Below are positions 1-64,000 of a stretch of DNA of 64,000 nucleotides, piece after piece; the first letter of the stretch is position 1, and each line of letters opens with the position of its first letter. A program made the translations under genes and the position numbers. Source of the DNA: Asanoa ferruginea (lineage in GTDB: Bacteria; Actinomycetota; Actinomycetes; Mycobacteriales; Micromonosporaceae); NCBI RefSeq assembly GCF_003387075.1, contig NZ_QUMQ01000001.1, forward strand, positions 4,278,001-4,342,000. The letters are read 5' to 3'. The notes beneath the pieces were generated by a model, which did not search any database, was not told where the DNA came from, and saw nothing but the letters and a program-made list of their open reading frames with translations.

Positions 1-197
1 CAATCGGTCGGGGCTGCCCCGCCGACGCGCCGATGGTCCCGTGTACGGGAGTGCCGCCGTCACGCAGTGCGCCCGGCCAGGCGCGCACCGTCCACACCGG
101 CTACCCAGCGTGATCGGGAAGGGCACTCCACGCTGTGCGGAAAGGGAGATTCGGTGAAGACGATCTCGGATCGGGGTGCGCCAGGTGCGTGCGCAGA
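1..197. other. Upstream region of dxs, no gene seen
   Basis: I see no convincing coding start or RNA gene here. At 37-50 there is a short inverted repeat, TCCCGT-GT-ACGGGA (6-bp perfect arms, 2-nt spacer), which could be an operator or chance in GC-rich DNA. The tail of an upstream gene may lie in the first bases but cannot be judged from the window. Confidence 0.3.
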
Positions 198-203
198 TAC
201 ACT
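198..203 (+). promoter_or_regulatory. Candidate -10 box for leaderless dxs mRNA
   Basis: TACACT lies 8 nt before the ATG at 212 and no Shine-Dalgarno sequence is visible. The spacing would put the transcript start at or next to the start codon, and it supports 212 over the upstream in-frame GTG at 176. Confidence 0.4.
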
Positions 204-211
204 TGCCGGTC

Positions 212-2173
212 ATGAGCGTTGAAGAGGGTCGGGCCAGTCTGTTGTCCGCCATCCGCGGCCCGCAGGACCTCAAACGGCTCTCTGCCGAAGAGCTTGTCCT
301 GCTGTCCGCGGAGATCCGTGACTTCCTCGTCGCGAAGGTTTCGCGCACCGGCGGGCACCTCGGCCCCAACCTCGGCGTCGTCGAGTTGACGCTGGCGATG
401 CACCGGGTCTTCGACTCGCCGCGCGACCGTTTCCTGTTCGACACCGGCCACCAGAGCTACGTGCACAAGATCGTGACGGGTCGGCAGGCCGGCTTCGACC
501 AGCTCCGCCAGCGGGGCGGGCTGTCGGGCTACCCGAGCCGCGCCGAGAGCGAGCACGACCTCATCGAAAACTCGCACGCCTCGACCGCGCTGAGCTACGC
601 CGACGGCATCGCCAAGGCCTACGCGCTGCGCCGGGAAAACCGCAGCGTCGTCGCGGTCGTCGGCGACGGCGCGCTGACCGGCGGCATGTGCTGGGAGGCG
701 CTCAACAACATCGCCACGGCGCGCAACCCGCTGGTCATCGTCGTCAACGACAACCAGCGCTCCTACGCGCCGACGATCGGCGGCCTCGCCGACCACCTCT
801 CCTCGCTGCGGCTCAACCCGGGCTACGAGAAGGTGCTCGACCTGGTCAAGGAGTCGCTCGGTTCGACGCCGCTGGTCGGCAAGCCGCTCTACGAGGTTTT
901 GCACGCGGTGAAGAAGGGCATCAAGGATGCCGTGGCGCCGCAGGCCATGTTCGAGGATCTCGGCATCAAATACGTCGGGCCGGTCGACGGCCACGACATC
1001 GCCGCCGTGGAGTCGGCCCTGCGCCGCGCCAAGAACTTCCGCGGCCCGGTGATCGTGCACGCGGTGACCCGCAAGGGCTACGGCTACCGTCCCGCCGAGG
1101 AAGACGACGCCGACCGCCTGCACGGCCCGAGCAGCGCCTTCGACGTCGAGACCGGGAAGCTGCTGGCCGCGCCGAGCGTCAAGTGGACCCACGTCTTCGC
1201 CGACGAGCTGGTCGCGATCGCCGACGAGCGGCCCGACATCGTGGGCATCACCGCCGCGATGTCCGAGCCGACCGGCATCGCCACCCTGGCCCGCAAGCAC
1301 CCCGACCGGGTCTACGACGTGGGCATCGCCGAGCAGCACGCCGCGACCTCCGCGGCCGGTCTCGCGATGGGCGGCCTGCACCCCGTGGTCGCGGTCTACG
1401 CCACGTTCCTCAACCGGGCCTTCGACCAGGTGCTGCTCGACGTCGCCATGCACAAGCTGCCGGTGACGTTCGTGCTCGACCGGGCCGGCGTTACCGGTCC
1501 CGACGGGCCGAGCCACTACGGCATCTGGGACATGTCGGTCTTCGGTGTCGTGCCGGGGATGCGCATCGCCGCGCCCCGCGACTCGGCCACGCTGCGCGAA
1601 GAGCTGCGCGAGGCGATCGCCGTCGACGACGGGCCGACCATCGTCCGCTTCCCGACCGGCTCCGTCGCCGCCGACCTGCCGGCCGTCCGCCGGGTCGGCC
1701 CGGTCGACGTGCTCACCGAGGGCCGGCAGAAAGACGTGCTGCTCGTCGCGATCGGCGCGTTCGGCCACCTCGGCATCGAGGTCGCGACGCGGCTCGGCGA
1801 GCAGGGCTACGGCGTGACCGTCGTCGACCCGCGCTGGGTCCGCCCGGTGCCGGCCGAGCTCGTCACGCTCGCCGCCGCACACCGCCTCGTGGTCACCGTC
1901 GAAGACGGCGTGCGCACCGGCGGCGTCGGCGACGCCCTGGCCAAGGCCCTGCGCGACGCCGACGTCCGGGTGCCGCTGAAGGACCTCGGCGTGCCCAACG
2001 AGTGGCACCCGCACGGCAACCGCGCCCAGATCCTGGCCGACCTCGGCCTCACCGCGCAGGACGTGGCCCGCGAGGTGACCGGCTGGGTGTCCCGCCTCGA
2101 CGAGGCGGCGTCCTCCACCGAGTCACTCGGCGCCGAAGCGGCCGCGCCGGCACCACAGACCAAGGGTCGTTAG
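212..2173 (+). CDS. dxs: 1-deoxy-D-xylulose-5-phosphate synthase
   Basis: Thiamine-diphosphate enzyme that condenses pyruvate and glyceraldehyde 3-phosphate to 1-deoxy-D-xylulose 5-phosphate, the entry step of the MEP isoprenoid pathway in the cytoplasm. The protein has about 653 residues, normal for the family. Visible family signatures are [10 protein letters not shown] near residue 80, the ThDP-binding motif beginning GDGALTGG near residue 150 and closed by NN, and [15 protein letters not shown] in the transketolase pyrimidine-binding domain, followed by a transketolase C-terminal domain. I chose the ATG at 212 because the typical Dxs N-terminus ([15 protein letters not shown]) begins just after it; an in-frame GTG at 176 would add 12 residues. 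It stands first on the plus strand, 9 nt before a membrane beta-propeller gene of unrelated type. Confidence 0.97.
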
Positions 2174-2182
2174 GCCGGCACC

Positions 2183-3454
2183 ATGGCCGAGCGGCCGGGC
2201 GACTGGGTGGTGATCGACCTCGGCACTGCCCATGGGTCGGTCGACGAAGACCAGCGCCCCGACGCCGGCCACCGCCGCGGTTCGCGGCGCTGGCGGCTGG
2301 CCGGTGCGGCTGCCGTGCTGCTGCTGGTCTGCGGCGGCGCCGCCACCGCGAGCCCGCCGTTCCGGCCCACCGCGAGCGTTCGGGTCGAGCCCGCGTCCAG
2401 CGTCTCGGTCGCGGGCGACCTCCTGATCGTCGCCGACCCGGCGCCACCCGGCACGGCCGGCGCGGCGACCGCCGCTGGTGACGGTGGCACGGCCGGCGGC
2501 GACGCCGACACGGGCCAGAGCCTGTTGCGGGGGTACGACCTGCCGAGCGGCACCGAGCGCTGGCGGGTCCAGTTGCCCACGGCGATGTCCCAGTCCGCCA
2601 CCCGCCTCGGCGATCTGGTGCTGGTGGCCTCCCGCGACTCGATCCGCCGGCAGACCGGCACGACCGCGATCGACGCCGCCACCGGCGCGGTGCGCTGGAG
2701 CCGCGACGACGCCGTGCTGACCGTGCCCGGCGCCGGTGCCGGGCTCGCCGTCGACGAGGTGCGCAGCGCCAGCAGCGCCGGCAGCCGGGTGGCCGGGCGG
2801 ATCGACTCGATCGACCTGGCCACCGGCCGCACGCTCTGGCACCAGCGGGTGCCCTCGACGGCCGTGGTGCACGCGGTCGCCGGCGACCCGGCGCTGGCCG
2901 TGTTCGTTCTCGACTCCGGCCAGGTCCAGGTCCACGACCTGACCACCGGCGCGTTGCGCGGCACCGGCATGTTGCCGCCGGCCGACTACGCGCCCGACAA
3001 CCCGCGGCTGATCGACGACGGCTTCGTGCTCCGCCACCCCGACGGCCGGGAGGGCCAGCGGGTCGCGCTCAGCGCCTACAACCTCGACAACGTCGGCCTC
3101 GAATGGAGCCGGCCCGACCGCGCCCGTGACGTCCGCTGGGCCGACTGCGACGGCAACCTGTGCGGTCGTACCCCCGACGGGATCTGGACCCTGCACCTCG
3201 ACGACGGTGCGCTGGCCTTCGCGACCGGTGACGGGCTTCCCTGGCTGCCCGTCCGGGGCAGCGACGACCAACTTGTCTTCCGGTTGCTGCCCGACGAACG
3301 GGTGGCGGTGGCCAGCGGCGGCACCACCACGGCGCCGCGGCCGCTCGGCACCCTGCCAGCCGGCAACCGCGACTGCCGGGTCGGCGACACGGCCCTGGTC
3401 TGTCGCGGTGCCGACGGCCGCCAACTCGAGATCTTCACTCTCCCGCATCCCTGA
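2183..3454 (+). CDS. Membrane-anchored PQQ-like beta-propeller protein (copy 1)
   Basis: A 423-residue protein with a short cytoplasmic N-terminus carrying the motif VVIDLG (residues 9-14), one membrane segment at about 37-56, and a long outward-facing domain made of WD/PQQ-like blades (repeats of the type LAT-G-x-LW, for example DLATGRTLWHQ and DAATGAVRWSR). This blade pattern is that of PQQ-binding-like or BamB-like propellers, which are mostly binding scaffolds; no enzyme site can be named. The next gene, 18 nt downstream, is a paralogue with the same topology, so the pair probably arose by tandem duplication and may act together at the cell surface. Substrate or partner is unknown. Confidence 0.8.
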   Translation: MAERPGDWVVIDLGTAHGSVDEDQRPDAGHRRGSRRWRLAGAAAVLLLVCGGAATASPPFRPTASVRVEPASSVSVAGDLLIVADPAPPGTAGAATAAGDGGTAGGDADTGQSLLRGYDLPSGTERWRVQLPTAMSQSATRLGDLVLVASRDSIRRQTGTTAIDAATGAVRWSRDDAVLTVPGAGAGLAVDEVRSASSAGSRVAGRIDSIDLATGRTLWHQRVPSTAVVHAVAGDPALAVFVLDSGQVQVHDLTTGALRGTGMLPPADYAPDNPRLIDDGFVLRHPDGREGQRVALSAYNLDNVGLEWSRPDRARDVRWADCDGNLCGRTPDGIWTLHLDDGALAFATGDGLPWLPVRGSDDQLVFRLLPDERVAVASGGTTTAPRPLGTLPAGNRDCRVGDTALVCRGADGRQLEIFTLPHP

Positions 3455-3472
3455 CGTCGCGCCGGAGGTCAC

Positions 3473-4855
3473 GTGGTCCCAGGCGGCACGATCGACCTCG
3501 GCTCGGTCGCCGACCAGCCGGAGCGGACCGCTGAGCTCGACCTGCCCCGCCGGCCGCCGTTCTGGGCCTGCGTCGTGGTGCTGGCCGTCGCGTTCCTGGT
3601 GCTGGGCGGCTCGCTGCGGCCGATCCCGCCGCTGACCGCGACCGTCACCCGGCTGGTCGGCGCCGGCACCTCCTATGCCGTCGTCGAGGATCGGCTCTAC
3701 CTCGTCCAGCGGGCCGGCACCGAGGCCTGGGCACTCGCGGCGATCGGGTTGCCGGCGGGGGAGGCGCTCTGGACCGCGCCCTACGCGCCGACCGGCGAGC
3801 GGATCGTGCGGATCGACCTCGCCGGCCCGGTGCTGCTGGTCTCCGGTGGCGAGAGCACCGGGCGGATCAGGCGGACCGACGCGTACGAGGCGGCGACCGG
3901 CCGGCGCCTCTGGTCGGTGCCCGAGGAGCTCGTGGTCGACGCCGACGCCAACACCGGCTACGTCAGCAGTGCCGACCCGCCCCGGCTCCGCGCGCTCGAC
4001 CTGGCCACCGGGCGGCAGCTCTGGTCGGCCGAGCCCAAGGACCGGTTCACCTTCGCCGCCGTCGGTGGCGCCGCGCCGGTTGCCGGCCGGATCCCGCCCC
4101 GGATCGCCCCCGAGTCGGAGGCCAACGCGGTCGGCGGCGGCGAGGGCGGTGCGACGGTGGCCGCCGGCTCCGGCGCGGGCGGGACCGGGCTGCTCGCCCT
4201 GTTCGTCCGGTCGGGGCGGGTCGAGTTGCGCGACGCCCGCACCGGAACGGTGCTGCGCCAGGCGACCCCGCTCGGGGCCGGCGCACTGCCGCTATCCGGC
4301 CTCAGCGCCGGCGGCGGGCTCGTCCTCTGGTTCGCCGACCACGGCGGCACCGGCCTGGTCGGGCTCGACCCGGCCACCCTCGACGTGCGCTGGCGGATGC
4401 CCTACGACATCGACGGCGGCGGTCTCGGCCGGTGCCTGACGCTGGTCTGCGTGAGCAGCCACGGCGACGTGCTCGCCCTCGATCCGGTCAGCGGTCGGTT
4501 GCGCTGGCGCGCCCGCGACGCCGCCTACCTGGTCGAGGCGCGCGGCCGGCTGGTGGCGCTCGGCCCGGTGCCCGGTGGCCTCGGCCCGATCCGCAGCGTC
4601 GATCCGGACACCGGGGACGAGGTCGCCGACCTGCGCGGCTGGCGGACCGGGGCGCGCGGCGACCCGGTCGTGATCCGCATCCCGGCCGGCGAATCGGACA
4701 CCGTGATCGCTCTGCTCGACGCGCCCTCCGGCGTGCTGCGCCCGCTCGTATCCGCCCCCGAGGTGCTGCTCGCCTGCCAGTCCGGATCGGTCGCCATCGT
4801 CTGCCGCACGGCCACCGGCGCACTGCGGATCTGGGCTGTCCGACCCGAGCGCTAG
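3473..4855 (+). CDS. Membrane-anchored PQQ-like beta-propeller protein (copy 2)
   Basis: Paralogue of the preceding gene: 460 residues, an N-terminal IDLG motif (residues 7-10), a membrane segment at about 31-48 (WACVVVLAVAFLVLGGS) and an extracellular beta-propeller with blades such as DLATGRQLWSA, DPATLDVRWRM and DPVSGRLRWRA. It starts with GTG behind GGAGG at 3464-3468. A two-component system follows 46 nt downstream on the same strand, so the propeller proteins could be sensors or targets of that system; this is inference from position only. No catalytic residues can be assigned. Confidence 0.8.
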   Translation: MVPGGTIDLGSVADQPERTAELDLPRRPPFWACVVVLAVAFLVLGGSLRPIPPLTATVTRLVGAGTSYAVVEDRLYLVQRAGTEAWALAAIGLPAGEALWTAPYAPTGERIVRIDLAGPVLLVSGGESTGRIRRTDAYEAATGRRLWSVPEELVVDADANTGYVSSADPPRLRALDLATGRQLWSAEPKDRFTFAAVGGAAPVAGRIPPRIAPESEANAVGGGEGGATVAAGSGAGGTGLLALFVRSGRVELRDARTGTVLRQATPLGAGALPLSGLSAGGGLVLWFADHGGTGLVGLDPATLDVRWRMPYDIDGGGLGRCLTLVCVSSHGDVLALDPVSGRLRWRARDAAYLVEARGRLVALGPVPGGLGPIRSVDPDTGDEVADLRGWRTGARGDPVVIRIPAGESDTVIALLDAPSGVLRPLVSAPEVLLACQSGSVAIVCRTATGALRIWAVRPER

Positions 4856-4901
4856 TTTTGCTCACACGGGTTTCACGGACTGTCGGGCAGGGTGACTAAA
4901 C

Positions 4902-5573
4902 GTGCGGGTGCTAGTGGTCGAAGACGAGCGCAATCTCGCCGACGCGATCGCGCGTGGGCTGCGGCGGCACGGTCTGGCCGTCGACGTCGCCTATGACGGC
5001 ACGTCCGGCCACGAGATGGCGTTCGTCACCCGCTACGACGTGGTCGTGCTCGACCGCGACCTGCCCGGCGTGCACGGCGACCAGATCTGCGCCGACCTGG
5101 TCTCCTCGGGCGCGCTGACCCGGGTGCTCATGCTGACCGCGAGCGGCACGGTGGCCGACCGGGTCGACGGCCTGCAACTCGGCGCCGACGACTACCTGCC
5201 CAAGCCGTTCGCCTTCGACGAGCTGGTGGCCCGGGTGCGGGCCCTCGGCCGGCGGGCCACGCCGCCCGCGCCGCCGGTGCTCGCGGTCGCCGACCTGGTG
5301 CTCGACCCGGCCCGCCGGGTGGCCACCCGGGCCGGCGCGCCGGTCGACCTGACCCGCAAGGAGTTCGGCGTGCTCGAAGAGCTGCTCAAGGCGCGCGGCG
5401 CGGTGGTGTCCAGCGAAGAGCTGCTGGAGCGGGTGTGGGACGCCAACACCGACCCGTTCACCACGACGGTCCGGGTCACCGTGATGACCCTGCGCAAGAA
5501 ACTGGGCGACCCGCCCTTGATCGAGACGGTGGTCGGCGCCGGCTACCGGATGCCGGGGGAGCTGGTCACATGA
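4902..5573 (+). CDS. OmpR-family response regulator
   Basis: A 223-residue regulator with a receiver domain (residues 1-115) and a winged-helix DNA-binding domain (about 125-220). The acidic pocket E7-D8, the phospho-acceptor D51 in VVVLDRDLPG, T79 and K101 (LPKPF) are all present, so it should be phosphorylated and active. The C-terminal domain shows the OmpR/PhoB pattern LTRKEFGVLEELL and TTVRVTVMTLRKKLG. It begins with GTG, and its TGA stop overlaps the ATG of the histidine kinase gene by 4 nt (ATGA), typical of translational coupling. Its target genes are not shown by the sequence; the propeller genes upstream are candidates. Confidence 0.95.
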   Translation: MRVLVVEDERNLADAIARGLRRHGLAVDVAYDGTSGHEMAFVTRYDVVVLDRDLPGVHGDQICADLVSSGALTRVLMLTASGTVADRVDGLQLGADDYLPKPFAFDELVARVRALGRRATPPAPPVLAVADLVLDPARRVATRAGAPVDLTRKEFGVLEELLKARGAVVSSEELLERVWDANTDPFTTTVRVTVMTLRKKLGDPPLIETVVGAGYRMPGELVT

Positions 5574-6781
5574 CGGTTTATGCGGCGGTGCGGGAGCGTG
5601 GTCCCCGGCCCACGCTGCGGTTGCGGCTCACGCTGCTCAACGGCGTCGTGGTGGTCGCGACCGGCCTGGTGCTGATCCTGCTCGCCTGGGTGCTGGTCGG
5701 CGACGCGATCCATCCGGCCGACCAGCTCCAGCCCGGCGCGTTCGTCGACCTCGCCGACGGGCGCCGGATCGACGCCGCCGCCTGGCAGGCCCAGGTGGTC
5801 GACGCCGCGTCGCGCGAGCTGCTGGTAAAAGGCCTGCTGGCGCTGCTGGTGACCGGCCTGGTCGGGATCGCCGCGGCCTACGTGGTGGCCGGGCGGGCGC
5901 TGCGGCCGCTGGCCCAGGTCACCGCGACCGCGCGCCGGCTCAGCGAGCAGACGCTCGACCAGCGGATCCGCTACACCGGCGCCGACGACGAGATCGCCGA
6001 GCTGGCCCGCACCTTCGACGCGATGCTCGACCGGCTCGGCTCGGCGTTCGAGGCGCAGAAACGGTTCGTGGCCAACGCGTCCCACGAGTTGCGCACCCCA
6101 TTGGCGGTGATGCGCACCGAGATCGACGTGACGCTCGCCGACGACGAGGCCGACGACGAGGAGTTCCGCCGGATGGCCACGGTCGTGCGCGACGCGTCCG
6201 AGCGGGCCAACGGGCTGGTCGACGCCCTGCTGGTGCTGGCACGCAGCGAGGCGCAGCGCGGCCGCCGGCTGGGCCGCAAGGTGCCAACCGACCTGGCCGA
6301 CGGGCTGCGCGCGGCGATGTCGGCGATCCGCGTCGAGGTCGACCGGCTCGGCTTGCAGGTGACCACCGACCTGGCGCCGGCGCCGGTGGTGGGCGACCCG
6401 GGCCTGCTCGAGCGGCTGGCCGGCAACCTCGTGGAAAACGCGGTCCGCTACAACCACCTGCACGGCCGGCTGTGGGCGCGCACCGGCACCGAGGGCGACC
6501 AGGTGTTCCTGGTGGTCGGCAACACCGGCTTCGAGGTCGAGGCGATCGACGTGCCGGGCCTGTTCGAGCCGTTCCGGCGCGGCGGCCGGGAGCGCACCGG
6601 TGCCCGCGGCTCGGGCCTCGGCCTGTCGATCGTGCGCGCGGTCTGCGACGCACACGGCGGCAGCGTGACCGCGACACCGCAGGAAGACGGCGGCCTCGAG
6701 GTGCGGGTGACGCTGCCGGCGGCGAGCATCACGCCGGTGGCGGCCGGCACGGCCGCGGTGGGCGACCCGAAACCACGTTGA
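5570..6781 (+). CDS. Sensor histidine kinase (HAMP, HisKA, HATPase)
   Basis: A 403-residue inner-membrane kinase partnered with the overlapping response regulator. Order of parts: cytoplasmic tail, first membrane helix (about 20-45), short extracellular loop of about 45 residues, second helix (about 88-110), HAMP linker, dimerisation domain with the autophosphorylated histidine in NASHELRTPLAVM (H172), N-box NLVENAVRYN, and G-boxes GSGLGLSIV and later glycines. All kinase motifs are intact. The sensor loop is small and has no recognisable ligand fold, so the signal may be sensed in the membrane or through a partner. The start is the ATG that overlaps the upstream stop codon. Confidence 0.95.
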   Translation: MTVYAAVRERGPRPTLRLRLTLLNGVVVVATGLVLILLAWVLVGDAIHPADQLQPGAFVDLADGRRIDAAAWQAQVVDAASRELLVKGLLALLVTGLVGIAAAYVVAGRALRPLAQVTATARRLSEQTLDQRIRYTGADDEIAELARTFDAMLDRLGSAFEAQKRFVANASHELRTPLAVMRTEIDVTLADDEADDEEFRRMATVVRDASERANGLVDALLVLARSEAQRGRRLGRKVPTDLADGLRAAMSAIRVEVDRLGLQVTTDLAPAPVVGDPGLLERLAGNLVENAVRYNHLHGRLWARTGTEGDQVFLVVGNTGFEVEAIDVPGLFEPFRRGGRERTGARGSGLGLSIVRAVCDAHGGSVTATPQEDGGLEVRVTLPAASITPVAAGTAAVGDPKPR

Positions 6782-6813
6782 TCGCGGCGGCGCCGGCTGG
6801 CACGGTGGCCGCC

Positions 6814-7200
6814 ATGACCAACCGCATCCATCACCTCAACATCGCCTGCGCCGACCCCTACGAGCTCGCGGGCTGGTGGTCGCAGGTGCTGCTCGGCTAC
6901 CAGCGCTCCGAAGAAGACTTTCCGGGCGATCCGGAAGCTTTGCTGATCGCACCCGACGGCGCCGGGCCGGGCGTGCTGTTCTGCAGGGTCGACGACCGGG
7001 CCACCCGAAGCCGGCTCCACTTCGACGTCCAGCCGGCCGACCACACCCGCGACGAAGAGGTCGAGCGCCTGCTCGCGATCGGCGCCGCCCTGGTCAGCGA
7101 CCAGCGCCGGCCCGACGGCAAGGGCTGGGTCGTGCTGGCCGATCCGGAGGGCAACGAGTTCTGCGTCGAGCGCAGCGCCGCCGAGCGCGTGGGCGGATGA
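6814..7200 (+). CDS. VOC-superfamily (glyoxalase-like) protein
   Basis: A 128-residue single-unit vicinal-oxygen-chelate protein. The paired beta-alpha-beta modules are visible: IHHLNIACADPYELAGWWSQVL at the start and GWVVLADPEGNEFCVE at the end, the latter being the usual metal-site strand of glyoxalase-like domains. The likely metal ligands are H6 or H7, H75 (RLHFDV) and the final Glu. The substrate cannot be told from sequence; such proteins range from dioxygenases to antibiotic-binding proteins. It begins 32 nt after the kinase gene on the same strand. Confidence 0.85.
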   Translation: MTNRIHHLNIACADPYELAGWWSQVLLGYQRSEEDFPGDPEALLIAPDGAGPGVLFCRVDDRATRSRLHFDVQPADHTRDEEVERLLAIGAALVSDQRRPDGKGWVVLADPEGNEFCVERSAAERVGG

Positions 7201-7311
7201 ATCGCGTCACGATAAGGCCACGCGAGTGTCCCGTGGACGACGCAGGGCACACCTGACGTGCATCGGGTCGCTACGATCCGGCAGTCCACTGAGTATTTCC
7301 TGGGAGCCGTG

Positions 7312-8328
7312 ATGTCCGACCCCTACGCCCAGCCACCGTCTTACGGCTCCGAGCCTCCTTACGGCCAGCAGCCCCCACCGCAGCCGCCGCAGCAGCCGCA
7401 ATACGGGCAGCCCTACGGTGAGCAGCCCCCGCAGCAGCCGGGCTACGGGCAGACCTACGGGTCGCCGCAGCCGGGCACCTACGGCCAGCCGCCGCAGCAG
7501 CCTGGCTACGGTGACTACGGCCAGCAGCAGCCGCCGCAGCAGCCGGGTTACGGCGACTACGGGCAGCAGCCCGCCTCGGGCGCGCCCTATGGGCAGCAGC
7601 CCTCGTCGCCGGCGCCCTACGGCCAGCAGCCCCCGGCCTATGGCCAGCCCGCCTACGGTCAGCCGCCGCAGCAGCCGACCTACGGTGAGCAGCCGTTCGG
7701 TGGGCCGCCGATGCCGCCGACCGCGCCGCCGAAGAAGAAGAGCCGCGCCGGCCGGATCGTGCTGATCGTGCTCGCCGTCGTGCTGGTGCTCTGCGTCGGT
7801 GGTGGCGTCGCCATCTGGCAGATCGTCAAAGACCCGGTGAAGGAGGTCGTGGCGGCGGCCAACACCCGCGTCGTCGCGCCCGACACCCTGGGCGGCAAGA
7901 AGAAGATCACCGACCCCGAGCTGCAGAGCGCGGTCAACGACATGGACAAGTCGCTCAACGCCGACGTGCCCAACGCGACCAGCACGGCCGCCGCGTTCTA
8001 CGGCGACATCGCGAAGCAGGACCTGGTCATGCTGGTGGCCGTCTCCGGCGTGATCGAAGACCCGGTGAAGGAGCTCAACGACACCTTCACCAGCATGAAC
8101 GCCAACGGCACCACGGTGAAGAACATCAAGGACGTGGAGGCCGGCCCGCTGGGCGGCCAGGCCAAGTGCGGTGACGGCGAGATCGCCGACGCCGGTGCGG
8201 CCCTGCCGCTGGGCATCTGCGCCTGGTCCGACAAGGGCAGCGTGGGCATGATCGGCGTCTACAACGTCAAGGGCGCCGAGGCCTACAAGAACTTCCTGGC
8301 CATGCGTGCCGAGGTCGAGAAGCAGTAA
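7312..8328 (+). CDS. Membrane protein with P/Q/Y/G-rich cytoplasmic tail
   Basis: A 338-residue protein. The first 140 residues are a low-complexity tail built from irregular repeats of PPQQPGYG and PYGQQP, then a basic stretch (KKKSRAGR), one membrane helix ([21 protein letters not shown], about 147-167) and a folded outward domain of about 170 residues without a family I recognise. This arrangement is common in actinobacterial surface proteins. The ATG at 7312 is preferred over the GTG at 7258 because GGGAG lies 8 nt upstream. The gene ends just before a strong bidirectional terminator. Confidence 0.8.
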
Positions 8329-8342
8329 GCAGCGAGCGCGAA

Positions 8343-8373
8343 AAGGCCCCCGGGGATCTTCCCCGGGGGCCTT
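8343..8373. terminator. Bidirectional rho-independent terminator
   Basis: Perfect hairpin with 14-bp arms AAGGCCCCCGGGGA / TCCCCGGGGGCCTT and a TCT loop. It lies between convergent genes (the membrane protein ending at 8328 and fadB ending at 8379) and its A- and T-flanked arms suit termination in both directions. Confidence 0.9.
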
Positions 8374-8378
8374 CCTCG

Positions 8379-10388
8379 TTAGATGCGGCCGGTCGCGGCC
8401 AGATAGGGCGTGATGCCGCCCAGGTGGAACGGCCAGCCGGCGCCGAGGATCAGGCACAGGTCGATGTCTTTCGCGTCGGCGACGACGCCGTCGGCCAGCA
8501 TCAGCTTGACCTCGTCGGCAACGGCGTCGAGCGCGTTGTCGCGGACCTGCTCGGCGGTCAGCGGTGCGTCGCCGACCTGGAGCAGCGCGACGGTCTCCGG
8601 GTCGATCGCGCCTTCCCGGTCGGTGAGTGACCGGCCGCTCTCGACGATCCGGGCCAGGTTGGCGCTGACCCCGAACCGGTCCGGGAACGCCGTGTGCATC
8701 GTCTCCGACACGTGCAGCGCGACCGCCGGCCCGACCATCGTGAGCAGGGCGAGCGGCCGCATCGGCAGGCCCAGCGGGTCGAGCGCGCTGTTGGCCACCT
8801 CGACCGGGGTGCCGGCGTCGATGGCCGCGTAGATCTCGCCGAGGAAGCGGGTGAGCAGCCGGTTGACCACGAACGACGGTGCGTCCTTGACCAGCACGCA
8901 CGACTTCTTGAGCTGCTTGCCGATCGCGAACGCGGTGGCCAGCGTCGGGTCGTCGGTCTTGCCGGCCCGGACGATCTCGACCAGCGGCATCACCGACACC
9001 GGGTTGAAGAAGTGGAACCCGACGACCCGCTCCGGGTGGTCGAGTTCGGCGGCCATCTCGGTGATCGACAGCGAGGAGGTGTTGGTCGCCAGCACCGCCT
9101 CCGGCGAGACGACCTTCTCGATCTCGGCGAACACCTGCTTCTTCACGTCGAGGTTCTCGAAGACCGCCTCGATGACGAAGTCCGCGTCGGCGAACGCCGC
9201 CTTGTCGACCGAGCCGCTGACCAGCCCGCGCAGCTTGGCCGCCGTACCCTCGTCGATCCGGCCTTTCCCGCGAAGCTTGTCGATCTCGCCGTGCACGTAG
9301 GCGACGCCCTTGTCGACGCGGGCCTGGTCGAGGTCGGTGAGCACGACCGGGACCTCGAGCCGGCGGGCGAACAGCAGCGCCATCTGGCCGGCCATCAGCC
9401 CGGCGCCGACGACGCCGACCTTGGTGATGTCGCGGGCCAGCGCGGCCGCCGGTGCGCCGGCCGGCCGCTTCGCCCGACGCTGCACGAGGTCGAACGCGTA
9501 GAGGCTGTTGCGCAGTTGCGGGCCGGTGACCAGGTCGCCGAGCGCCTCGTCTTCCGCGGCGGTGCCGGCGGCGAAGTCGGCGTCCTTGGCCAGCGCCAGC
9601 AACTCGAGCGCCTTCTCGGCGGACGCCACCGCGCCGTGCAGCCGCTCGTCGAGTTGCATCTTCGCGAAGTAGAGAACGCCGTCCCACATGTCGCGGTCGA
9701 TCTCGGGGCGCTCGACCGTGATCTCGCCGGCCACCACGCCGGCGGCCCACTCCAGCGAGCGCTCCAGGAAGTCGGCCGGCTCCAGCAGCACGTCGGCGAT
9801 GCCCAACTCGCGGGCCTGCGGCGGGCGCAGCGTCTTCTGCGTCAGCGGGTTCTGGATGATCACCTGGGCGGCCGGCGCGATGCCGATCAGGTTGGGCAGC
9901 AACTGGGTGCCACCCCACGCCGGCACCAGGCCGAGGGAGACCTCGGGCAGCGCCAGGGCGCCGGCACCCGACGAGAGCGTCCGGTAGTGACAGTGCAGCG
10001 CCACCTCCAGCCCGCCACCCATCGCGACGCCGTTGACGAACGCGAACGTCGGAACGCTGGAAGCGCGCAGCCGGTTGAACACCCGGTGTCCGAGTCGGCC
10101 CAGCTCGACCGCCTGCTCGCGCGACGAGATCATCGGCATTCCGGTGATGTCGGCGCCGACCGAGAAGATGAACGGCTTGCCGGTGATCGCGATGAACGCC
10201 GGCTCCAGCGCCAGGGCCGCGGTGATCGCCTCGTCGAGGCTGGCCAGCCCGGCCGGCCCGAAGCTGTTGGGCTTGGTGTGGTCGAGCCCGTTGTCGAGCG
10301 TGATGAGGGCGGCCTTGCGCCCCTTGACGGTGACGGCGCGGACCAGCGCGCGGGTCACGACCTCGTTCGGGTTGGTCAGAGTCGTCAC
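8379..10388 (-). CDS. fadB: Multifunctional fatty-acid oxidation protein (enoyl-CoA hydratase / 3-hydroxyacyl-CoA dehydrogenase)
   Basis: A 669-residue fusion that carries out the second and third steps of beta-oxidation. Residues 1-300 are an enoyl-CoA hydratase domain with the CoA oxyanion-hole motif FSVGADITG (75-83) and both general acid-base glutamates, E128 (GGGLEVA) and E149 (LPEVSLG). Residues 321-660 are the NAD-dependent dehydrogenase: nucleotide site GAGLMAGQ (328-335), ATNTSSLSI and the catalytic histidine H459 in GFHFFNPVSVMP. The GTG start overlaps the thiolase stop by 4 nt (GTGA), so the two subunits are made in step. The name FadB is used for the architecture; chain-length preference is unknown. 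Confidence 0.94.
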   Translation of the reverse strand: MTTLTNPNEVVTRALVRAVTVKGRKAALITLDNGLDHTKPNSFGPAGLASLDEAITAALALEPAFIAITGKPFIFSVGADITGMPMISSREQAVELGRLGHRVFNRLRASSVPTFAFVNGVAMGGGLEVALHCHYRTLSSGAGALALPEVSLGLVPAWGGTQLLPNLIGIAPAAQVIIQNPLTQKTLRPPQARELGIADVLLEPADFLERSLEWAAGVVAGEITVERPEIDRDMWDGVLYFAKMQLDERLHGAVASAEKALELLALAKDADFAAGTAAEDEALGDLVTGPQLRNSLYAFDLVQRRAKRPAGAPAAALARDITKVGVVGAGLMAGQMALLFARRLEVPVVLTDLDQARVDKGVAYVHGEIDKLRGKGRIDEGTAAKLRGLVSGSVDKAAFADADFVIEAVFENLDVKKQVFAEIEKVVSPEAVLATNTSSLSITEMAAELDHPERVVGFHFFNPVSVMPLVEIVRAGKTDDPTLATAFAIGKQLKKSCVLVKDAPSFVVNRLLTRFLGEIYAAIDAGTPVEVANSALDPLGLPMRPLALLTMVGPAVALHVSETMHTAFPDRFGVSANLARIVESGRSLTDREGAIDPETVALLQVGDAPLTAEQVRDNALDAVADEVKLMLADGVVADAKDIDLCLILGAGWPFHLGGITPYLAATGRI

Positions 10389-11578
10389 TTGGCGCCCTCC
10401 CAGGCCGGGTTCTCCCAGATGACCGAGCCGCCCATGCCGATGCCGATGCACATGGCGGTGATGCCGTAGCGCACCTCGGGGTGCTCCGCGAAGTGCCGCG
10501 CGAGTTGCGTCATCAGCCGGACGCCGGAGGAGGCGAGCGGGTGCCCGACCGCGATCGCACCGCCCCACGGGTTGACCCGCGGGTCGTCGTCGGCGATGCC
10601 GAAGTGGTCGAGGAACGCCAGCACCTGCACGGCGAACGCCTCGTTGAGCTCGAACAGCCCGATGTCGTCAATGGACAGACCGGCGATCCGCAGCGCCTTC
10701 TCGGTGGCCGGGATCGGGCCGATGCCCATCACCTCCGGCTCGACGCCGACGAAGCCGTAGGAGACCAGCCGCATCGCCACCGGCAGCCCCAGCTCGCGGG
10801 CAGTGTCTTCGGCGGCGATGAGGCTCGCAGTCGCGCCGTCGTTGAGGCCGGCCGAGTTGCCGGCGGTGACCCGGCCGTGCGGGCGGAACGGGGTCTTCAG
10901 CGTGGCGAGCTTGGCCATGCTGGTGTCCCGCGGTGCTTCGTCGACCGTCGCCAGGCCCCAGCCCAGTTCCGGGTCGCGGGTCGCCACCGGCACGAGGTCG
11001 TCCTGGAGCTTGCCATTGGCGTACGCCTTGGCCGTCTTGACCTGGCTCGCCAGCCCGAACGCGTCGGCGCGCTCGCGGGTCACGGCCGGCAGGATGTCGT
11101 GCAGATTCTCCGCGGTCTTGCCCATCACCAGCGCCGACGGGTCGACCAGCTTCTCGGCGAGGATTCGCGGGTTGGGGTCGACGCCCTCACCCATCGGGTG
11201 GCGGCCCATGTGCTCGACGCCGCCGGCGATGGCGATGTCGTAGGCGCCCATCGCGATCCCGCCGGCGACGCTGGTCACCGCGGTCATCGCGCCCGCGCAC
11301 ATCCGGTCGATCGCGAAGCCCGGCACGGTCTTGGGCAGCCCCGAGAGCAGGGCGGCGGTGCGGCCGATGGTCAGGCCCTGGTCACCGATCTGGGTGGTCG
11401 CGGCGATGGCGACCTCCTCCACCCGCTCCGGCGGCAACTGCGGGTTGCGGCGCAGCAGTTCGCGGATGCAGCGGATGACCAGATCGTCGGCGCGGGTGTG
11501 CGCGTACATGCCACCCGCCTTTCCGAACGGGGTGCGGACGCCGTCGACGAACACGACGTCGCGGACTGAACGGGGCAC
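10385..11578 (-). CDS. fadA: Acetyl-CoA acyltransferase (3-ketoacyl-CoA thiolase)
   Basis: A 397-residue thiolase that cleaves 3-ketoacyl-CoA with CoA, the last step of beta-oxidation and partner of FadB. The acyl-accepting cysteine is C94 (DRMCAGAMTA), the NEAFA loop is present, the GGAIAVGHPLASSG motif carries the catalytic histidine and the CIGIGMG motif the second cysteine. The GTG start at 11578 is set by a consensus AGGAGG 7 nt upstream; longer in-frame reading runs into the divergent galE gene and is not credible. First gene of a fadA-fadB operon, with a palindromic operator candidate at 11617-11630. Confidence 0.95.
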   Translation of the reverse strand: MPRSVRDVVFVDGVRTPFGKAGGMYAHTRADDLVIRCIRELLRRNPQLPPERVEEVAIAATTQIGDQGLTIGRTAALLSGLPKTVPGFAIDRMCAGAMTAVTSVAGGIAMGAYDIAIAGGVEHMGRHPMGEGVDPNPRILAEKLVDPSALVMGKTAENLHDILPAVTRERADAFGLASQVKTAKAYANGKLQDDLVPVATRDPELGWGLATVDEAPRDTSMAKLATLKTPFRPHGRVTAGNSAGLNDGATASLIAAEDTARELGLPVAMRLVSYGFVGVEPEVMGIGPIPATEKALRIAGLSIDDIGLFELNEAFAVQVLAFLDHFGIADDDPRVNPWGGAIAVGHPLASSGVRLMTQLARHFAEHPEVRYGITAMCIGIGMGGSVIWENPAWEGAK

Positions 11579-11616
11579 GGATGGGCCTCCTCGATGACGG
11601 GCAGCTAAGCCGTATG

Positions 11617-11630
11617 CTACTCGCCAGTAA
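11617..11630. promoter_or_regulatory. Palindromic operator candidate upstream of fadAB
   Basis: CTACTCGCCAGTAA, with a TACT-N4-AGTA core, sits 39 bp upstream of the fadA start and overlaps the region where its promoter must lie. Short inverted repeats of this size are typical of TetR-family acyl-CoA-responsive repressors, but no such regulator gene is adjacent, so the binding protein is unknown. Confidence 0.45.
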
Positions 11631-11671
11631 CCTCGCGCGGAGCGTGGAGTGGGCCACAAGCACGCGGTTGG

Positions 11672-11677
11672 TAGGGT
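11672..11677 (+). promoter_or_regulatory. -10 box, leaderless galE
   Basis: TAGGGT followed by 7 nt and the ATG at 11685. There is no Shine-Dalgarno sequence before this ATG. Confidence 0.5.
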
Positions 11678-11684
11678 CCTGCCC

Positions 11685-12689
11685 ATGAAGGTCTTGATCG
11701 CGGGCGGGGCGGGTTTCATCGGCAGCACGGTGGCCTCGGCATGCCTCGACTCCGGGATCACCCCGGTCATCGTCGACAACCTGGTGACCGGCCGCGCCGA
11801 ATACGTCCGCGACCGCCTCTTCTACGAGGGCGACATCGCCGACGGCGCGTTGATCGACCGGATCTTCGCCGACCACCCCGACATCGCGGCGGTCGTGCAC
11901 GCCGCGGCGCTGATCGTGGTGCCCGAGTCGGTGTCCGAGCCGCTGCGCTACTACCGGGAAAACGTGGCGAAGTCGCTCGAGCTGATCTCGCACGTGACCC
12001 GCAACGGCTGCCAGCGCTACCTCTTCTCGTCGTCGGCGTCGATCTACGCGCCGGGCGCCGACTTCACCGTCGACGAGACCTCGGCGCTGCGGCCGGAGTC
12101 GCCCTACGCCCGGACCAAGGCCGTGATGGAGTGGGTGCTGGAAGACTGCACCAACGCGTACGACCTGCGGGTGATTTCCCTGCGTTATTTCAACCCGATC
12201 GGCGCCGACCCGAAGATGCGCACGGGCCCGCAACACCCGCAGCCGAGCCACCTGCTGGGCCGGCTGATCAGCGCCCTCGACGCGGGCGAGGAGTTCCACA
12301 TCACCGGCACCGACTGGCCGACCCGCGACGGCAGCGGCATCCGCGACTTCATCCACGTCTGGGACCTGGCCCGCGCCCACGTCGAGGCCCTCCGCCGGTT
12401 CGACGAGGTGCTGCCGGCCGGTGGTGCGTCGAGCTACGACGTGCTCAACCTGGGATCCGGCACGGGTACGACGGTCCGCGAGTTCGTGGCCGCCTTCCAG
12501 CGCGTGGTCGACCGCCCGCTGCGGGTGTCAGACGCCCCGTCCCGCCCGGGCGACGTGGTCGGCAGCTACACCCGCACCGACAAGGCCGCCGCCGCCCTCG
12601 ACTGGTCCTGCGACTACACAGTCGAAGACGGCATCCGCCACAGCCTGGAGTGGTCCTCCACCCACCGCCGCCAACTCCTCGGCGAATAG
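11685..12689 (+). CDS. galE: UDP-glucose 4-epimerase
   Basis: A 334-residue extended short-chain dehydrogenase that interconverts UDP-glucose and UDP-galactose for the Leloir pathway and cell-wall sugars. The NAD site GGAGFIG (residues 7-13), the serine motif SSSASIY, the catalytic YxxxK (PYARTK) and the sugar-nucleotide motif RYFNPIGAD are present; length is normal. The ATG at 11685 is preferred over a GTG at 11649 because the beta-strand KVLIAGGAGFIG must be close to the N-terminus and because a -10 box lies 7 nt upstream. Its stop is separated by only 2 nt from the stop of the convergent RNase D gene. Confidence 0.93.
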   Translation: MKVLIAGGAGFIGSTVASACLDSGITPVIVDNLVTGRAEYVRDRLFYEGDIADGALIDRIFADHPDIAAVVHAAALIVVPESVSEPLRYYRENVAKSLELISHVTRNGCQRYLFSSSASIYAPGADFTVDETSALRPESPYARTKAVMEWVLEDCTNAYDLRVISLRYFNPIGADPKMRTGPQHPQPSHLLGRLISALDAGEEFHITGTDWPTRDGSGIRDFIHVWDLARAHVEALRRFDEVLPAGGASSYDVLNLGSGTGTTVREFVAAFQRVVDRPLRVSDAPSRPGDVVGSYTRTDKAAAALDWSCDYTVEDGIRHSLEWSSTHRRQLLGE

Positions 12690-12691
12690 CG

Positions 12692-14053
12692 CTAGCCCGG
12701 CTCCGGGCCGGGTTTCGGGTCCGGGTCGGCCAATGCGGTGGCCAGGTCGGTGGCGATCAGGCCGACCTGCCAGGCCCGGGCGCCGTAGCCACGCAATGTT
12801 GACGAGACCGTTTCCGGGGTGACGTCTTCCGGTGGGGTCCAGGCCAGGCGGCGGATCGAGTCTGGCGCGATGAGGTTTTCCGGCGGCAGTTTGTGTGCGG
12901 CCGCCGTCGTGGTGACCACCTCGCGGGAGCGGGACAGTCGGCCGGCCGCCACCGGGTCGCGTTCGGCCCAGCGGTGTGGCGGGGGTGGGCCGTCGATCGG
13001 TGGGTTGGTGGGCAGGGCGTCGTCGGGCAGGCCGCGGGCCGTGTCGAGGGCGTCGAGCCAGTTGCGGGCCAGCCGGCGGACCGAGCGGCCGCCGAAGCCG
13101 GGCAGCGACAGCAGCGTGCGCTCGTCTTTCGGGTCGATCTCGGCCGCGGCGACGATCGCCGAGTCGGGGAGGACCCGGCCCGGTGCCGAGTCGCGGCGGG
13201 CGGCGATGTCGTCGCGGGCGTACCAGAGGGCCCGGACCCTCGCCTGTGCCCTTGCACCCCGGATGCGGTGGATGCCGGACGTGCGGCGCCACGGGTCGGG
13301 GCGGCTGCGGGCCGGCTGCGCGCCCCAGGCGACCAGCGCGGCGAACTCCTCCGCCGCCCAGTCCTGCTTGCCCTGGGTGATCAGCTCGGCCGCCAACGCG
13401 TCGCGGAGGTCGACCAGCAGCTCGACGTCGAGCGCCGCATAGGTCAACCACGACTCGGGCAGCGGGCGACTCGACCAGTCGGCGGCCGAGTGGTGCTTCT
13501 CCAGGGCGAAGCCGAGAAGTTGCTCGGTCAAGGCCGCGAGACCCACGCGCTCGAAGCCGGCGAGCCGGCCGGCCAGCTCGGTGTCGAACAGCCGGCGCGG
13601 GCGCAGGCCCAGGTCGGACAGGCACGGCAGGTCTTGGCTCGCGGCGTGCAGCACCCACTCGGCGTCGGCGATCGCCGCGTCGAGGGTGCGCAGGTCGCCC
13701 AGCGGGAGCGGGTCGATCAACACGGTGCCGGAGCCGCCGCGGCGTAGTTGGACCAGGTAGGCGCGTTGGCTGTAGCGGTAGCCGGACGCGCGCTCGGCGT
13801 CGATGGCTACCGGGCCGGTGCCACCGGCGAAGCGGGCGACCACGTCTGCGAGGTCGTCGGGCGATTCCACGGGCTGGGGCGTGCCGTCTCGCGGCGCCGT
13901 GAGCAGCGTCGGGGCGGGGCCGGCCGTGCGGGGCTCGGGAGCCGCCGGGCCGTCGGGGGAGCCGGTGGAGGGGCCGTCCGCTTCGGGGGAGGTGGGCGAC
14001 TCGTCCCCCGCTCGGCGTGCGGCCCGACGGCGCAGGGGTGGTTCGTCGGTCAC
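12692..14053 (-). CDS. rnd: RNase D-type 3'-5' exoribonuclease (DEDDy, HRDC)
   Basis: A 453-residue exonuclease for tRNA and stable-RNA 3' trimming. After a disordered acidic/proline-rich N-terminus of about 60 residues comes a DEDDy nuclease domain: D85 and E87 (AIDAERAS), D141 (HAASQDLP), Y205 and D209 (YAALDVELL). An HRDC domain follows at about 240-320 and a second helical region to the end, as in actinobacterial RNase D. GTG start with TAGGGT 6 nt upstream on the minus strand. The neighbourhood with hemE and DUF3000 is the usual actinobacterial one. Confidence 0.92.
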   Translation of the reverse strand: MTDEPPLRRRAARRAGDESPTSPEADGPSTGSPDGPAAPEPRTAGPAPTLLTAPRDGTPQPVESPDDLADVVARFAGGTGPVAIDAERASGYRYSQRAYLVQLRRGGSGTVLIDPLPLGDLRTLDAAIADAEWVLHAASQDLPCLSDLGLRPRRLFDTELAGRLAGFERVGLAALTEQLLGFALEKHHSAADWSSRPLPESWLTYAALDVELLVDLRDALAAELITQGKQDWAAEEFAALVAWGAQPARSRPDPWRRTSGIHRIRGARAQARVRALWYARDDIAARRDSAPGRVLPDSAIVAAAEIDPKDERTLLSLPGFGGRSVRRLARNWLDALDTARGLPDDALPTNPPIDGPPPPHRWAERDPVAAGRLSRSREVVTTTAAAHKLPPENLIAPDSIRRLAWTPPEDVTPETVSSTLRGYGARAWQVGLIATDLATALADPDPKPGPEPG

Positions 14054-14059
14054 CTGCCA

Positions 14060-14065
14060 ACCCTA
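14060..14065 (-). promoter_or_regulatory. -10 box, leaderless RNase D gene
   Basis: Minus-strand TAGGGT, 6 nt, then the GTG start at 14053. It fixes that start. Confidence 0.5.
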
Positions 14066-14164
14066 GTAGGCACGCCGTCACGCATCGGACAGCCGGGTCG
14101 GCGCGTCGGGGAGTGCGGTACGGTCCTGCGGGGGCCCAGTCCGGTGCGACGGGAGGGAGCGGAG

Positions 14165-15343
14165 ATGTCCGCCGGGAACGACCGCACAACCTGGCCCGAA
14201 ACTTCACCGGGGTACGCCGACGCGGCGCGAGCCGAGCAGCGGGTGCCGCCGCCGGAGGGGCCGATCTACCGGCCCGCCGACCGCGCACCGCAGCCCCCTG
14301 ACTATGGCCCGCCACCAGCGCAGATGGCCTACGCACCGCCCGGACAGCGGGCTCCCGTCGAGCCACCCGCGGCGTTCGCCCCACCCGGCCCGCGGGGTCC
14401 GATGGACGGCCCGCGCGGCCCCATCGACGGCCCGCCGGTGCCGATGCCCTATCGCCCGGTGCCGCCCGGCCCGGCCCGTCCCGCCTTCGACCCGGGCTCG
14501 CCTTTCGGGCCCGGGGTCGCCGCTGGACCACCTCAGGCGTACCCCCAGACCGGTGAAAAACGACCCCGGCGGCAATGGGGTTTCGGGGTGACGGTCGGTC
14601 TGGTCGTGTTGCTCGCCGGCGTCGTCGGCTATCAGGCCGTGCGCATCGACCGGCTCGACGACCAGGTGGTCGCCAACCAGAAGGTGCTGGCCGAGGCCCA
14701 GTCGCGGGACAGCGGGCGGATCGAGGGCCTCGACGGGCGCACCACCGAGTTGGAGAACAAGCTCGGCGCGGCGTTCAACCCCGAGGCGATCTCGACCGCG
14801 GCCCTGCCCAGCGTGTTCCGGGTGGCGGCCGGCGACGTGACCGGCACCGCGTTCGCGGTGGGCAAGCCGGCCGGCGGCGGCAAGACCAACCTGATCACCA
14901 ACTTCCACGTGGTCGAAGACGTCTACAACGGGGGCGGGCGGCAGGTCTTCCTGGAGCGCGACGGCAAGCGCTACCCGGCCACGATCATCGAGGTCGACAA
15001 GGCCGGTGACGTCGCACACCTGCGCAGCAGCACCAAGATCACTGGTCTGGTCACCGCGAAGGGCACGGTCAAGTCGGGCCAACAGATCGTCGTGGTCGGC
15101 GCCCCGCTTGGGCTGAGCGACTCGGTGACCACCGGCGTGGTCAGCGCGGTCCGCGAGCTTCCGGACAGCAACGGCCCGATGATCCAGTTCGACGCACCGA
15201 TCAACCCGGGCAATTCCGGCGGCCCGGTGATCAACTCGGCCAAGCAGGTGGTCGGCATCGCCACCGCCAAGGCACAGAACGCCGAGGGCATCGGCCTGGC
15301 CGTGCCGATCAAGGTGGCTTGCGACGCCTTCAAGATCTGCTAA
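14165..15343 (+). CDS. Membrane-anchored trypsin-like serine protease (HtrA/DegP type without PDZ)
   Basis: A 392-residue protein with a proline-rich cytoplasmic tail (1-130), one membrane helix (about 140-156), a short coiled-coil region (161-200) and an extracytoplasmic trypsin-like domain. The catalytic triad is H248 (TNFHVVE), D282 (AGDVAHL) and S351 (PGNSGGPV). No PDZ domain follows, so it is shorter than HtrA proteins and its activation must differ from PDZ-gated family members. Likely role is surface protein quality control, by family. The ATG at 14165 follows a purine-rich GGGAGGGAGCGGAG stretch; a longer in-frame reading overlaps RNase D and is rejected. Confidence 0.88.
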
Positions 15344-15393
15344 AGGATCAGGGGCGCGGCCGGGGGAGATCGGCCCGTGAAACGATGGGTGCG

Positions 15394-16443
15394 ATGACGA
15401 CCAAGACCCTCACCGACTCCGCCCTGGTCCGCGCCGCCCGGGGGCAGGACGTTCCGCACACGCCGGTCTGGTTCATGCGCCAGGCCGGGCGCTCGCTCCC
15501 GGAATACCGCGAGTTGCGGGCCGGGATCGGCATGCTCGACACGATCCGCCGGCCCGACCTGGTCGCCGAGATCACCCTCCAGCCGGTCCGCCGGCACGGG
15601 GTCGATGCCGGGATCCTGTTCAGCGACATCGTCGTGCCGCTCGCCGCGGCGGGCGTCGACGTCGACATCGTCGCCGGCACCGGGCCCGTGGTCGCCGAGC
15701 CGATCCGGGCCGCGCAGGACGTGGCCCGGCTGCGCCGGCTCGAACCGGTCGACGTGTCCTATGTCGACGAAGCGGTCCGGCTGACCGTCGCTGAGCTCGG
15801 CGACACCCCGTTGATCGGCTTCGCCGGCGCCCCGTTCACGCTGGCCAGCTACCTGGTCGAGGGCGGGCCGTCGCGCAACCATGCCAAGACCAAGGCACTG
15901 ATGTACGGCGACCCGGAAACCTGGCACGCCCTCTGCGCCCGGCTGGCCGAGAACGCGCTGACCTTCCTGCGGGTGCAGATCGACGCCGGCGTCTCGGCCG
16001 TCCAGCTCTTCGACTCGTGGGTCGGCGCGCTGTCCGAGGCCGACTACCGCCGGTTCGTGCTGCCGCACTCGACGGCCGTGCTCTCCGCCCTGGCCGACGC
16101 GGGCGTGCCGCGGATCCATTTCGGGGTGCACAGCGGCGAGTTGCTCGGCGCGATGGGCGAGGCCGGCGCCGACGTGGTCGGTGTCGACTGGCGCACCCCG
16201 CTCGACGTCGCCACCGGCCGGATCGGGCCCGACAAGGCGGTGCAGGGCAACCTCGACCCGTGCGTGCTGCTGGCGCCCTGGGAGGTCATCGAGGTCGAGG
16301 TGCGCCGGGTGCTCGACCAGGGCCGGGCCGCGCCGGGGCACATCTTCAACCTCGGGCACGGCGTACTCCCGGAGATCGATCCTGCGGTTTTGACCAGGGT
16401 CACCGAGCTGGTCCACGAGCACAGTGTCGGGTTTCGGGGGTAA
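15394..16443 (+). CDS. hemE: Uroporphyrinogen III decarboxylase
   Basis: A 349-residue enzyme that removes four acetate carboxyls from uroporphyrinogen III to give coproporphyrinogen III. Signature motifs are [17 protein letters not shown] near the N-terminus, [47 protein letters not shown] and [10 protein letters not shown], all intact. An ATG at 15385, three codons upstream in frame, is an alternative start; neither has a clear ribosome site. First haem gene in the order hemE, DUF3000, cgoX, chdC. Confidence 0.96.
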
Positions 16444-16469
16444 TGTCGCTATAGCTCGCCGATCATGCT

Positions 16470-16489
16470 AGGGCGCCCCGGCGCGCCCT
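16470..16489 (+). terminator. Weak hairpin after hemE
   Basis: AGGGCGC / GCGCCCT, 7-bp arms with a 6-nt loop, followed by a C/T run rather than a clean T tract. It could end hemE transcription before the leaderless DUF3000 promoter at 16516. Confidence 0.4.
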
Positions 16490-16515
16490 TCCCCCATGGC
16501 GCCGCGATACATGCA

Positions 16516-16521
16516 TAGGCT
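16516..16521 (+). promoter_or_regulatory. -10 box, leaderless DUF3000 gene
   Basis: TAGGCT followed by 6 nt and the ATG at 16528. Confidence 0.5.
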
Positions 16522-16527
16522 GCGCTC

Positions 16528-17091
16528 ATGGCTCCGACAGCGATTCCCGACGTCTTCGCGAACGCCGTCGCCAGCCTGCGCGCCGCCACGCCGCGGTCCG
16601 AGATCGTTCTCGAAGAGGTCGGTGCGCCGCAGCGCCTCGCGCCCTTCACGTTCGCGCTGAGCGCCTCGGTCACCAAGCCCGACGACGACGAGATGGCGAC
16701 GGGCCGGCTGATCCTGCTCTACGACCCCGCCGGGCACGAGGCCTGGGAAGGCACGATGCGGCTGGTCACCTACGTGACCGCCGAGGTCGACGTCGACATG
16801 GCCGCCGACCCGCTGCTGCCCACGGTCGGCTGGACCTGGCTGACCGACGCGCTCGACGCGCAAGACGCGCACTACCGGGCGATCGGCGGCACGGTCACCC
16901 AGACCATGTCGACCCGGTTCGGCGAGCTCGCCGGTCCGCCGACGGCGGCCGACATCGAGATCCGGGCGAGCTGGACCCCGACCGACGAAGACCTCGGCGC
17001 CCACCTGCTGGCCTGGTCAACCCTGCTGGCCTCGACCGCGGGCCTGCCGCCACCGGGGGTCACCGCGCTGCCGGGCCGCCGCACCGCCTGA
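16528..17091 (+). CDS. DUF3000 family protein
   Basis: A 187-residue soluble protein of the actinobacterial DUF3000 family, whose function is unknown. The family pattern is seen in RSEIVLEEVGAPQRLAPFTFAL near the start and GWTWLTDALDAQDAHYRAIGGTVTQTMSTRFGEL in the middle. No catalytic motif, signal peptide or membrane helix is visible. It is placed between hemE and the coproporphyrinogen oxidase gene, as in many actinobacteria, which hints at a link with haem synthesis or RNase D but does not show one. Confidence 0.85.
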   Translation: MAPTAIPDVFANAVASLRAATPRSEIVLEEVGAPQRLAPFTFALSASVTKPDDDEMATGRLILLYDPAGHEAWEGTMRLVTYVTAEVDVDMAADPLLPTVGWTWLTDALDAQDAHYRAIGGTVTQTMSTRFGELAGPPTAADIEIRASWTPTDEDLGAHLLAWSTLLASTAGLPPPGVTALPGRRTA

Positions 17092-17105
17092 TCCCCGTCC
17101 CGCCA

Positions 17106-17111
17106 TAGGGT
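17106..17111 (+). promoter_or_regulatory. -10 box, leaderless cgoX
   Basis: TAGGGT followed by 6 nt and the ATG at 17118. Confidence 0.5.
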
Positions 17112-17117
17112 GGGTGC

Positions 17118-18536
17118 ATGCAACACGGGTGGCGCGTCGCGGTGATCGGCGGTGGGATCGCGGGACTGGCCGCCGCGGTGCGGATCAAGGACTCCGGTCC
17201 ATCGGGTACGCGGGTCACGGTCTTCGAGCAGGGCCCGGTGCTTGGCGGCAAGCTGCGCACCGGCGAGCTGGCCGGGTCGCCGGTCGAGCTGGGCGCCGAG
17301 GCGTTCCTCGTGCGCGACGCGTCCACCGGGCAGGACTCGCCGGCCGTCACCCTGGCCCGCCGGGTCGGGCTCGGCGACGACCTGGTGAATCCCGCTGTCG
17401 GGGCCGCCGCGATCGCGGTCGAACGCAAGCTGGTGCCGGTGCCGCGCGGCACGCTGACCGGCGTGCCGGGCGACGTCGGTGCGCTGGCCGGGTTCGCCCG
17501 CGTCGACGCCGGTCGTGACCTCGACAACGGGGAACCGCTGCTCGGTCCGGACGAAGACGTGGCCGTGGGTGCGCTGGTCCGCCGGCGGCTCGGCGACCAG
17601 GTCGTCGAGCGGCTGGTCGACCCGATGCTCGGCGGTGTCTACGCCGGCCGCGCCGACCGCCTGTCGCTCGCCGCCACGATGCCGGCACTGGCCCGCCAGG
17701 CCCGCGTCGAGGGCTCGCTGACCGGCGCCGTCAAGGCGGCCCAGGCGGCCTTCCCCCGGGTCAAGGGCGGCGCCGTCTTCGCCACCGTGCGCGGCGGGGT
17801 CAGTCGGCTCGTCGCGGCCTCAGCCGAGGCCAGCGGCGCGCAGATCCGGCTCGGCGCGACGGTCCGGGAGCTCACCCGAACCCCCGACGGCTGGCGGCTG
17901 ACCGTCGGCCCGACCCGCGACCCGGAATACGTCACCGTCGACGCCGTGGTGCTCGCCGTCCCGGCGCGGCCCGCGGCCCGGCTGCTCGCCGACATCGACA
18001 CCGGCGCGGCCGACACCGTCGGGGCGCTTGACTACGCCAGCGTGGCGTTGGTCACGATGGCCCTGCCGCAGGCCGAGTTGCCGGAGCTGTCGGGCTTCCT
18101 GGTGCCAGCCGAGAACGGCACCGCCGTCAAGGCGGCCACGTTCTTCAGCACCAAGTGGGCCCACCTGCGCCGGCCGGACGGGATGGCTCTGCTGCGCGCC
18201 TCGGTCGGCCGCTACGGCGACGAGCACGTGCTCCAGCGCGACGACGCCGACCTGGCCGGGATCGTGCACCGGGAGCTGTCCACCCTGGTCGACCACAGCC
18301 TGCCGAAGCCGCTGGAGACCCAGGTCCAGCGCTGGGGCGGGGCGCTGCCGCAATACGCGCCCGGCCATCTCGACCGGGTCGCCTCGGCCCGCGCGGCGCT
18401 GCGGCGGAGCGCGCCGACGCTGGCGCTGGCCGGCGCCGGTTACGACGGGGTCGGCATCCCGATCTGCGTACGCTCCGGCGAGGCCGCCGCCGACGCCGTG
18501 CTCGCCGCCCTGCGGGCGCTGCCGGAAGCACGCTGA
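17118..18536 (+). CDS. cgoX: Coproporphyrinogen III oxidase (CgoX/HemY type)
   Basis: A 472-residue FAD enzyme with the N-terminal dinucleotide motif [13 protein letters not shown] and [21 protein letters not shown], and a C-terminal flavin motif [16 protein letters not shown]. It is of the HemY type once called protoporphyrinogen oxidase. Because ChdC (HemQ) is encoded next to it, the pathway here is the coproporphyrin-dependent one, in which this enzyme oxidises coproporphyrinogen III to coproporphyrin III; that substrate call follows from established knowledge of Gram-positive haem synthesis. Ferrochelatase (CpfC) is not in the window. Confidence 0.93.
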
Positions 18537-18550
18537 GAGAGGATGGGCGC

Positions 18551-19252
18551 ATGACGGAGCAGACCAACGCCGCCCGGATCCGGGAGCTGAACGACGCCAT
18601 CCGCTACACGATGTGGTCGGTGTTCCGGGCCGCCGAGCCGTTGCCGCCGTCCCGTGCCGGGCTGGCCGCCGAGGTCAGCACCCTGTTCGACGACCTGGCG
18701 GGCAAAGACGTCACGGTCCGCGGCAGCTACGACGTGTCCGGCCTGCGCGCCGACGCCGACCTGATGATCTGGTGGCACGCCGAGTCCAGCGACGCGCTCC
18801 AGGAGGCCTACGGCGCCTTCCGGCGGACCGCCCTGGGCCGGCACCTCGCCCCGGTCTGGTCGCAGATGGCCCTGCACCGGCCGGCCGAGTTCAACAAGAG
18901 CCACCTGCCGGCGTTCCTGTCCGGCGAGGAAGCGCGCGCGTACGTCTGCGTCTATCCGTTCGTGCGCTCCTACGAGTGGTATCTGCTCCCCGACGAGGAG
19001 CGCCGCGACATGCTCGCCGAACACGGGCGGCAGGCGCGCGGATTCCCCGACGTGCGGGCCAACACGGTCGCGTCGTTCGCGCTCGGCGACTACGAGTGGA
19101 TGCTCGCCTTCGAGGCCGACGAACTGCACCGGATCGTCGACCTGATGCGCGAACTGCGCGCGTCGCGGGCCCGCCGGCACGTCCGCGAAGAGGTGCCGTT
19201 CTACACCGGCCGCCGCCGCAGCGTCGCGGAGCTCGTCGACGCGTTGCCGTAG
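18551..19252 (+). CDS. chdC: Coproheme decarboxylase (HemQ/ChdC)
   Basis: A 233-residue chlorite-dismutase-fold enzyme that converts coproheme to haem b by two oxidative decarboxylations using hydrogen peroxide. The signature tyrosine is Y135 in [14 protein letters not shown], and H158 (AEHGRQ) matches the proximal iron ligand; the chlorite-dismutase arginine motif is absent, as expected for ChdC. It begins 14 nt after cgoX, with AGAGGA upstream as ribosome site, so the two are probably one transcript. Its stop is 3 nt from the stop of the convergent VOC gene. Confidence 0.95.
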
Positions 19253-19255
19253 GAA

Positions 19256-19597
19256 CTAGCTGGTCGCCGGCGGTGTGAAGAAGTTGACGAGGTTGCCGTC
19301 GGGGTCGCGGAAGAGCAGCGACCGGTTGCCCCAGGGCATCGTCGTGGGCTCGTTGACGAAGTCCGTGACGAACCCGGTCAGCTTCTGGTGAACGCGGTCC
19401 ACGTCGTCGACGCGAAACTCGGTGATCACGCTGTGGTTGTCGGCCGGTCGGGCGGCGCCCGGAGCGAACAGCGGGACGGTGCGGGTGCTGGCAATCGCGA
19501 GGGTCGCGCCCGCCGTTTTGAGCTCGGCGAAATCGTCGGTGGCCCAGGTCGCTGGCGTCTCCAGGGCGCGCTCGTAGAACTCGACGAGGCGCGCCAC
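19256..19597 (-). CDS. VOC-family protein, possibly N-terminally shortened
   Basis: A 113-residue glyoxalase/bleomycin-resistance-like protein with VITEFRVDDVDRVHQKL and NRSLLFRDPDGNLVNFF, the usual VOC C-terminal half. Reading the same frame upstream of the GTG at 19597 gives SIRIITSDV, which is the normal first beta strand of such proteins, but there is no ATG, GTG or TTG in frame before a stop codon. Either translation starts at this GTG and lacks the strand, or at a rare codon such as CTG, or the 5' end was lost. The start region overlaps the upstream side of the divergent WYL gene. Confidence 0.7.
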   Translation of the reverse strand: MARLVEFYERALETPATWATDDFAELKTAGATLAIASTRTVPLFAPGAARPADNHSVITEFRVDDVDRVHQKLTGFVTDFVNEPTTMPWGNRSLLFRDPDGNLVNFFTPPATS

Positions 19598-19633
19598 GTC
19601 GCTGGTGATGATGCGGATCGACCCACAAGCCGG

Positions 19634-20539
19634 GTGCTGATGCTTCTGGAGTTGCTGCAGTCAGGCGGCACCCGGACCGTGGCGGAACTCGCGGATCGGC
19701 TCGGCGTCGAGGGGCGCACTGTGCGGCGGTATGTGGACCAGCTCGTCGATCTGGACGTGCCCGTGGAGTCGGTGCGCGGCCGCTACGGCGGGTACCGGCT
19801 CGGCCCCGGCTACCGGCTGCCTCCGCTCATGCTCAGTGACGACGAAGCGCTGGCCGTGCTGCTCGGCCTGGTCGCAGGCCGGCGTGTGGGGTTGATGACG
19901 GCGGAGCGCACGGCGAACGAGACGGCAGCGGCGAAGATCCGGCGGGTGCTGCCGAAGCACCTGGCGGAGCGGCTGGACACCCTTCTGGAGGCGCTCGCCT
20001 TCACGGATCAGCCGGGCGAGTTCGACAGCCCGGACGCCGGGGTCCTGCTCGCGATCGCGGATGCGGTCCGCCACCGTCGGCCGCTCTCGATCCGCTACAC
20101 CGACCGCGACGGGCAGAGCAGCGAACGCACACTGCACGCGTACGGGATCGTGGCCCACTCTGGCCGGTGGTATGTCACGGGCCAGGATGTGCGCCTCGGC
20201 GAGGACCGCGCCTTCCGATTCGATCGCATCGCGGACGCGCGGACCTTGCCCGGCTCCTTCGAGACGCCCGCGGGCCTTGACCCGGCACAGCGGGTGTTGT
20301 CGGGGTTCGCCACGGCCGATTACGAGCACGAGGTGGTCCTGCGGATCGCGACCCTCCAAGAGCCTGGCCAGCCCGGCGGTTGGTGGCGCGTCGAACTGCG
20401 GGCGCAGCGGCTCGACTGGTTGCCGCCTGTGCTCGCCGCGCTCGACCGGCCGTTTGTCGTCGAGCGCCCCGGTGAGTTGCGCGACCTGGTCATCGCGCTC
20501 GCCGACCGCCTCGCGGCATCCGCCCGCCGGCAGATCTAG
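19634..20539 (+). CDS. WYL-domain HTH transcriptional regulator (YafY/PafC type)
   Basis: About 301 residues. The N-terminal helix-turn-helix covers TSRVLMLLELLQSGG through TVRRYVDQLVDLDVPVESVRG, a middle helical part follows, and the WYL domain contains GIVAHSGRWYVTGQDVR with the W-Y-V signature, then a C-terminal extension. Such regulators bind ligands or single-stranded nucleic acid and control stress, repair or catabolic genes. Start is uncertain: GTG 19634 or ATG 19640; conserved family residues (DRPTSR) seem to begin before both. It lies only 36 nt from the start of the divergent VOC gene, a likely target, and its stop overlaps that of the globin gene in CTAG. Confidence 0.85.
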   Translation: MLMLLELLQSGGTRTVAELADRLGVEGRTVRRYVDQLVDLDVPVESVRGRYGGYRLGPGYRLPPLMLSDDEALAVLLGLVAGRRVGLMTAERTANETAAAKIRRVLPKHLAERLDTLLEALAFTDQPGEFDSPDAGVLLAIADAVRHRRPLSIRYTDRDGQSSERTLHAYGIVAHSGRWYVTGQDVRLGEDRAFRFDRIADARTLPGSFETPAGLDPAQRVLSGFATADYEHEVVLRIATLQEPGQPGGWWRVELRAQRLDWLPPVLAALDRPFVVERPGELRDLVIALADRLAASARRQI

Positions 20540-20997
20540 GGCTGATACGGCGGTGCGACGCCCCAGCCCCAGTGCGGCACCGGGGCGTGTTCGACCGGGG
20601 TCGCGCCCGGCTGGGAGTTGGCCATCGCGATGCGGGTGCCCCACTCGAGATAGCCGACCAGCGCCGCCCGGAACTCCGGGTCGGCGGGCAGCTCGGCGTC
20701 GTCGGCGGCCAGGCTCATCAGCGACGCGAACCGGAACCGGTGCTCGGGCTCGATGCCCAGGTTGCGATGGTGGGCCAGCATGCTCTCGTAGCCGCCGAGC
20801 TCGCCGGTGTAGTCGGCCGGGCCGCCGAACACCTCCGACCACCAGGTCGTCACGTGGTCGCGGTGCGCCGCGGTGACCCCACCGGGGAAGAACGGGCTGA
20901 GCAGGTCGTCGCGCTCGACCCGGTCGTAGAACGCGTTGATCATCCGGGCGATCGCGGGTCGACCGCCGGCCCACTCGTACAGCGTCGGGGTGGTCAT
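20536..20997 (-). CDS. Group II truncated haemoglobin
   Basis: A 153-residue globin of the trHbO type, proposed in actinobacteria to bind oxygen or protect against reactive species. The start TLYEWAGGRPAIARMINAFYDRV and the SPFFPGG turn are typical, with a probable proximal histidine in YESMLAHHRNLGI and the tail EFRAALVGYLEWGTRIA. It is preceded on the minus strand by TAACCT 7 nt before the ATG. The stop codon shares CTAG with the stop of the WYL gene, so the two transcripts overlap at their 3' ends. Confidence 0.85.
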   Translation of the reverse strand: MTTPTLYEWAGGRPAIARMINAFYDRVERDDLLSPFFPGGVTAAHRDHVTTWWSEVFGGPADYTGELGGYESMLAHHRNLGIEPEHRFRFASLMSLAADDAELPADPEFRAALVGYLEWGTRIAMANSQPGATPVEHAPVPHWGWGVAPPYQP

Positions 20998-21004
20998 GAT
21001 CTTT

Positions 21005-21010
21005 AGGTTA
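21005..21010 (-). promoter_or_regulatory. -10 box, leaderless globin gene
   Basis: Minus-strand TAACCT, 7 nt, then ATG at 20997. The box overlaps the stop codon of the upstream acetyltransferase gene (21008-21010). Confidence 0.4.
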
Positions 21011-21454
21011 GGCCGGGCGGGCCATCGGCACGTGCGGGATGCCGTCTTCGACGTAGCCGTCGCCGCTGATCTTGTAGCCGTAGCGGGCGTAGAAGTCGGC
21101 CAGGTGCGCCTGGGCGTCGAGCACCGACGGGCGGGCGCCGACGACGGCCAGCGCGGCGTCCATCAGCCGGCCGGCCACGCCCGCGCCGCGGGCCACCTTG
21201 GCGACCACGACCCGGCCGATCCGCATGCCGCCGTCGGGCTCGGCGAGCACCCGCAGGTAGGCGACCGGGTTGCCGGCCTGAGCGACCCAGATGTGCCGGG
21301 TCGCCGGCTCGGTGTCGCGGCCGTCGATGTCGAGATAGGCCGCCTCCTGCTCGACGACGAACACCTCGCTGCGCAACCGCAGGATCGCGTAGAGCGTGCT
21401 GGTGTCGAGGTCGGCGAAGGACGCCACCCGGATCTCGTCGGTGTGCGGCCGCAT
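21008..21454 (-). CDS. GNAT acetyltransferase, ElaA-like
   Basis: A 148-residue Gcn5-related N-acetyltransferase. The N-terminal pattern LYAILRLRSEVFVVEQEAAYLDIDGRD is that of ElaA, and the acetyl-CoA loop is RIGRVVVAKVARGAGVAGRLMDAAL. The substrate of this family is not established. A TATGCT box lies 8 nt upstream of the ATG; a GTG two codons earlier is an alternative start. A globin gene follows on the same strand, starting 10 nt beyond the stop. Confidence 0.85.
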   Translation of the reverse strand: MRPHTDEIRVASFADLDTSTLYAILRLRSEVFVVEQEAAYLDIDGRDTEPATRHIWVAQAGNPVAYLRVLAEPDGGMRIGRVVVAKVARGAGVAGRLMDAALAVVGARPSVLDAQAHLADFYARYGYKISGDGYVEDGIPHVPMARPA

Positions 21455-21474
21455 GGCCACCGAGCATAGGCGGC

Positions 21475-21735
21475 TCAGCCGGGGTGGGCTCCGACGGTGT
21501 CGGTGATCGCCGCGGCCTCCGCGCCGGCGGTCGCCCGCGCGCAGTGGGCGCAGCAGAAGAAGCGGCCGGCCACCTCGACGCCGTGCCCGACGATCTTCAC
21601 GCCGCAGTGCTCGCAGATCGGCGCGAGCCGCTGGATCGCGCATTCGAACGAGTCGAACACGTGCCGGTCGCCGCTGATCGTCTTGACCTCGAACGACAGC
21701 CAGTAGTCGTTGCCGCAGGTTTCGCACTCCGCCAT
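21475..21735 (-). CDS. Small cysteine-rich zinc-binding protein
   Basis: An 86-residue protein with C4 and C7 (CETC), C32, C41 and C44 (CEHC), H51, and C61, C62, C65 (CCAHC), enough for two zinc sites. This pattern occurs in small actinobacterial proteins of unknown role, some annotated as Prokaryotic metallothionein-like. The ATG at 21735 is chosen because the Cys pattern begins at once; a longer in-frame reading into the divergent gene's promoter is rejected. It is divergent from the CBM48-like gene at 21901. Confidence 0.75.
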   Translation of the reverse strand: MAECETCGNDYWLSFEVKTISGDRHVFDSFECAIQRLAPICEHCGVKIVGHGVEVAGRFFCCAHCARATAGAEAAAITDTVGAHPG

Positions 21736-21900
21736 GACCGCAGCCTCGCGCAACGAGAAAGACCCGGCAACCGGAATGCGGTATTTGAGGCATTTTCGCG
21801 AACGATGAACAGCCTGTAACGCGCGGTGTGTCGGTCCGCCCGTGTCATGGGTCCGGAAGGGAAGCTCCATGAGGTTGTGTCCTTACCGGGAGGAGCCGAC

Positions 21901-22185
21901 ATGATCAAGAGAAGCAAGCTCTTCGGCAACAAGACCCGCGTGACGTTCTGCCTGCCCAAGGACAGCCCGGTCGGGCAGGTCAGCGTCGTGGGTTGCTTCA
22001 ACGACTGGGAGCCTGGCCGGCACGAGCTCCAGCCGCGCCGCGACGGCACCCGCACGGTCACCCTCACCCTGGCTCCGGGCGAATACACCTTCCGCTACCT
22101 CGCCACCGGCGGCGTCTGGCTCGACGACGAGCAGGCCGACGGCTTCGACGGGCGTGGCGGGCGGATCGTGCTCGGCCGGGCCTGA
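21901..22185 (+). CDS. Stand-alone isoamylase early-set (CBM48/AMPK-beta-like) protein
   Basis: A 94-residue immunoglobulin-like domain alone. The glycogen-binding family pattern is clear: KTRVTFCLPKD, VGQVSVVGCFNDWEPGRHEL, GTRTVTLTLAPGEYTFRYLATGGVWLDDEQADGF. In larger proteins this module docks glycogen or starch next to a catalytic domain; here there is none. The start has a strong ribosome site (GGGAGGAG, 5 nt from ATG), so it is well expressed. It may bind glycogen or act as a stress-related partner protein; no substrate data are in the window. Confidence 0.85.
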   Translation: MIKRSKLFGNKTRVTFCLPKDSPVGQVSVVGCFNDWEPGRHELQPRRDGTRTVTLTLAPGEYTFRYLATGGVWLDDEQADGFDGRGGRIVLGRA

Positions 22186-22205
22186 GAAACCGGGCATCCC
22201 GCCAC

Positions 22206-22211
22206 TAGCCT
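22206..22211 (+). promoter_or_regulatory. -10 box, leaderless kinase gene
   Basis: TAGCCT followed by 7 nt and the ATG at 22219. Confidence 0.45.
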
Positions 22212-22218
22212 GGCCGGG

Positions 22219-23124
22219 ATGACCCCCGAAGAGATCGTCGTACCCCCGGCTCTCGTCGAGGCCCAGGTTCGGTTCCGCGGTGACGCGGGCCGGGCCTGGG
22301 TCGACGGGGTGGCCAGCACCGCGGCGGAGTTTCTCGATCGCTGGCGGTTGCGCCGCGACGGGGCGCCGCGCAGTGGCATGGCCGGCCTCATCCTTCCGGT
22401 GATCACCGAAGACGGCACGCCCGCGGCGCTCAAGCTCCAGGACACCGACTGGGAGCACCCCGGCGAGGGCCTGGCCCTGCGCACCTGGGGCGGCGACGGC
22501 GCCGCGCGGCTGCTCCGCGAAGACCCACCAACCTGGACGCTGCTGATCGAGCGCCTCGACCCCGACCGCGACCTGAGGTCCGTGCCGGATGAGTCGGCCG
22601 TCCAGATCATCGCCGCGCTGCTCAACCGGCTCCACGCGCACACCGCGCCGCCCGGGATACCTCGGCTGGCCGACACCGCGGCGCGGATGATCGCCGACAC
22701 CCCGGCCGCCGCGGCCCTGCTGGCCGACCCGGCCGAGGGGCGCCTGATCCGGCGCTGGGCCGACATCCTGGCCGACGTCGCGGGCGAGGCCGGCGACCGG
22801 CTGCTGCACTGGGACCTGCACTACGAGAACGTGCTCGCCGGCGGACGCGAGCCGTGGCTGGCGATCGACCCGAAGCCGCTGGCCGGCGACCCGGGCTTCG
22901 AGATCTGCCCGGCACTGTGGAACCGGTGGGATGACGCGGCGCCGGAACAGACGATCCGGCGCCGGTTCGACGTCATGGTCGAAGCGCTCGGCCTCGACCG
23001 GCAGCGGGCGGTCGCCTGGACGGTCGGCCGTACCCTGCAAAACTCGATCTGGTCCGTCGAAGACGGCGACCGCGCCCTTGACCCGAGTCAGGTGACGATC
23101 GCCGCCGCCGTCATGCGGGGATGA
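22219..23124 (+). CDS. Aminoglycoside/hydroxyurea kinase family protein (APH(6)-like)
   Basis: A 301-residue phosphotransferase of the streptomycin 6-kinase type. The catalytic loop is [15 protein letters not shown] with Asp as base and Asn as metal ligand, and the DFG-like motif is [22 protein letters not shown] contains the ATP-binding lysine. Chromosomal members in soil actinobacteria may phosphorylate aminoglycosides or other small alcohols; resistance is possible but not shown. The last 14 nt overlap the convergent msrB gene. Confidence 0.85.
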
Positions 23125-23542
23125 GCCGCATGCTCACCGAGTTGATGCAATAGCGGGCGTCCTTCGCGGTGTAGCCCTCGCCGTCGAAGCGGTGGCCGAG
23201 GTGCGAGTCGCAGTGTGCGCAGCGGACCTCGATGCGGACCATGCCCAGCGAGCTGTCCTCGATGTAGCGGATCGAACCCGGGATCGCCTCGTCGAACGAC
23301 GGCCAGCCGCAGTGCGAGTCGAACTTCGTTCCACTCTCGAACAGCGCGGCGCCGCAGGCCCGACAGACGTAGGTGCCCGGGGTCTTGGTGTCGACGTATT
23401 CGCCGGTGAACGGCCGCTCGGTGCCGGCCTCGCGGAGCACGTGGAACTCCGCCGGGTTGAGGCGGACCCGCCACTCGTCGTCGGTCTTCGGCAACTCTTC
23501 GGTGGGGATTTCGGTCACGGGGGAGGACTTCTCGGGTGCCAT
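23111..23542 (-). CDS. msrB: Peptide-methionine (R)-S-oxide reductase
   Basis: A 143-residue cytoplasmic repair enzyme that reduces methionine R-sulfoxide in proteins. Zinc ligands are the two CxxC pairs C60/C63 and C108/C111, the catalytic cysteine is C132 in RYCINSVSM, and C78 in SHCGWPSF may be the resolving residue. Length is normal. Start is an ATG with minus-strand TACGGT 6 nt upstream, so a leaderless mRNA is likely. Confidence 0.95.
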
Positions 23543-23548
23543 CCGTCA

Positions 23549-23554
23549 ACCGTA
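23549..23554 (-). promoter_or_regulatory. -10 box, leaderless msrB
   Basis: Minus-strand TACGGT, 6 nt, then ATG at 23542. Confidence 0.45.
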
Positions 23555-23610
23555 CGACCCCCTTCGCCCGGTGGCCGATTACCTCGGTGTGACCTCGTCG
23601 TTAGCAGTGC

Positions 23611-24153
23611 ATGCGAACACCGGCCAGAGCGGCCAGTGGTAGGGCGGAAGTCCCGTTACCGGGAGACCCGCTGTGCTTCCGCCCGACCTGGCGGCAAGCG
23701 CTGGGCCACGGGATGTGGGTGGGGCTGCTGGTGGTCGGCGCGCTCGCGCTGACCGGCCTGGCGGCCGAACTCGCGCCGGTGGTGGCGCACTGGCTGACCG
23801 GCGTCCCGCCGCACCGCACGGTGCCCGGGCAGACCTGGTGGGCGCTGGCGCTGCCGGTGCCGGTGGGTGGGCTGGTGGGCCTGGTGCTGGGCCGCCGGGT
23901 CGGTGCCGACCTGGACTCCGCGGGCGCGTGGTCGGTGCCGGGCGCGCTCGGTGCCTCAGCGCCCTGGCATCGGGTGGTCGAGGTGCGGATGGAGCGCCGG
24001 GGTCGGCGGACGGTGGTGGCGCTGCCCCTGCTGGACGGGTCGATCGTCCGGCTGCGAGCCCCGTACGACGGCCATTGGCTGGGTCGTGACCCTGAGTTCG
24101 AGCGCAAGCAGTTCCGCATCCGTTTGCTCTGGGAGACCCACCGGTACGGCTGA
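23611..24153 (+). CDS. Two-helix membrane protein with C-terminal PH-like region
   Basis: About 180 residues, not recognised by name. A short cytoplasmic start is followed by two membrane helices (about 35-60 and 76-94) and a C-terminal part, WHRVVEVRMERRGRRTVVALPLLDGSIVRLRAPYD, which resembles the strands of small bacterial PH-like membrane proteins (bPH2 type). The ATG at 23611 has no clear ribosome site and the true start may be at a later codon such as the one before CFRPTWRQALGHG. It is flanked by msrB (divergent) and the chaplin-like gene (same strand). Confidence 0.65.
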   Translation: MRTPARAASGRAEVPLPGDPLCFRPTWRQALGHGMWVGLLVVGALALTGLAAELAPVVAHWLTGVPPHRTVPGQTWWALALPVPVGGLVGLVLGRRVGADLDSAGAWSVPGALGASAPWHRVVEVRMERRGRRTVVALPLLDGSIVRLRAPYDGHWLGRDPEFERKQFRIRLLWETHRYG

Positions 24154-24182
24154 CCCTGCGTGGGTGAAGTGCGCTCGCCAGC

Positions 24183-24213
24183 TTGGACGTTTTCGGACAA
24201 AGCGCTCTAGGCT
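24183..24213 (+). promoter_or_regulatory. Possible promoter of the chaplin-like gene
   Basis: TTGGAC at 24183-24188 and TAGGCT at 24208-24213 with a 19-nt spacer. It would give a 5' leader of about 45 nt before the ATG at 24264. The spacing is longer than ideal. Confidence 0.3.
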
Positions 24214-24263
24214 CCCCAAATACTCCTCTCGGTACGAATTCTCCGGACGACAGGAACAGGACG

Positions 24264-25007
24264 ATGACGAAGACACGAAGGCGGCGGCTGACCAACGCGG
24301 CCCTGCCGGCCGCGGGCCTCGCGGTGGTGGCCGGCGCGCTCGCCCTCACCGGTCAGGCGGCCAGCGCGGCGGCGCACGGCGACCCTGCGGCCGGACTCGG
24401 CGAGACGGGCGACCCGGCGGCGGCCGCGGCCGACCGGGCCCAGGCACTGACCGACCAGGCCAAGAGCGCGGCCGACAGCGCTCTCGCCGACGTGGCACCG
24501 CTGCCCGACTCTTCCGACAGCGACGAGGGCGCCGAGCCCGACGAGGGCGCCGACGGGCCGGCGGACCTGCCCGCGGCCGCGATGTATGGCAGCGGCGTCT
24601 CGCACATCGCCAGCGGCCACAACGCCGGCATCCTCAACGGGACGCAGGTCGTCGTGCCGGTGCAGGTCGACGTCAACGTGTGCGGCAACAGCCTGGCGGT
24701 CCTCGGCGGCGCATCGGCCTCGTGCGGCGACGATGCGGACGAAGATCCGCCGGCCGACGAAGATCCGCCGGCCGATGAGGAGCCACCGCCGCCGACCGCG
24801 CAGGAGGAGCCGCCGTCGGTGCCGCTGCCGACGCCGATCGACGACCCCGTCGCCGGGACCGAGTTGCCGAAGACCGGGTTGCCGATCGGGTCGCTCGCCG
24901 GCCTGGGCGGGGCACTGACCGCCGGCGGAGCCGCGATGCAACTCGCGGGCGTGCGGACGAGTCGCTACACCGGGCGGCACCGCCGCCGTCCCAGCCCGGC
25001 AGCCTGA
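24264..25007 (+). CDS. Chaplin-domain surface protein with LPKTG sorting signal
   Basis: A 247-residue secreted protein. Signal peptide 1-38 (basic RRRR, hydrophobic core, AASAAAHG cleavage region), an acidic helical linker (50-100), one chaplin domain at about 105-154 with NAGILNGTQVVVPVQVDVNVCGNS and its two cysteines C140 and C154, then an Asp/Pro stretch with a tandem EDPPAD repeat, the sortase motif LPKTG at 201-205, a membrane helix (207-230) and a basic tail. By family it should be linked to the wall by sortase and display an amyloid-prone hydrophobic domain on aerial or spore surfaces. No sortase gene is in the window. The ATG at 24264 follows a CAGGAACAGG purine stretch. Confidence 0.85.
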   Translation: MTKTRRRRLTNAALPAAGLAVVAGALALTGQAASAAAHGDPAAGLGETGDPAAAAADRAQALTDQAKSAADSALADVAPLPDSSDSDEGAEPDEGADGPADLPAAAMYGSGVSHIASGHNAGILNGTQVVVPVQVDVNVCGNSLAVLGGASASCGDDADEDPPADEDPPADEEPPPPTAQEEPPSVPLPTPIDDPVAGTELPKTGLPIGSLAGLGGALTAGGAAMQLAGVRTSRYTGRHRRRPSPAA

Positions 25008-25067
25008 TCCGGAGCATTTGCTCTGCTCACACCACCCCGCCCCTCACCTGCTGAGGCCGCGTGACGA

Positions 25068-25095
25068 GAAGGGGGTCCGGGAACGGACCCCCTTC
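25068..25095. terminator. Bidirectional rho-independent terminator
   Basis: Perfect hairpin GAAGGGGGTCCG / CGGACCCCCTTC (12-bp arms, GGAA loop) between the convergent chaplin-like and haloperoxidase genes. Confidence 0.9.
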
Positions 25096-25110
25096 TGCGG
25101 TTCAGGAACC

Positions 25111-26397
25111 TTATCGACGGGGTTGGAAGTAGTGCGTGACCGCGTACGCCGTCGTCTTCAGGCCGATCTTCGCGCCCTCGATGTCGGCGGTGCGGGTGTG
25201 GATGCCGCCCCAGATGCGCGCCTCGATGACCTCCGCGATCGCGCCGGAGAAGCTGTTGAACGTGCGCGTGGTGCCCGACGCCGAGCTGTACGCGCCGAAG
25301 GAGATGTCGTTGCGGCCGAAGAAGAAGGCCAGCGCGGACATGCTCGCCGCGGTGAAGCAGGTGTGGCCCGACGTGTAGTCCGGGTGCGGCGGGGTGACTA
25401 GCAGCGGCATCCAGGTCGGGTCGGCCACGGTGTCCGGGTTGCCGTCGGTGTCGGCGAGCTGGATCGCGGTGACCGGGCGCCAGAACATCCAGGCGCCCTT
25501 CTCGTTGTAGCAGGCCGACGTCGCGTCGGCCTCCGACAGGTCGACCATGGCGAACATGCGCGCGGTCTGCACCGTGCTGAGGCGCTGGTTGACCGCGAGC
25601 TGCCGCTTGATCTCCCACTCGCCCAGGTGCCGGTCGTGCCACCAGATGGCCGCCTGCGTCTGGTCGAGGGTGCGGGTGGTGCTGTTCACCGCGCCGATCG
25701 TCTTGACCTCGTTGAAGTCGCGGGCGTAGTGCGCGCTGGTGAGTGCCGGCGGCCCGGAGGAACGGAACATCGACACGCTGGGAATGAGGAACGGCTTGAG
25801 GCGGCCGACCCACGCCGTCGCGTTGGCGTTGGTCGGCGGCGTCGGGCGCCACTGCCCGGGCTGGGTGCCGACCGGCCAGGCCTCCTCGCCGAACGCCCCG
25901 TCGTTCTGCCGGGCGGAGATCATTGCGGCCGAGGTCTGGTTGCCCACGGCGGTGCCGCGGGCCTTCGCCTGGCCGGCCGGGATGCCGGCCATGTAGTCGT
26001 CGTACTGCTGCTGCAGCCGGGCCTGCTGGTCCGGGAAGAGCGAGGAAAGGACCTTGAACGCGGCGGTGCCGACGGCGGCGTCCGTGGACTCCCGCCCGTT
26101 CGTGGCTGGCGCCGAGAGGTAGGGCTGGTAGGGCTTTCCGGCGATGGCGTTCACCGCGTCGTAGACGGCCCCGTGCACCATGGCGAAGCTGCGGGCCTGC
26201 ACTTGCGGCTGTTGCTGGGCGTAGTCCCAGATCGCGGTCTGCGCGTTCTGGTCCCACACGATGACGGCATTGACGGACCTGGCCGGATCGGATGCGTAGG
26301 CGCTCGTCATACCGGACAGCGTCGGCGCGCCGGCGGCAATGATACCGGCGACGACGGCTGCGACGAGTCTGCGGCGGGTAGAGACCTGACCTGTCAT
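25111..26397 (-). CDS. Secreted vanadium-dependent haloperoxidase-like (PAP2 superfamily) protein
   Basis: A 428-residue exported protein. The N-terminus has a twin-arginine-like TRRRLVAA followed by a hydrophobic stretch and SAYASD, suggesting Tat or Sec export. The three phosphate/vanadate-binding segments of the superfamily are present: KGAWMFWRPVTA, HPDYTSGHTCFTAAS, and WGGIHTRTADIEGAKIG with its histidine at about 400. The layout is that of bacterial vanadium haloperoxidases rather than membrane PAP2 phosphatases. Whether it halogenates, or acts as a phosphatase, cannot be decided from sequence. The ATG at 26397 is chosen because it begins the signal peptide; a longer frame is rejected. 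Confidence 0.85.
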   Translation of the reverse strand: MTGQVSTRRRLVAAVVAGIIAAGAPTLSGMTSAYASDPARSVNAVIVWDQNAQTAIWDYAQQQPQVQARSFAMVHGAVYDAVNAIAGKPYQPYLSAPATNGRESTDAAVGTAAFKVLSSLFPDQQARLQQQYDDYMAGIPAGQAKARGTAVGNQTSAAMISARQNDGAFGEEAWPVGTQPGQWRPTPPTNANATAWVGRLKPFLIPSVSMFRSSGPPALTSAHYARDFNEVKTIGAVNSTTRTLDQTQAAIWWHDRHLGEWEIKRQLAVNQRLSTVQTARMFAMVDLSEADATSACYNEKGAWMFWRPVTAIQLADTDGNPDTVADPTWMPLLVTPPHPDYTSGHTCFTAASMSALAFFFGRNDISFGAYSSASGTTRTFNSFSGAIAEVIEARIWGGIHTRTADIEGAKIGLKTTAYAVTHYFQPRR

Positions 26398-26433
26398 TGA
26401 CTGACCCCCATGCCAGCTTCGCGGCCGGCTCGA

Positions 26434-26453
26434 TGACACATTGATATGTGCCA
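26434..26453. promoter_or_regulatory. Imperfect inverted repeat upstream of haloperoxidase gene
   Basis: TGACACAT-TGAT-ATGTGCCA, 8-bp arms with one mismatch, 37 bp upstream of the haloperoxidase start. It may be an operator; no regulator is assigned. Confidence 0.3.
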
Positions 26454-26636
26454 ACGTACCGGCCCGAACCAGACGCCCGTCTTCGGCCTGCCGGAGAGGA
26501 GTGCGAAACCTGCGGGGTGTGGATGTCCAACGCCGAAGTCCACTACGCCTGGCACGCGCTAGCGGGCGCGCAGCAACCCTGGACCACAGCGGCAGCGTTC
26601 GGGCGGCGGCTTCCCCCGGCGCGTGGGCCTGTGTGA
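26448..26636 (+). CDS. Possible small cysteine-containing protein
   Basis: A 62-codon reading frame starting with GTG. It contains EECETCGVWMSNAEVHYAWH, in which CxxC and two histidines could bind a metal. I do not recognise a family, there is no clear ribosome site, and it lies between two minus-strand genes. It may be a real microprotein, a gene remnant or chance. The 249-nt gap between the haloperoxidase and TetR genes holds nothing else apart from the inverted repeat at 26434. Confidence 0.25.
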   Translation: MPTYRPEPDARLRPAGEECETCGVWMSNAEVHYAWHALAGAQQPWTTAAAFGRRLPPARGPV

Positions 26637-26646
26637 GCACAGCAAG

Positions 26647-27177
26647 TCAGGAAAGACCGTCGGGCTGCGGCGGGCAATAGCTGGCAAACGCGCTGATCCC
26701 GTGTGCCCAGGCCGCGTCCACGTCGGCGTCCGCTGGGAATCGGTTGGTCAGTTCGAGATCGACGAGGCCGTGCGCGAAACCCCAGATGGCCCGCGCGGCC
26801 GCCATGTTTCCGCCGGTGACCTTGAGCAGGGGCTCGGCGGCGGCGGCCTCGACCCCGGATGCGAGACCTTGACGATCCAGGGAATGCCGGGCAGTGAACT
26901 CGTAGAGGCGTGGGTGGTCGAGCGCCCATCGCCGGTAGGCCGCGGCAAGCGTGGCCAGGTCACCGCTGGCCCCGGCCAGCACGCTGCCGAGCCGTTCCAG
27001 CGCGCGCTGTTGCAGCGCCGCTTCGATCTCGGTCTTGCCCGCGATGTGCTTGTAGAGCGAGGGTGCCTGGATTCGCAGTTCTTCGGCGAGGCGCCGCATG
27101 GTGACGGCCTCCGGGCCTTCGCGTTCCAGGATCCGCTCGGCCGCGTCGATCATCTCGCCGCGGCGGTTTGCCTTCAT
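26647..27177 (-). CDS. TetR-family transcriptional repressor
   Basis: A 176-residue repressor. The N-terminal helix-turn-helix is MIDAAERILEREGPEAVTMRRLAEELRIQAPSLYKHIAGKTEIEAAL, and the C-terminal ligand-binding part belongs to the WHG/TetR_C_33-like group (RRWALDHPRLYEFTARH). Its ATG overlaps the stop of the upstream membrane-protein gene (ATGA), so the two form an operon. Two perfect copies of GGCTAACGTTGTTAGCC, in opposite orientation, sit at the operon promoter and are its probable operators, implying autorepression. The inducer is unknown. Confidence 0.92.
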   Translation of the reverse strand: MKANRRGEMIDAAERILEREGPEAVTMRRLAEELRIQAPSLYKHIAGKTEIEAALQQRALERLGSVLAGASGDLATLAAAYRRWALDHPRLYEFTARHSLDRQGLASGVEAAAAEPLLKVTGGNMAAARAIWGFAHGLVDLELTNRFPADADVDAAWAHGISAFASYCPPQPDGLS

Positions 27178-27572
27178 CCGGCGCTTGGGGTGGTGCGGCG
27201 CCAGGCCGGGGAGGCCGTCCATCCGCGACTGAGCACGTAGGCGCCGACAAGGAGCACCGAGACGCTGCCGTCCCAGGCGACGATCGTCGCCGTGTCGGCT
27301 ATGCCGCCGTGCGCGGCGTAGAGCAGGGCAGTCACCGTGAGCGCGACCTTGTGGAAGATCACCAACTCCCACACGCCTCGATAGCCGCGCGGCGCCAGCG
27401 CGAGCAGCACGAAGAGCCCGGCGAAGACGACGAAACCATAGGCCCGCCAGGTCTCGACGACTTTGGCGCCGCCGTCGGCGTCCCACAGCGCGCCGGCGGA
27501 GCTGAGTGCGGCACCGGCCGCGCCGGCGGCGGCGAGCCACAACATGATCTTTGCCACCCGATCGCGGCTCAT
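27174..27572 (-). CDS. Four-helix membrane protein co-transcribed with TetR
   Basis: A 132-residue integral membrane protein with four predicted helices: IMLWLAAAGAAGAALSSAG, GFVVFAGLFVLLALAP, ELVIFHKVALTVTALLYAA and VAWDGSVSVLLVGAYVLS. I recognise no named family. It precedes and overlaps the TetR gene, so it is presumably what the repressor controls; a small exporter-like or DoxX-like helper is possible but not supported by motifs. The ATG at 27572 is preferred because the longer frame would start inside the operators. Confidence 0.75.
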   Translation of the reverse strand: MSRDRVAKIMLWLAAAGAAGAALSSAGALWDADGGAKVVETWRAYGFVVFAGLFVLLALAPRGYRGVWELVIFHKVALTVTALLYAAHGGIADTATIVAWDGSVSVLLVGAYVLSRGWTASPAWRRTTPSAG

Positions 27573-27590
27573 GACCCCTCCCCGAGGTTC

Positions 27591-27607
27591 GGCTAACGTT
27601 GTTAGCC
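27591..27607. promoter_or_regulatory. TetR operator, proximal site
   Basis: GGCTAACGTTGTTAGCC: perfect 7-bp arms (GGCTAAC / GTTAGCC) around GTT. It covers the expected transcript start of the minus-strand operon. Confidence 0.8.
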
Positions 27608-27610
27608 AAA

Positions 27611-27639
27611 ACCGTAGGCTAACAACGTTAGCCAAACAA
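27611..27639 (-). promoter_or_regulatory. Promoter of the membrane protein-TetR operon
   Basis: On the minus strand, TTGTTT (27639-27634) and TACGGT (27616-27611) are separated by exactly 17 nt, and those 17 nt are the distal operator. The spacing and its full occupation by the operator make both the promoter and the repression model credible. Confidence 0.65.
27617..27633. promoter_or_regulatory. TetR operator, distal site
   Basis: GGCTAACAACGTTAGCC, the exact reverse complement of the proximal operator, filling the spacer of the operon promoter. Confidence 0.8.
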
Positions 27640-27648
27640 GAGGATGTG

Positions 27649-27692
27649 AGCTATCGCCCGTAGTCGCTCGCCCGGAAGCAGCCGTGCAGGTG
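27649..27692. repeat. 44-bp direct repeat, copy 1 (remnant of tag 3' end)
   Basis: Matches 28368-28411 at 41 of 44 positions. Read on the minus strand it encodes HLHGCFRASDYGR and a TAG stop, almost the same as the true C-terminus of Tag (HLHGCFRASDYRG, stop). It lies 719 bp from copy 2 and flanks the one-gene segment between them. Confidence 0.85.
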
Positions 27693-27729
27693 TCGCCCGC
27701 TCGGCCAGGACCTGATTCACGACGACTAG

Positions 27730-28350
27730 CTAAGGGTTTCGCTGTACCTGGTCTTCGAGGCGGCCGCCTCTGACACGGGTAATCAGGTCCGGTTCTCCGA
27801 GGCCAGCGCGATTGATCCGTCTCCGGCCACGGACGCTGGCTTCCGCGGCGAGTCGCTTGCGTAGCTCACGCGGGGCGAGCTTGTCGTCGAAGCCCTCGAT
27901 GAGTCCGCCGCCCGTGTCGGCGAACTCGTAGCGGACCGCGTACGTCTTTCCGCGGTGCTGCCACTCGCAGCGGATCAGAGGGCGCGCGAGGATGGCCTCG
28001 AACCAAGCAGCCGTCTGTTCCGCCAGCTCTGCCGGGTTTCCGATCGCGGTGAAGTTGAGCTCAGTCGCCTCGTCGGGCAGCGAGAACAGCTGGTTGTGGA
28101 GCTTGTCCGCGTGGACGGCGGTTCCGTTGAAGTGAGCGCCGACGGTCAGGATTCCCTGGTTGCGTGTCGGATCGACGATGTCCAACCAGACGATCACGTT
28201 AAGGCAGGACGGCTCCGCCGGCGGGACGACGACCGCGTCGGCAGGGTCCACCAGCCAATCGCTCGCGCGTTCGGCCAGAACGTCGATAAACGCCCGTTGG
28301 GCGACGTTCAGGTCGTCTTCGTCGTACTCGAACCAGGGGATCTCTCCCAT
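27730..28350 (-). CDS. Uncharacterised acidic protein in the segment between tag repeats
   Basis: A 206-residue soluble protein that I do not recognise. It starts MGEIPWFEYDEDD, has a DWLVDPADAVVVPPAE stretch and ends in a basic tail (AEASVRGRRRINRAGLGE). No catalytic motif is visible. It follows the tag stop by 19 nt on the same strand and would be co-transcribed with tag, yet its whole unit is bracketed by the 44-bp repeats, which marks it as a probable insertion. Codon composition looks a little less GC-rich than its neighbours, consistent with transfer. No clear ribosome site precedes the ATG. Confidence 0.7.
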   Translation of the reverse strand: MGEIPWFEYDEDDLNVAQRAFIDVLAERASDWLVDPADAVVVPPAEPSCLNVIVWLDIVDPTRNQGILTVGAHFNGTAVHADKLHNQLFSLPDEATELNFTAIGNPAELAEQTAAWFEAILARPLIRCEWQHRGKTYAVRYEFADTGGGLIEGFDDKLAPRELRKRLAAEASVRGRRRINRAGLGEPDLITRVRGGRLEDQVQRNP

Positions 28351-28367
28351 GACCGCATTGTATGGAC

Positions 28368-28411
28368 AGCTATCCCCTGTAGTCGCTGGCCCGGAAGCAG
28401 CCGTGCAGGTG
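28368..28411. repeat. 44-bp direct repeat, copy 2 (3' end of tag)
   Basis: Contains the last 13 codons and stop of the intact tag gene; see copy 1 at 27649. Confidence 0.85.
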
Positions 28412-28954
28412 GTCGTTGACCACGCCGACGTTCTGCATGAACGCGTAGGTGCTCGTCGGGCCCACGAAGTGGAAGCCCTGGTCCTTGAGCTGTTTGGCGA
28501 ACACCTCGGCGTCCGGGGTCGACGCCGGCACGTCCGCGCCCGTGCGGGGCGACCGCTTCCGGTTCACCTCGTGTGACCGGGCCAGCGACTCCAGGCTCGG
28601 CGACGCCGACGCCATCGCGCGGGCGTTGTCGACCGTGGCCTGGATCTTGGCGCGGTTGCGGATGATGGTCGCGTCCGCAGTCAGCCGGTCGACGTCGCGC
28701 TTGGTCATCGCCGCCACCGTCGGCACGTCGAAGCCGTGGAAGGCCCGGCGGAAGTCGTCGCGTTTGCCGAAGACGATCGACCAGCTCAGGCCCGCCTCGA
28801 AGACGCCTAGGGTGAGCGCCTCGAACAGCGCCGCTTCGTCGTAGGTGCGGTTGCCCCAGACCTCGTCGTGGTAGCGACCGAACGCCGTGTCGCCCGTGCC
28901 GGCCCAGGAGCACCGCGGCTTGCCGTCGGTCCCGATCATGACGTCGTCGGTCAT
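28370..28954 (-). CDS. tag: DNA-3-methyladenine glycosylase I
   Basis: A 194-residue helix-hairpin-helix glycosylase that excises 3-methyladenine from alkylated DNA. Family marks are PRCSWAG with its zinc cysteine, YHDEVWG, LFEALTLGVFEAGLSWSIVFGKRDDFRRAF, the hairpin region, and the C-terminal NDHLHGC with the remaining zinc ligands. All are intact. A minus-strand TAGCGT lies 6 nt before the ATG. The 3' end is the site of the 44-bp duplication. Divergent from the LigD polymerase gene. Confidence 0.95.
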   Translation of the reverse strand: MTDDVMIGTDGKPRCSWAGTGDTAFGRYHDEVWGNRTYDEAALFEALTLGVFEAGLSWSIVFGKRDDFRRAFHGFDVPTVAAMTKRDVDRLTADATIIRNRAKIQATVDNARAMASASPSLESLARSHEVNRKRSPRTGADVPASTPDAEVFAKQLKDQGFHFVGPTSTYAFMQNVGVVNDHLHGCFRASDYRG

Positions 28955-28960
28955 AAAACC

Positions 28961-28966
28961 ACGCTA
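28961..28966 (-). promoter_or_regulatory. -10 box, leaderless tag
   Basis: Minus-strand TAGCGT, 6 nt, then ATG at 28954. Confidence 0.5.
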
Positions 28967-29014
28967 ACTCCCAGTAGGCGGTGGTCAGGGCCGGTCCGGG
29001 CAGCCGGTGGGGCA

Positions 29015-29020
29015 TAGGGT
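29015..29020 (+). promoter_or_regulatory. -10 box, leaderless LigD-polymerase gene
   Basis: TAGGGT followed by 7 nt and the ATG at 29028. Confidence 0.5.
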
Positions 29021-29027
29021 CGACGGC

Positions 29028-30068
29028 ATGCCGTCGAAGAAGGCCGCCGCTGTCGAAGTCGAGGTCGCTGGGCACACCGTGCGGCTCAGCAGTCCCGACC
29101 GGGTGATGTTTCCCCGGGCCGGCTACACGAAGCAGGACGTGTTCGACTACTACCTGGCCGTCGGCGACGGCATCACGCGGGCGCTCGACCACCGCCCGAC
29201 CACGCTCCAGCGCTTCCCCGACGGGATCGACGGCGAGGCGTTCTACCAGAAGCGGCTGCCGGCCCGGGGCACCCCCGACTGGCTCAACGGCGCCGAGATC
29301 ACCTTCCCGAGCGGGCGCAAAGCGACCGAGCTCTGCCCGGTCGACCTCGCCCACGTCGCCTGGGCCGCGCAGATGAACACCGTCGTCTTCCACGCCTGGC
29401 CGGTGCGGGCCAAGGACGCCGACCACCCCGACGAGTTGCGGATCGACCTCGACCCGCAGCCGGGCACCGACTTCGGCGACGCGGCCGAGGCGGCCGGTGA
29501 GCTGCGTGCCGTGCTCGACGAGATCGGTGCGACCGGCTGGCCGAAGACGTCGGGCGGCCGGGGCGTGCACGTCTACCTGCGGATCCAGCCGCGGTGGACG
29601 TTCGTGGAGGTGCGTCGCGCGACGATCGCGCTGGCCCGGGCGCTCGAGCGGCGCCGGCCCGACCTGGTCACCACGAGTTGGTGGAAGGAGGAGCGGGGGG
29701 AGCGGGTGTTCGTCGACTTCAACCAGATGGCGCGCGATCGCACCATCGCGGCCGCCTACTCGCTGCGGGCCAACGCGCGGGCCACCGCCTCGACGCCGTT
29801 GACCTGGGCCGAGTTGCCTGACGTCGAGCCTGACGACTTCGACCTGCGTACCCTGCCGAAGCGGTTCGCCGAGATCGGTGACCCGCACGCCGGCATCAAC
29901 GACAACGCGTTCGACATCACGCCGCTGCTGGAGTGGTCGGCGGCCGACGAGCGCGACGGGCGCGGCGGCGACATGCCCTACCCGCCCGACCACCCGAAGA
30001 TGCCGGGCGAGCCGCCGCGGGTGCAGCCGAGCAAGAAGAACGCGGCCAACTGGAAAGACGACGCCTAG
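29028..30068 (+). CDS. Stand-alone LigD polymerase (primase-polymerase) domain
   Basis: A 346-residue archaeo-eukaryotic primase-type polymerase of the LigD family used in non-homologous end joining, where it fills gaps and adds ribonucleotides at broken ends. Visible marks: VMFPRAGYTKQDVFDYY, the metal-binding D140 and D142 in LRIDLDPQPG, SGGRGVHVYL, and the third acidic residue in RVFVDFNQMARD. It lacks ligase and phosphoesterase domains; a separate ligase gene lies at 32528-33649. No Ku gene is in the window. The last 4 nt overlap the convergent acetyltransferase gene (CTAG). Confidence 0.92.
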   Translation: MPSKKAAAVEVEVAGHTVRLSSPDRVMFPRAGYTKQDVFDYYLAVGDGITRALDHRPTTLQRFPDGIDGEAFYQKRLPARGTPDWLNGAEITFPSGRKATELCPVDLAHVAWAAQMNTVVFHAWPVRAKDADHPDELRIDLDPQPGTDFGDAAEAAGELRAVLDEIGATGWPKTSGGRGVHVYLRIQPRWTFVEVRRATIALARALERRRPDLVTTSWWKEERGERVFVDFNQMARDRTIAAAYSLRANARATASTPLTWAELPDVEPDDFDLRTLPKRFAEIGDPHAGINDNAFDITPLLEWSAADERDGRGGDMPYPPDHPKMPGEPPRVQPSKKNAANWKDDA

Positions 30069-30514
30069 AGGGCCAGCTTCATGCCCTCGTGCGTGGCGGC
30101 GAATCCCAGCGACTCGTAAAAACGACGGGCGTCGGTGCGGCGCTTGTCGGTGGTGAGTTGCACCAGCGAGCAGCCCGCGGCCCGGGCCTCGTCGACCGCC
30201 CACGCGATCATCCGGCGGCCGAGGCCGGCGCCGCGGTGGGTGGCGGCGACGCGTACCCCCTCGATTTCCAGGCGTTGGGCGCCGCGGCGGGTGAGCGACG
30301 GGATGAAGATGAGCTGCATCGTGCCGACGATCTCGCCGTCGAGGTCGGCGACGATCACGATGTTGCGGGGGTCGCCGTCGAGGGCGTCGAAGGCCTGCCA
30401 GTAGGCGGCGTCGATCTCCTCCGACACCGTCTCGCGGCCGGCGCCGATCGGGTCGTCTGCCAGAAGCCCGACAATCGCTGGGACATCCGCGCGCAAAGCG
30501 GGCCTGAAGATCAT
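30065..30514 (-). CDS. GNAT acetyltransferase
   Basis: A 149-residue GNAT enzyme. The acetyl-CoA site is seen in EIEGVRVAATHRGAGLGRRMIAWAVDEA, and the C-terminal strand motif is RRFYESLGFAATHEGMKLAL. The core QLIFIPSLTRRGAQRLEIEGV is typical of a common actinobacterial GNAT group with unknown substrates. Start at ATG 30514. Confidence 0.85.
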   Translation of the reverse strand: MIFRPALRADVPAIVGLLADDPIGAGRETVSEEIDAAYWQAFDALDGDPRNIVIVADLDGEIVGTMQLIFIPSLTRRGAQRLEIEGVRVAATHRGAGLGRRMIAWAVDEARAAGCSLVQLTTDKRRTDARRFYESLGFAATHEGMKLAL

Positions 30515-30559
30515 GTCGGTAGCTTCGCATATTGAATTCCGGGTGCATGATGATGCGCC

Positions 30560-31018
30560 ATGAAGGCCTTGCTGCTGCCCCTGAAGGCGATCTACCGCGG
30601 GCTGGTTTTCTTCGCCAACTCGCCGCGCACGCTGATGCTGTCGTACGCCCTGATGATCGTCGCGGCGGCGGGGCTCTACAGCGTCTTCGAGGATGTCGGG
30701 CTGGGCGACTCGGTGTGGTGGGCGGTGGTCACCGCGTCGACGGTCGGCTACGGCGACATCTCGCCCGACACCTGGCAGGCGCGCGCCATCGCGGTCGTGT
30801 TGATCTCCACGATGGTGCTGCTGGTGATCCCGCTGATCACGGCACACTTCGCCAGCAAGCTGATCGTCGACACCGACGCGTTCCGCCACGACGAGCAGGA
30901 AGAACTGAAGAACAACCTGCGCGTCGTGCGCCGGCTCCTGGAAGAACTGGCCGCCCGGGAGGGCATCGCGGCTACTGCGGCGGGCAGCGCTTCCCCTCTG
31001 GCGGAACGGTCTGAGTGA
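30560..31018 (+). CDS. Two-helix potassium channel
   Basis: A 152-residue ion channel subunit: helix 1 (about 26-46), a pore loop with the potassium selectivity filter TVGYGD (residues 61-66) and helix 2 (about 75-97), then a cytoplasmic tail with a helical stretch (EEELKNNLRVVRRLLEELAARE-like) that may help tetramer formation. There is no RCK domain, so regulation differs from larger bacterial channels. Divergent from the acetyltransferase gene. Its last 47 nt overlap the convergent lipoprotein gene. Confidence 0.9.
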   Translation: MKALLLPLKAIYRGLVFFANSPRTLMLSYALMIVAAAGLYSVFEDVGLGDSVWWAVVTASTVGYGDISPDTWQARAIAVVLISTMVLLVIPLITAHFASKLIVDTDAFRHDEQEELKNNLRVVRRLLEELAAREGIAATAAGSASPLAERSE

Positions 31019-32528
31019 GGATGTAGGAGTCGACCGCGTCGGTGATGCACGCCGTCTGCGGGTAGGCGGTGTGCCCCTCGCCCTCCCAGGTCAGCAGCCG
31101 CCCGACGCCGAGCATCTTGGCCAGCGCCGGTGCCTGCGCGTAGGGCGTCGCGGGGTCACCGGTGGTGCCGACCACCAGGATCGGTGGTGAGCCGGTGGCC
31201 GGACCGGTCGGGTAGGGGTCGTGCCCGCCGGGCCAGACCGAGCAGGTCAGCATGCCGACCGCGAGCGGGGCGCCGAACAGCGGGATCGACGAGCGCCACT
31301 GGCCCTGATAGCTGCGCACCTGTGCGACGTCGGCCACGCTCGCCTGGTCGGCGCAGTTGATGGCGATGTTGGCGTCGAACAGGTTGGAGTAGGTGCCGTC
31401 GGGGCTGCGCTCGGCGTAGGCGTCGGCGAGCTGGAACACCTCCGCCGGCTTGCCGGCCTCGAGCTGCTTGATCGCGCTCGCCAGGGCCTGCCAGCCCGAC
31501 TGGGTGTAGAGCGACGAGATCACCGCGTAGAAGACCCAGCCGGCGGTGGCCTTGCGGCCCTTGGCGTCGGTCACCGGCGACACCTCGGCCTTGTCGATCG
31601 CGGTGTTCACCGCGGCCTTGGCGTCGGGCGCGATCGGGCACTGCGCGGGATTGGGGTCGCACCACTTGGCGAAGTTGTCGAACGCCAGCGCGAAGCCCTT
31701 CGCCTGGCTCTCCGAGCCGGCGACGAAGCTCTGCCGCGGGTCGACCGCGCCGTCGAGCACCAGCGCGCGGACGTTCTGCGGGAAGAGTTGGGCGTAGGTG
31801 GCGCCGAGCAGCGTGCCGTAGGAGTAGCCCAGGTAGGTCATCTTCTGGTCGCCGACGGCGCTGCGGATCGCGTCCATGTCCTTGGCGGTCTGCACCGTGG
31901 AGAACAGCTTGAGCTTGTCGCCGTATTTGGCCTGGCACTCCTGGCCGATGCTCTTGTTGAGGTTGACCAGGCCGTCGAACTGGGGCTGGGTGACCGGGTC
32001 GGGCACGTAGCCGAAGCTCTCGTCGAGCTGCTCGTCGGGGATGCACTCGATCGGGCTGGACCGGTCGACACCGCGCGGGTCGAAGCCGACGATGTCGAAC
32101 CGGTCGGTGACCTCGGCCGGGATGCCCTGGAACGCGGCGCCGAAGCTGAGGTAGACGGCCAGGTTGACGCCGGAGGCGCCGGGGCCGCCCGGGTTGACCA
32201 GCAGCGAGCCGATCCGGTCGTGCTGCTTGCTGGAGCGCACCCGGATCAGCGCGAGGTCGAAGGTCTCCCCGTTGCCGGCGTTGGACCAGTCCTGCGGCAC
32301 CTTGATCGTCGCGCAGTCGTAGGTCATGCCCGACGCGCCGCGGCCGACGAGCTTGCCCGGCACGTCGGGGCAGGGTCGCCACGCGGCCTGGCCGGAGGCG
32401 GCTGGGGCGGGCTGGCCGCTCGGCGCCACCGCGCCGTCACCCGTGTTGGGCGCGACGACCGGGACGGTGCAGCCGGTCAGCGCGAGGGCACCGGCGAGGA
32501 AAGCGGTTGCGAGCAGGCGAACGCGCAC
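30972..32528 (-). CDS. Secreted lipoprotein peptidase/esterase (alpha/beta hydrolase, TAP-like)
   Basis: A 518-residue exported hydrolase of the tripeptidyl-aminopeptidase (S33, SlpD-like) group. The signal peptide ends in a lipobox (LALTGC, lipidated cysteine about residue 20). The oxyanion motif is LLVNPGGPGASG, the nucleophile lies in YLGYSYGTLLGA, the acid in VVGTTGDPATPYA and the histidine in EGEGHTAYPQ; the last part is the TAP-like C-terminal domain. The GTG start overlaps the TAG of the DNA ligase gene by one base, so it is translationally coupled to it, though the functions are unrelated. Confidence 0.9.
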   Translation of the reverse strand: MRVRLLATAFLAGALALTGCTVPVVAPNTGDGAVAPSGQPAPAASGQAAWRPCPDVPGKLVGRGASGMTYDCATIKVPQDWSNAGNGETFDLALIRVRSSKQHDRIGSLLVNPGGPGASGVNLAVYLSFGAAFQGIPAEVTDRFDIVGFDPRGVDRSSPIECIPDEQLDESFGYVPDPVTQPQFDGLVNLNKSIGQECQAKYGDKLKLFSTVQTAKDMDAIRSAVGDQKMTYLGYSYGTLLGATYAQLFPQNVRALVLDGAVDPRQSFVAGSESQAKGFALAFDNFAKWCDPNPAQCPIAPDAKAAVNTAIDKAEVSPVTDAKGRKATAGWVFYAVISSLYTQSGWQALASAIKQLEAGKPAEVFQLADAYAERSPDGTYSNLFDANIAINCADQASVADVAQVRSYQGQWRSSIPLFGAPLAVGMLTCSVWPGGHDPYPTGPATGSPPILVVGTTGDPATPYAQAPALAKMLGVGRLLTWEGEGHTAYPQTACITDAVDSYILTQTVPPEGKRCPPQ

Positions 32529-33649
32529 TAGGAAACCCCCGTGCCGGCGGCTGGATCGCCACCGAGAACTTGGTCGACATCGAACCGGACCGGCCGGTCG
32601 AGCTGGTCGTAGCCGCAGGAGCGCGGGTCGCGGTCGGGCCGCCAGCGCACGAACTGCGCCGTATGCCGGAACCGGTCGCCCTCCATCGCGTCGTAGCCGA
32701 CCTCGACCACGAGGTCGGGGCGCAGCGGCTCCCAGGCCAGGTTCTTGCCGCCGGTCCAGCGGCTCACCCCGCCGGGGCGGCGCTGGCCGCTCGCGGTGGT
32801 CGGGCCCATCTGCTGCTCGTCGCTGTCGGCGTCGATCCACGGGTGCTCGGTGGGCTCGCGGTAGTCGGCCAGCTCGTCGAGCAGCTCCGCGCGCCGGGCC
32901 ATGCTGAACGACGAGGAGACGCCGATGTGGTGCAGGGTGCCGTGCTCGTCGTAGAGGCCGAGCAGCAGCGACCCGACCACGGGGCCGGACTTGTGCCAGC
33001 GGAAGCCGGCCACCACCGCGTCGGCCGTGCGGGCGTGCTTGATCTTGAACATCAGCCGCTTGTTGGGCTCGTAGGCGATGTCGGCCGGCTTCGCGATCAG
33101 CCCGTCGAGCCCGGCACCCTCGAAGATCTCGAACCAGCGGCGCGCGGTGTCGATGTCGTGGGTGGTCGGCGTGAGGTGCACCGGCGGCTTGACCCGGGCG
33201 AGGGCCTTCTCCAGCTTGGCCCGGCGGGTCGCGTAGGGCTCGTCGACCAGCACCTCGTCGCCGAGCGCGAGCAGGTCGAAGGCGACGAAGTCGGCCGGGG
33301 TGTTCTCGGCCAGCAGCTTGACCCGGGACGCCGCGGGGTGGATCCGCTGGGTCAACCAGTCCCACTCGAGCTTGGGCTGCTGCCCGGGCTCCCGGTGGAT
33401 CACCACGATCTCGCCGTCGACCGCGCACCGCTCGGGGAGCTGGGCCTTGGCCTGCTCGACCACCTCGGGGAAATAGCGGGTCAGGGTCTTTCCGCCCCGG
33501 CTGGCCAGCTCGACCTCGTCACCGTCGCGGAAGATGATGCACCGGAACCCGTCCCACTTGGGCTCGTAGCTCATGCCGTCGGCCTCGGGGATCTGCGGCA
33601 CGCTCTTGGCAAGCATCGGCTCGACCGGCGGGTTGATCGGCAGGTCCAT
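32528..33649 (-). CDS. ATP-dependent DNA ligase (LigC/LigD ligase type)
   Basis: A 373-residue ligase that seals nicks via an enzyme-AMP intermediate. The adenylated lysine is K31 in EPKWDGFR; CAVDGEIVV, VAFDLLAL, GLDGLIAKP and the OB-fold part with DGFR-distal motifs follow. It has no polymerase or nuclease domain, as in LigC. The LigD-type polymerase is encoded separately at 29028 on the other strand. It lies 27 nt after the DUF456 gene and overlaps the peptidase gene, in a minus-strand set dgt, DUF456, ligase, peptidase. Confidence 0.93.
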   Translation of the reverse strand: MDLPINPPVEPMLAKSVPQIPEADGMSYEPKWDGFRCIIFRDGDEVELASRGGKTLTRYFPEVVEQAKAQLPERCAVDGEIVVIHREPGQQPKLEWDWLTQRIHPAASRVKLLAENTPADFVAFDLLALGDEVLVDEPYATRRAKLEKALARVKPPVHLTPTTHDIDTARRWFEIFEGAGLDGLIAKPADIAYEPNKRLMFKIKHARTADAVVAGFRWHKSGPVVGSLLLGLYDEHGTLHHIGVSSSFSMARRAELLDELADYREPTEHPWIDADSDEQQMGPTTASGQRRPGGVSRWTGGKNLAWEPLRPDLVVEVGYDAMEGDRFRHTAQFVRWRPDRDPRSCGYDQLDRPVRFDVDQVLGGDPAAGTGVS

Positions 33650-33676
33650 CCCTCAGAGTCTTCCAGACGCGCGCAC

Positions 33677-34177
33677 TCAGCTCACCACGACGGCCGCGAC
33701 CCAGATGATCGCGATGCTCAACGCGGCACCGAGTTCGACCAGCATGGCCAGCCCGGCGGCCTTGATCGCGTGCTTGGTCGACGGCCAGGCCAGCTTGGTG
33801 TCGCCGAGGCGGGCCAGCTCGGCCAGCCAGATGCCCAGCACGAAGCCGATGAACAGGCCGATCACCGGGATCACGAAGAAGCCGACGATCGCCAGCACAC
33901 CACCGAGCAGGAGCGTTTTATTGGGTACGCCGCTGCGCTTCAAGTTGCGCCCCGGCCACGCGTATTTGACGACGATGCCGAGGATCGCGATCAGCGTGAC
34001 CAGCGCCAGCACGCCCCACCGGCCGGCGCCCTCGCCCGCGAAGATCGCCCAGGCCGACGCGGCCGCCCAGCAGAGCAGCAGGCCGGGCAGGAACGGGATC
34101 ACGACGCCGAACACGCCGATCACCATCGCGACGCCGCACAGGATCGTGATGTTGGTGTCGGTATCCGTCAGATCCAT
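33677..34177 (-). CDS. DUF456 membrane protein
   Basis: A 166-residue integral membrane protein of the DUF456 family, function unknown. Four helices are visible: ITILCGVAMVIGVFGVVIPF, WGVLALVTLIAILGIVV, LLLGGVLAIVGFFVIPVIGL with the glycine-rich family motif, and LAMLVELGAALSIAIIWVA. A minus-strand TAGAGT 6 nt before the ATG indicates its own leaderless transcript inside the dgt-ligase gene run. Confidence 0.85.
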   Translation of the reverse strand: MDLTDTDTNITILCGVAMVIGVFGVVIPFLPGLLLCWAAASAWAIFAGEGAGRWGVLALVTLIAILGIVVKYAWPGRNLKRSGVPNKTLLLGGVLAIVGFFVIPVIGLFIGFVLGIWLAELARLGDTKLAWPSTKHAIKAAGLAMLVELGAALSIAIIWVAAVVVS

Positions 34178-34183
34178 TGGCGC

Positions 34184-34189
34184 ACTCTA
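34184..34189 (-). promoter_or_regulatory. -10 box, leaderless DUF456 gene
   Basis: Minus-strand TAGAGT, 6 nt, then ATG at 34177. Confidence 0.45.
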
Positions 34190-34194
34190 GCGGG

Positions 34195-35706
34195 CTAAAG
34201 GACGAAAGCGTCGGTCCAGAGTTGGCCCGAACGGCCGGACAGGGCATCGAGGAGGGCCACCGCCTGTTGGTCGGTCAGCGCGGCGACGAAGTCGACGATC
34301 GCCCGGCCGCGGGCCCGGGCGGCCCGGTCCGGCGTGCCCGCCGGCAGCTCGGCCTCGGCCAACTCGACCAGGTCGTGCAGGCGTTGCGGCAACCGGGCCT
34401 CCTCGGCCGGGTCGACGATCCAGGCGAGCAGCGCCTCGACCAGGGTGCCCAGCAGCCGGGCCTGGCCGCGCTGGTGCAGCGCCAGGTCGGGGCGGTCGAG
34501 CACGAACCGGTGGTGGATCAGCTTGAGCACCTGGACCTCGTGCCACTGCGGCCGGTCCAGCAGCACATAGCCGGAGCGGACGGCCGGGCTGTCGGTCAGG
34601 TGCACCGCGTCGACCAGCCGGCGGGTCCACCGGGCGGAGAACCGGGCGACGTATTGCTCGGCGGCCACCGAGCCGTCGAACGGGTCGGCCAGCAGCCCGT
34701 CGACCAGGTCGTGGCGGACCTGCTCGACCGCGCTGGCGAACGCGTCGTCGTCGCTGATCCAGCGGTCCCGGCGGTGCACCCGGCGGCGTAGCTTCTCGAT
34801 CGCCGCACCGGCCTGCCGGGCACTCGCGTCGAGCGCGTCGTCGGAGAGACCGCCGAGCCGCTTGTGCTCGCGCTGCCAGCCGAGCAACTCGGCCGCGACG
34901 GTGCCCTGCTGCAGCACGCCGACCCGGTGGAAGTCCTCGACGTCGTGGATGGCGTACGCGATGTCGTCAGCGGTGTCCATGATGGACGCCTCGACGGTCT
35001 GCTGCCAGTCGGGGATCCGGCCCACGAACGGCGCGCGGGCCTGGCGCAGGTCGTCGACCTCGGTCAAGTAGGCGCCGAACTTGGCCGACCCGCTGGACGG
35101 GTCCCAGTCGGGTGCCGAGGCGCCGCGCGGCGCCGGGTTCATCCGGCGGGGGTGCGGGTCCGGGTGGTCGAGCCGGGTCCACGGGTATTTGACGATCGCG
35201 GCCCGGACCGCGGCGGTCAGGTTGAGCCCGATGGTGGCCGCGCCGCGGATCTCGGTGCTGGTGACGATGCGGTAGGACTGCGCGTTGCCCTCGAAGCCGT
35301 CGGGCAGCCCCAGCCGCTCCCGGGCCAGCCGGTCGAGCACCGCCTCGCCGAGGTGGCCGAACGGCGGGTGGCCGAGGTCGTGGGCCAGCGCCGCCGCCTC
35401 GACCACGTCGGGGTCGCAGCCGCCGAGCTTGTCGAGCAGGGCCAGGTTGCCGGCGTCGGCCGTGAGCCGCTCGGCGATCGCCCGGGCCACCTGGGCCACC
35501 TTGAGGCTGTGGGTGAGCCGGTTGTGCACCAGCAGGCCGCTGCCGCCCGGGCTGATCACCTGGGTGACCCCGCCCAGCCGCGCGAAGAACGGTGACGTGA
35601 CGATCCGGTCGCGGTCGGCACGGAACGGGCTGGCGGCCAGGTCGCCCGGCGCGGTGCGCCCGGTGTCGAACAGCCGCCGGGCACGGGGATCGACCGGCTC
35701 CGTCAT
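34195..35706 (-). CDS. dgt: dGTP triphosphohydrolase-like protein (HD domain)
   Basis: A 503-residue HD-domain enzyme that hydrolyses dNTPs to nucleoside and triphosphate, controlling dNTP pools and mutation rate. The metal ligands are in HNRLTHSLKVAQ (H), AALAHDLGHPPFGH (HD) and SIMDTADDIAYAIHD (D). The arginine-rich start (RARRLFDTGR, FRADRDRI) is also typical. Length is normal. Minus-strand TAGCGT stands 6 nt before the ATG. Neighbouring genes for alkylation repair and end joining suit a genome-maintenance role. Confidence 0.92.
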   Translation of the reverse strand: MTEPVDPRARRLFDTGRTAPGDLAASPFRADRDRIVTSPFFARLGGVTQVISPGGSGLLVHNRLTHSLKVAQVARAIAERLTADAGNLALLDKLGGCDPDVVEAAALAHDLGHPPFGHLGEAVLDRLARERLGLPDGFEGNAQSYRIVTSTEIRGAATIGLNLTAAVRAAIVKYPWTRLDHPDPHPRRMNPAPRGASAPDWDPSSGSAKFGAYLTEVDDLRQARAPFVGRIPDWQQTVEASIMDTADDIAYAIHDVEDFHRVGVLQQGTVAAELLGWQREHKRLGGLSDDALDASARQAGAAIEKLRRRVHRRDRWISDDDAFASAVEQVRHDLVDGLLADPFDGSVAAEQYVARFSARWTRRLVDAVHLTDSPAVRSGYVLLDRPQWHEVQVLKLIHHRFVLDRPDLALHQRGQARLLGTLVEALLAWIVDPAEEARLPQRLHDLVELAEAELPAGTPDRAARARGRAIVDFVAALTDQQAVALLDALSGRSGQLWTDAFVL

Positions 35707-35712
35707 GATCCG

Positions 35713-35718
35713 ACGCTA
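35713..35718 (-). promoter_or_regulatory. -10 box, leaderless dgt
   Basis: Minus-strand TAGCGT, 6 nt, then ATG at 35706. It overlaps the stop codon of the upstream acetyltransferase gene. Confidence 0.45.
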
Positions 35719-36183
35719 TCCCACCGCCGGTTTGGCCAGGTGAACCAGGCCGGGACCACGGTCGAGCGGGCGCCGGGCGAAAATCGCGTAGCCGTTGCGT
35801 TCGTACAACCGGATGTTGTCGTGGCTCTCGGCGCCGGTGAACAGCTCGTAGCGGCGCGCGGCGCCGGCGTGGGCCGCCTCGACGGCGAGCAACATCCGCC
35901 AGCCGAGCCCCAGCCCGCGCAGGTCGGGCACGACCGCGAGGCGCGCGATGTGGCAGGTGCCGTGCTCGTCGAGCCGGCCCCGGCCGGCGGCGACCAGCCG
36001 GCCGCGCGGGTCACGGGCGACCAGCACGGTGTCGATCACCGCCGTGATCTCGGCGAGGGTTTCGGTGAGCATGGGCAGGTGCGGGTCGCTGTAGCGCTGC
36101 GCCTCGCTCAGGAACGCCGCGCGCTGCACGGTGAGCACCTCGCCGGCGTCGTCGGGCCGGGCCCGCTCGATCTCCACGGTCAT
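35716..36183 (-). CDS. GNAT acetyltransferase
   Basis: A 155-residue GNAT protein: IERARPDDAGEVLTVQRAAFLSEAQRY at the start, the acetyl-CoA site in RLAVVPDLRGLGLGWRMLLAVEAAHA, and ESHDNIRLYERNGYAIFARRPL at the end. Substrate unknown. The longer frame extending to 36312 crosses a divergent promoter and is not used. Confidence 0.85.
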   Translation of the reverse strand: MTVEIERARPDDAGEVLTVQRAAFLSEAQRYSDPHLPMLTETLAEITAVIDTVLVARDPRGRLVAAGRGRLDEHGTCHIARLAVVPDLRGLGLGWRMLLAVEAAHAGAARRYELFTGAESHDNIRLYERNGYAIFARRPLDRGPGLVHLAKPAVG

Positions 36184-36252
36184 GCCGACCAGCCCACCGG
36201 AACGTGGCGCGGAGCACATCGCCGGCCGTCGAACCGTCTCGACAGATGAGAC

Positions 36253-36266
36253 TTGAACCTGTTCAA
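36253..36266. promoter_or_regulatory. Operator candidate upstream of yndJ-DUF1990
   Basis: TTGAAC-CT-GTTCAA, perfect 6-bp arms, ending 8 nt before the GTG at 36275 and therefore over the transcript start or leader. Shape and size fit a TetR-family operator; no adjacent regulator gene is seen. Confidence 0.5.
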
Positions 36267-36274
36267 ATGAAGGC

Positions 36275-37078
36275 GTGACCGTGTTGCTGAGCCTCGTCGA
36301 CGCGCTCGCCATGGTCGTGCTGGTCCCGCTCGCGCTCGGGTTGGTCGGCGCGCCGGCACTCCTGCGGCGGGTGTGGCCGTGGCTGGCGGTGCCGGCCGCG
36401 GTGTCGCTCTGGCTGCCGCGCGGCGCCGGCGCGGCGCTGCTCGCGACGCCCTACCTGGTGCTGACCGCGGTGCTGGCGGTGGCCGGGCTGCACGGGCTGC
36501 GCCGCTGGGCCGCCGCCGACGTCGCGGTGGCGACCGGGCTGGTCGCGCCGCTGGTCGCCGCCGGTGCGCTGGTCGCCGAGCGGGCCGGGTTCCGGTTGCT
36601 CGGCTTCCCGCTGAAGACGCTCGCCCTCACCGTGCCGCATCTGCACTACGCGGGGCTGGTCGCCGCCCTGGTCGCGGCGCTGGCCTGCCGTGCGACCGGC
36701 GGCTCGGCACTCGGCCGGGCCGCCGCCTGGTGCGTGCCCGCCGGCACCGGCGTGGTGCTGGTCGGCTACTTTCTGGGCGACCCGGTCGAGTTGGCCGGTG
36801 CGGCGCTGCTCACGGTCGGGATGTGGCTGGTCGCGGTGCTGACGCTGGTGCGCATCCGGCCGCTGGCACCGCGCGGGGCCCGTGCGCTGCTGCTGATCTC
36901 GTCGGGCATCCTGGTCGTGACCATGCTGCTCGCACTCGACTGGGCGGCCGGGCATGTGTTTACCCTGCCGCACCTGTCGATCCCCTGGATGGTGGCGACG
37001 CACGGGGTGCTCAACGCGGTCGGCTTCGCGTTGTGCGCGCTGCTCGCATGGCGACGGATGGAGGCGGTTCGGCAGTGA
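36275..37078 (+). CDS. YndJ-like membrane protein
   Basis: A 267-residue protein with about eight membrane helices. The family marks are the conserved HLHYAGL segment in the middle and the C-terminal LPHLSIPWMVATHGVLNAVGFALCALLAW. Function of the YndJ family is unknown. The GTG start follows GAAGG. The stop overlaps the GTG of the DUF1990 gene by 4 nt (GTGA). YndJ and DUF1990 domains also occur together in Bacillus, which supports a joint role. Confidence 0.85.
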   Translation: MTVLLSLVDALAMVVLVPLALGLVGAPALLRRVWPWLAVPAAVSLWLPRGAGAALLATPYLVLTAVLAVAGLHGLRRWAAADVAVATGLVAPLVAAGALVAERAGFRLLGFPLKTLALTVPHLHYAGLVAALVAALACRATGGSALGRAAAWCVPAGTGVVLVGYFLGDPVELAGAALLTVGMWLVAVLTLVRIRPLAPRGARALLLISSGILVVTMLLALDWAAGHVFTLPHLSIPWMVATHGVLNAVGFALCALLAWRRMEAVRQ

Positions 37079-37581
37079 GTCTGCTGACCTATGACGAGGT
37101 GGGCGCGACCGAGACCGGTTCGTTGCCGCGTGGCTATCACCACCTGCGCTACCGGGTGGCGATCGGGCACGACGTGCTGGGTCCGGCCGCCGACGCGGTG
37201 CTGTCGTTCCGGATGCACCGGGCCGCCGGGGTGCGGATCACCGCCTCGGCCGACCGGGCCGAGGCGGGCGTCGACGTGGTCACCGGGCTGGGCCTCGGGC
37301 CGCTGCGGCTGTCGGCGCCGTGCCGGGTGGTGTGGGCGGTCGACGAGCCCGGCCGGGCCGGGTTCGGCTACGGCACGCTGCCCGGGCACCCGGAGCGCGG
37401 CGAGGAGGCGTTCGAGGTGACCCAGGGCGACGACGGCACGACCTGGTTCTCGGTGACCGCGTTCAGCCTGCCGGCCTCGCTGCTGACCTGGGTCGCGGGC
37501 CCGACGGTCCCGCCGTTCCAGCGGGCCTACGCGGCCTGGTGCGGGCGCGCGCTGCGCCGGCTGGTGAGCGAGAGCTCCTAG
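37075..37581 (+). CDS. DUF1990 family protein
   Basis: A 168-residue soluble protein of the DUF1990 family (SRPBCC/START-like fold). Typical segments are LPRGYHHLRYRVAIGHDVLGPAAD, VVWAVDEPGRAGFGYGTLPGHPERGEEAFEV and FSVTAFSLPASLLTWVAGP. By fold it would bind a hydrophobic ligand. It is translationally coupled to YndJ. The stop shares CTAG with the stop of the convergent glycosylase gene. Confidence 0.9.
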   Translation: MSLLTYDEVGATETGSLPRGYHHLRYRVAIGHDVLGPAADAVLSFRMHRAAGVRITASADRAEAGVDVVTGLGLGPLRLSAPCRVVWAVDEPGRAGFGYGTLPGHPERGEEAFEVTQGDDGTTWFSVTAFSLPASLLTWVAGPTVPPFQRAYAAWCGRALRRLVSESS

Positions 37582-38477
37582 AACTTCGCGAACGAGCGGA
37601 TCGGCATCCGCGGGCCGAACTTCGGCGCCATCAGGCCGCTGGCCTCCAGCAGCATGCAGACCCGGCCGCGGTGGCCGCGGAACGGCTCGAGCAATTCGAG
37701 CATCCGGGCGTCGGTGCCGCGGGCCTCGCCGGCCAGGTTCCAGGCCACCGTGTTGGGGATGTGGAAGTCGCCGACGCTGACCGCGTCCGGGTCGCCGTAG
37801 GCGATCCGGACCACCTCGGCGGCGGTCCAGACGCCGATCCCGTTGATCGACCGCATCCGGGTGCTCGCCTCTTCGGCGGTCGTGCAGCGCTCGATCCGGG
37901 CCGCCTCGGCCGCCGCCCGGCGCAGGGTGTCGGCCCGCTTCTGCTCGACGCCGAACGGGTGGAACACCCAGTAGGGCTGTGCGGCGATCACCTCGGGCTC
38001 GGGCGGCAGGGTCAGGCCCTCCAGCGGCCCCGGTGCCGGGGTGCCGAACCTGCGCACCGTGGCCGAATAGCCGCGGTAGGCCTCCTTGCCGGTCACCTTC
38101 TGCTCGAAGATCGCCCGCATCAGCCGGGGGAAGACGATCCCGGTGGTCGGGATGCGCCGGCCGCGGTGCAGCCGGGCCACCTCGCGGACCACGGGATGGG
38201 CGGCGGCCAGGTCGGCGAAACCGGTCAGGTCGTCACGCAGCCCGGCCACGGCGTCGGCGTGCTCGATCACCCAGGCCTGGCCCGGCCCGTACCCGATGGC
38301 GGTCAGTTCCTGGCCCTGCTTGCGGAGGGCCAGCGTCGCCGGCCCCTCGGGGGTGTGCGTCGCCCACCAGAAGGTGTCGCCGGCCCAGCGGGCGCACGGG
38401 TCCCAGCGGCTCATCGGGATCGGACCGACCGAGCCGCTCAGGTGGTAGCCCTCCGGAACGCCCATCACCCGCTGCAC
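37578..38477 (-). CDS. AlkA-like DNA-3-methyladenine glycosylase (HhH-GPD)
   Basis: About 299 residues. An N-terminal domain (GYHLSGSVGPIPMSRWDPCARW) precedes the HhH-GPD core: AIFEQKVTGKEAYRGYSATVRRFG, the hairpin INGIGVWTAAEVVRIAYG, and the catalytic aspartate in AVSVGDFHIPNTVAW. It removes alkylated bases by monofunctional glycosylase action. Start is a GTG at 38477; an ATG four codons in (38465) is an alternative. It is a second alkylation-repair glycosylase beside tag. Confidence 0.9.
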   Translation of the reverse strand: MQRVMGVPEGYHLSGSVGPIPMSRWDPCARWAGDTFWWATHTPEGPATLALRKQGQELTAIGYGPGQAWVIEHADAVAGLRDDLTGFADLAAAHPVVREVARLHRGRRIPTTGIVFPRLMRAIFEQKVTGKEAYRGYSATVRRFGTPAPGPLEGLTLPPEPEVIAAQPYWVFHPFGVEQKRADTLRRAAAEAARIERCTTAEEASTRMRSINGIGVWTAAEVVRIAYGDPDAVSVGDFHIPNTVAWNLAGEARGTDARMLELLEPFRGHRGRVCMLLEASGLMAPKFGPRMPIRSFAKF

Positions 38478-38501
38478 GGCGTCAACTCTCGCACACGCGC
38501 G

Positions 38502-39362
38502 TCAGTCGGGGAGCGGGCCGAACATGCCGGCCGGCGGCGCGGCCGACGGGGTCGCGTCGGCATCGGTGACCACCGCGGCCCCGCCGCTGAAGCGGGTCAG
38601 GTCGGCGCCGGCCAGCAGCCGGCCGGGAAACCAGTCGCCGGCCACCCGGCGGGCCAGCGCGGCCGTCGGCAGGACGGTGTTGGCCGCGGTCAGCACCAGG
38701 TTGCCGAACCGCCGGCCGCGCAGCACCGACGAGTCGGCCACCAGGCAGACCTCCGGGAACACGCCGGCGACGGTGGCGACCTGGGCTTTGGCCAGCCCCA
38801 GCGGCGGGCCGTCGGTCATGTTGACCAGGTAGCGGCCGTCGGGGTGGAGCACCCGCGCCGCCTGCTCGACGAACTCGACCGACCGGACGCTGGCCGGGGT
38901 GCGGGCGCCGGCGAAGACGTCGACGATCACCACGTCGAACGAGTCTTCGGCGGCCTTGGCCAGCTCGGTGCGGGCGTCGCCGACGCGCACCTTGAGCTTG
39001 GGGTCGGCCGGCCAGGGCAGGTGCGTGCGGACGAAATCGAGCAGCTTGGCGTCGGCCTCGACGACCCGCTGCCGGCTGCCGGGCCGGCTCGCGGCGACGT
39101 AGCGGGCCAGCGTCAGGCCGCCGCCGCCGAGGTGCAGCACCCGCAGCGGCATCAGCGGCGGCGCGGTGAGATCGAGCGAGGCGGCGACCCGGCGGACGTA
39201 TTCGAACTCGAGGTAGGTCGGGTCGTCGAGGTCGACGTGTGACTGCGGCGCGCCGTCGACCAGCAGCGTGTAGGCGTTGGGCCGGTCGTGGTCGGGCAGC
39301 AACTCGGCGACGCCCGACCCGATCTGGGCGACCACCCGCCCCTGACCGCGCTGTCGCCCCAC
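38502..39362 (-). CDS. Spermidine-synthase-like SAM-binding protein
   Basis: A 286-residue class I methyltransferase-fold protein of the polyamine aminopropyltransferase group. The cofactor loop is RVLHLGGGGLTLARYVAASRPGS, then VVEADAKLLDFVR and DSFDVVIVDVFAGARTPASVRSVEFVEQAARVL. The usual active-site segment with two aspartates (D-S-D-x-P) is replaced by DVFAGARTP, so true spermidine synthesis is doubtful. GTG start at 39362 is supported by minus-strand TAGGGT 7 nt upstream; GTG 39371 is an alternative. It follows the RibD-like gene by 32 nt. Confidence 0.8.
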   Translation of the reverse strand: MGRQRGQGRVVAQIGSGVAELLPDHDRPNAYTLLVDGAPQSHVDLDDPTYLEFEYVRRVAASLDLTAPPLMPLRVLHLGGGGLTLARYVAASRPGSRQRVVEADAKLLDFVRTHLPWPADPKLKVRVGDARTELAKAAEDSFDVVIVDVFAGARTPASVRSVEFVEQAARVLHPDGRYLVNMTDGPPLGLAKAQVATVAGVFPEVCLVADSSVLRGRRFGNLVLTAANTVLPTAALARRVAGDWFPGRLLAGADLTRFSGGAAVVTDADATPSAAPPAGMFGPLPD

Positions 39363-39369
39363 GTGCTCC

Positions 39370-39375
39370 ACCCTA
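39370..39375 (-). promoter_or_regulatory. -10 box, leaderless spermidine-synthase-like gene
   Basis: Minus-strand TAGGGT, 7 nt, then GTG at 39362. Confidence 0.45.
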
Positions 39376-39394
39376 TGCGGGCGCCCGCCGGGCG

Positions 39395-40156
39395 TCAGGC
39401 CGCCCGGGTGTAGCGGAGCAGCAGGAGGTCGTCGGCGAGCAGCGAGTGGTGCAGGCGCAGCGGCTCCGGGCCGCCCTCCAGGTGTGGGCCGGCGGTGATC
39501 CGGCCCGCCTTGGCGCCGGCCAGCAGCGGCGAGACGGTCAGGCACAGCTCGTCGACCAGCCGGGCGGCGGTCAGCGTGCCGAACAGGTGCGGGCCGCCCT
39601 CGCAGAGGATCTGGTCGAGCCCGCGTGCGCGCAGCGCGGCCAGGCCGGCGGCGATGTCGACCTCGCGCTCGCCGACGCGTACGACATCGGCGACCTGGTC
39701 GAGGCCAGGCGGCGCGGTCGCCGCCGCCGTGGTCAGCACCACCGGCCGGGCGGGGGCCGCGGCGAACACCGGCGCGGCGGGGTCGACGGCGAGGCTGGCG
39801 CTGACCACCACCAGCGTCGGCGTCGCGGCCAGGCCCTGTGCCCGTCGCCAGGCCCGGCGCGGTTCATCGAGCGTGATCGCGCGGTAGCCCTCGTGGCGCA
39901 TGGTGCCGGCGCCGACCAGCAGGGCGTCGCAGACCTTGCGCAGGATGCCGAACACCCGCTTGTCGGCCGGGCCGGACAGGCCCTTGGAATAGCCGTCGAC
40001 CTCGACCGCGCCATCGACGCTGGTCACGAAATTGACACGAACCGTCGGTGCCGCCGACCGGCCGTAGCACCCCGTTAGGGCCTCGTCGTCGAGCTCCGTG
40101 CCCGGTGGCTGAGCTGCGTCGACGCTCCACAGGGCACGGATCGCCGGCCCGCTCAT
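39395..40156 (-). CDS. RibD C-terminal-like pyrimidine reductase family protein
   Basis: A 253-residue protein with the dihydrofolate-reductase-like fold of the RibD reductase domain. The NADPH/substrate motifs RVNFVTSVDGAVEVDG, DALLVGAGTMRHEGY and LCEGGPHLFGTL are present. The deaminase half of RibD is missing and no other riboflavin genes are near, so the substrate is uncertain; stand-alone actinobacterial members are only annotated as pyrimidine reductases by similarity. Confidence 0.87.
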   Translation of the reverse strand: MSGPAIRALWSVDAAQPPGTELDDEALTGCYGRSAAPTVRVNFVTSVDGAVEVDGYSKGLSGPADKRVFGILRKVCDALLVGAGTMRHEGYRAITLDEPRRAWRRAQGLAATPTLVVVSASLAVDPAAPVFAAAPARPVVLTTAAATAPPGLDQVADVVRVGEREVDIAAGLAALRARGLDQILCEGGPHLFGTLTAARLVDELCLTVSPLLAGAKAGRITAGPHLEGGPEPLRLHHSLLADDLLLLRYTRAA

Positions 40157-40248
40157 CCGGCCACTGCGGCGTTGATTGCGGTGCCCGGCGCGGGGGTACG
40201 GTGCTGACAGTCGCAGCTCATCCGGACACCCTATCGAGGTAGCCGCCT

Positions 40249-40794
40249 ATGCCCCGGCAGATCTTCCAGGTCAAGGTGACGCTGGCCGACGTGCAGCCCG
40301 AGGTGTGGCGCCGGGTGCAGTTGCCCGGCGCTTACACGCTCGACCGGGTGCACCGGGTGGTCCAGCTCGCGATGGGCTGGCAGAGCTTTCGCCTGCATTC
40401 GTTCGAGGTCGACGGCGTGCAATACGGCGAGCCCGACCCCGACGGCGAGCTCGCGCTGCGTGACGAGCTCGACGTGCGGCTCGACGCGGTCGCGCACAAG
40501 GGCACCCGGCTGCTCTACACCTACGACTTCGGCGACTGGTGGGAGCACGACCTGCTGGTGGAGGACGTGTTCGCCGCCGAGCCCGACGAGCGCTACCCGC
40601 TGTGTCTGGCCGGCGAGCGGGCCTGCCCGCCGGAAGACGTTGGCGGCGCGTTCGGCTACGCCGAGCTGCTGGTCGCGCTCCGTGATCCCGCGCACCCGCG
40701 GCATGCCGAGTTGGGCTCGTGGGCGGGCGGCGGGTTCGAGTCGGAGGCCTTCGACCCGGGGCGCGCCACGACACTGGTACGCCGCCTGACATAG
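40249..40794 (+). CDS. pRiA4b ORF-3-like protein
   Basis: A 181-residue protein of the plasmid pRiA4b ORF-3 family, function unknown. The family pattern is complete: QIFQVKVTLADVQPEVWRRVQLPG, YTYDFGDWWEHDLLVEDV, CLAGERACPPEDVGGAFGYAELLVALRDP. The family often occurs beside transposons or plasmids, but here it stands alone between chromosomal genes. A weak promoter-like pair (TTGATT, TACGGT, 19-nt spacer) precedes it. It ends 113 nt before the HerA-like gene on the same strand. Confidence 0.88.
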   Translation: MPRQIFQVKVTLADVQPEVWRRVQLPGAYTLDRVHRVVQLAMGWQSFRLHSFEVDGVQYGEPDPDGELALRDELDVRLDAVAHKGTRLLYTYDFGDWWEHDLLVEDVFAAEPDERYPLCLAGERACPPEDVGGAFGYAELLVALRDPAHPRHAELGSWAGGGFESEAFDPGRATTLVRRLT

Positions 40795-40808
40795 CCCCAC
40801 CAAAAGGA

Positions 40809-40823
40809 TGAAAGGCTCTTTCA
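40809..40823 (+). terminator. Small hairpin between pRiA4b-like gene and HerA-like operon
   Basis: TGAAAG-GCT-CTTTCA, perfect 6-bp arms with a T-rich 3' side. A weak terminator or a regulatory hairpin ahead of the repair operon. The rest of the 113-nt gap shows no gene and no clear promoter. Confidence 0.3.
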
Positions 40824-40907
40824 CCTCATCTCGCTCCGCCCCGCGCGTCGGCTGTGAGCTGGTCGTACTGATGTTGCAAGATGCGAGTCGTGGTATCGGT
40901 GGGAGCG

Positions 40908-42647
40908 ATGGGTGAGCAGAGTGCGGTCGGCCGGGTGCTGGGCACCTCCGACGCCACTCCGTTGCAGTTCTGGACGGCCGTCGCGCCGGGCAGCTACCTC
41001 CAGCTCGACGACGTCGTGGTGACCACCCGTGAGCTGCCCGACCGCCCGCCGGTGCGGATCGCCGGGGTGGTGACCCAGGTGCGCGCCCGCCACGAGGGCG
41101 CCGTCTTCGACTCCGACGTCTTCGCGATCGCCGACGGCACGCTCCCGGCCCAGGTGCAGGAGGCGGCCGAGATCAGCGTCACCCGGGTCGACCCGGAGTT
41201 CTACGTGCCGCCGGCACCGGGCGCCCTCGTGCACCGGGCCACCGGCGACCTGCGCGCCGCCGCGCTGCACTTCGACCGGATGGAACGGCAGATCCCGATG
41301 GGCACCGGGCGCGACGGCATCCCGGTCTTCCTCAACGCCGACTTCCTCGACGGCCAACGCGGCGCGCACGTGTCGATTTCCGGAATTTCCGGCGTGGCGA
41401 CCAAGACCAGCTTCGCGACGTTCCTGCTCTACTCGGTCTTCCACTCCGGGGCGCTGGGCGGCGACGCGGTCAACGCCAAGGCACTGATCTTCAACGTCAA
41501 GGGTGAAGACCTGCTCTTCCTCGACCACCCCAACGTCAAACTCGACGACAAGACCACCGCGGCGTACGCGGCCCTCGGCCTGCCGGCCAAGCCGTTCAGC
41601 GACGTCCGGGTCTACGCGCCGCCGAGGATGGGCGACGCGTCCGGCACGCCCGACGTCAGCAGCCGGCTGTCCGGCGTCGACAGCTTCTACTGGACGCTCG
41701 AAGAGTTCTGCCTCGGCTCGCTGCTGCCCTACGTGTTCGCCGACGCCGACGACGAGCGGCAGCAATACACGATGGTCGTGCACGCGGTCACCGCACACCT
41801 CGCCCGGCACGCGGTGCCGGCCGACGGCGGCGTCGCGATCGACGGCACCCGGCTGAGCAGCTACGCCGACCTGGCCGACTTCGTGGTCGCGCAACTCTCC
41901 GACGACGAGACCCGGTTCGCCTGGACGGGCAGTTCGGTCGGGCTGGGCACGGTCAACGCGTTCGCCCGCCGGCTGATCGCGAGCAAGCGCGACCTCGGCC
42001 GGCTGATCCGCGGCGACCTGGCCACCCGCCGGCCGCACCAGATCAACACCGACGAGAGCGCCCAGGTCACCGTCGTCGACCTGCACAACCTGCCCGACCG
42101 CGCGCAGCGGTTCGTGGTCGGCGTGACGCTCAAGAAAGAGTTCGAGCGCAAGGAGAAGAAGGGCACCGCCAAGCCGCTGCTCTTCGTCGTGCTCGACGAG
42201 CTCAACAAATACGCACCGCGCGAGGGCTCCTCCCCGATCAAGGAGGTGCTGCTCGACATCGCCGAGCGGGGCCGCTCGCTCGGCGTGATCCTGGTCGGCG
42301 CGCAGCAGACCGCCAGCGAGGTCGAGCGCCGCATCGTCACCAACTCGGCCGTCCGCGTCGTCGGCCGGCTCGACCCGGCCGAGGCGTCGCGCCCCGAATA
42401 CGGCTTCCTGCCGCCCGCGCAGCGGCAGCGGGTGCTGCTCGCCAAGCCGGGCACGATGTTCGTCAACCAGCCCGACATCCCGGTCCCGCTGTGCGTCGAG
42501 TTCCCGTTCCCGGCATGGGCGACCCGGCACTCCGAGGCCGGCGCCGCGCCGGCGGAGACGCTGCGCTCGATCACCCAGTCCGCCGATCCGTTCGCGGTGG
42601 TCGGCTCGCGGTCGGGCACGTTGTCCGACGACGACATCCCGTTCTAA
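40908..42647 (+). CDS. HerA-like hexameric ATPase/translocase
   Basis: A 579-residue P-loop ATPase of the HerA/FtsK clade: an N-terminal HAS-barrel-like domain (about 1-110), then the RecA-like core. The P-loop reads GISGVATKTS (159-168), one residue longer than the normal HerA loop and with Thr instead of Gly before the lysine. Walker B is LLFVVLDELNK with D430 and E431, and the C-terminal HerA motif is GAQQTASEVERRIVTNSAVRVVGRLD. HerA hexamers drive DNA into the NurA nuclease; here SbcD, SbcC and a NurA-like gene follow on the same strand, 11 nt and overlapping downstream, which supports that role. The ATG at 40908 follows GGTGGGAG; an ATG at 40881 is possible. Confidence 0.85.
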   Translation: MGEQSAVGRVLGTSDATPLQFWTAVAPGSYLQLDDVVVTTRELPDRPPVRIAGVVTQVRARHEGAVFDSDVFAIADGTLPAQVQEAAEISVTRVDPEFYVPPAPGALVHRATGDLRAAALHFDRMERQIPMGTGRDGIPVFLNADFLDGQRGAHVSISGISGVATKTSFATFLLYSVFHSGALGGDAVNAKALIFNVKGEDLLFLDHPNVKLDDKTTAAYAALGLPAKPFSDVRVYAPPRMGDASGTPDVSSRLSGVDSFYWTLEEFCLGSLLPYVFADADDERQQYTMVVHAVTAHLARHAVPADGGVAIDGTRLSSYADLADFVVAQLSDDETRFAWTGSSVGLGTVNAFARRLIASKRDLGRLIRGDLATRRPHQINTDESAQVTVVDLHNLPDRAQRFVVGVTLKKEFERKEKKGTAKPLLFVVLDELNKYAPREGSSPIKEVLLDIAERGRSLGVILVGAQQTASEVERRIVTNSAVRVVGRLDPAEASRPEYGFLPPAQRQRVLLAKPGTMFVNQPDIPVPLCVEFPFPAWATRHSEAGAAPAETLRSITQSADPFAVVGSRSGTLSDDDIPF

Positions 42648-42658
42648 GGGGGCGGCCC

Positions 42659-43804
42659 GTGCGCATCCTGCACACCTCCGACTGGCACGTCGGCAAGGTC
42701 CTCAAAGGACAGTCAAGGGCCGAGGAACACCTCGCGGTGCTCACCCAGGTGGTCGAGATCGCCCGGGCCGAGCAGCCCGACCTGGTCATCGTCGCCGGTG
42801 ACCTCTACGACACGGCGGCGCCTTCGCCGGAGTCGACCCGGCTGGTCACCCGCGCGCTGTCGGCCCTGCGCCGCACCGGCGCCGACGTCGTCGTGATCGG
42901 CGGCAACCACGACAACGGCGCCGCGCTCGACGCCCTGCGGCCGTGGTCCGACGCGGCCGGCATCACGCTGCGCGGCAGCGTCCGGGAAAACCCGGCCGAG
43001 CACGTCATCGACGGCACCACGGCGACGGGGGAGCGGTGGCGGCTGGTCGCCCTGCCGTTCCTGTCCCAGCGCTACGCGGTGCGGGCGATCGAGATGTATG
43101 ACCTGACCGCAGCCGAGGCCACCCAGACCTACGCCGACCACCTGTCGCGGCTGCTGGCCAAGCTGACCGAGGGCTTCGGCGAGCCGGGCGTGGTCAACCT
43201 GGTCACCGCCCACCTCACCGTGGTCGGCGCGAGCCAGGGCGGCGGTGAGCGCGAGGCGCAGACGGTGCTCGGCTACGCCGTCCCGGCGAATGTGTTCCCG
43301 ACCAGCACCCACTATGTGGCGCTCGGCCACCTGCACCGCGCGCAGACGGTGATCGGGCCGTGCCCGGTGCGCTACAGCGGCAGCCCGCTGGCGATCGACT
43401 TCGGCGAGGCGGAAAACGTGCCCGCTGTCACGGTCGTCGAGGTGAGCGTGGGGCAGGCGGCGAAGGTGCGCGAGGTGCCGGTGACCGTGGCGACCCAACT
43501 CCGCACCGTGCGCGGCGACCTGGCGCAGCTCGCGACGCTGAAGACCGGCGACGCCTGGCTGCGGGTGTTCGTCCGGGAGACTCCGCGGGCCGGCCTGCGC
43601 GAAGAGGTGCAGGAGCTGCTGCCCCGGGCGCTGGAGGTGCGGATCGATCCGGACATGGTGGCCAGCACCCCTGGGCCACGAGCGGAAGAACGCGCCGGGC
43701 GTACGCCGCGCGAGCTGTTCGCCGCCTATCTGGACAGCCGCGGCGTGACGGACACGGGTGTCCGTGAGTTGTTCGACGAGTTCTACGAGGAGGCTTCGGC
43801 GTGA
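42659..43804 (+). CDS. sbcD: DNA exonuclease SbcD (Mre11 homologue)
   Basis: A 381-residue metallophosphoesterase nuclease of the Mre11-Rad50 complex that trims DNA ends and hairpins. Phosphoesterase motifs: SDWHVGK (D8, H10), VIVAGDLYDTA (D48), GGNHDN (N83, H84, D85), a TAHLTVVG histidine and YVALGHLHRAQ with two histidines. A capping region and C-terminal helical Rad50-binding part follow. GTG start behind AAGGGGGCGG. The gene lies 11 nt after the HerA-like ATPase and 73 nt before sbcC. Confidence 0.96.
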   Translation: MRILHTSDWHVGKVLKGQSRAEEHLAVLTQVVEIARAEQPDLVIVAGDLYDTAAPSPESTRLVTRALSALRRTGADVVVIGGNHDNGAALDALRPWSDAAGITLRGSVRENPAEHVIDGTTATGERWRLVALPFLSQRYAVRAIEMYDLTAAEATQTYADHLSRLLAKLTEGFGEPGVVNLVTAHLTVVGASQGGGEREAQTVLGYAVPANVFPTSTHYVALGHLHRAQTVIGPCPVRYSGSPLAIDFGEAENVPAVTVVEVSVGQAAKVREVPVTVATQLRTVRGDLAQLATLKTGDAWLRVFVRETPRAGLREEVQELLPRALEVRIDPDMVASTPGPRAEERAGRTPRELFAAYLDSRGVTDTGVRELFDEFYEEASA

Positions 43805-43852
43805 GGGAGCTTGCGACCGAACCATTTGGCTCAGTAGGCCCGGGCTCACGCT

Positions 43853-43873
43853 CGACCTCGCGAAGCGAGGTTG
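43853..43873 (+). promoter_or_regulatory. Hairpin containing the sbcC ribosome binding site
   Basis: ACCTCGC-GAA-GCGAGGT, perfect 7-bp arms at 43855-43861 and 43865-43871, extendable by a G-T and a C-G pair. The only Shine-Dalgarno-like sequence of sbcC (GCGAGG, 7 nt before the GTG at 43878) is the 3' arm, so folding would block initiation. Confidence 0.55.
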
Positions 43874-43877
43874 CCGC

Positions 43878-46352
43878 GTGAGGCCGCTCAGGTTGGATAT
43901 GGCGGGGTTCACCGTCTTCCGCGACGAGACGACGGTCGACTTCACCGACGCTGACTTCTTCGCGCTGGTCGGGCCGACCGGTTCGGGCAAGTCGACCGTG
44001 CTCGACGCGATCTGCTTCGCCCTCTATGGCCAGGTGCCGCGGTGGGGGAGCAGCCGGGGCATCGCCAACGCCCTGTCGCCGTCGGCGACCGAGGCCCGGG
44101 TGCGGCTGGTGTTCGAGTCGGGCGGCGCGCGCTACGTCGCGACCCGGGTGGTCCGGCGTGACAGCCGGGGCAACGTGAAGACCGGCGGTGCCGGCCTGCA
44201 ACAGATGCCCGACAACTTCGACGTCTCCAAACTCGACACCGGGATGACTCCCGAAGACCTCGGCGACGTGCTCGCCGGCACGCCGGCCGAGATGGACGAG
44301 GCCATCCAGCACGCGGTCGGGCTGCCCTACGAGCAGTTCACCAGTTGCGTGCTGCTGCCGCAGGGCCAGTTCGCCGACTTCCTGCACGCCAAGCCGGCCA
44401 CCCGCCAACAGATCCTGGTCAACCTGCTCGGCCTGCACGTCTACGAAGACATCCAGAAGCGGGCCACCGCCCGGGCCCAGCAGGCCGACGCCGACCTGCG
44501 CGCGGTCGACCAGCTCCTGGCCGGCCTCGACGACACCTCCGACGAGGCGCTGGCCGGCGCGGTCGCCCGGGTCGACGCGATGCTGGCACTCGCCGCGCTG
44601 GTGGCCACGGTGGCACCGGAGTTGCAGCAGGCCCAGCGCGCGGCGACCGAGGCGGCGGCCGGGCTGACCGCGCTCGACGACGAGATCGCGCTGCTCGACC
44701 GGGTCCGCGCGCCGCGCGGCGTGGCGGCGCTGGCGTCCGCCGCAGCCGACGCGCGCGACGCGGCGGCCGCGGCTGTCGACGCCGTGACGGCCGCCGAAGA
44801 GCGCGAGGAGAAGCTGCGCGGCGAGCTGGCGGCCACCGGCGACCCGGCCGCACTGCGGCTGCTGTTGCGGGCCCACGAGGAGCACTCGTCGGTCACCGCC
44901 GAGGCCGCGTCCCTCCAGGAGGGACTGACGGCGGCCACCACGGAGCACCGGTCCGCCGCGGCGGCGCTGGAGAAGGCCCGCGCGGCGGCGCTGCGCACGG
45001 CGGCCGAGCTGGAGTCGGCCCGCCACGCCTACCAGGACGCGCAGGCCGCCGACCGGGCCGGCGCACTCCGGGTGCACCTGCACGCCGGCGCGCCCTGCCC
45101 GGTCTGTGAGCAGCCGGTCGTCTCGGTGCCCGCGGTCCCCGCGACCTCGGCCGTGCCCGCCGCCGAGAAGGCCGGGCACGCGGCCAAGGCCGCCGACGAG
45201 AAGGCGCAGGCCCAGGTGGCCGAGCGGGAGAAGGCGGCCCGCGCGCTCGAACGCACCCTCGACCGGGCCCGCGCCCAGCACGAGCAGCTCGCCTCCCGGC
45301 TGGCCGCGCTCGGCGCGCAGCTCGCCAACTCGCCGGGCGTCACGGCGCTGCGCCGCGAGCTGGAGACGCTGGCCGGGCTGCAGAAGTCGCTCGACGCGGC
45401 GGTCGCGGCGCTGAAGACCGCGCGGGAACAGGCCCGCACGGCCACCGCCGCCCGCAGCGCCGCCGAGCAGCGGCTCACCGCGGCCTGGCGGGAGTTCGAC
45501 GTGGCCCGCGACGCGGTCGCCCGGTTCGCTCCACCGGCCGCGTCCCGCGACGACCTGGCCGACTCGTGGTCGACCCTGGCCGACTGGTCCGCGACCGAGG
45601 TGGCCAGCCGGCGGTCGGCGCGCACCGACCTGGCGGCGAGCGCCGCCGACGCCGATGCCGCGGTCACCGCCGTGCGCGCGCGGCTCGACGCCGCGTTCGT
45701 CGACGCGGAGCAGCCGGCACCCGACGACCACGTGCGGGCGGCGACCGTGGCGGTCGAGCGGGCCACGGCCGCGCACCAGCGGGTCGAGGAGCGGCGGGCG
45801 CAGGCGCAGGGGCTGCTCGACAAGCGCACCGCCCACGAGCACGACAGCCAGGTGGCCAAGGCGCTCGCCGGCCACCTGCGGGCCAACAACTTCGAGCGCT
45901 GGCTGCTCGAAGAGGCGCTCGACCTGCTGGTCGAAGGGGCCTCGCGGATCCTGCGCGAGCTGTCCGCCGGGCAATACGACCTGGTCCACGAGAAGGGCGA
46001 GTTCTCGGTCGTCGACCATCACGACGCCGGGCTGCGCCGGGGTGTCCGCACGCTCTCCGGCGGCGAGACGTTCCAGGCGTCGCTGGCGCTCGCGCTGGCC
46101 CTGGCCGAGCAGCTCGCCGGGATGTCGACGTCGGCCGCCAGCCTCGAGTCGATCCTGCTCGACGAGGGCTTCGGCACGCTCGACGCGGCAACATTGGACA
46201 CGGTCGCGGCGACGCTGGAAGGCCTGGCCGCTCGCGGCGACCGGATGGTCGGCGTGGTCACCCACGTGCCGGCGCTGGCCGAGCGGGTGCCGGTGCGCTT
46301 CGACGTGACCAAGGACGCCCGCTCCGCCCACATCACCCGGAGCGGCATATGA
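43878..46352 (+). CDS. sbcC: DNA exonuclease subunit SbcC (Rad50 homologue)
   Basis: An 824-residue SMC-like ATPase, partner of SbcD. N-terminal P-loop GPTGSGKST (32-40), a Q-loop in CVLLPQGQFADFL, two long alanine-rich coiled-coil arms meeting at a zinc hook CPVC (about 407-410), and the C-terminal signature LSGGETFQASLALALALAEQL with Walker B ILLDEGFGTLD. All catalytic parts are intact, though the arms are shorter than in many SbcC proteins. Start is GTG 43878; the longer frame to 43758 overlaps sbcD and is not credible. Its stop overlaps the NurA-like gene start by 4 nt (ATGA). Confidence 0.96.
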   Translation: MRPLRLDMAGFTVFRDETTVDFTDADFFALVGPTGSGKSTVLDAICFALYGQVPRWGSSRGIANALSPSATEARVRLVFESGGARYVATRVVRRDSRGNVKTGGAGLQQMPDNFDVSKLDTGMTPEDLGDVLAGTPAEMDEAIQHAVGLPYEQFTSCVLLPQGQFADFLHAKPATRQQILVNLLGLHVYEDIQKRATARAQQADADLRAVDQLLAGLDDTSDEALAGAVARVDAMLALAALVATVAPELQQAQRAATEAAAGLTALDDEIALLDRVRAPRGVAALASAAADARDAAAAAVDAVTAAEEREEKLRGELAATGDPAALRLLLRAHEEHSSVTAEAASLQEGLTAATTEHRSAAAALEKARAAALRTAAELESARHAYQDAQAADRAGALRVHLHAGAPCPVCEQPVVSVPAVPATSAVPAAEKAGHAAKAADEKAQAQVAEREKAARALERTLDRARAQHEQLASRLAALGAQLANSPGVTALRRELETLAGLQKSLDAAVAALKTAREQARTATAARSAAEQRLTAAWREFDVARDAVARFAPPAASRDDLADSWSTLADWSATEVASRRSARTDLAASAADADAAVTAVRARLDAAFVDAEQPAPDDHVRAATVAVERATAAHQRVEERRAQAQGLLDKRTAHEHDSQVAKALAGHLRANNFERWLLEEALDLLVEGASRILRELSAGQYDLVHEKGEFSVVDHHDAGLRRGVRTLSGGETFQASLALALALAEQLAGMSTSAASLESILLDEGFGTLDAATLDTVAATLEGLAARGDRMVGVVTHVPALAERVPVRFDVTKDARSAHITRSGI

Positions 46353-47311
46353 CCGAATATTTCGTGGATAACTGGGATCCGGCCTACGGCGCCTCGTTCG
46401 AGGCGTCGTCGGGTCCGGCCAGCCAGAGCACCGCCCAGATCAACACCGACGTCGAGCTCCCGGCCGCGGCCTGGCGACCGCTGACGGCACCGCCGACAGT
46501 CCGCGCCCCCGACGTGGTGCTGCTGGTCGACGGCGTGCGCCGGATCGACGCGAGCCTGTGGACCCGGGAGGAAGACGGCACGTCGCATCCGGGCCTGGCG
46601 GCCTCCTACGCCGCCGGTGTGGTCCGTTGTGACCTGCGCGCCGGCGTGGCGTCACTGGCCGGTGCCCTGGTCGAACGAGGCCTGTTCACCACCTCGCCGA
46701 CCGCGGGCGACATCACGGCCGGCACGGTCCGCTACGGCGTGCGGCAGGTGGCCGGCGCACCCGACCCGGCCCGGCTGGTGCCGGCCGTGCAGGGCCCGCT
46801 GACCGCGCTGGAGGTGGCGGTCTCCACGGAGGTCCGCGGCGAGTCCGACGACCTGCTGGTCGTCGACGGCCCGCTCCGCAACCGCCGGCAACTGTCCCGC
46901 ACGATCGGCTACGTGAAGACCCAGCAGAGCCAGTATCTCGACGGTGCGCTGACCAAGGTGGTCACCGAGCTGCGCCCCGGCGAGCGGTCGCCGGTCTTCC
47001 TGATGGGCACGGCCTGGGGTGGCTACTCGTGGTATCTGCGGCTGCCCGGCCCGGCCGGCGCACCCTGGGCCGGCATCGTGCGCCTGGAGTGCACGACCGA
47101 GATGCCGTCGCAGGAGGCGATCGAGCTGGCCGACCTGTCCCTGCTCACCCTGCCCCGGTTCGCCTCGACCCCCTACAAGGACCCGCGCGCACCGCAGAAC
47201 CTGATCCCGATCGCCGGCCTCGAACGCCGCCTGCGCGGCCTACTCGGCGACTCCCGCCTGCTCCACCGCGCCCTGACCCTGGCCGCCGCCCGCAGCGCCG
47301 TTCCTGCCTGA
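46349..47311 (+). CDS. NurA-like 5'-3' nuclease
   Basis: A 320-residue protein with the NurA nuclease motifs in order: VLLVDGVRRIDASLW (D61), LVVDGPLRNRRQL (D173), TIGYVKTQQSQYL (K190), IVRLECTTEM (E247) and YKDPRAPQNLIPIAGLER near the end. In archaea NurA degrades the 5' strand with HerA after Mre11-Rad50 opens the end. The ATG overlaps the sbcC stop, so all four repair proteins appear to be made from one transcript. Divergence from archaeal NurA is large, so the call rests on motif order plus context. The last 72 nt overlap the convergent monooxygenase gene. Confidence 0.8.
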   Translation: MTEYFVDNWDPAYGASFEASSGPASQSTAQINTDVELPAAAWRPLTAPPTVRAPDVVLLVDGVRRIDASLWTREEDGTSHPGLAASYAAGVVRCDLRAGVASLAGALVERGLFTTSPTAGDITAGTVRYGVRQVAGAPDPARLVPAVQGPLTALEVAVSTEVRGESDDLLVVDGPLRNRRQLSRTIGYVKTQQSQYLDGALTKVVTELRPGERSPVFLMGTAWGGYSWYLRLPGPAGAPWAGIVRLECTTEMPSQEAIELADLSLLTLPRFASTPYKDPRAPQNLIPIAGLERRLRGLLGDSRLLHRALTLAAARSAVPA

Positions 47312-48763
47312 CCCGCTGAAGTGCAACTCCGGGTCGACGACGCGGTCGGCACGCAGGAGGCGCACGTCGGTGTCGTAGCTCATCGAGGTGAGCCACGGCA
47401 GCCGGTCGCCCTGGCGGGGTAGCTGGTCGATGACCCGGCGGATGTAGCCGGCGCCGAAGTCGAGGAACGGGCGGGTCGGCATCGCCGGGTCGGCGATCTC
47501 CGGGCGGCAGATCGCGTAGCCGTGCTTGTCCATGTGCGCCAGCAGCAGGCAGAAATGCTCGCAGAGCAGGCCGACCTTGAGCGTCCAGGACGAGTTGGTG
47601 TAACCCACGATGAACGCGAAATTGGGTACGCCGGAGAGCATCATGCCCTTGTAGGCCACCGTGTCGGCCGGGTTGACCACCGCACCGTCGACGGTCAGCG
47701 TGACGCCGCCCAGGGCCTGCACGTTGAGGCCGGTCGCGGTGACAATGATGTCGGCCGGCAGGTCGCGGCCGGAGCCCAGCCGGATGCCGTCTTCGGTGAA
47801 GGTCTCGATCCGGTCGGTGACCACGTCGGCGGTGCCGGCCCGGATCGCCTTGAACAGGTCGCCGTCGGGCACCAGGCACAACCGCTGGTCCCATGGGTCG
47901 TAGGGCGGGCGGAAGTGCTCGTCGACCGGATAGCCCTCGGGAAGCTGGCGGGCGTTGAGCCAGCGGATCAGCCGGCGCGCGCGTTCGGGATAACGCTTGC
48001 AGAAGCGCCAGATCCAGCGCTGCTGCGCGATGTTCTTCCGCCGCGTCCAGGCGTGCCCGCGGACCGGGCCGAGATGCTTCTTCAACGCGTTGCCGAGCGC
48101 GTCCTTGGTCGGCATCGACAGGATGTAGGTCGGGGTGCGTTGCAGCATCGTCACGTGCGCGGCGGTGCCCGCCATCGCCGGCACGATGGTGACCGCCGTC
48201 GCTCCACTCCCGACCACCACGACCCGCTTGCCTTGATAGTCAAGGTCTTCCGGCCAGTGCTGCGGGTGCACGATGGTGCCCTGGAAGCGGTCCCGGCCGG
48301 TGAACTCCGGCGTGAAGCCCTCGTCATAGCGGTAATAGCCGCCGGCCGCGAAAATCCAGTTGGCGGTGAGCGTGGTCGTCACGCCGGTGTCGACGCGTTC
48401 GACCACCACCGTCCACTGTGCCGTCTCGCTGTCGAACGCCGCGCCGCGTACCCTGTGGTGGTAGCGGATGTGTGGGTCCAGGCCGTTCTCCGTGGCGGTC
48501 TCGCGCAGATATTCGAGGATCCGCGGCGCGGAGGCGATGGCCTCCTCGTCGCGCCAGGGCTTGAACTCATAGCCAAACGTGTGCAGGTCGGAGTCTGACC
48601 GGGTGCCGGGATAGCGAAACAGGTCCCAGGTGCCGCCCGACGCGCCGCGGGCTTCGAGGATCGCGAAGCGCTTCGCCGGCAACTCCGTCTTGAGATAGCG
48701 CCCGGCGCCGATGCCGGAGATCCCGGCGCCGACGATCAGGACATCAAGGTGCTCGACCGCCAT
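47240..48763 (-). CDS. Baeyer-Villiger-type flavin monooxygenase (EthA-like)
   Basis: A 507-residue NAD(P)H- and FAD-dependent monooxygenase. Marks: FAD site GAGISGIGAGRYL, GGTWDLFRYPGTRSDSDLHTFGYEFKPW, the Baeyer-Villiger fingerprint FxGxxxHxxxW met by FQGTIVHPQHW (about 158-168), the NADPH site VVGSGATAVTIVP, and the second-half motif ATGLNVQALGG. It should insert oxygen into ketones or oxidise sulfur or nitrogen; some relatives activate thioamide drugs. The C-terminus, rich in Gly and Gln, overlaps the NurA-like gene by 72 nt. Divergent from a PucR-type regulator. Confidence 0.92.
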   Translation of the reverse strand: MAVEHLDVLIVGAGISGIGAGRYLKTELPAKRFAILEARGASGGTWDLFRYPGTRSDSDLHTFGYEFKPWRDEEAIASAPRILEYLRETATENGLDPHIRYHHRVRGAAFDSETAQWTVVVERVDTGVTTTLTANWIFAAGGYYRYDEGFTPEFTGRDRFQGTIVHPQHWPEDLDYQGKRVVVVGSGATAVTIVPAMAGTAAHVTMLQRTPTYILSMPTKDALGNALKKHLGPVRGHAWTRRKNIAQQRWIWRFCKRYPERARRLIRWLNARQLPEGYPVDEHFRPPYDPWDQRLCLVPDGDLFKAIRAGTADVVTDRIETFTEDGIRLGSGRDLPADIIVTATGLNVQALGGVTLTVDGAVVNPADTVAYKGMMLSGVPNFAFIVGYTNSSWTLKVGLLCEHFCLLLAHMDKHGYAICRPEIADPAMPTRPFLDFGAGYIRRVIDQLPRQGDRLPWLTSMSYDTDVRLLRADRVVDPELHFSGSGRNGAAGGGQGQGAVEQAGVAE

Positions 48764-48830
48764 CTGTTCATGTTGTGCCTTCGATTCGACGCGGGCGAAG
48801 GGCGATCTGCACCAGGTTGACGGGTGTTCA

Positions 48831-48845
48831 GGTGCAAACTGCACC
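48831..48845. promoter_or_regulatory. Palindrome between monooxygenase and PucR genes
   Basis: GGTGCA-AAC-TGCACC, perfect 6-bp arms, ending 2 nt before the PucR -10 box. Candidate binding site of the PucR-type regulator or of another repressor serving both genes. Confidence 0.5.
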
Positions 48846-48847
48846 AC

Positions 48848-48853
48848 TAGCGT
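48848..48853 (+). promoter_or_regulatory. -10 box, leaderless PucR-type gene
   Basis: TAGCGT followed by 7 nt and the ATG at 48861. Confidence 0.5.
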
Positions 48854-48860
48854 CGATGGC

Positions 48861-50066
48861 ATGTCATGGGATCCGCCGTCGCCCCGGGTGCGTGAGCTCA
48901 TCCGGCAGGGCGCCGAGATCGCGCTCAACGCGCGCCCCGAGTGGCTCGCCGAGATCGACGCGGCCACCCTCGCCGGCGAGGCCCGGCGCCCGATCGCCGG
49001 CGACCCGGTGCTGGCCGCCGCCACCCGCCGCACCAACCGCTCCAACCTGCTGTTCTGGGCCGCGGCCAACGTGCGCGCACCGGGCCAGCCGGTCGCGGCC
49101 AACGACGAGGCGGCGCCGCTGGCCATCGCCCGCGACCTGGTGCGGCGCGGGCTCGACGACTCGGCGCTGGACGCCTACCGGGTCGGCGAGGCGGTCGCGG
49201 CCCGGCTGTGGACCCAGATCGCCTGCACGCTGACCACCGACACGGCGGAACTGCGCGAGTTGCTCGACGTCTCGCTGCGGTCGATCGCCGCGTTCGTCGA
49301 CGCCACCGTCGCGTCCATCTCGGCGCGGATGCGGGCCGAGCGGGCCGCCCTGACCCGGGGCACCCACGCCGAGCGCCGCGAGACGGTCCTCGGCCTGCTG
49401 GACGGTGCGCAGGTGAAAGAGCCGGAGAGCCGGCTCGGCTACCCGCTGGACCGCTCCCACACCGCCGCGGTCGTGTGGACCGACGACCCCGACGCCGACC
49501 CGCGCCAACTCGACCGGGCCGCCGACCTGCTGGCCGCGGCGGCGGGGCCGGGCCGCCCGCTCAGCGTGATCGCGAGCGCCGCGACCCGCTGGGTCTGGGT
49601 GCCCGGCCGGCCCGATCCCGGCGAGCTGCGGGTGGCGCTGGAGCGGCTGCCGCTGGTGCGGGTGGCGCTGGGCTCGCCCGCGCCCGGCCTCGACGGCTTC
49701 CGCCGCAGCCACCTCGACGCGCTGACCACCCAACGCCTGCTGGCCCGGCTGACCTCGGCACAGCGGCTGGCGTCGTTCGACGAGGTCGAGCTGGTCGCCC
49801 TGGTCACCCAGGACCCGGCGGGCGCAGACCGGTTCGTCAGCCGCACCCTCGGCGACCTGGAGTCAGCGCCGGCCGAGGTGCGGGCGGCGGTCCGGGCGTT
49901 CGTCGCCGAGCAGTGCAACGCCTCCCGGGCCGCCGCCCGCCTGTTCACCCACCGCAACACCCTGCTGCGCCGCCTGGCCCGCGCCGACCGCCTGCTGCCC
50001 CGCCCGTTGGCCGGCAACACCGTCGCGGTCGCGGCGGCGCTCGAAGTCGTCCACTGGCGCGGTTAG
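48861..50066 (+). CDS. PucR-family transcriptional regulator
   Basis: A 401-residue regulator with an N-terminal helical sensor part (RELIRQGAEIAL, then a segment like the RsbRD N-terminus), a central GGDEF-like/CdaR region, and the C-terminal PucR helix-turn-helix (AAVRAFVAEQCNASRAAARLFTHRNTLLRRLARADRLL). Such regulators often control a divergent catabolic enzyme, here the flavin monooxygenase. Its stop shares TTAG with the stop of the next, convergent gene. Confidence 0.88.
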   Translation: MSWDPPSPRVRELIRQGAEIALNARPEWLAEIDAATLAGEARRPIAGDPVLAAATRRTNRSNLLFWAAANVRAPGQPVAANDEAAPLAIARDLVRRGLDDSALDAYRVGEAVAARLWTQIACTLTTDTAELRELLDVSLRSIAAFVDATVASISARMRAERAALTRGTHAERRETVLGLLDGAQVKEPESRLGYPLDRSHTAAVVWTDDPDADPRQLDRAADLLAAAAGPGRPLSVIASAATRWVWVPGRPDPGELRVALERLPLVRVALGSPAPGLDGFRRSHLDALTTQRLLARLTSAQRLASFDEVELVALVTQDPAGADRFVSRTLGDLESAPAEVRAAVRAFVAEQCNASRAAARLFTHRNTLLRRLARADRLLPRPLAGNTVAVAAALEVVHWRG

Positions 50067-50932
50067 CCGCCGTTGAGCAAGGTGACCACCGCGCGCAGCC
50101 AGGATTGCGACATGGTGGGTTCCTCGACGATCACGCGGGCGAGTGCCTGTCGGCCGGTGCGGCTGCGGCCGTAGGCGACCAGCGCGGCCGCCTCGGCCAG
50201 CGCCTCGCGGGTCTGCTCGCCTCGCTCGGGTCCGGCGGCTTCGGCCAGCCAGCGGTCGGGGCGAAACGTCCGGGTGAGCTTGATCTGGTTGCCGGCGAGA
50301 TACCCCCAGACCATCCAGTGCAGCGACACGTTGATCACGGATTTGGCCGGCAACTGCGTGGTCCACGGTGCGTGCTGCTGCCAACGGTAGGTGTTCGGGC
50401 TGGTCTTCTCCTGAGCGGTCACGCCGATGAAATGGAGCTTGCGCCGGATCACGGACCAGGGCTCGCGGTCCTCGTCGGTCCAGTCCCGCAGAAGTGTGAA
50501 CAGCTCGCTGAAGGTCCGGCCCTCGGCCACCACGTCGACGAAGGTGGCCGGCCGGGCCCGCCGCGCGAGGGCGCGGGGAGTCAGGTCGAGCGTGCCCATG
50601 ATGCGCCGCAGTTGGGCCTGCTCGCCCGGCGTCAGTGGGCGCTGTCGGCTGCGCGGCGGCGTGCCGACCCGTTCGCGGGCGAACGACAACGGCAACCGAC
50701 GCACTGCTCGGCGTCCGTCGAAGGCGCCGCTGATCAGGTCGAACATCGAGTCCAGCGAACGGCCGACGAAGAACAGGTCGCCGTCGCCACTGCGCGCGAC
50801 GACCTTGCCGGCACACGCCACGAGGTGTTCGAGAAACCACAGATCGGGTGGCGCCGCACCGGACAGCAGCGAACCGACCTGGTCCGGCGTGACCAGGTCC
50901 CACCGGAACGGCAGGTTCGGCTCGCCATGCAC
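50063..50932 (-). CDS. Uncharacterised protein
   Basis: A 289-residue soluble protein that I do not recognise. It has a GKVVARSGDGDLFFVGRSLDSMFDLISGAF segment that reads like a conserved core, a histidine/tryptophan-rich stretch (SLHWMVWGYLAGNQIK) and a positively charged middle. No membrane helix or signal peptide. Start is GTG 50932. It is followed upstream by another uncharacterised gene on the same strand with a 54-nt gap; the two may be expressed together. Confidence 0.65.
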   Translation of the reverse strand: MHGEPNLPFRWDLVTPDQVGSLLSGAAPPDLWFLEHLVACAGKVVARSGDGDLFFVGRSLDSMFDLISGAFDGRRAVRRLPLSFARERVGTPPRSRQRPLTPGEQAQLRRIMGTLDLTPRALARRARPATFVDVVAEGRTFSELFTLLRDWTDEDREPWSVIRRKLHFIGVTAQEKTSPNTYRWQQHAPWTTQLPAKSVINVSLHWMVWGYLAGNQIKLTRTFRPDRWLAEAAGPERGEQTREALAEAAALVAYGRSRTGRQALARVIVEEPTMSQSWLRAVVTLLNGG

Positions 50933-50986
50933 CGCGCCAGCATGCCAGGCGGCCGGCCGGGGCGCGGTGCCCCGGCCGGCGACCTT

Positions 50987-51829
50987 CTAGATTTGCCAGC
51001 CGTCGCGGTAGGTGATGGCGCTGACCGTGACCTCGTCGTGCCAGGTGCCCGGCATCGGCGTGACCCGGACGGTCGCCGGGCGGTCGGACAGCACGCACAC
51101 CCCCTCGCCGGGCCACCACCAGCCGCACGAGCGGGCCAGGTCGGTCCACTGTCCGAAGTGGTCGGTGATGCCGGCGCTGAACGTGGCCAGGCCGAGTCGC
51201 TGGAGCGTGTCGTAATACCCGATCCAGCACGCGTCCTGCTGCCCATACCAGCAGACCGGCAGGTCCGCAGCGAGGGCGGCCCGCACCGGATGCCGGAATC
51301 CCTTGCCCAGACTGCGATGCAACGAGCCACGGACGCTTTGATGCAACACCACCGGCAGGGGTACGCCGCGGGCGAGCGCGTCCAGTGGCGGCAGGTCGGG
51401 CCAGTGTTCCTGTTTCTTCCCGGGCTGGCGGGCCGGTGTCAACTCCGGGTCTGCGTGGCTGACGCCGGCACTGAGCGCGGCCCGCAGCCCCGCGGTCACC
51501 GCCGCCAGGTCGCTGGCCAGTGGCGGCCGCCCCGGTGGCAGCGGGTCGCGGATCCACCGGTAGAGGTCGTCGAGCGTCGGCCACCCGGCGACCAGCGGCA
51601 ACGCCTTGGCGGGGGAGTCGACCCACTCGAATCGTGGCCGTGGCCGGGAGATCCGGGCGTAGATGGCGGTCACGCACCGCTCGGCGGTGGCCCGGTCGGC
51701 CGGCTGTGTGGACAGCGCGACGTCGAGCCACTCCTGGCGGATCCGGACAGAGTCGTGCCACAACTCGCGGTGTGCGGTGGTGGCCGAACGAACGAGCACG
51801 GCGTCATTGCGCCGCGCGAGCGCGGTCAT
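50987..51829 (-). CDS. Uncharacterised Trp-rich protein (DUF6745-like tail)
   Basis: About 280 residues. The C-terminal third is distinctive: VCWYGQQDACWIGYYDTLQRLG, CGWWWPGEGVCVLSDRPATVRVTP and the ending SAITYRDGWQI, where the YRDGW element resembles the repeated end motif of DUF6745 proteins; this assignment is tentative. The N-terminal part is helical. Start is ATG 51829; an in-frame ATG at 51871 would add 14 residues. Neither has a clear ribosome site. Confidence 0.6.
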   Translation of the reverse strand: MTALARRNDAVLVRSATTAHRELWHDSVRIRQEWLDVALSTQPADRATAERCVTAIYARISRPRPRFEWVDSPAKALPLVAGWPTLDDLYRWIRDPLPPGRPPLASDLAAVTAGLRAALSAGVSHADPELTPARQPGKKQEHWPDLPPLDALARGVPLPVVLHQSVRGSLHRSLGKGFRHPVRAALAADLPVCWYGQQDACWIGYYDTLQRLGLATFSAGITDHFGQWTDLARSCGWWWPGEGVCVLSDRPATVRVTPMPGTWHDEVTVSAITYRDGWQI

Positions 51830-51970
51830 CGCGCGAGGGCGTCGAAGCCCTTTCGGCTGGAGATCATCCATCCATGATGACGGGGATTCGACCGGCACAC
51901 AAGAGGGCGTACGCGCTGCTAAGGTCCCCCGGTCACCCCCACCTGCCCCCTCACCGGCGGAGAGTCGCAA

Positions 51971-52588
51971 ATGATCATCTTTGGTGTCTCGGTCTTCTAC
52001 ATCTTCGGCCTGATCGGCACCGGGCAGTTCCACTGCCCGCATTGCGGGGGTGACCGCGACTACGAGCACCGCACCGCGCGCCGGTTCTTCACGCTCTTCT
52101 TCATCCCGGTGATCCCGCTCGACAAGGTCGGCGAAGCGGTCCGCTGCCAGACCTGCAAGACCCGCTTCGACCCGATCGTGCTCCGCCGCCCGACGACCGC
52201 CCAGCTCGCCAGCTCCCTCCCGGCCGGCATGCGCGCCGCCGCGGCCATCATGGTGCGCGCCGGTGGCGCCTCCGACGCCGCTGTCCGCGTGGCGACCGAC
52301 GCGGTGCACGAGGCCGGCGCCGCCGACTACGACGTCAGCCACCTACAGGCCGACGCCGGCCAGCCGACCGAGCTCGCCGTCGAACCGCTGCGCAACCTGG
52401 CCGCCAACTTCACCCAGGACGCCTGCGAGCGCCAGCTCGCCAACGCCGTGCGGGTCGGGCTGGCCGACGGGCCGCTCAACCAGCAGGAGCGCGAGGCGCT
52501 GCACTGGATCGCCGAGCAGCTCGGCATGACCCCGGCCCACGCGACCGGCGTCATCGCGACCGTCGAGCAGTCGATCACCCGCGGCTGA
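51971..52588 (+). CDS. Zinc-ribbon protein with TerB-like domain
   Basis: A 205-residue protein. A hydrophobic start (IIFGVSVFYIFGLIG) leads into a zinc ribbon with C22 and C25 (CPHC), a hydrophobic hairpin FFTLFFIPVIPL, and C59 and C62 (CQTC). The second half is a helical TerB-like domain (LRNLAANFTQDACERQLANAVRVGLADGPLNQQEREALHWIAEQLG). TerB-like domains are linked to stress response and membrane sensing; the precise role is unknown. A strong terminator follows. Confidence 0.8.
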   Translation: MIIFGVSVFYIFGLIGTGQFHCPHCGGDRDYEHRTARRFFTLFFIPVIPLDKVGEAVRCQTCKTRFDPIVLRRPTTAQLASSLPAGMRAAAAIMVRAGGASDAAVRVATDAVHEAGAADYDVSHLQADAGQPTELAVEPLRNLAANFTQDACERQLANAVRVGLADGPLNQQEREALHWIAEQLGMTPAHATGVIATVEQSITRG

Positions 52589-52604
52589 CCCGCGAACCGC
52601 TCGC

Positions 52605-52639
52605 CACGCCGGCGCCACCGACCCGGTGGCGCCGGCGTG
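52605..52639 (+). terminator. Rho-independent terminator after TerB-like gene
   Basis: Perfect hairpin CACGCCGGCGCCACCG / CGGTGGCGCCGGCGTG, 16-bp arms with an ACC loop, followed by CGTCTTTC. Confidence 0.85.
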
Positions 52640-52771
52640 CGTCTTTCGACGTAACCCGGGCGGGGTAACCCGAGCAGGCCCGATGACCGCCGGATCGGCG
52701 GTGCTCGGCGGCAGAGCGGCTCACTACGGTTCACTGTGGACGCTCACCAGGCCTGCCGGGAGGACCGAGCC

Positions 52772-53302
52772 ATGACACAGCCAGCACGTGACGAGCGACC
52801 CGGAACGGCCTTGCCACCGGAGTTCTTCGGCGTGCCGGTGCAGGTTGGCGGGCCGTATGCGCAACCCGCCGCGTTTCCCGGTGTGCCGGCCCCGCTCGGC
52901 GACCGGTTCCTGGCCCGGCTGATCGACGGCGGCGTCCTGATCGGCTGGCTGCTGGTCATCCGGGTGTTCACCTTGGGCGTCAGCCTCGACCGCGGCGGCG
53001 CCCGGGCCGCGCTCGTGTCGCTGCTGTTCCTGGTGCCCTACTTCGGTTACGAGTTCTCCTGCACCGGCCGTTGGGGCCAGACGCTCGGCAAGCGGGTGAT
53101 GCGCCTGCGCGTCCTCCGCGAGACCGGTGCGCCGGCCGGGTGGGGAGCGGCGGCGCTGCGGGTCTACGTGCCGATGCTCGCCGGCTTCCTCACCTGCGGG
53201 TTCGGCAGCCTGCTGTGCTACCTGTCCCCGCTGTTCGACCAGGCGGCCTGGCAACGCGGCTGGTATGACCGCGTCGCGAAGACCGTGGTGGTCAAGCAGT
53301 AG
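52772..53302 (+). CDS. RDD family membrane protein
   Basis: A 176-residue RDD protein with helices at about 59-74, 86-106 and 135-155. The family marks are RFLARLIDGGVLIGWLL (the R...D core), GRWGQTLGKRVMRLRVL and the last part QRGWYDRVAKTVVVK. RDD proteins may be small transporters or ion antiporters; evidence for each is limited. ATG 52772 follows CGGGAGGACCGAGCC, a good ribosome site. The final 11 nt overlap the convergent acetyltransferase fusion. Confidence 0.9.
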   Translation: MTQPARDERPGTALPPEFFGVPVQVGGPYAQPAAFPGVPAPLGDRFLARLIDGGVLIGWLLVIRVFTLGVSLDRGGARAALVSLLFLVPYFGYEFSCTGRWGQTLGKRVMRLRVLRETGAPAGWGAAALRVYVPMLAGFLTCGFGSLLCYLSPLFDQAAWQRGWYDRVAKTVVVKQ

Positions 53303-54041
53303 GCAGGTCGACGACCTCGATGACCCGGGTGGTCGGCGCGGCCTCGCCGATCGACGCGCGGTGGGCCAGCCGATCGGGGTCGACCATGAACGACTCGTAG
53401 CCGGCGCGCGAGCCGAACCGGATCAGGTGCACCTCGGTCGCGCCGTCGGCGCTCCGGGTGCGCCGCTCGAGCACGCCGTCGTGCCGGCCGAGCAGGGCCA
53501 GCACCGCGTCCTCGTAGCGCTGGCCCGCCGCGACGTGGCCGGCCGCCATCTCGACGACCGCGACGAGCAACAGCCCCGACGGCGGGCGTTCCAGCCAGAC
53601 CTGCGCCGGCCAGCCCGGCCGGTCGGCGGGCTCCTCGTGGTGCTCGGCGAAGCCGTGCCGGGCGTAGAACCGGGCGGCCCGGTCGTTGCCCGCCAGGTAG
53701 GACAGCCGCACCGGGCGCCCGGGTGCCTCGTCGACCAGGGCGGCCAGCAACGCCGACCCGGCGCCGGAGCCCTGCGCGCCCGGCCGCACGTAGAGCTTCC
53801 AGACCACCGGCACGTCGGCGCGCAGGTCGATGTTGCCGACGCCGAGGAGTTCGTCGCCGTCGGCCGCAACGAGCACCGTGGTGGTCTCCAGCGAGCGCGT
53901 GATCGCCTCCGCCGTCCACCAGGTGGCCAGGCCGTGTGCGATGTAGTCCGGCCCGGCGAACCCGTAGGTCGCCGGCCAGGTCTCGTGCCCGATCGCGACG
54001 ATCGCGGCGACGTCGGCGGGCCCGGCCTTCCTGATCTCCAT
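53292..54041 (-). CDS. GNAT acetyltransferase fused to a C-terminal ferredoxin-like domain
   Basis: A 249-residue fusion. Residues 1-155 are a GNAT domain (IRKAGPADVAAIVAIGHETWPATYG, acetyl-CoA site VWKLYVRPGAQGSGAGSALLAALV, then NDRAARFYARHGFAEHHEE). Residues 160-249 form an unrelated domain, GLLLVAVVEMAAGHVAAGQRYEDAVLALLGRHDG to HLIRFGSRAGYESFMVDPDRL, with the look of a DUF1330-like dimeric alpha-beta barrel. The pairing is unusual. It is the last of a minus-strand gene run behind the SDR gene (26-nt gap). A GTG at 54059 is an alternative start. Confidence 0.8.
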   Translation of the reverse strand: MEIRKAGPADVAAIVAIGHETWPATYGFAGPDYIAHGLATWWTAEAITRSLETTTVLVAADGDELLGVGNIDLRADVPVVWKLYVRPGAQGSGAGSALLAALVDEAPGRPVRLSYLAGNDRAARFYARHGFAEHHEEPADRPGWPAQVWLERPPSGLLLVAVVEMAAGHVAAGQRYEDAVLALLGRHDGVLERRTRSADGATEVHLIRFGSRAGYESFMVDPDRLAHRASIGEAAPTTRVIEVVDLPTA

Positions 54042-54067
54042 GAGGCACCACGATGCCACGCGGCGGG

Positions 54068-54781
54068 TCAGATCAGCAGGCCGCCCGTGGCCCGGATGTT
54101 CTGGCCGGTGATCCAGCCCGCGTCCGGCGTGGTCAGGAAGGCCACCACGGCGGCGACGTCGTGGGGCTGGCCCAGACGGCCGAGCGCGGTCAACGCCGCC
54201 GACTGCGCCAGCCCCTCCGGTGTGTTGTGCGCGCGCAGGAAGGCGGTGTCGGTGGCGCCTGGCGAGACGGTGTTGACGGTGATCCCGCGCGGGCCGAGTT
54301 CGCGCGCGGCCACCGCGGTGACCTGCTCCAGCGCCGCCTTGCTGGCGCAGTAGAGGACGTGGCCGGCCGCCGGCACCACCGTGTTGAGCGTGGAGATGTT
54401 GACGATCCGGCCACCATCACGCATCAGCGGGGCGGCCCGGCCGATCGCCAGCAGCGGCACCTTCGTGTTGGCGGTGAACGCCCGGTCGAACTCCGGCCCG
54501 GTCACGTCGGCGACCTTCGTCGGCGGAGGATTGACGGCGGCGTTGTTGACCAGAATGTCGAGTCCATCGTGGACATCAGCGAACAAGTCGTCCAAAAAGG
54601 ATGGTGAGGCGAGGTCGGCGCGCACGGCGATCGCGCCGGGGCAGCGGGCGACGACCTCGTCGGCGGCCGCCTTGTCGCGGGCATAGCTGAACACGACCCG
54701 GTTGCCGGCCGCGGCCAGCCGTTCGACGATGGCCCGGCCGATGCCGCGGGAGCCGCCGGTGACCAGTGCGGTGGGTGCCAT
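54068..54781 (-). CDS. Short-chain dehydrogenase/reductase
   Basis: A 237-residue classical SDR. Cofactor site VTGGSRGIGRAIVERL, NNAA (LVNNAAVNPPP), the serine/threonine site in VNISTLNTVVPA, the catalytic YCASK (YxxxK) and the C-terminal GATDTAFLRA motif are all visible. Substrate unknown. It begins 11 nt after the AraC gene and is probably co-transcribed with it. Confidence 0.93.
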   Translation of the reverse strand: MAPTALVTGGSRGIGRAIVERLAAAGNRVVFSYARDKAAADEVVARCPGAIAVRADLASPSFLDDLFADVHDGLDILVNNAAVNPPPTKVADVTGPEFDRAFTANTKVPLLAIGRAAPLMRDGGRIVNISTLNTVVPAAGHVLYCASKAALEQVTAVAARELGPRGITVNTVSPGATDTAFLRAHNTPEGLAQSAALTALGRLGQPHDVAAVVAFLTTPDAGWITGQNIRATGGLLI

Positions 54782-54792
54782 ACCGCCAGACG

Positions 54793-55584
54793 TTAGGCGG
54801 CGGTCAGCGGCCGGTATTGAACGAATGCGCACAGCTCGGCCGGCGTCAGCCCGACCATCGCGCGGGTCTCGCGGTTGAAGTGCGACTGGTCGGCGTAGCC
54901 GGCGCCGACCGCCGTCGGTGCCAGCGCGGCACCCTCGCCGAGCAGGCCGAGGGCCCGCTGGAAGCGGGACACCCGCCCCACCGTCGCCGGCGAGAGCCCG
55001 ATCTCCCGGCGGAACCCGGCCTCCAGCGTCCGCCGGCCGACGCCCAGGTGTGCGGCCAACGCGCCGACCGGGACGCGCGAGCCCTGGAGGCGCTGCCAGG
55101 CGGCGCCGATCACGCCAAGGGAGGTGCCAGGGCCGAGCCGGCCCAGCAGGGCCGCGTCGAGCAGCGCGAAGCGGGCCGGCCAGCCGGGTTCGGCGGCCAG
55201 CTGCTCGGCGAGTGGGCCGATCCGCCGACCGAGCACATCGCGCCAGTCGACCGACAGCCCCGACAGCTCGCTCATCGGCAGGCCGCACAGCTCCGCCACG
55301 CCGGCCGGCGTCAGGCCGACCGTGACGCCGCGCCCCCAGGTGGTCGGCCCGTCCACGGTCGCCCGCGCGCGTGGGCCGGTGACCAGGCCGAACGGCTCGT
55401 CGAAGGAGATGACCAGGGCGGTCAGGTTGATCGGGAGGAGCCGGTGGGCGAGCGGGGCGCCGGTGCCGGACGCGAAGCCGGCGTAGCCCACGACGTGGTG
55501 GCGCAGCCGGGGATCCGGGCGCCCCGGTGCCGCCCGGCAGGCCGCGCCGGGTGGCTCGACCGGCATCGAATGGACCTGGGCCAT
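54793..55584 (-). CDS. AraC-family transcriptional regulator
   Basis: A 263-residue regulator. An N-terminal ligand-binding cupin-like part (HHVVGYAGFASGTGAPLAHRLLPINLTALVISFDEP) is followed by the AraC double helix-turn-helix, LAAHLGVGRRTLEAGFRREIGLSPATVGRVSRFQRAL and AVGAGYADQSHFNRETRAMVGLTPAEL. It lies between the STAND protein gene (19-nt gap) and the SDR gene and probably controls the SDR gene. Confidence 0.9.
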   Translation of the reverse strand: MAQVHSMPVEPPGAACRAAPGRPDPRLRHHVVGYAGFASGTGAPLAHRLLPINLTALVISFDEPFGLVTGPRARATVDGPTTWGRGVTVGLTPAGVAELCGLPMSELSGLSVDWRDVLGRRIGPLAEQLAAEPGWPARFALLDAALLGRLGPGTSLGVIGAAWQRLQGSRVPVGALAAHLGVGRRTLEAGFRREIGLSPATVGRVSRFQRALGLLGEGAALAPTAVGAGYADQSHFNRETRAMVGLTPAELCAFVQYRPLTAA

Positions 55585-55603
55585 CGCACCATCATCGTCC
55601 GGC

Positions 55604-58198
55604 TCAGGCGGCCTGGGGAACCTCCAGGGCGTATGCCAGCGCCGATCCGAGGTTGTCGGCCGTGCCCTGCGACCACGCCTGCGGGTGCGCCTTGATGTCG
55701 AGGTCGGGCCCGCCGGCCGGCCAGTCCGGCACGTACGCCTGGATCCACGCGGCGCCGGTGACGGTCTGGAGCTTGCGCGCGGCGGCCGCGAGCCGCACCG
55801 CCCGCTCGGGGGAGCCGGTGCGCGCCGCGATGTTGGACAGCGCCCGCAGGTAGAGCGCCGCGCCGGCCTCGTCGCGGGCGCCGGCCGCGACCCGCAGGCC
55901 CGACTCGAGGTAGGCGGTCGCGCCGCTCCGGTCGCCGTCGACCATCGCCGCGACGGCGAGGCTGTAGAGCGCCACGACCTCGCCGAGGTGGTCGTTGGTC
56001 TTGCGGGCCAGCCGCAGCCCGTCGGAGAACTGCTCGGCCGCGGCCTTGGGGTCGCCGGCCTTGAGCGGCACCAGGCCGAGCCGGGTGTGGTAGAGCGCGA
56101 TCATCCAGTCTTCGCCCAGCCGCTCGCTGATCTGCTTGGTCTCCTCCAGCAGCTCGCGGGCCTGGTCGTAGTCGCCGCGGGCGAGGGCGAGCTGCCCCAG
56201 CATCCCGGCCGCCCGGGCGGTCGCGTCGTCGTCGCCGATCTGCCGCAACAGCGGCAACGCGCGCTCGAGCTTTCCCTTGCCGACCGCGTGCTGCCCGGTG
56301 ATGAACGAGATCGAGCCGTCGCCGAAGAGCACCCGTGCGTAGGCCCGGGGCGAGAGCTGGTCGGCGTGCTCGAGCACCCGCTCGATGCTCCGCGCGCCCT
56401 CGTCGGTGTGCCCGCGCAGCCACCAGAGCGACCAGACCACCCAGCCCAGCCGGACTGCCTCCTCGAACTGCCCGGTGTCGATGAACCAGCTCATGGCGGC
56501 GCGCAGGTTGTCGTGCTCGGCTTCGAGCAGGTCGACCGAGCCCGGGTTGGTGGAGGTGCGGCCCAGCGGCGGCGCGACGTGCTCGGCGAAGTAGAGGTAG
56601 TGCAGGGCGTGCCGGTTGTGGGTGTCGGTCCAGTCGCCGTCTTCCCGGAGCCGTTCCAGCGCGTAGTCGCGGATGATGCCGAGCATCGTGAAGCGCGGCT
56701 CGCGGTCGCCTCTCTCCTGCCCGATCAGGCTGCTCTCGATCAGTGACGTGAGCGCGTCCAGACCGGCGTACTGCTCCGGCACGCCGGCCACCGAGCGGGC
56801 CGCGGTCAGGTCGAACGGGCCGGCGAAGACCCCGAGCCGGCCGAACAGCCGCTGCTCATGGGGTGGCAGGAGCTGATAGCTCCAGGCGATCGTGTCGCGC
56901 AGCGTGCGCTGGCGGGCGGGCAGGTCGCGGGCGCCGCCGGTAAGGGTGCCGAGCCGGCTGGTCAAACGACTGAGCAGGGCCCGGGGGCTGAGGACGCGGA
57001 CCTTGGCGGCGGCGAGCTCGACGGCGAGGGGCAGCCCGTCGAGCCGGCGAACTATCTCGGCGATCGCGGCGGCCTCGTCGGGGCCGACCGAGAAGTCGGC
57101 CTTGACCGCGCGGGCCCGCTCGACGAACAGCCGGGCGGCGCCGTCGCGGCGAACCGCGACGGACGGGTCCTCGGCCGGATCCGGCACCGGCAGCGGCAGC
57201 ACGTCGAACACGTGCTCGCCGGTCAGCCGCAGCGGAACCCGGCTGGTCGCCAGCATCGTGATGCCGGCGCCCGCGCCGAGCACGGTGGCGATTATCGGTG
57301 CCGCGTCGGGCAGGTGCTCGAGGTTGTCGACGACGAGCAGCAACGAGCGGTTGCGCAGGTAGGTGACCACGTCGTCGAGCGGCGGGCGGTTGGGCACGGT
57401 GCGCAGCCCCAGTGACTGGGCCAGCGCGGCGGCCACCAGATCCGGGTCGGTGACCCCGGACAGGTCGGTGAACCGCACCCCGTCGGCGAAGGTGTTGCGC
57501 AACGCCGAACCCAGCTCCATCGCCAGCCGGGTCTTGCCCACGCCGCCCGGGCCGGTCAGCGTGACCAACCGCACGTCGTCGCTGGTCAGCAGGTCGCGCA
57601 GGGCGCGCTGCTCGGCGCGCCGGCCGAGCAGCGGGTTGGGCGGCACGGGTAGCTCGTCGCGCGGTGCCGCTTCGACCTCGGCGGAGCCGGAGCGGGAGCC
57701 GGAGCCCGCGGTCGACCGTGGGTTGAAGCGCTCGGTGAGCAGCAGCGCGATGTCTTCGCCGACCACCCGCCGCAGCTCGTCGGCGGAGCGGAACTGCCGG
57801 TAGGAGACCCGGGCGTCGTCGCGGATCCGGTCGAGCAGGGCGGTCAGCCGGGGATCGCGGTCGGGCGCCGGCGCCTTGACGTAGATCAGCTTCGGCAGAT
57901 GGGCCGCCACCAGGTATTCGTCCTCGATGCCGGACAGTTCCGAGTCGGGCCCGACCCAGCCGTAGCTCTCCCAGTAGATGCCGATGAAGAGCTGGCTCTG
58001 CTCCAGGTAGGCGCGGTAGACCTCGCGCGGCCCGTGCGGCCGGGCGCCGAGTTCGAACATCACCGGCACCAGCCGCATCCGGGCGATCGCGTCCCGGACG
58101 GCCAGTCGCTCAGGCTCCAGCTCCTCCAGCGTCGACGACACGAACACGCGCAACCGCCGGTCCGGCGTGTGGATCGCCGGCTCGCCCGAGCTTGCCAT
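55604..58198 (-). CDS. NLR-like STAND ATPase (DUF4062, NB-ARC, TPR)
   Basis: An 864-residue signalling ATPase. Residues 10-160 are a DUF4062 domain (RVFVSSTLEELEPERLAVRDAI, FIGIYWESYGWV), followed by a linker rich in Gly/Ser and an NB-ARC-type core: P-loop GPGGVGKT (216-223), Walker B LLLVVDN (286-292), sensor ATSR (317-320), GLPL motif (388-391), winged helix RTLRDTIAWSYQLLPPHEQRLFGRLGVFAG. The C-terminal 300 residues are TPR-like repeats. It has no DNA-binding domain of the AfsR type. The layout matches plant and animal NLRs and bacterial Avs-like sensors, so it may detect phage or stress, but that is inference. Confidence 0.88.
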   Translation of the reverse strand: MASSGEPAIHTPDRRLRVFVSSTLEELEPERLAVRDAIARMRLVPVMFELGARPHGPREVYRAYLEQSQLFIGIYWESYGWVGPDSELSGIEDEYLVAAHLPKLIYVKAPAPDRDPRLTALLDRIRDDARVSYRQFRSADELRRVVGEDIALLLTERFNPRSTAGSGSRSGSAEVEAAPRDELPVPPNPLLGRRAEQRALRDLLTSDDVRLVTLTGPGGVGKTRLAMELGSALRNTFADGVRFTDLSGVTDPDLVAAALAQSLGLRTVPNRPPLDDVVTYLRNRSLLLVVDNLEHLPDAAPIIATVLGAGAGITMLATSRVPLRLTGEHVFDVLPLPVPDPAEDPSVAVRRDGAARLFVERARAVKADFSVGPDEAAAIAEIVRRLDGLPLAVELAAAKVRVLSPRALLSRLTSRLGTLTGGARDLPARQRTLRDTIAWSYQLLPPHEQRLFGRLGVFAGPFDLTAARSVAGVPEQYAGLDALTSLIESSLIGQERGDREPRFTMLGIIRDYALERLREDGDWTDTHNRHALHYLYFAEHVAPPLGRTSTNPGSVDLLEAEHDNLRAAMSWFIDTGQFEEAVRLGWVVWSLWWLRGHTDEGARSIERVLEHADQLSPRAYARVLFGDGSISFITGQHAVGKGKLERALPLLRQIGDDDATARAAGMLGQLALARGDYDQARELLEETKQISERLGEDWMIALYHTRLGLVPLKAGDPKAAAEQFSDGLRLARKTNDHLGEVVALYSLAVAAMVDGDRSGATAYLESGLRVAAGARDEAGAALYLRALSNIAARTGSPERAVRLAAAARKLQTVTGAAWIQAYVPDWPAGGPDLDIKAHPQAWSQGTADNLGSALAYALEVPQAA

Positions 58199-58294
58199 GA
58201 AAAATCATCACTTCCCCCCGTACGGAGAACGAAGCTACCCGGCACGGGCAGCGCTGCGTAGTCCGGGTCCCACCCACCGCGACCGTGACATCCG

Positions 58295-58308
58295 TGAGAG
58301 CGCTCCCA
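58295..58308. promoter_or_regulatory. CebR-like operator, site 1
   Basis: TGAGAGCGCTCCCA, one base from the perfect 14-bp palindrome TGGGAGCGCTCCCA known as the CebR box of streptomycetes. Farthest from the promoter. Confidence 0.7.
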
Positions 58309-58316
58309 TAACGGTT

Positions 58317-58330
58317 TGGGAACGCTCCCA
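58317..58330. promoter_or_regulatory. CebR-like operator, site 2
   Basis: TGGGAACGCTCCCA, one base from the consensus palindrome, ending 10 nt before the -35 element. Confidence 0.8.
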
Positions 58331-58340
58331 TCGAACGGTA

Positions 58341-58369
58341 TTGACGTCTGGGTAACCTGTCGGCAATCT
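58341..58369 (+). promoter_or_regulatory. Promoter of the cellobiose-uptake operon
   Basis: TTGACG (58341-58346) and CAATCT (58364-58369) with a 17-nt spacer. The start point would be near 58376, inside operator site 3, with a leader of about 88 nt to the ATG. Confidence 0.6.
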
Positions 58370-58371
58370 CG

Positions 58372-58385
58372 TGGGAGCGCTCCCG
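58372..58385. promoter_or_regulatory. CebR-like operator, site 3
   Basis: TGGGAGCGCTCCCG, one base from the consensus, directly behind the -10 box, where a bound LacI-type dimer would block transcription. Confidence 0.85.
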
Positions 58386-58463
58386 GCGGCCTGGTTCTGG
58401 GCCGATCACCGTGCGCGGACCAACCCCACCACCGTCTTATCTCCGACCGAGAAGGGGTCCTGG

Positions 58464-59747
58464 ATGAGCGTCAAAAACAGGCTGGTCGCGCTCGCCGCTG
58501 TCACCGTTACCGTGCTTGGCGTGGCTGCCTGTGGCAGCGACGACGGCACCAGCGAAGACACCGGCGCTAAGCCCGACAAGCTGGTCGTCGAGACCTTCGG
58601 CGAGTTCGGCTACGACGAACTGGTCAAGCAATACGAGAAGGACACCGGCATCAAGGTCGAGCTGCACAAGACCGCGCAGCTCAACGAATATCGGCCCAAG
58701 ATCGTGCGGAGCCTGGCGACCGGCAAGGGTGTCGCCGACGTCGTCGCGCTCGAAGAGGGCATCCTCAACGAGTTCAAGACCAACCCCGCCAACTGGGCCG
58801 ACCTGACCCCGCTGGTCAAGGACCACAGCACCGAGTATCTGCCGTGGAAGTGGGAGCTCGGCAAGGCCAGCGACGGCCGGCTGATGGGCCTGCCGACCGA
58901 TGTCGGCAGCCTCGCGGTCTGCTACCGCAGCGACCTGTTCAAGGCGGCCAAGCTGCCGACCGCACGCGACGAGGTCACCGCGCTCTGGCCCGACTGGAAC
59001 GCGTTCATCGAGACCGGCAAGAAGTATCGCGCGGCGACCGGCAAGGGCATGCTCGACTCGGTCACCACCGCGGCCAGCGCCATCACGATGCAGGTCGGCG
59101 GCGACATCTTCTACGACGCCGACGACAACATCGTCGCCGACAAGAGCCCGGCCGTGAAGCAGGCCTGGGACACCTCGCTGAAGATGGTCGACGCCAACAT
59201 CACCGCGAAGACGGCCACCTGGTCGCCGGAGTGGAGCGCCGGCTTCAAGCAGGGCACGTTCGCCGCGACCTTCTGTCCTTCGTGGATGCTCGGCATCGTG
59301 CAGGACAACTCCGGCGCGGAGAACAAGGGCAAGTGGGATGTCGCCGGCGTGCCCGGCGGGTCCGGCAACTGGGGTGGCTCGTGGCTCGGTGTGCCTGAAC
59401 GGGGGAAGCACAAGGCCGAAGCAGCCAAGCTGGCGGAGTATCTGACCAGCGCCAGCAGCCAGGTGGCGGCGTTCAAGCTCAAGGGCCCACTGCCGACCAA
59501 CCTGGAAGCGCTGAAGAACCCGGACTTCCAGTCCTACACCAACCCGTACTTCAGCGACGCTCCGACCGGGAAGATCTTCGGCGGCAGTGTCGAGGGCATC
59601 AAGCCGATCCACCTCGGCCCGAAGCACCAGGCCGTGAAGGAGCAGGCGATGGAGCCCGCGCTGCGGGCGTATGAGAACGGCGAGGCGACCGCTGCCGCCG
59701 CCTGGGAGCAGTTCATCAAGGACGCCGCCACACAGGGCGCCTTCTGA
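58464..59747 (+). CDS. cebE: Cellobiose-type ABC transporter solute-binding lipoprotein
   Basis: A 427-residue extracellular sugar-binding protein. Signal peptide with lipobox ALAAVTVTVLGVAACG (lipidated cysteine about 22), then the family 1 binding fold (KLVVETFGEFGYDELVKQYEKDTGIKVELHK and GIVQDNSGAENKGKWDVAGVPGGSG). Companion permeases, GH1 beta-glucosidase and CebR-like regulator make cellobiose or cello-oligosaccharides the likely ligand, as in Streptomyces. ATG 58464 has AAGGGG upstream. The gene is separated from the permeases by a hairpin. Confidence 0.9.
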   Translation: MSVKNRLVALAAVTVTVLGVAACGSDDGTSEDTGAKPDKLVVETFGEFGYDELVKQYEKDTGIKVELHKTAQLNEYRPKIVRSLATGKGVADVVALEEGILNEFKTNPANWADLTPLVKDHSTEYLPWKWELGKASDGRLMGLPTDVGSLAVCYRSDLFKAAKLPTARDEVTALWPDWNAFIETGKKYRAATGKGMLDSVTTAASAITMQVGGDIFYDADDNIVADKSPAVKQAWDTSLKMVDANITAKTATWSPEWSAGFKQGTFAATFCPSWMLGIVQDNSGAENKGKWDVAGVPGGSGNWGGSWLGVPERGKHKAEAAKLAEYLTSASSQVAAFKLKGPLPTNLEALKNPDFQSYTNPYFSDAPTGKIFGGSVEGIKPIHLGPKHQAVKEQAMEPALRAYENGEATAAAAWEQFIKDAATQGAF

Positions 59748-59758
59748 CGGACCGGACC

Positions 59759-59789
59759 GGAAGGGCCCCTTCACGCGAGGGGCCCTTCC
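59759..59789 (+). terminator. Intercistronic hairpin after binding-protein gene
   Basis: GGAAGGGCCCCT / AGGGGCCCTTCC, perfect 12-bp arms with a 7-nt loop, no T tract. Placed between the binding-protein and permease genes it probably stabilises the upstream mRNA or partly stops transcription, giving more binding protein than permease. Confidence 0.75.
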
Positions 59790-59830
59790 GCACGGCCGCA
59801 TCGGCCGCATAGTCCAGAGAGGACACCCGT

Positions 59831-60796
59831 ATGGCACTCGCCACGCCCGCGCGCCCGGCGCCGCCCGAACCGGCCCGGGCACCCCGGCACCGCACCAACG
59901 GCAGCGCCAAGCGCGCCCGCTGGGACATGAAGTTCTCGCCCTACCTCTACATCGCGCCGTTCTTCATCGTCTTCGGCGTCTTCGGGCTCTACCCGATGCT
60001 GAAGACGGCCTGGATGTCGCTGCACGACTGGGACATGATCGGCGAACACACGTTCATCGGCTTCGACAACTACGCCGAGCTGCTCAAGGACGAATACTTC
60101 TGGAACGCGGTCGTCAACACGCTCGGCATCTTCGTGGTCGCGACCGTGCCCCAGTTGATCCTCGCGCTGTTCTTCGCCAACCTGCTCAACCGAACCCACC
60201 TGCGGTCCCGGACGCTGTTCCGGATGGCCATCTTCGTACCCAACATCACCTCGGTGGCCGCGGTCGCGATCGTCTTCGCGATGCTCTTCCAGCGCGACTT
60301 CGGCCTTATCAACTGGCTGCTCAGCCTGGTCGGAATCAACCCGGTCGACTGGGACTCGGAGCGCTGGAGCTCGTGGACGGCGATCGCGTTCATGGTCGAC
60401 TGGCGGTGGACCGGCTACAACGCGCTGATCCTGCTGGCCGGCATGCAGGCGATCCCGCGCGACCTCTACGAGGCGGCGGCGCTCGACGGCGCCAACCAGT
60501 GGCGGCAGTTCTGGCGCATCACCCTGCCGATGCTCACCCCGACGTTCGTCTTCGTCGTCGTGCTCTCCACGATCGGCGGCCTACAGCTCTTCACCGAGCC
60601 GCTGATCTTCGGCAACGGCAACATGCGCGGGGGTACGCAACGGGAGTTCCAGACGCTGGCGATGTACATGTACGAGAAGGGCATCAACAGCCTCAACACG
60701 GCCGGATACGGCGCCGCGATCGCCTGGGCGCTCTTCGTGCTCATCGGCATCGTCGCCGCGATCAACCTGGCCCTCGTCCGCCGATCTGTGAAGTGA
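59831..60796 (+). CDS. cebF: Sugar ABC transporter permease CebF-like
   Basis: A 321-residue permease with six membrane helices and a long basic N-terminal tail. The cytoplasmic EAA loop that docks the ATPase is [23 protein letters not shown]. Ribosome site AGAGAGGA 9 nt before ATG. Pairs with the next permease. No ATPase is encoded here; in Streptomyces such systems use the shared ATPase MsiK, which would also be needed here. Confidence 0.92.
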
Positions 60797-60807
60797 GGGA
60801 GCGCACG

Positions 60808-61650
60808 ATGGTCGCGGCCTCCGCCCGCCTCTGGAAGACCAGCCCGTTGACCTACATCGCGTTGGTCATCGGTGTCCTGGCATCGATCTACCCGTTCTAC
60901 TACATGTTCGTCATCGCCACCCGCAGCCTCGACGTCATCAACTCGGTGCCGCCGCCGTTCACGCCCGGTGGCTCGTTCGGCGACAACTTCCAGCGGGTGC
61001 TCGACAACCCCGCCGCCAACTTCCTCAAGGGCATCGTCAACTCGATCATCGTGTCCACAGTGGTCACCGTCTCGGTGGTGCTGACCGGCACGCTGGCCGG
61101 CTTCGCGTTCGCCAAGCTGCGGTTTCGCGGCCGCAACGGGCTGCTGCTCGCGATCGTCATCACGATGATGGTGCCGACCCAACTCGGGCTCATCCCGCTC
61201 TGGGGAATGATGCAGGACCTGGGCTGGTACGACACGCTCTACGCCGTCACGATCCCGTTCCTGGCCAGCGCGTTCGGCGTGTTCATGATGCGGCAGTACG
61301 CAACCTCGGCGATCTCCGACGAGCTGATCGAGGCAGCCCGCGTCGACGGGTGCAGCACGTTCCGGGTCTACTGGAACGTCGTGCTGCCCGCCCTGCGCCC
61401 GGCAGCGGCGGTGCTCGGCCTGCTCACGTTCATGGACACCTGGAACCAGTTCCTCTGGCCATACGCGGCGCTGACCAACGACAATCCCACGTTGCAGGTC
61501 TCGCTCGCGTTCCTGTCCTACGCCTACTACACCGACTATTCACAGGTCTTCGCGGCGACCGCCGTGGGCACCGTACCCCTGCTGCTCGTGTTCATTTTCT
61601 TCGGTCGCCAGATCATCGGCGGCATCATGGAAGGCGCCGTCAAGTCGTGA
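60808..61650 (+). CDS. cebG: Sugar ABC transporter permease CebG-like
   Basis: A 280-residue permease with six helices and the EAA loop [23 protein letters not shown]. It begins 11 nt after cebF with TGAGGGAG as ribosome site. Its stop overlaps the GTG of the GH1 gene (GTGA), so translation is coupled. Confidence 0.92.
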
Positions 61651-63011
61651 CCACGTTCCCACCCGACTTTCTCTGGGGTGCCGCCACCGCGGCCTATCAA
61701 ATCGAAGGAGCGGCCACCGAAGACGGGCGTACGCCGTCGATCTGGGACACGTTCAGCCACACCCCGGGCCGCACCGTCAACGGCGACACGGGTGATGTGG
61801 CCTGCGACCACTACCACCGCTTCCGTGACGACGTGAAGCTGATGGCCGACCTGGGCCTGCGCTCCTACCGGTTCTCGCTGTCGTGGCCGCGGATCCAGCC
61901 GCGCGGCGCCGGCCCGGCCAGCCAGCGGGGGCTCGACTTCTACCGCGGCCTGGTCGACGAGTTGCTCGACAACGGCATCGAGCCGTGGGTCACGCTCTAC
62001 CACTGGGACCTGCCGCAGGAACTCGAAGACGCGGGCGGCTGGCCCAGTCGCGACACCGCGCGCCGGTTCGCCGACTACGCGGCGCTCGCCCACGAGGCGC
62101 TCGGCGACCGGGTCAACTTCTGGACCACGTTCAACGAGCCGTGGTGCTCGGCCTTCCTGGGCTACGGGTCGGGCGCGCACGCGCCGGGCCGCTCCGACCC
62201 GGGCGACTCGGTGCGGGCGGCGCACCACCTGATGCTGGGGCACGGGCTGGCGACGCAGGCGATGGGCGCGGCCGGGATCACGCTCAACCTCTACGCGATC
62301 TCGCCGGCATCGTCGTCGGAGGTCGACCTCGACGCCGCCCGGCGGATCGACGGCCTGGCCAACCGGATCTTCCTCGACCCGCTGCTGCGCGGTGCGTATC
62401 CCGATGACGTGGTCGCCGACCTGGCCGGCGTGACCGATATGTCCCACGTACGCGATGGGGATCTGGCGGTTATCTCGACGCCGTTGTCCGTGTTGGGGGT
62501 CAACTACTACAGCCGCCACGTGGTCGCGGGCCCGGTCGAGGGTGTCGAACCGGAGCCCTACTGGCGCAAGCAGACCTGTTGGCCGGGCAGCGAGGATGTC
62601 CGGTTCGTCACCCGAGGGTTCCCGGTCACCGATATGAACTGGGAAATCGATGCGCCGGGCCTGGTGGAGACGCTGACCCGGCTGCACGCCGAATACCCGG
62701 CGGTTCCGCTCTACGTGACCGAAAACGGCGCCGCGTTCGTCGACGAGGTGGTCGACGGCGAGGTCCCGGATCCCCAACGGGTCGCCTATTTCGACGCCCA
62801 CCTGCGCGCCTGCCACGAGGCGATCGCGGCCGGAGTGCCCCTGCGCGGCTACTTCGCCTGGTCGCTGATGGATAATTTCGAATGGGCGTGGGGCTACACG
62901 AAGCGCTTCGGCATGATCCATGTCGACTACGCGACCCAGCTCCGCACCCCGAAGACCAGCGCCAGGTGGTACGCCGACGTGATCCGACGTAACGGACTGG
63001 CCGCAGAATAA
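61647..63011 (+). CDS. bglC: GH1 beta-glucosidase (BglC-like)
   Basis: A 454-residue cytoplasmic family 1 glycoside hydrolase that splits imported cellobiose to glucose. The acid/base glutamate is E164 in [10 protein letters not shown] and the nucleophile E359 in [25 protein letters not shown] near the start, NYYSR and the aglycone tryptophans ([13 protein letters not shown]) are also there. No signal peptide. It overlaps the permease gene and precedes the LacI-type regulator by 23 nt. Confidence 0.95.
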
Positions 63012-63034
63012 GGCCGCCTGCGGAGGAGTAAACG

Positions 63035-64000
63035 ATGACGACCCAGCGCACCCGGTCCCTAGGCCGACCGACCCTCGACGCGGTGGCGGCGCGGGCCGGG
63101 GTCGGCCGGGGCACCGTCTCCCGGGTCGTCAACGGCTCGCCACAGGTCAGCCCGGAAGCCCGGGCGGCGGTGCAGGCGGCGATCGCCGAACTCGGCTACG
63201 TGCCCAACCGCGCCGCCCGGGCCCTGGTCACCCAGCGCACCGACTCGGTCGCCCTGGTCGTCTCGGAGTCCGAAGAGCGGGTCTTCGGTGAGCCGTTCTT
63301 CGCCGCGATCGTGCGAGGGGTCAGCTCCGGCCTGCTCGACACCTCGATGCAGCTCTGGCTGGCCATGGCGCAGTCACCGGCCGAGCGCGAGCGCATCGAG
63401 CACCACCTGACCAACCAGCACATCGACGGCGTCCTGCTGCTCTCGCTGCACGACGCCGACCCCCTGCCCACCCTGCTCGAGCAACGCGGCCTGCCGGCGG
63501 TGCTCGGCGGCCGCCCGGCCCGGATGCTCCAGCCCGGCGCGCAAGAGGCCTACTACGTCGACGTCGACAACGCCGGCGGCGCCCGCCAGGCGGTCGAGTA
63601 TCTGTTCGGGCGCGGCCGCCGCCGCATCGCGACGATCGCCGGCCCGCAGGACATGGGCGTCGGCGCGACCCGGCTGTCCGGCTACCGCGAGGCGGTCGCC
63701 GCGCTGGGCGCCGCGGTCGACGAGAAGCTGATCGCCTACGGCGACTTCAGCGAGGCCAGCGGCACGGCGGCGATGCGCGACCTGCTCGCCGACAACCCCG
63801 ACCTCGACGCGGTGTTCGCGGCCAGCGACCTGATGGCCTACGGCGCGCTGCGGGCGTTGCAGGAGGCCGGCCGCAGCGTGCCGGGCGAGGTCTCGGTGGT
63901 CGGCTTCGACGACGCCCAGATCGCCCGCCAGGCCAACCCGCCGCTGACCACGGTGCACCAGCCGATCGAGGAAATGGGCCGCGAGATGGCCCGGCTGCTG
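63035..64000 (+). CDS. cebR: LacI-family regulator CebR-like (partial, runs off window)
   Basis: The first 322 codons are visible and no stop is reached. N-terminal HTH: TLDAVAARAGVGRGTVSRVVNGSPQVSPEARAAVQAAIAELGYVPNRAARALV (about 12-64), then a periplasmic-binding-protein-like sugar domain (DSVALVVSESEERVFGEPFFAAIVRGV, DGVLLLSLHD, VDVDNAGGARQAVEYL, FAASDLMAYGALRALQEAGRSVP, VVGFDDAQIARQ). Strong ribosome site GGAGGAG 7 nt before the ATG. It is transcribed with the uptake genes and should bind the three boxes at 58295-58385, with cellobiose as inducer by analogy to Streptomyces CebR. Confidence 0.93.
   Translation, partial: MTTQRTRSLGRPTLDAVAARAGVGRGTVSRVVNGSPQVSPEARAAVQAAIAELGYVPNRAARALVTQRTDSVALVVSESEERVFGEPFFAAIVRGVSSGLLDTSMQLWLAMAQSPAERERIEHHLTNQHIDGVLLLSLHDADPLPTLLEQRGLPAVLGGRPARMLQPGAQEAYYVDVDNAGGARQAVEYLFGRGRRRIATIAGPQDMGVGATRLSGYREAVAALGAAVDEKLIAYGDFSEASGTAAMRDLLADNPDLDAVFAASDLMAYGALRALQEAGRSVPGEVSVVGFDDAQIARQANPPLTTVHQPIEEMGREMARLL

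Follow-up and report, generated by a model that had tools for sequence, protein, structure and literature searches.

A probable DNA-end resection operon of Asanoa ferruginea that combines Deinococcus-type HerA-NurA with SbcCD

The genome of the soil actinobacterium Asanoa ferruginea, a single contig of 9.07 Mb, contains a string of four genes whose predicted products resemble HerA, Mre11, Rad50 and NurA. The locus raises the question of whether this is an archaeal-type set in an actinobacterium, what its products do, and whether they replace or accompany AdnAB. Two points from the literature meet here, namely the tie of bacterial HerA-NurA to SbcCD, which in a passage of PMC4663267 “remained to be uncovered,” and the choice between resection and defense, raised in an extract of PMC12977600. 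The window analyzed is a stretch of 64,000 nucleotides (positions 4,278,001-4,342,000), in which the string and two neighboring genes are arranged as follows:

29007-30068, plus strand: protein with a LigD primase-polymerase domain (Pfam)
34195-35706, minus strand: HD/HD_assoc protein, dGTPase-like (Pfam)
40908-42647, plus strand: herA, predicted HerA-family hexameric DNA translocase of the Deinococcus type (profile, AlphaFold/Foldseek)
42659-43804, plus strand: sbcD, Mre11-type nuclease (TIGR00619, Pfam Metallophos, SbcD_C)
43801-43881, plus strand: small inserted repeat with a 26-codon open reading frame (further genomic copies; relatives with and without it)
43878-46352, plus strand: sbcC, Rad50-type ATPase with a CPVC zinc hook (TIGR00618, AAA_23, SbcC_Walker_B)
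46349-47311, plus strand: nurA, predicted NurA nuclease of the Deinococcus type (AlphaFold/Foldseek, profile)

Layout and surroundings of the gene string

The preliminary description of this DNA placed four co-directional genes for HerA, SbcD, SbcC and NurA at 40908-47311, and the open reading frames are found there; an alternative in-frame ATG at 40881 is possible for herA. A gap of 11 nt separates herA from sbcD, and sbcC and nurA share a 4-nt ATGA overlap. The 73-nt gap between sbcD and sbcC is filled by the small inserted repeat, in which the GTG of the 26-codon open reading frame overlaps the sbcD stop and its TGA overlaps the sbcC start. Further copies of this repeat lie elsewhere in the genome, and at the sbcD/sbcC junction it is present in two Asanoa relatives and absent from two. 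A scan of 40500-47600 found no sigma-70-like promoter, a result that says little in a high-GC actinobacterium, and promoter and terminator scanning together gave nothing informative. LexA-like sites were found upstream of herA in one of 72 loci, the window not being that one, and PafBC-like sites in 0 of 72, the window included.

The operon genes are under purifying selection. By a simple counting method, with synonymous sites that may be near saturation, dN/dS relative to Asanoa ishikariensis was 0.14 for HerA, 0.19 for SbcD, 0.18 for SbcC and 0.12 for NurA; the comparison with Plantactinospora, made for three of the genes, gave 0.26 (HerA), 0.37 (SbcD) and 0.38 (NurA). Of the glycosylases, ligase and dGTPase that had been described next to the operon, only some were recovered. 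Among 40 neighboring open reading frames, a part of those in the window, Pfam identified the dGTPase-like gene and the LigD-domain gene, but neither a DNA glycosylase domain nor one of a DNA ligase. The repair context around the operon is thinner than had been claimed.

Identity of the four proteins

Against Pfam PF09376 the nurA product scores E 0.045 and 13.7 bits, below the cut-off of 21; a genome-wide search with PF09376 gave no matches, and 11 of 30 NurA relatives match it at E up to 0.01. The verdict “no NurA” that Pfam alone would give, the first of the refuting outcomes named beforehand, was overturned by fold, profile and gene linkage in agreement. The AlphaFold model (alignment of 24 relatives; mean pLDDT 86.3, pTM 0.84) has as its nearest solved structure in Foldseek the Deinococcus radiodurans NurA of the HerA-NurA complex 7f6d (5.5e-18, 27% identity), followed by Thermotoga TM1739 (1zup, 5e-14) and, far more weakly, TdpAB (8wfd, 1.6e-5). 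In a PDB sequence search, a profile of 30 wider NurA relatives matched the 7f6d NurA at 7.8e-54 and TM1739 at 2.3e-20. The NurA assignment is thus carried by the predicted structure and the relatives' profile, and not by PF09376. The motif residues D61, D173, K190 and E247, pointed out beforehand, are invariant in 30/30 relatives, as are E155 and R280. Counted by hand on the profile alignment, D61, K190 and R280 correspond to D. radiodurans D53, K201 and R309, whose mutations each abolish cutting according to a passage of PMC9960219. W9, conserved in 28/30 relatives, is by its position probably the counterpart of D. radiodurans W8. The protein is 92% identical in the nearest named relatives, which are Asanoa species, and it matched no PADLOC family. 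As judged by modeled fold and profile, the nurA product belongs to the Deinococcus-type NurA proteins.

HerA, too, escapes Pfam taken by itself, which recognizes no HerA domain in the protein encoded here. With a profile built from 32 HerA relatives, D. radiodurans HerA is hit at 5.3e-198 and the second-best solved chain at 3.8e-5, and the AlphaFold model (pLDDT 88.0) matches 7wrw in Foldseek at 1e-66 with 47% identity, compared with 12-15% identity to archaeal HerA structures. A HAS-barrel at the N-terminus is a possible feature: the Pfam HAS-barrel model matches 2/32 relatives and not the window protein, and the AlphaFold model aligns to 7wrw across almost the entire chain. The P-loop, GISGVATKT, is without the usual glycine preceding the lysine, a trait common to Deinococcus, and G159, G162, K166 and T167 are present in 32/32 relatives. 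Nine D. radiodurans residues (K175, T176, K217, D220, D487, E488, R495, R513 and R552), listed as active-site or mutated positions in part of PMC9960219, correspond to K166, T167, K198, D201, D430, E431, R438, R456 and R495 of the window HerA. The ATPase residues K166, T167, D201, D430 and E431 occur in 32/32 relatives and the translocation residues R438 and R495 in 31/32 and 30/32 (two gaps). The positions on which ATP hydrolysis, translocation and cutting depend in Deinococcus are therefore kept.

SbcD matches TIGR00619 above its cut-off (1e-54), Metallophos (1.7e-13) and SbcD_C (1.7e-06); among archaeal Mre11 models the best reaches 4.1e-14. SbcC matches TIGR00618 at 2.8e-80, its 270.6 bits lying below the NCBIfam cut-off of 478.5, as well as AAA_23 (1.6e-21) and SbcC_Walker_B (1.9e-10); the top-scoring archaeal Rad50 model gives 2.3e-15. 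The SbcD phosphoesterase domain, the SbcC ATPase halves and the zinc hook (CPVC, residues 407-410) are all present. By these model fits SbcD and SbcC are of the bacterial type. Fold and profile evidence accordingly upholds the four gene identities given in the preliminary description, and the label “archaeal-type” has to be dropped, the HerA identities and the SbcD scores both speaking against it.

Distribution, linkage and gene order

NurA relatives were found in 39/61 genomes of relatives, that is, in 36/37 of the family and 3/24 of the rest of the order, and the lone family genome without a match is 80% complete. The quartet is carried by Micromonospora and Salinispora species. In an even sample of the phylum (396 genomes), 74 have this NurA, two among the 38 of the class (both Micromonosporaceae) and 72 beyond it, spread over 20 families, so that the quartet is no peculiarity of one mesophile, as had been implied. 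A strong HerA (E 1e-67 or better) occurs in 77 of the 396, including all 74 with NurA; the missing match in the other three (G128, G268 and G332) is perhaps due to draft gaps. Any HerA match at 0.001 was found in 141 genomes, 64 of them weaker, many in family f32, where HerA is of a different type (E about 1e-20 to 1e-37) and this NurA has no match. In two genomes of one genus (G155 and G410), HerA and NurA lie on different contigs.

Linkage was counted in two sets of loci. In set A the order HerA>SbcD>SbcC>NurA was co-directional in 73/80 loci, the other seven beginning at a contig end. In set B all four genes were co-directional in 52/60, with 33 loci in the order HerA>SbcD>SbcC>NurA (including L160, in which the HerA frame is broken) and 19 in the order NurA>HerA>SbcD>SbcC. 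In 11 of these 33 HerA-first loci, herA and sbcD lie more than 300 nt apart, with distances of up to 4 kb. Eight of the 60 have fewer genes, three of them at a contig end (L163, L186 and L200), and L168, L170, L191, L192 and L211 lack one to three genes in the stretch covered, with no contig end involved. The gene-order survey thus bears out the quartet, and these counts show that the four-gene linkage is more than chance.

The set also occurs on mobile DNA. Six of 72,556 plasmid records match this HerA (query, first 531 residues), and all six hold four co-directional genes by profile, NurA being found by tblastn in four. The order HerA>SbcD>SbcC>NurA is found on a linear plasmid of Streptomyces and in a Nonomuraea record the size of a chromosome, and three cyanobacterial plasmids and one Chloroflexota plasmid have NurA>HerA>SbcD>SbcC; matches are weaker for Aulosira and Chlorohelix (NurA 88-89 bits, SbcD 75-78, SbcC 89-99). 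Two of 50,697 phage records match HerA. In one, Marinitoga camini virus 1, HerA lies downstream of NurA, and the 13 kb viewed contain no SbcCD. HerA is also present on four IMG/VR contigs; upstream of it, three show a weak match to NurA (16-42 bits), and no SbcC was found in the stretch of any of the four. The linkage is not absolute, and HerA-NurA occurs without SbcCD in a phage; both points weigh against a joint resection operon.

In a midpoint-rooted HerA tree of 38 rows, in which phage and plasmid rows form long branches and D. radiodurans was left out, the two gene orders separate by one change (support 95/98; 94% of 200 bootstraps); the NurA-first group includes L191, L192 and L228, in which no SbcCD was seen. 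The cyanobacterial and Chloroflexota plasmids share the NurA-first order, and the most parsimonious account is therefore a single relocation of nurA, from the head of the string to its tail, in the lineage of the window.

Possible function and comparison with known systems

Taken together, the locus is probably a bacterial DNA-end resection operon, in which Deinococcus-type HerA-NurA is encoded together with SbcCD, beside AdnAB. Elsewhere in the genome a gene resembling AdnA, whose product has UvrD and PDDEXK domains, precedes an AdnB-like gene, and the best PDB match of the pair is 7sjr_A (605 bits), which we take to be mycobacterial AdnAB. The AdnB frame here seems broken between the helicase and nuclease halves, by a real break or an assembly error. 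AdnB-like genes (E <= 1e-100, a cut-off too strict outside the class) occur in 35/38 sampled genomes of the class, and HerA-NurA is therefore an addition in Micromonosporaceae. Of the two options left by the preliminary description, alternative or additional to AdnAB, the second stands; replacement of AdnAB in this family was rejected on the same evidence.

A role in DNA-end processing, as first proposed, remains likely given family membership, kept residues and linkage. SbcCD would bind a double-strand end and open or clean it if it is blocked or hairpinned; the HerA hexamer would thread the duplex from the end, and a NurA dimer on the HAS-barrel face would split the duplex and, as translocation proceeds, cut the 5′ strand so that a 3′ tail is left to RecA. 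Threading from the end by HerA and 5′-strand cutting by NurA during translocation are described for Deinococcus in a portion of PMC9960219. SbcCD is placed first because of the gene linkage and on the model of archaea, whose Mre11 interacts with HerA (PMC2288612); bacterial SbcCD may make a comparable contact. Two reports point the other way. Work on Thermococcus HerA-NurA (an extract of PMC12977600, 2026) doubts resection and suggests an antiviral role, and nurA and herA add little to D. radiodurans radioresistance according to a passage of PMC4663267.

HerA-NurA and SbcCD could instead share an operon for joint regulation only, acting without contact on different substrates, HerA-NurA on free ends and SbcCD on hairpins and protein-blocked ends. 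We give this somewhat less than an even chance. The D. radiodurans pair resects alone (part of PMC9960219) and is not clustered with the Mre11/Rad50 homologs (an extract of PMC8708640), and HerA or NurA lies apart from sbcDC in some actinobacterial genomes, all of which fits joint regulation; the recurrence of the quartet, in one or the other gene order, across Actinomycetota, Cyanobacteriota and Chloroflexota and the archaeal Mre11-HerA interaction argue for more. A bolder version of the resection reading, which we hold tentatively and consider rather doubtful, is that the NurA-HerA-SbcD-SbcC cassette is ancient and to some degree mobile, that its SbcCD passes broken ends to HerA-NurA by physical contact, giving bacteria a four-protein counterpart of the archaeal machine, that one lineage within Actinomycetota shifted nurA to the string's end a single time, and that bacteria having nurA-herA alone, Deinococcus among them, once had the link and lost it.

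Defense, with HerA-NurA and SbcCD degrading foreign phage or plasmid DNA, is unlikely, since 36/37 family genomes have the set, unlike patchy defense genes, the HerA tree is consistent with the family (five family rows and the window), the operon has no defense effector and no Sir2 or DUF4297 gene, and NCBIfam HerA_antiphage_2 is far below its cut-off (E 0.0046, 15.8 of 850 bits). Speaking for it are PADLOC matches of SbcC to mad3 (7.6e-29) and of HerA to defense HerA models (2.3e-7), the weak fold similarity of NurA to TdpAB, and the plasmid copies, one of which adjoins TIGR02678/2679/2680 and DUF2397 genes, a set we take to be Wadjet-like. HerA acts against viruses when paired with Sir2 or DUF4297, and a role of that kind for HerA-NurA is suggested in PMC12977600. 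Lateral acquisition of an archaeal operon is hardly credible. Archaea have the same four functions in one string (PMC4351679 and PMC2288612, in part), but the Deinococcus-like HerA and the far better fit of SbcD and SbcC to bacterial than to archaeal models led us to discard an archaeal origin. A conserved HerA-SbcD-SbcC-NurA set in culturable mesophiles with AdnAB offers a place to test both questions from the literature.

AdnAB, AddAB and RecBCD probably have the same task, producing 3′ tails at double-strand breaks, and are UvrD-type helicase-nucleases, unlike HerA-NurA. Sir2-HerA, DUF4297-HerA and TdpAB likewise pair a HerA-family ring with a partner enzyme, but HerA of the Sir2 and DUF4297 systems is 12-16% identical to the window HerA and has other effectors, TdpB matches NurA weakly, and the listed structures of all three are without SbcCD. 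The archaeal herA-mre11-rad50-nurA operon of Sulfolobus and Thermococcus has the four functions in a co-directional string, with archaeal-type proteins where those here are bacterial. The closest proteins are D. radiodurans NurA-HerA (7F6D, 7WRW and 7WRX), with the same GISGVATKTS P-loop in HerA and a NurA alike by fold and profile, and the residues for catalysis and translocation are kept here. Two NurA on six HerA and ATP-dependent 5′-strand cutting are features of that system, in which the pair stands apart from its Mre11/Rad50 homologs, whereas sbcD and sbcC share the gene string here. Actinobacteria are named among NurA and HerA holders in an extract of PMC8708640.

The closest arrangement in print, since 2017, is that of Oceanithermus profundus, in which hepA has SbcD and SbcC downstream (PMC5448004, in part), so that a bacterial HerA adjoins SbcD and SbcC as it does here; in the lineage of the window, nurA stands last in the string. 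That locus was read, in the portion of the paper cited, as SbcCD recruitment in that species, whereas the set occurs here in three further phyla or parts thereof, and we argue that the Oceanithermus quartet belongs to an arrangement more widespread in bacteria rather than being a private recruitment. Within open-licence papers, we found no literature on the quartet in Actinomycetota, Cyanobacteriota or Chloroflexota. Some of these arrangements may well be displayed already in Iyer 2004. Judged by sequence, the arrangement resembles the archaeal one but is filled by Deinococcus-type NurA-HerA and bacterial SbcCD. The machine is of a known kind, and its distribution is wider and more coherent than we found described in open-licence papers.

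The repeat between sbcD and sbcC

The gap of 73 nt between sbcD and sbcC in the HerA-SbcD-SbcC-NurA quartet is filled by a small repeat:

43801-43881, small repeat with a 26-codon ORF

The ORF overlaps both sbcD and sbcC through GTGA. Further copies of the repeat are found in the A. ferruginea genome (88, 84 and 79% identity over 74-81 nt), together with two shorter copies. The repeat is also present at the sbcD-sbcC junction in two Asanoa relatives (L033 and L034); two others (L031 and L032) lack it and have a 4-nt sbcD-sbcC overlap instead. The element resembles the MIRU elements of mycobacteria, which insert at overlapping stop-start codons.

Neighboring genes and the AdnB-like gene

Two further genes lie upstream of the operon:

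29007-30068, LigD primase-polymerase domain protein (1e-88)
34195-35706, HD/HD_assoc dGTPase-like protein

The window also encodes an aminoglycoside/hydroxyurea kinase family protein at 22219-23124 (APH_6_hur, 1.1e-42).

Elsewhere in the same genome, the AdnAB region (L126) contains an AdnB-like gene:

L126 about 4882-8500 (C1 3254500-3266500), AdnB-like gene with helicase and nuclease-like halves

The helicase half and a stretch that reads like a PD-(D/E)XK nuclease occupy neighboring, different frames, and the split is therefore attributed to a frameshift or an assembly error.

HerA and the quartet in other genomes

Genomes of actinobacterial family f32 harbor a second, divergent HerA, matched in two pieces (E about 1e-20 to 1e-37); the Deinococcus-type NurA of the window had no match in these genomes.

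Quartets are also plasmid-borne, as in a linear Streptomyces plasmid:

L223, NZ_CP134205.1 408754-434340, Streptomyces plasmid quartet region

Next to this quartet lie TIGR02678/2679/2680 and DUF2397 genes, a Wadjet-like set, as well as a divergent gene for an ImmA/IrrE metallopeptidase. On the Chlorohelix plasmid (L227), too, the quartet is preceded by a gene of the ImmA/IrrE type.
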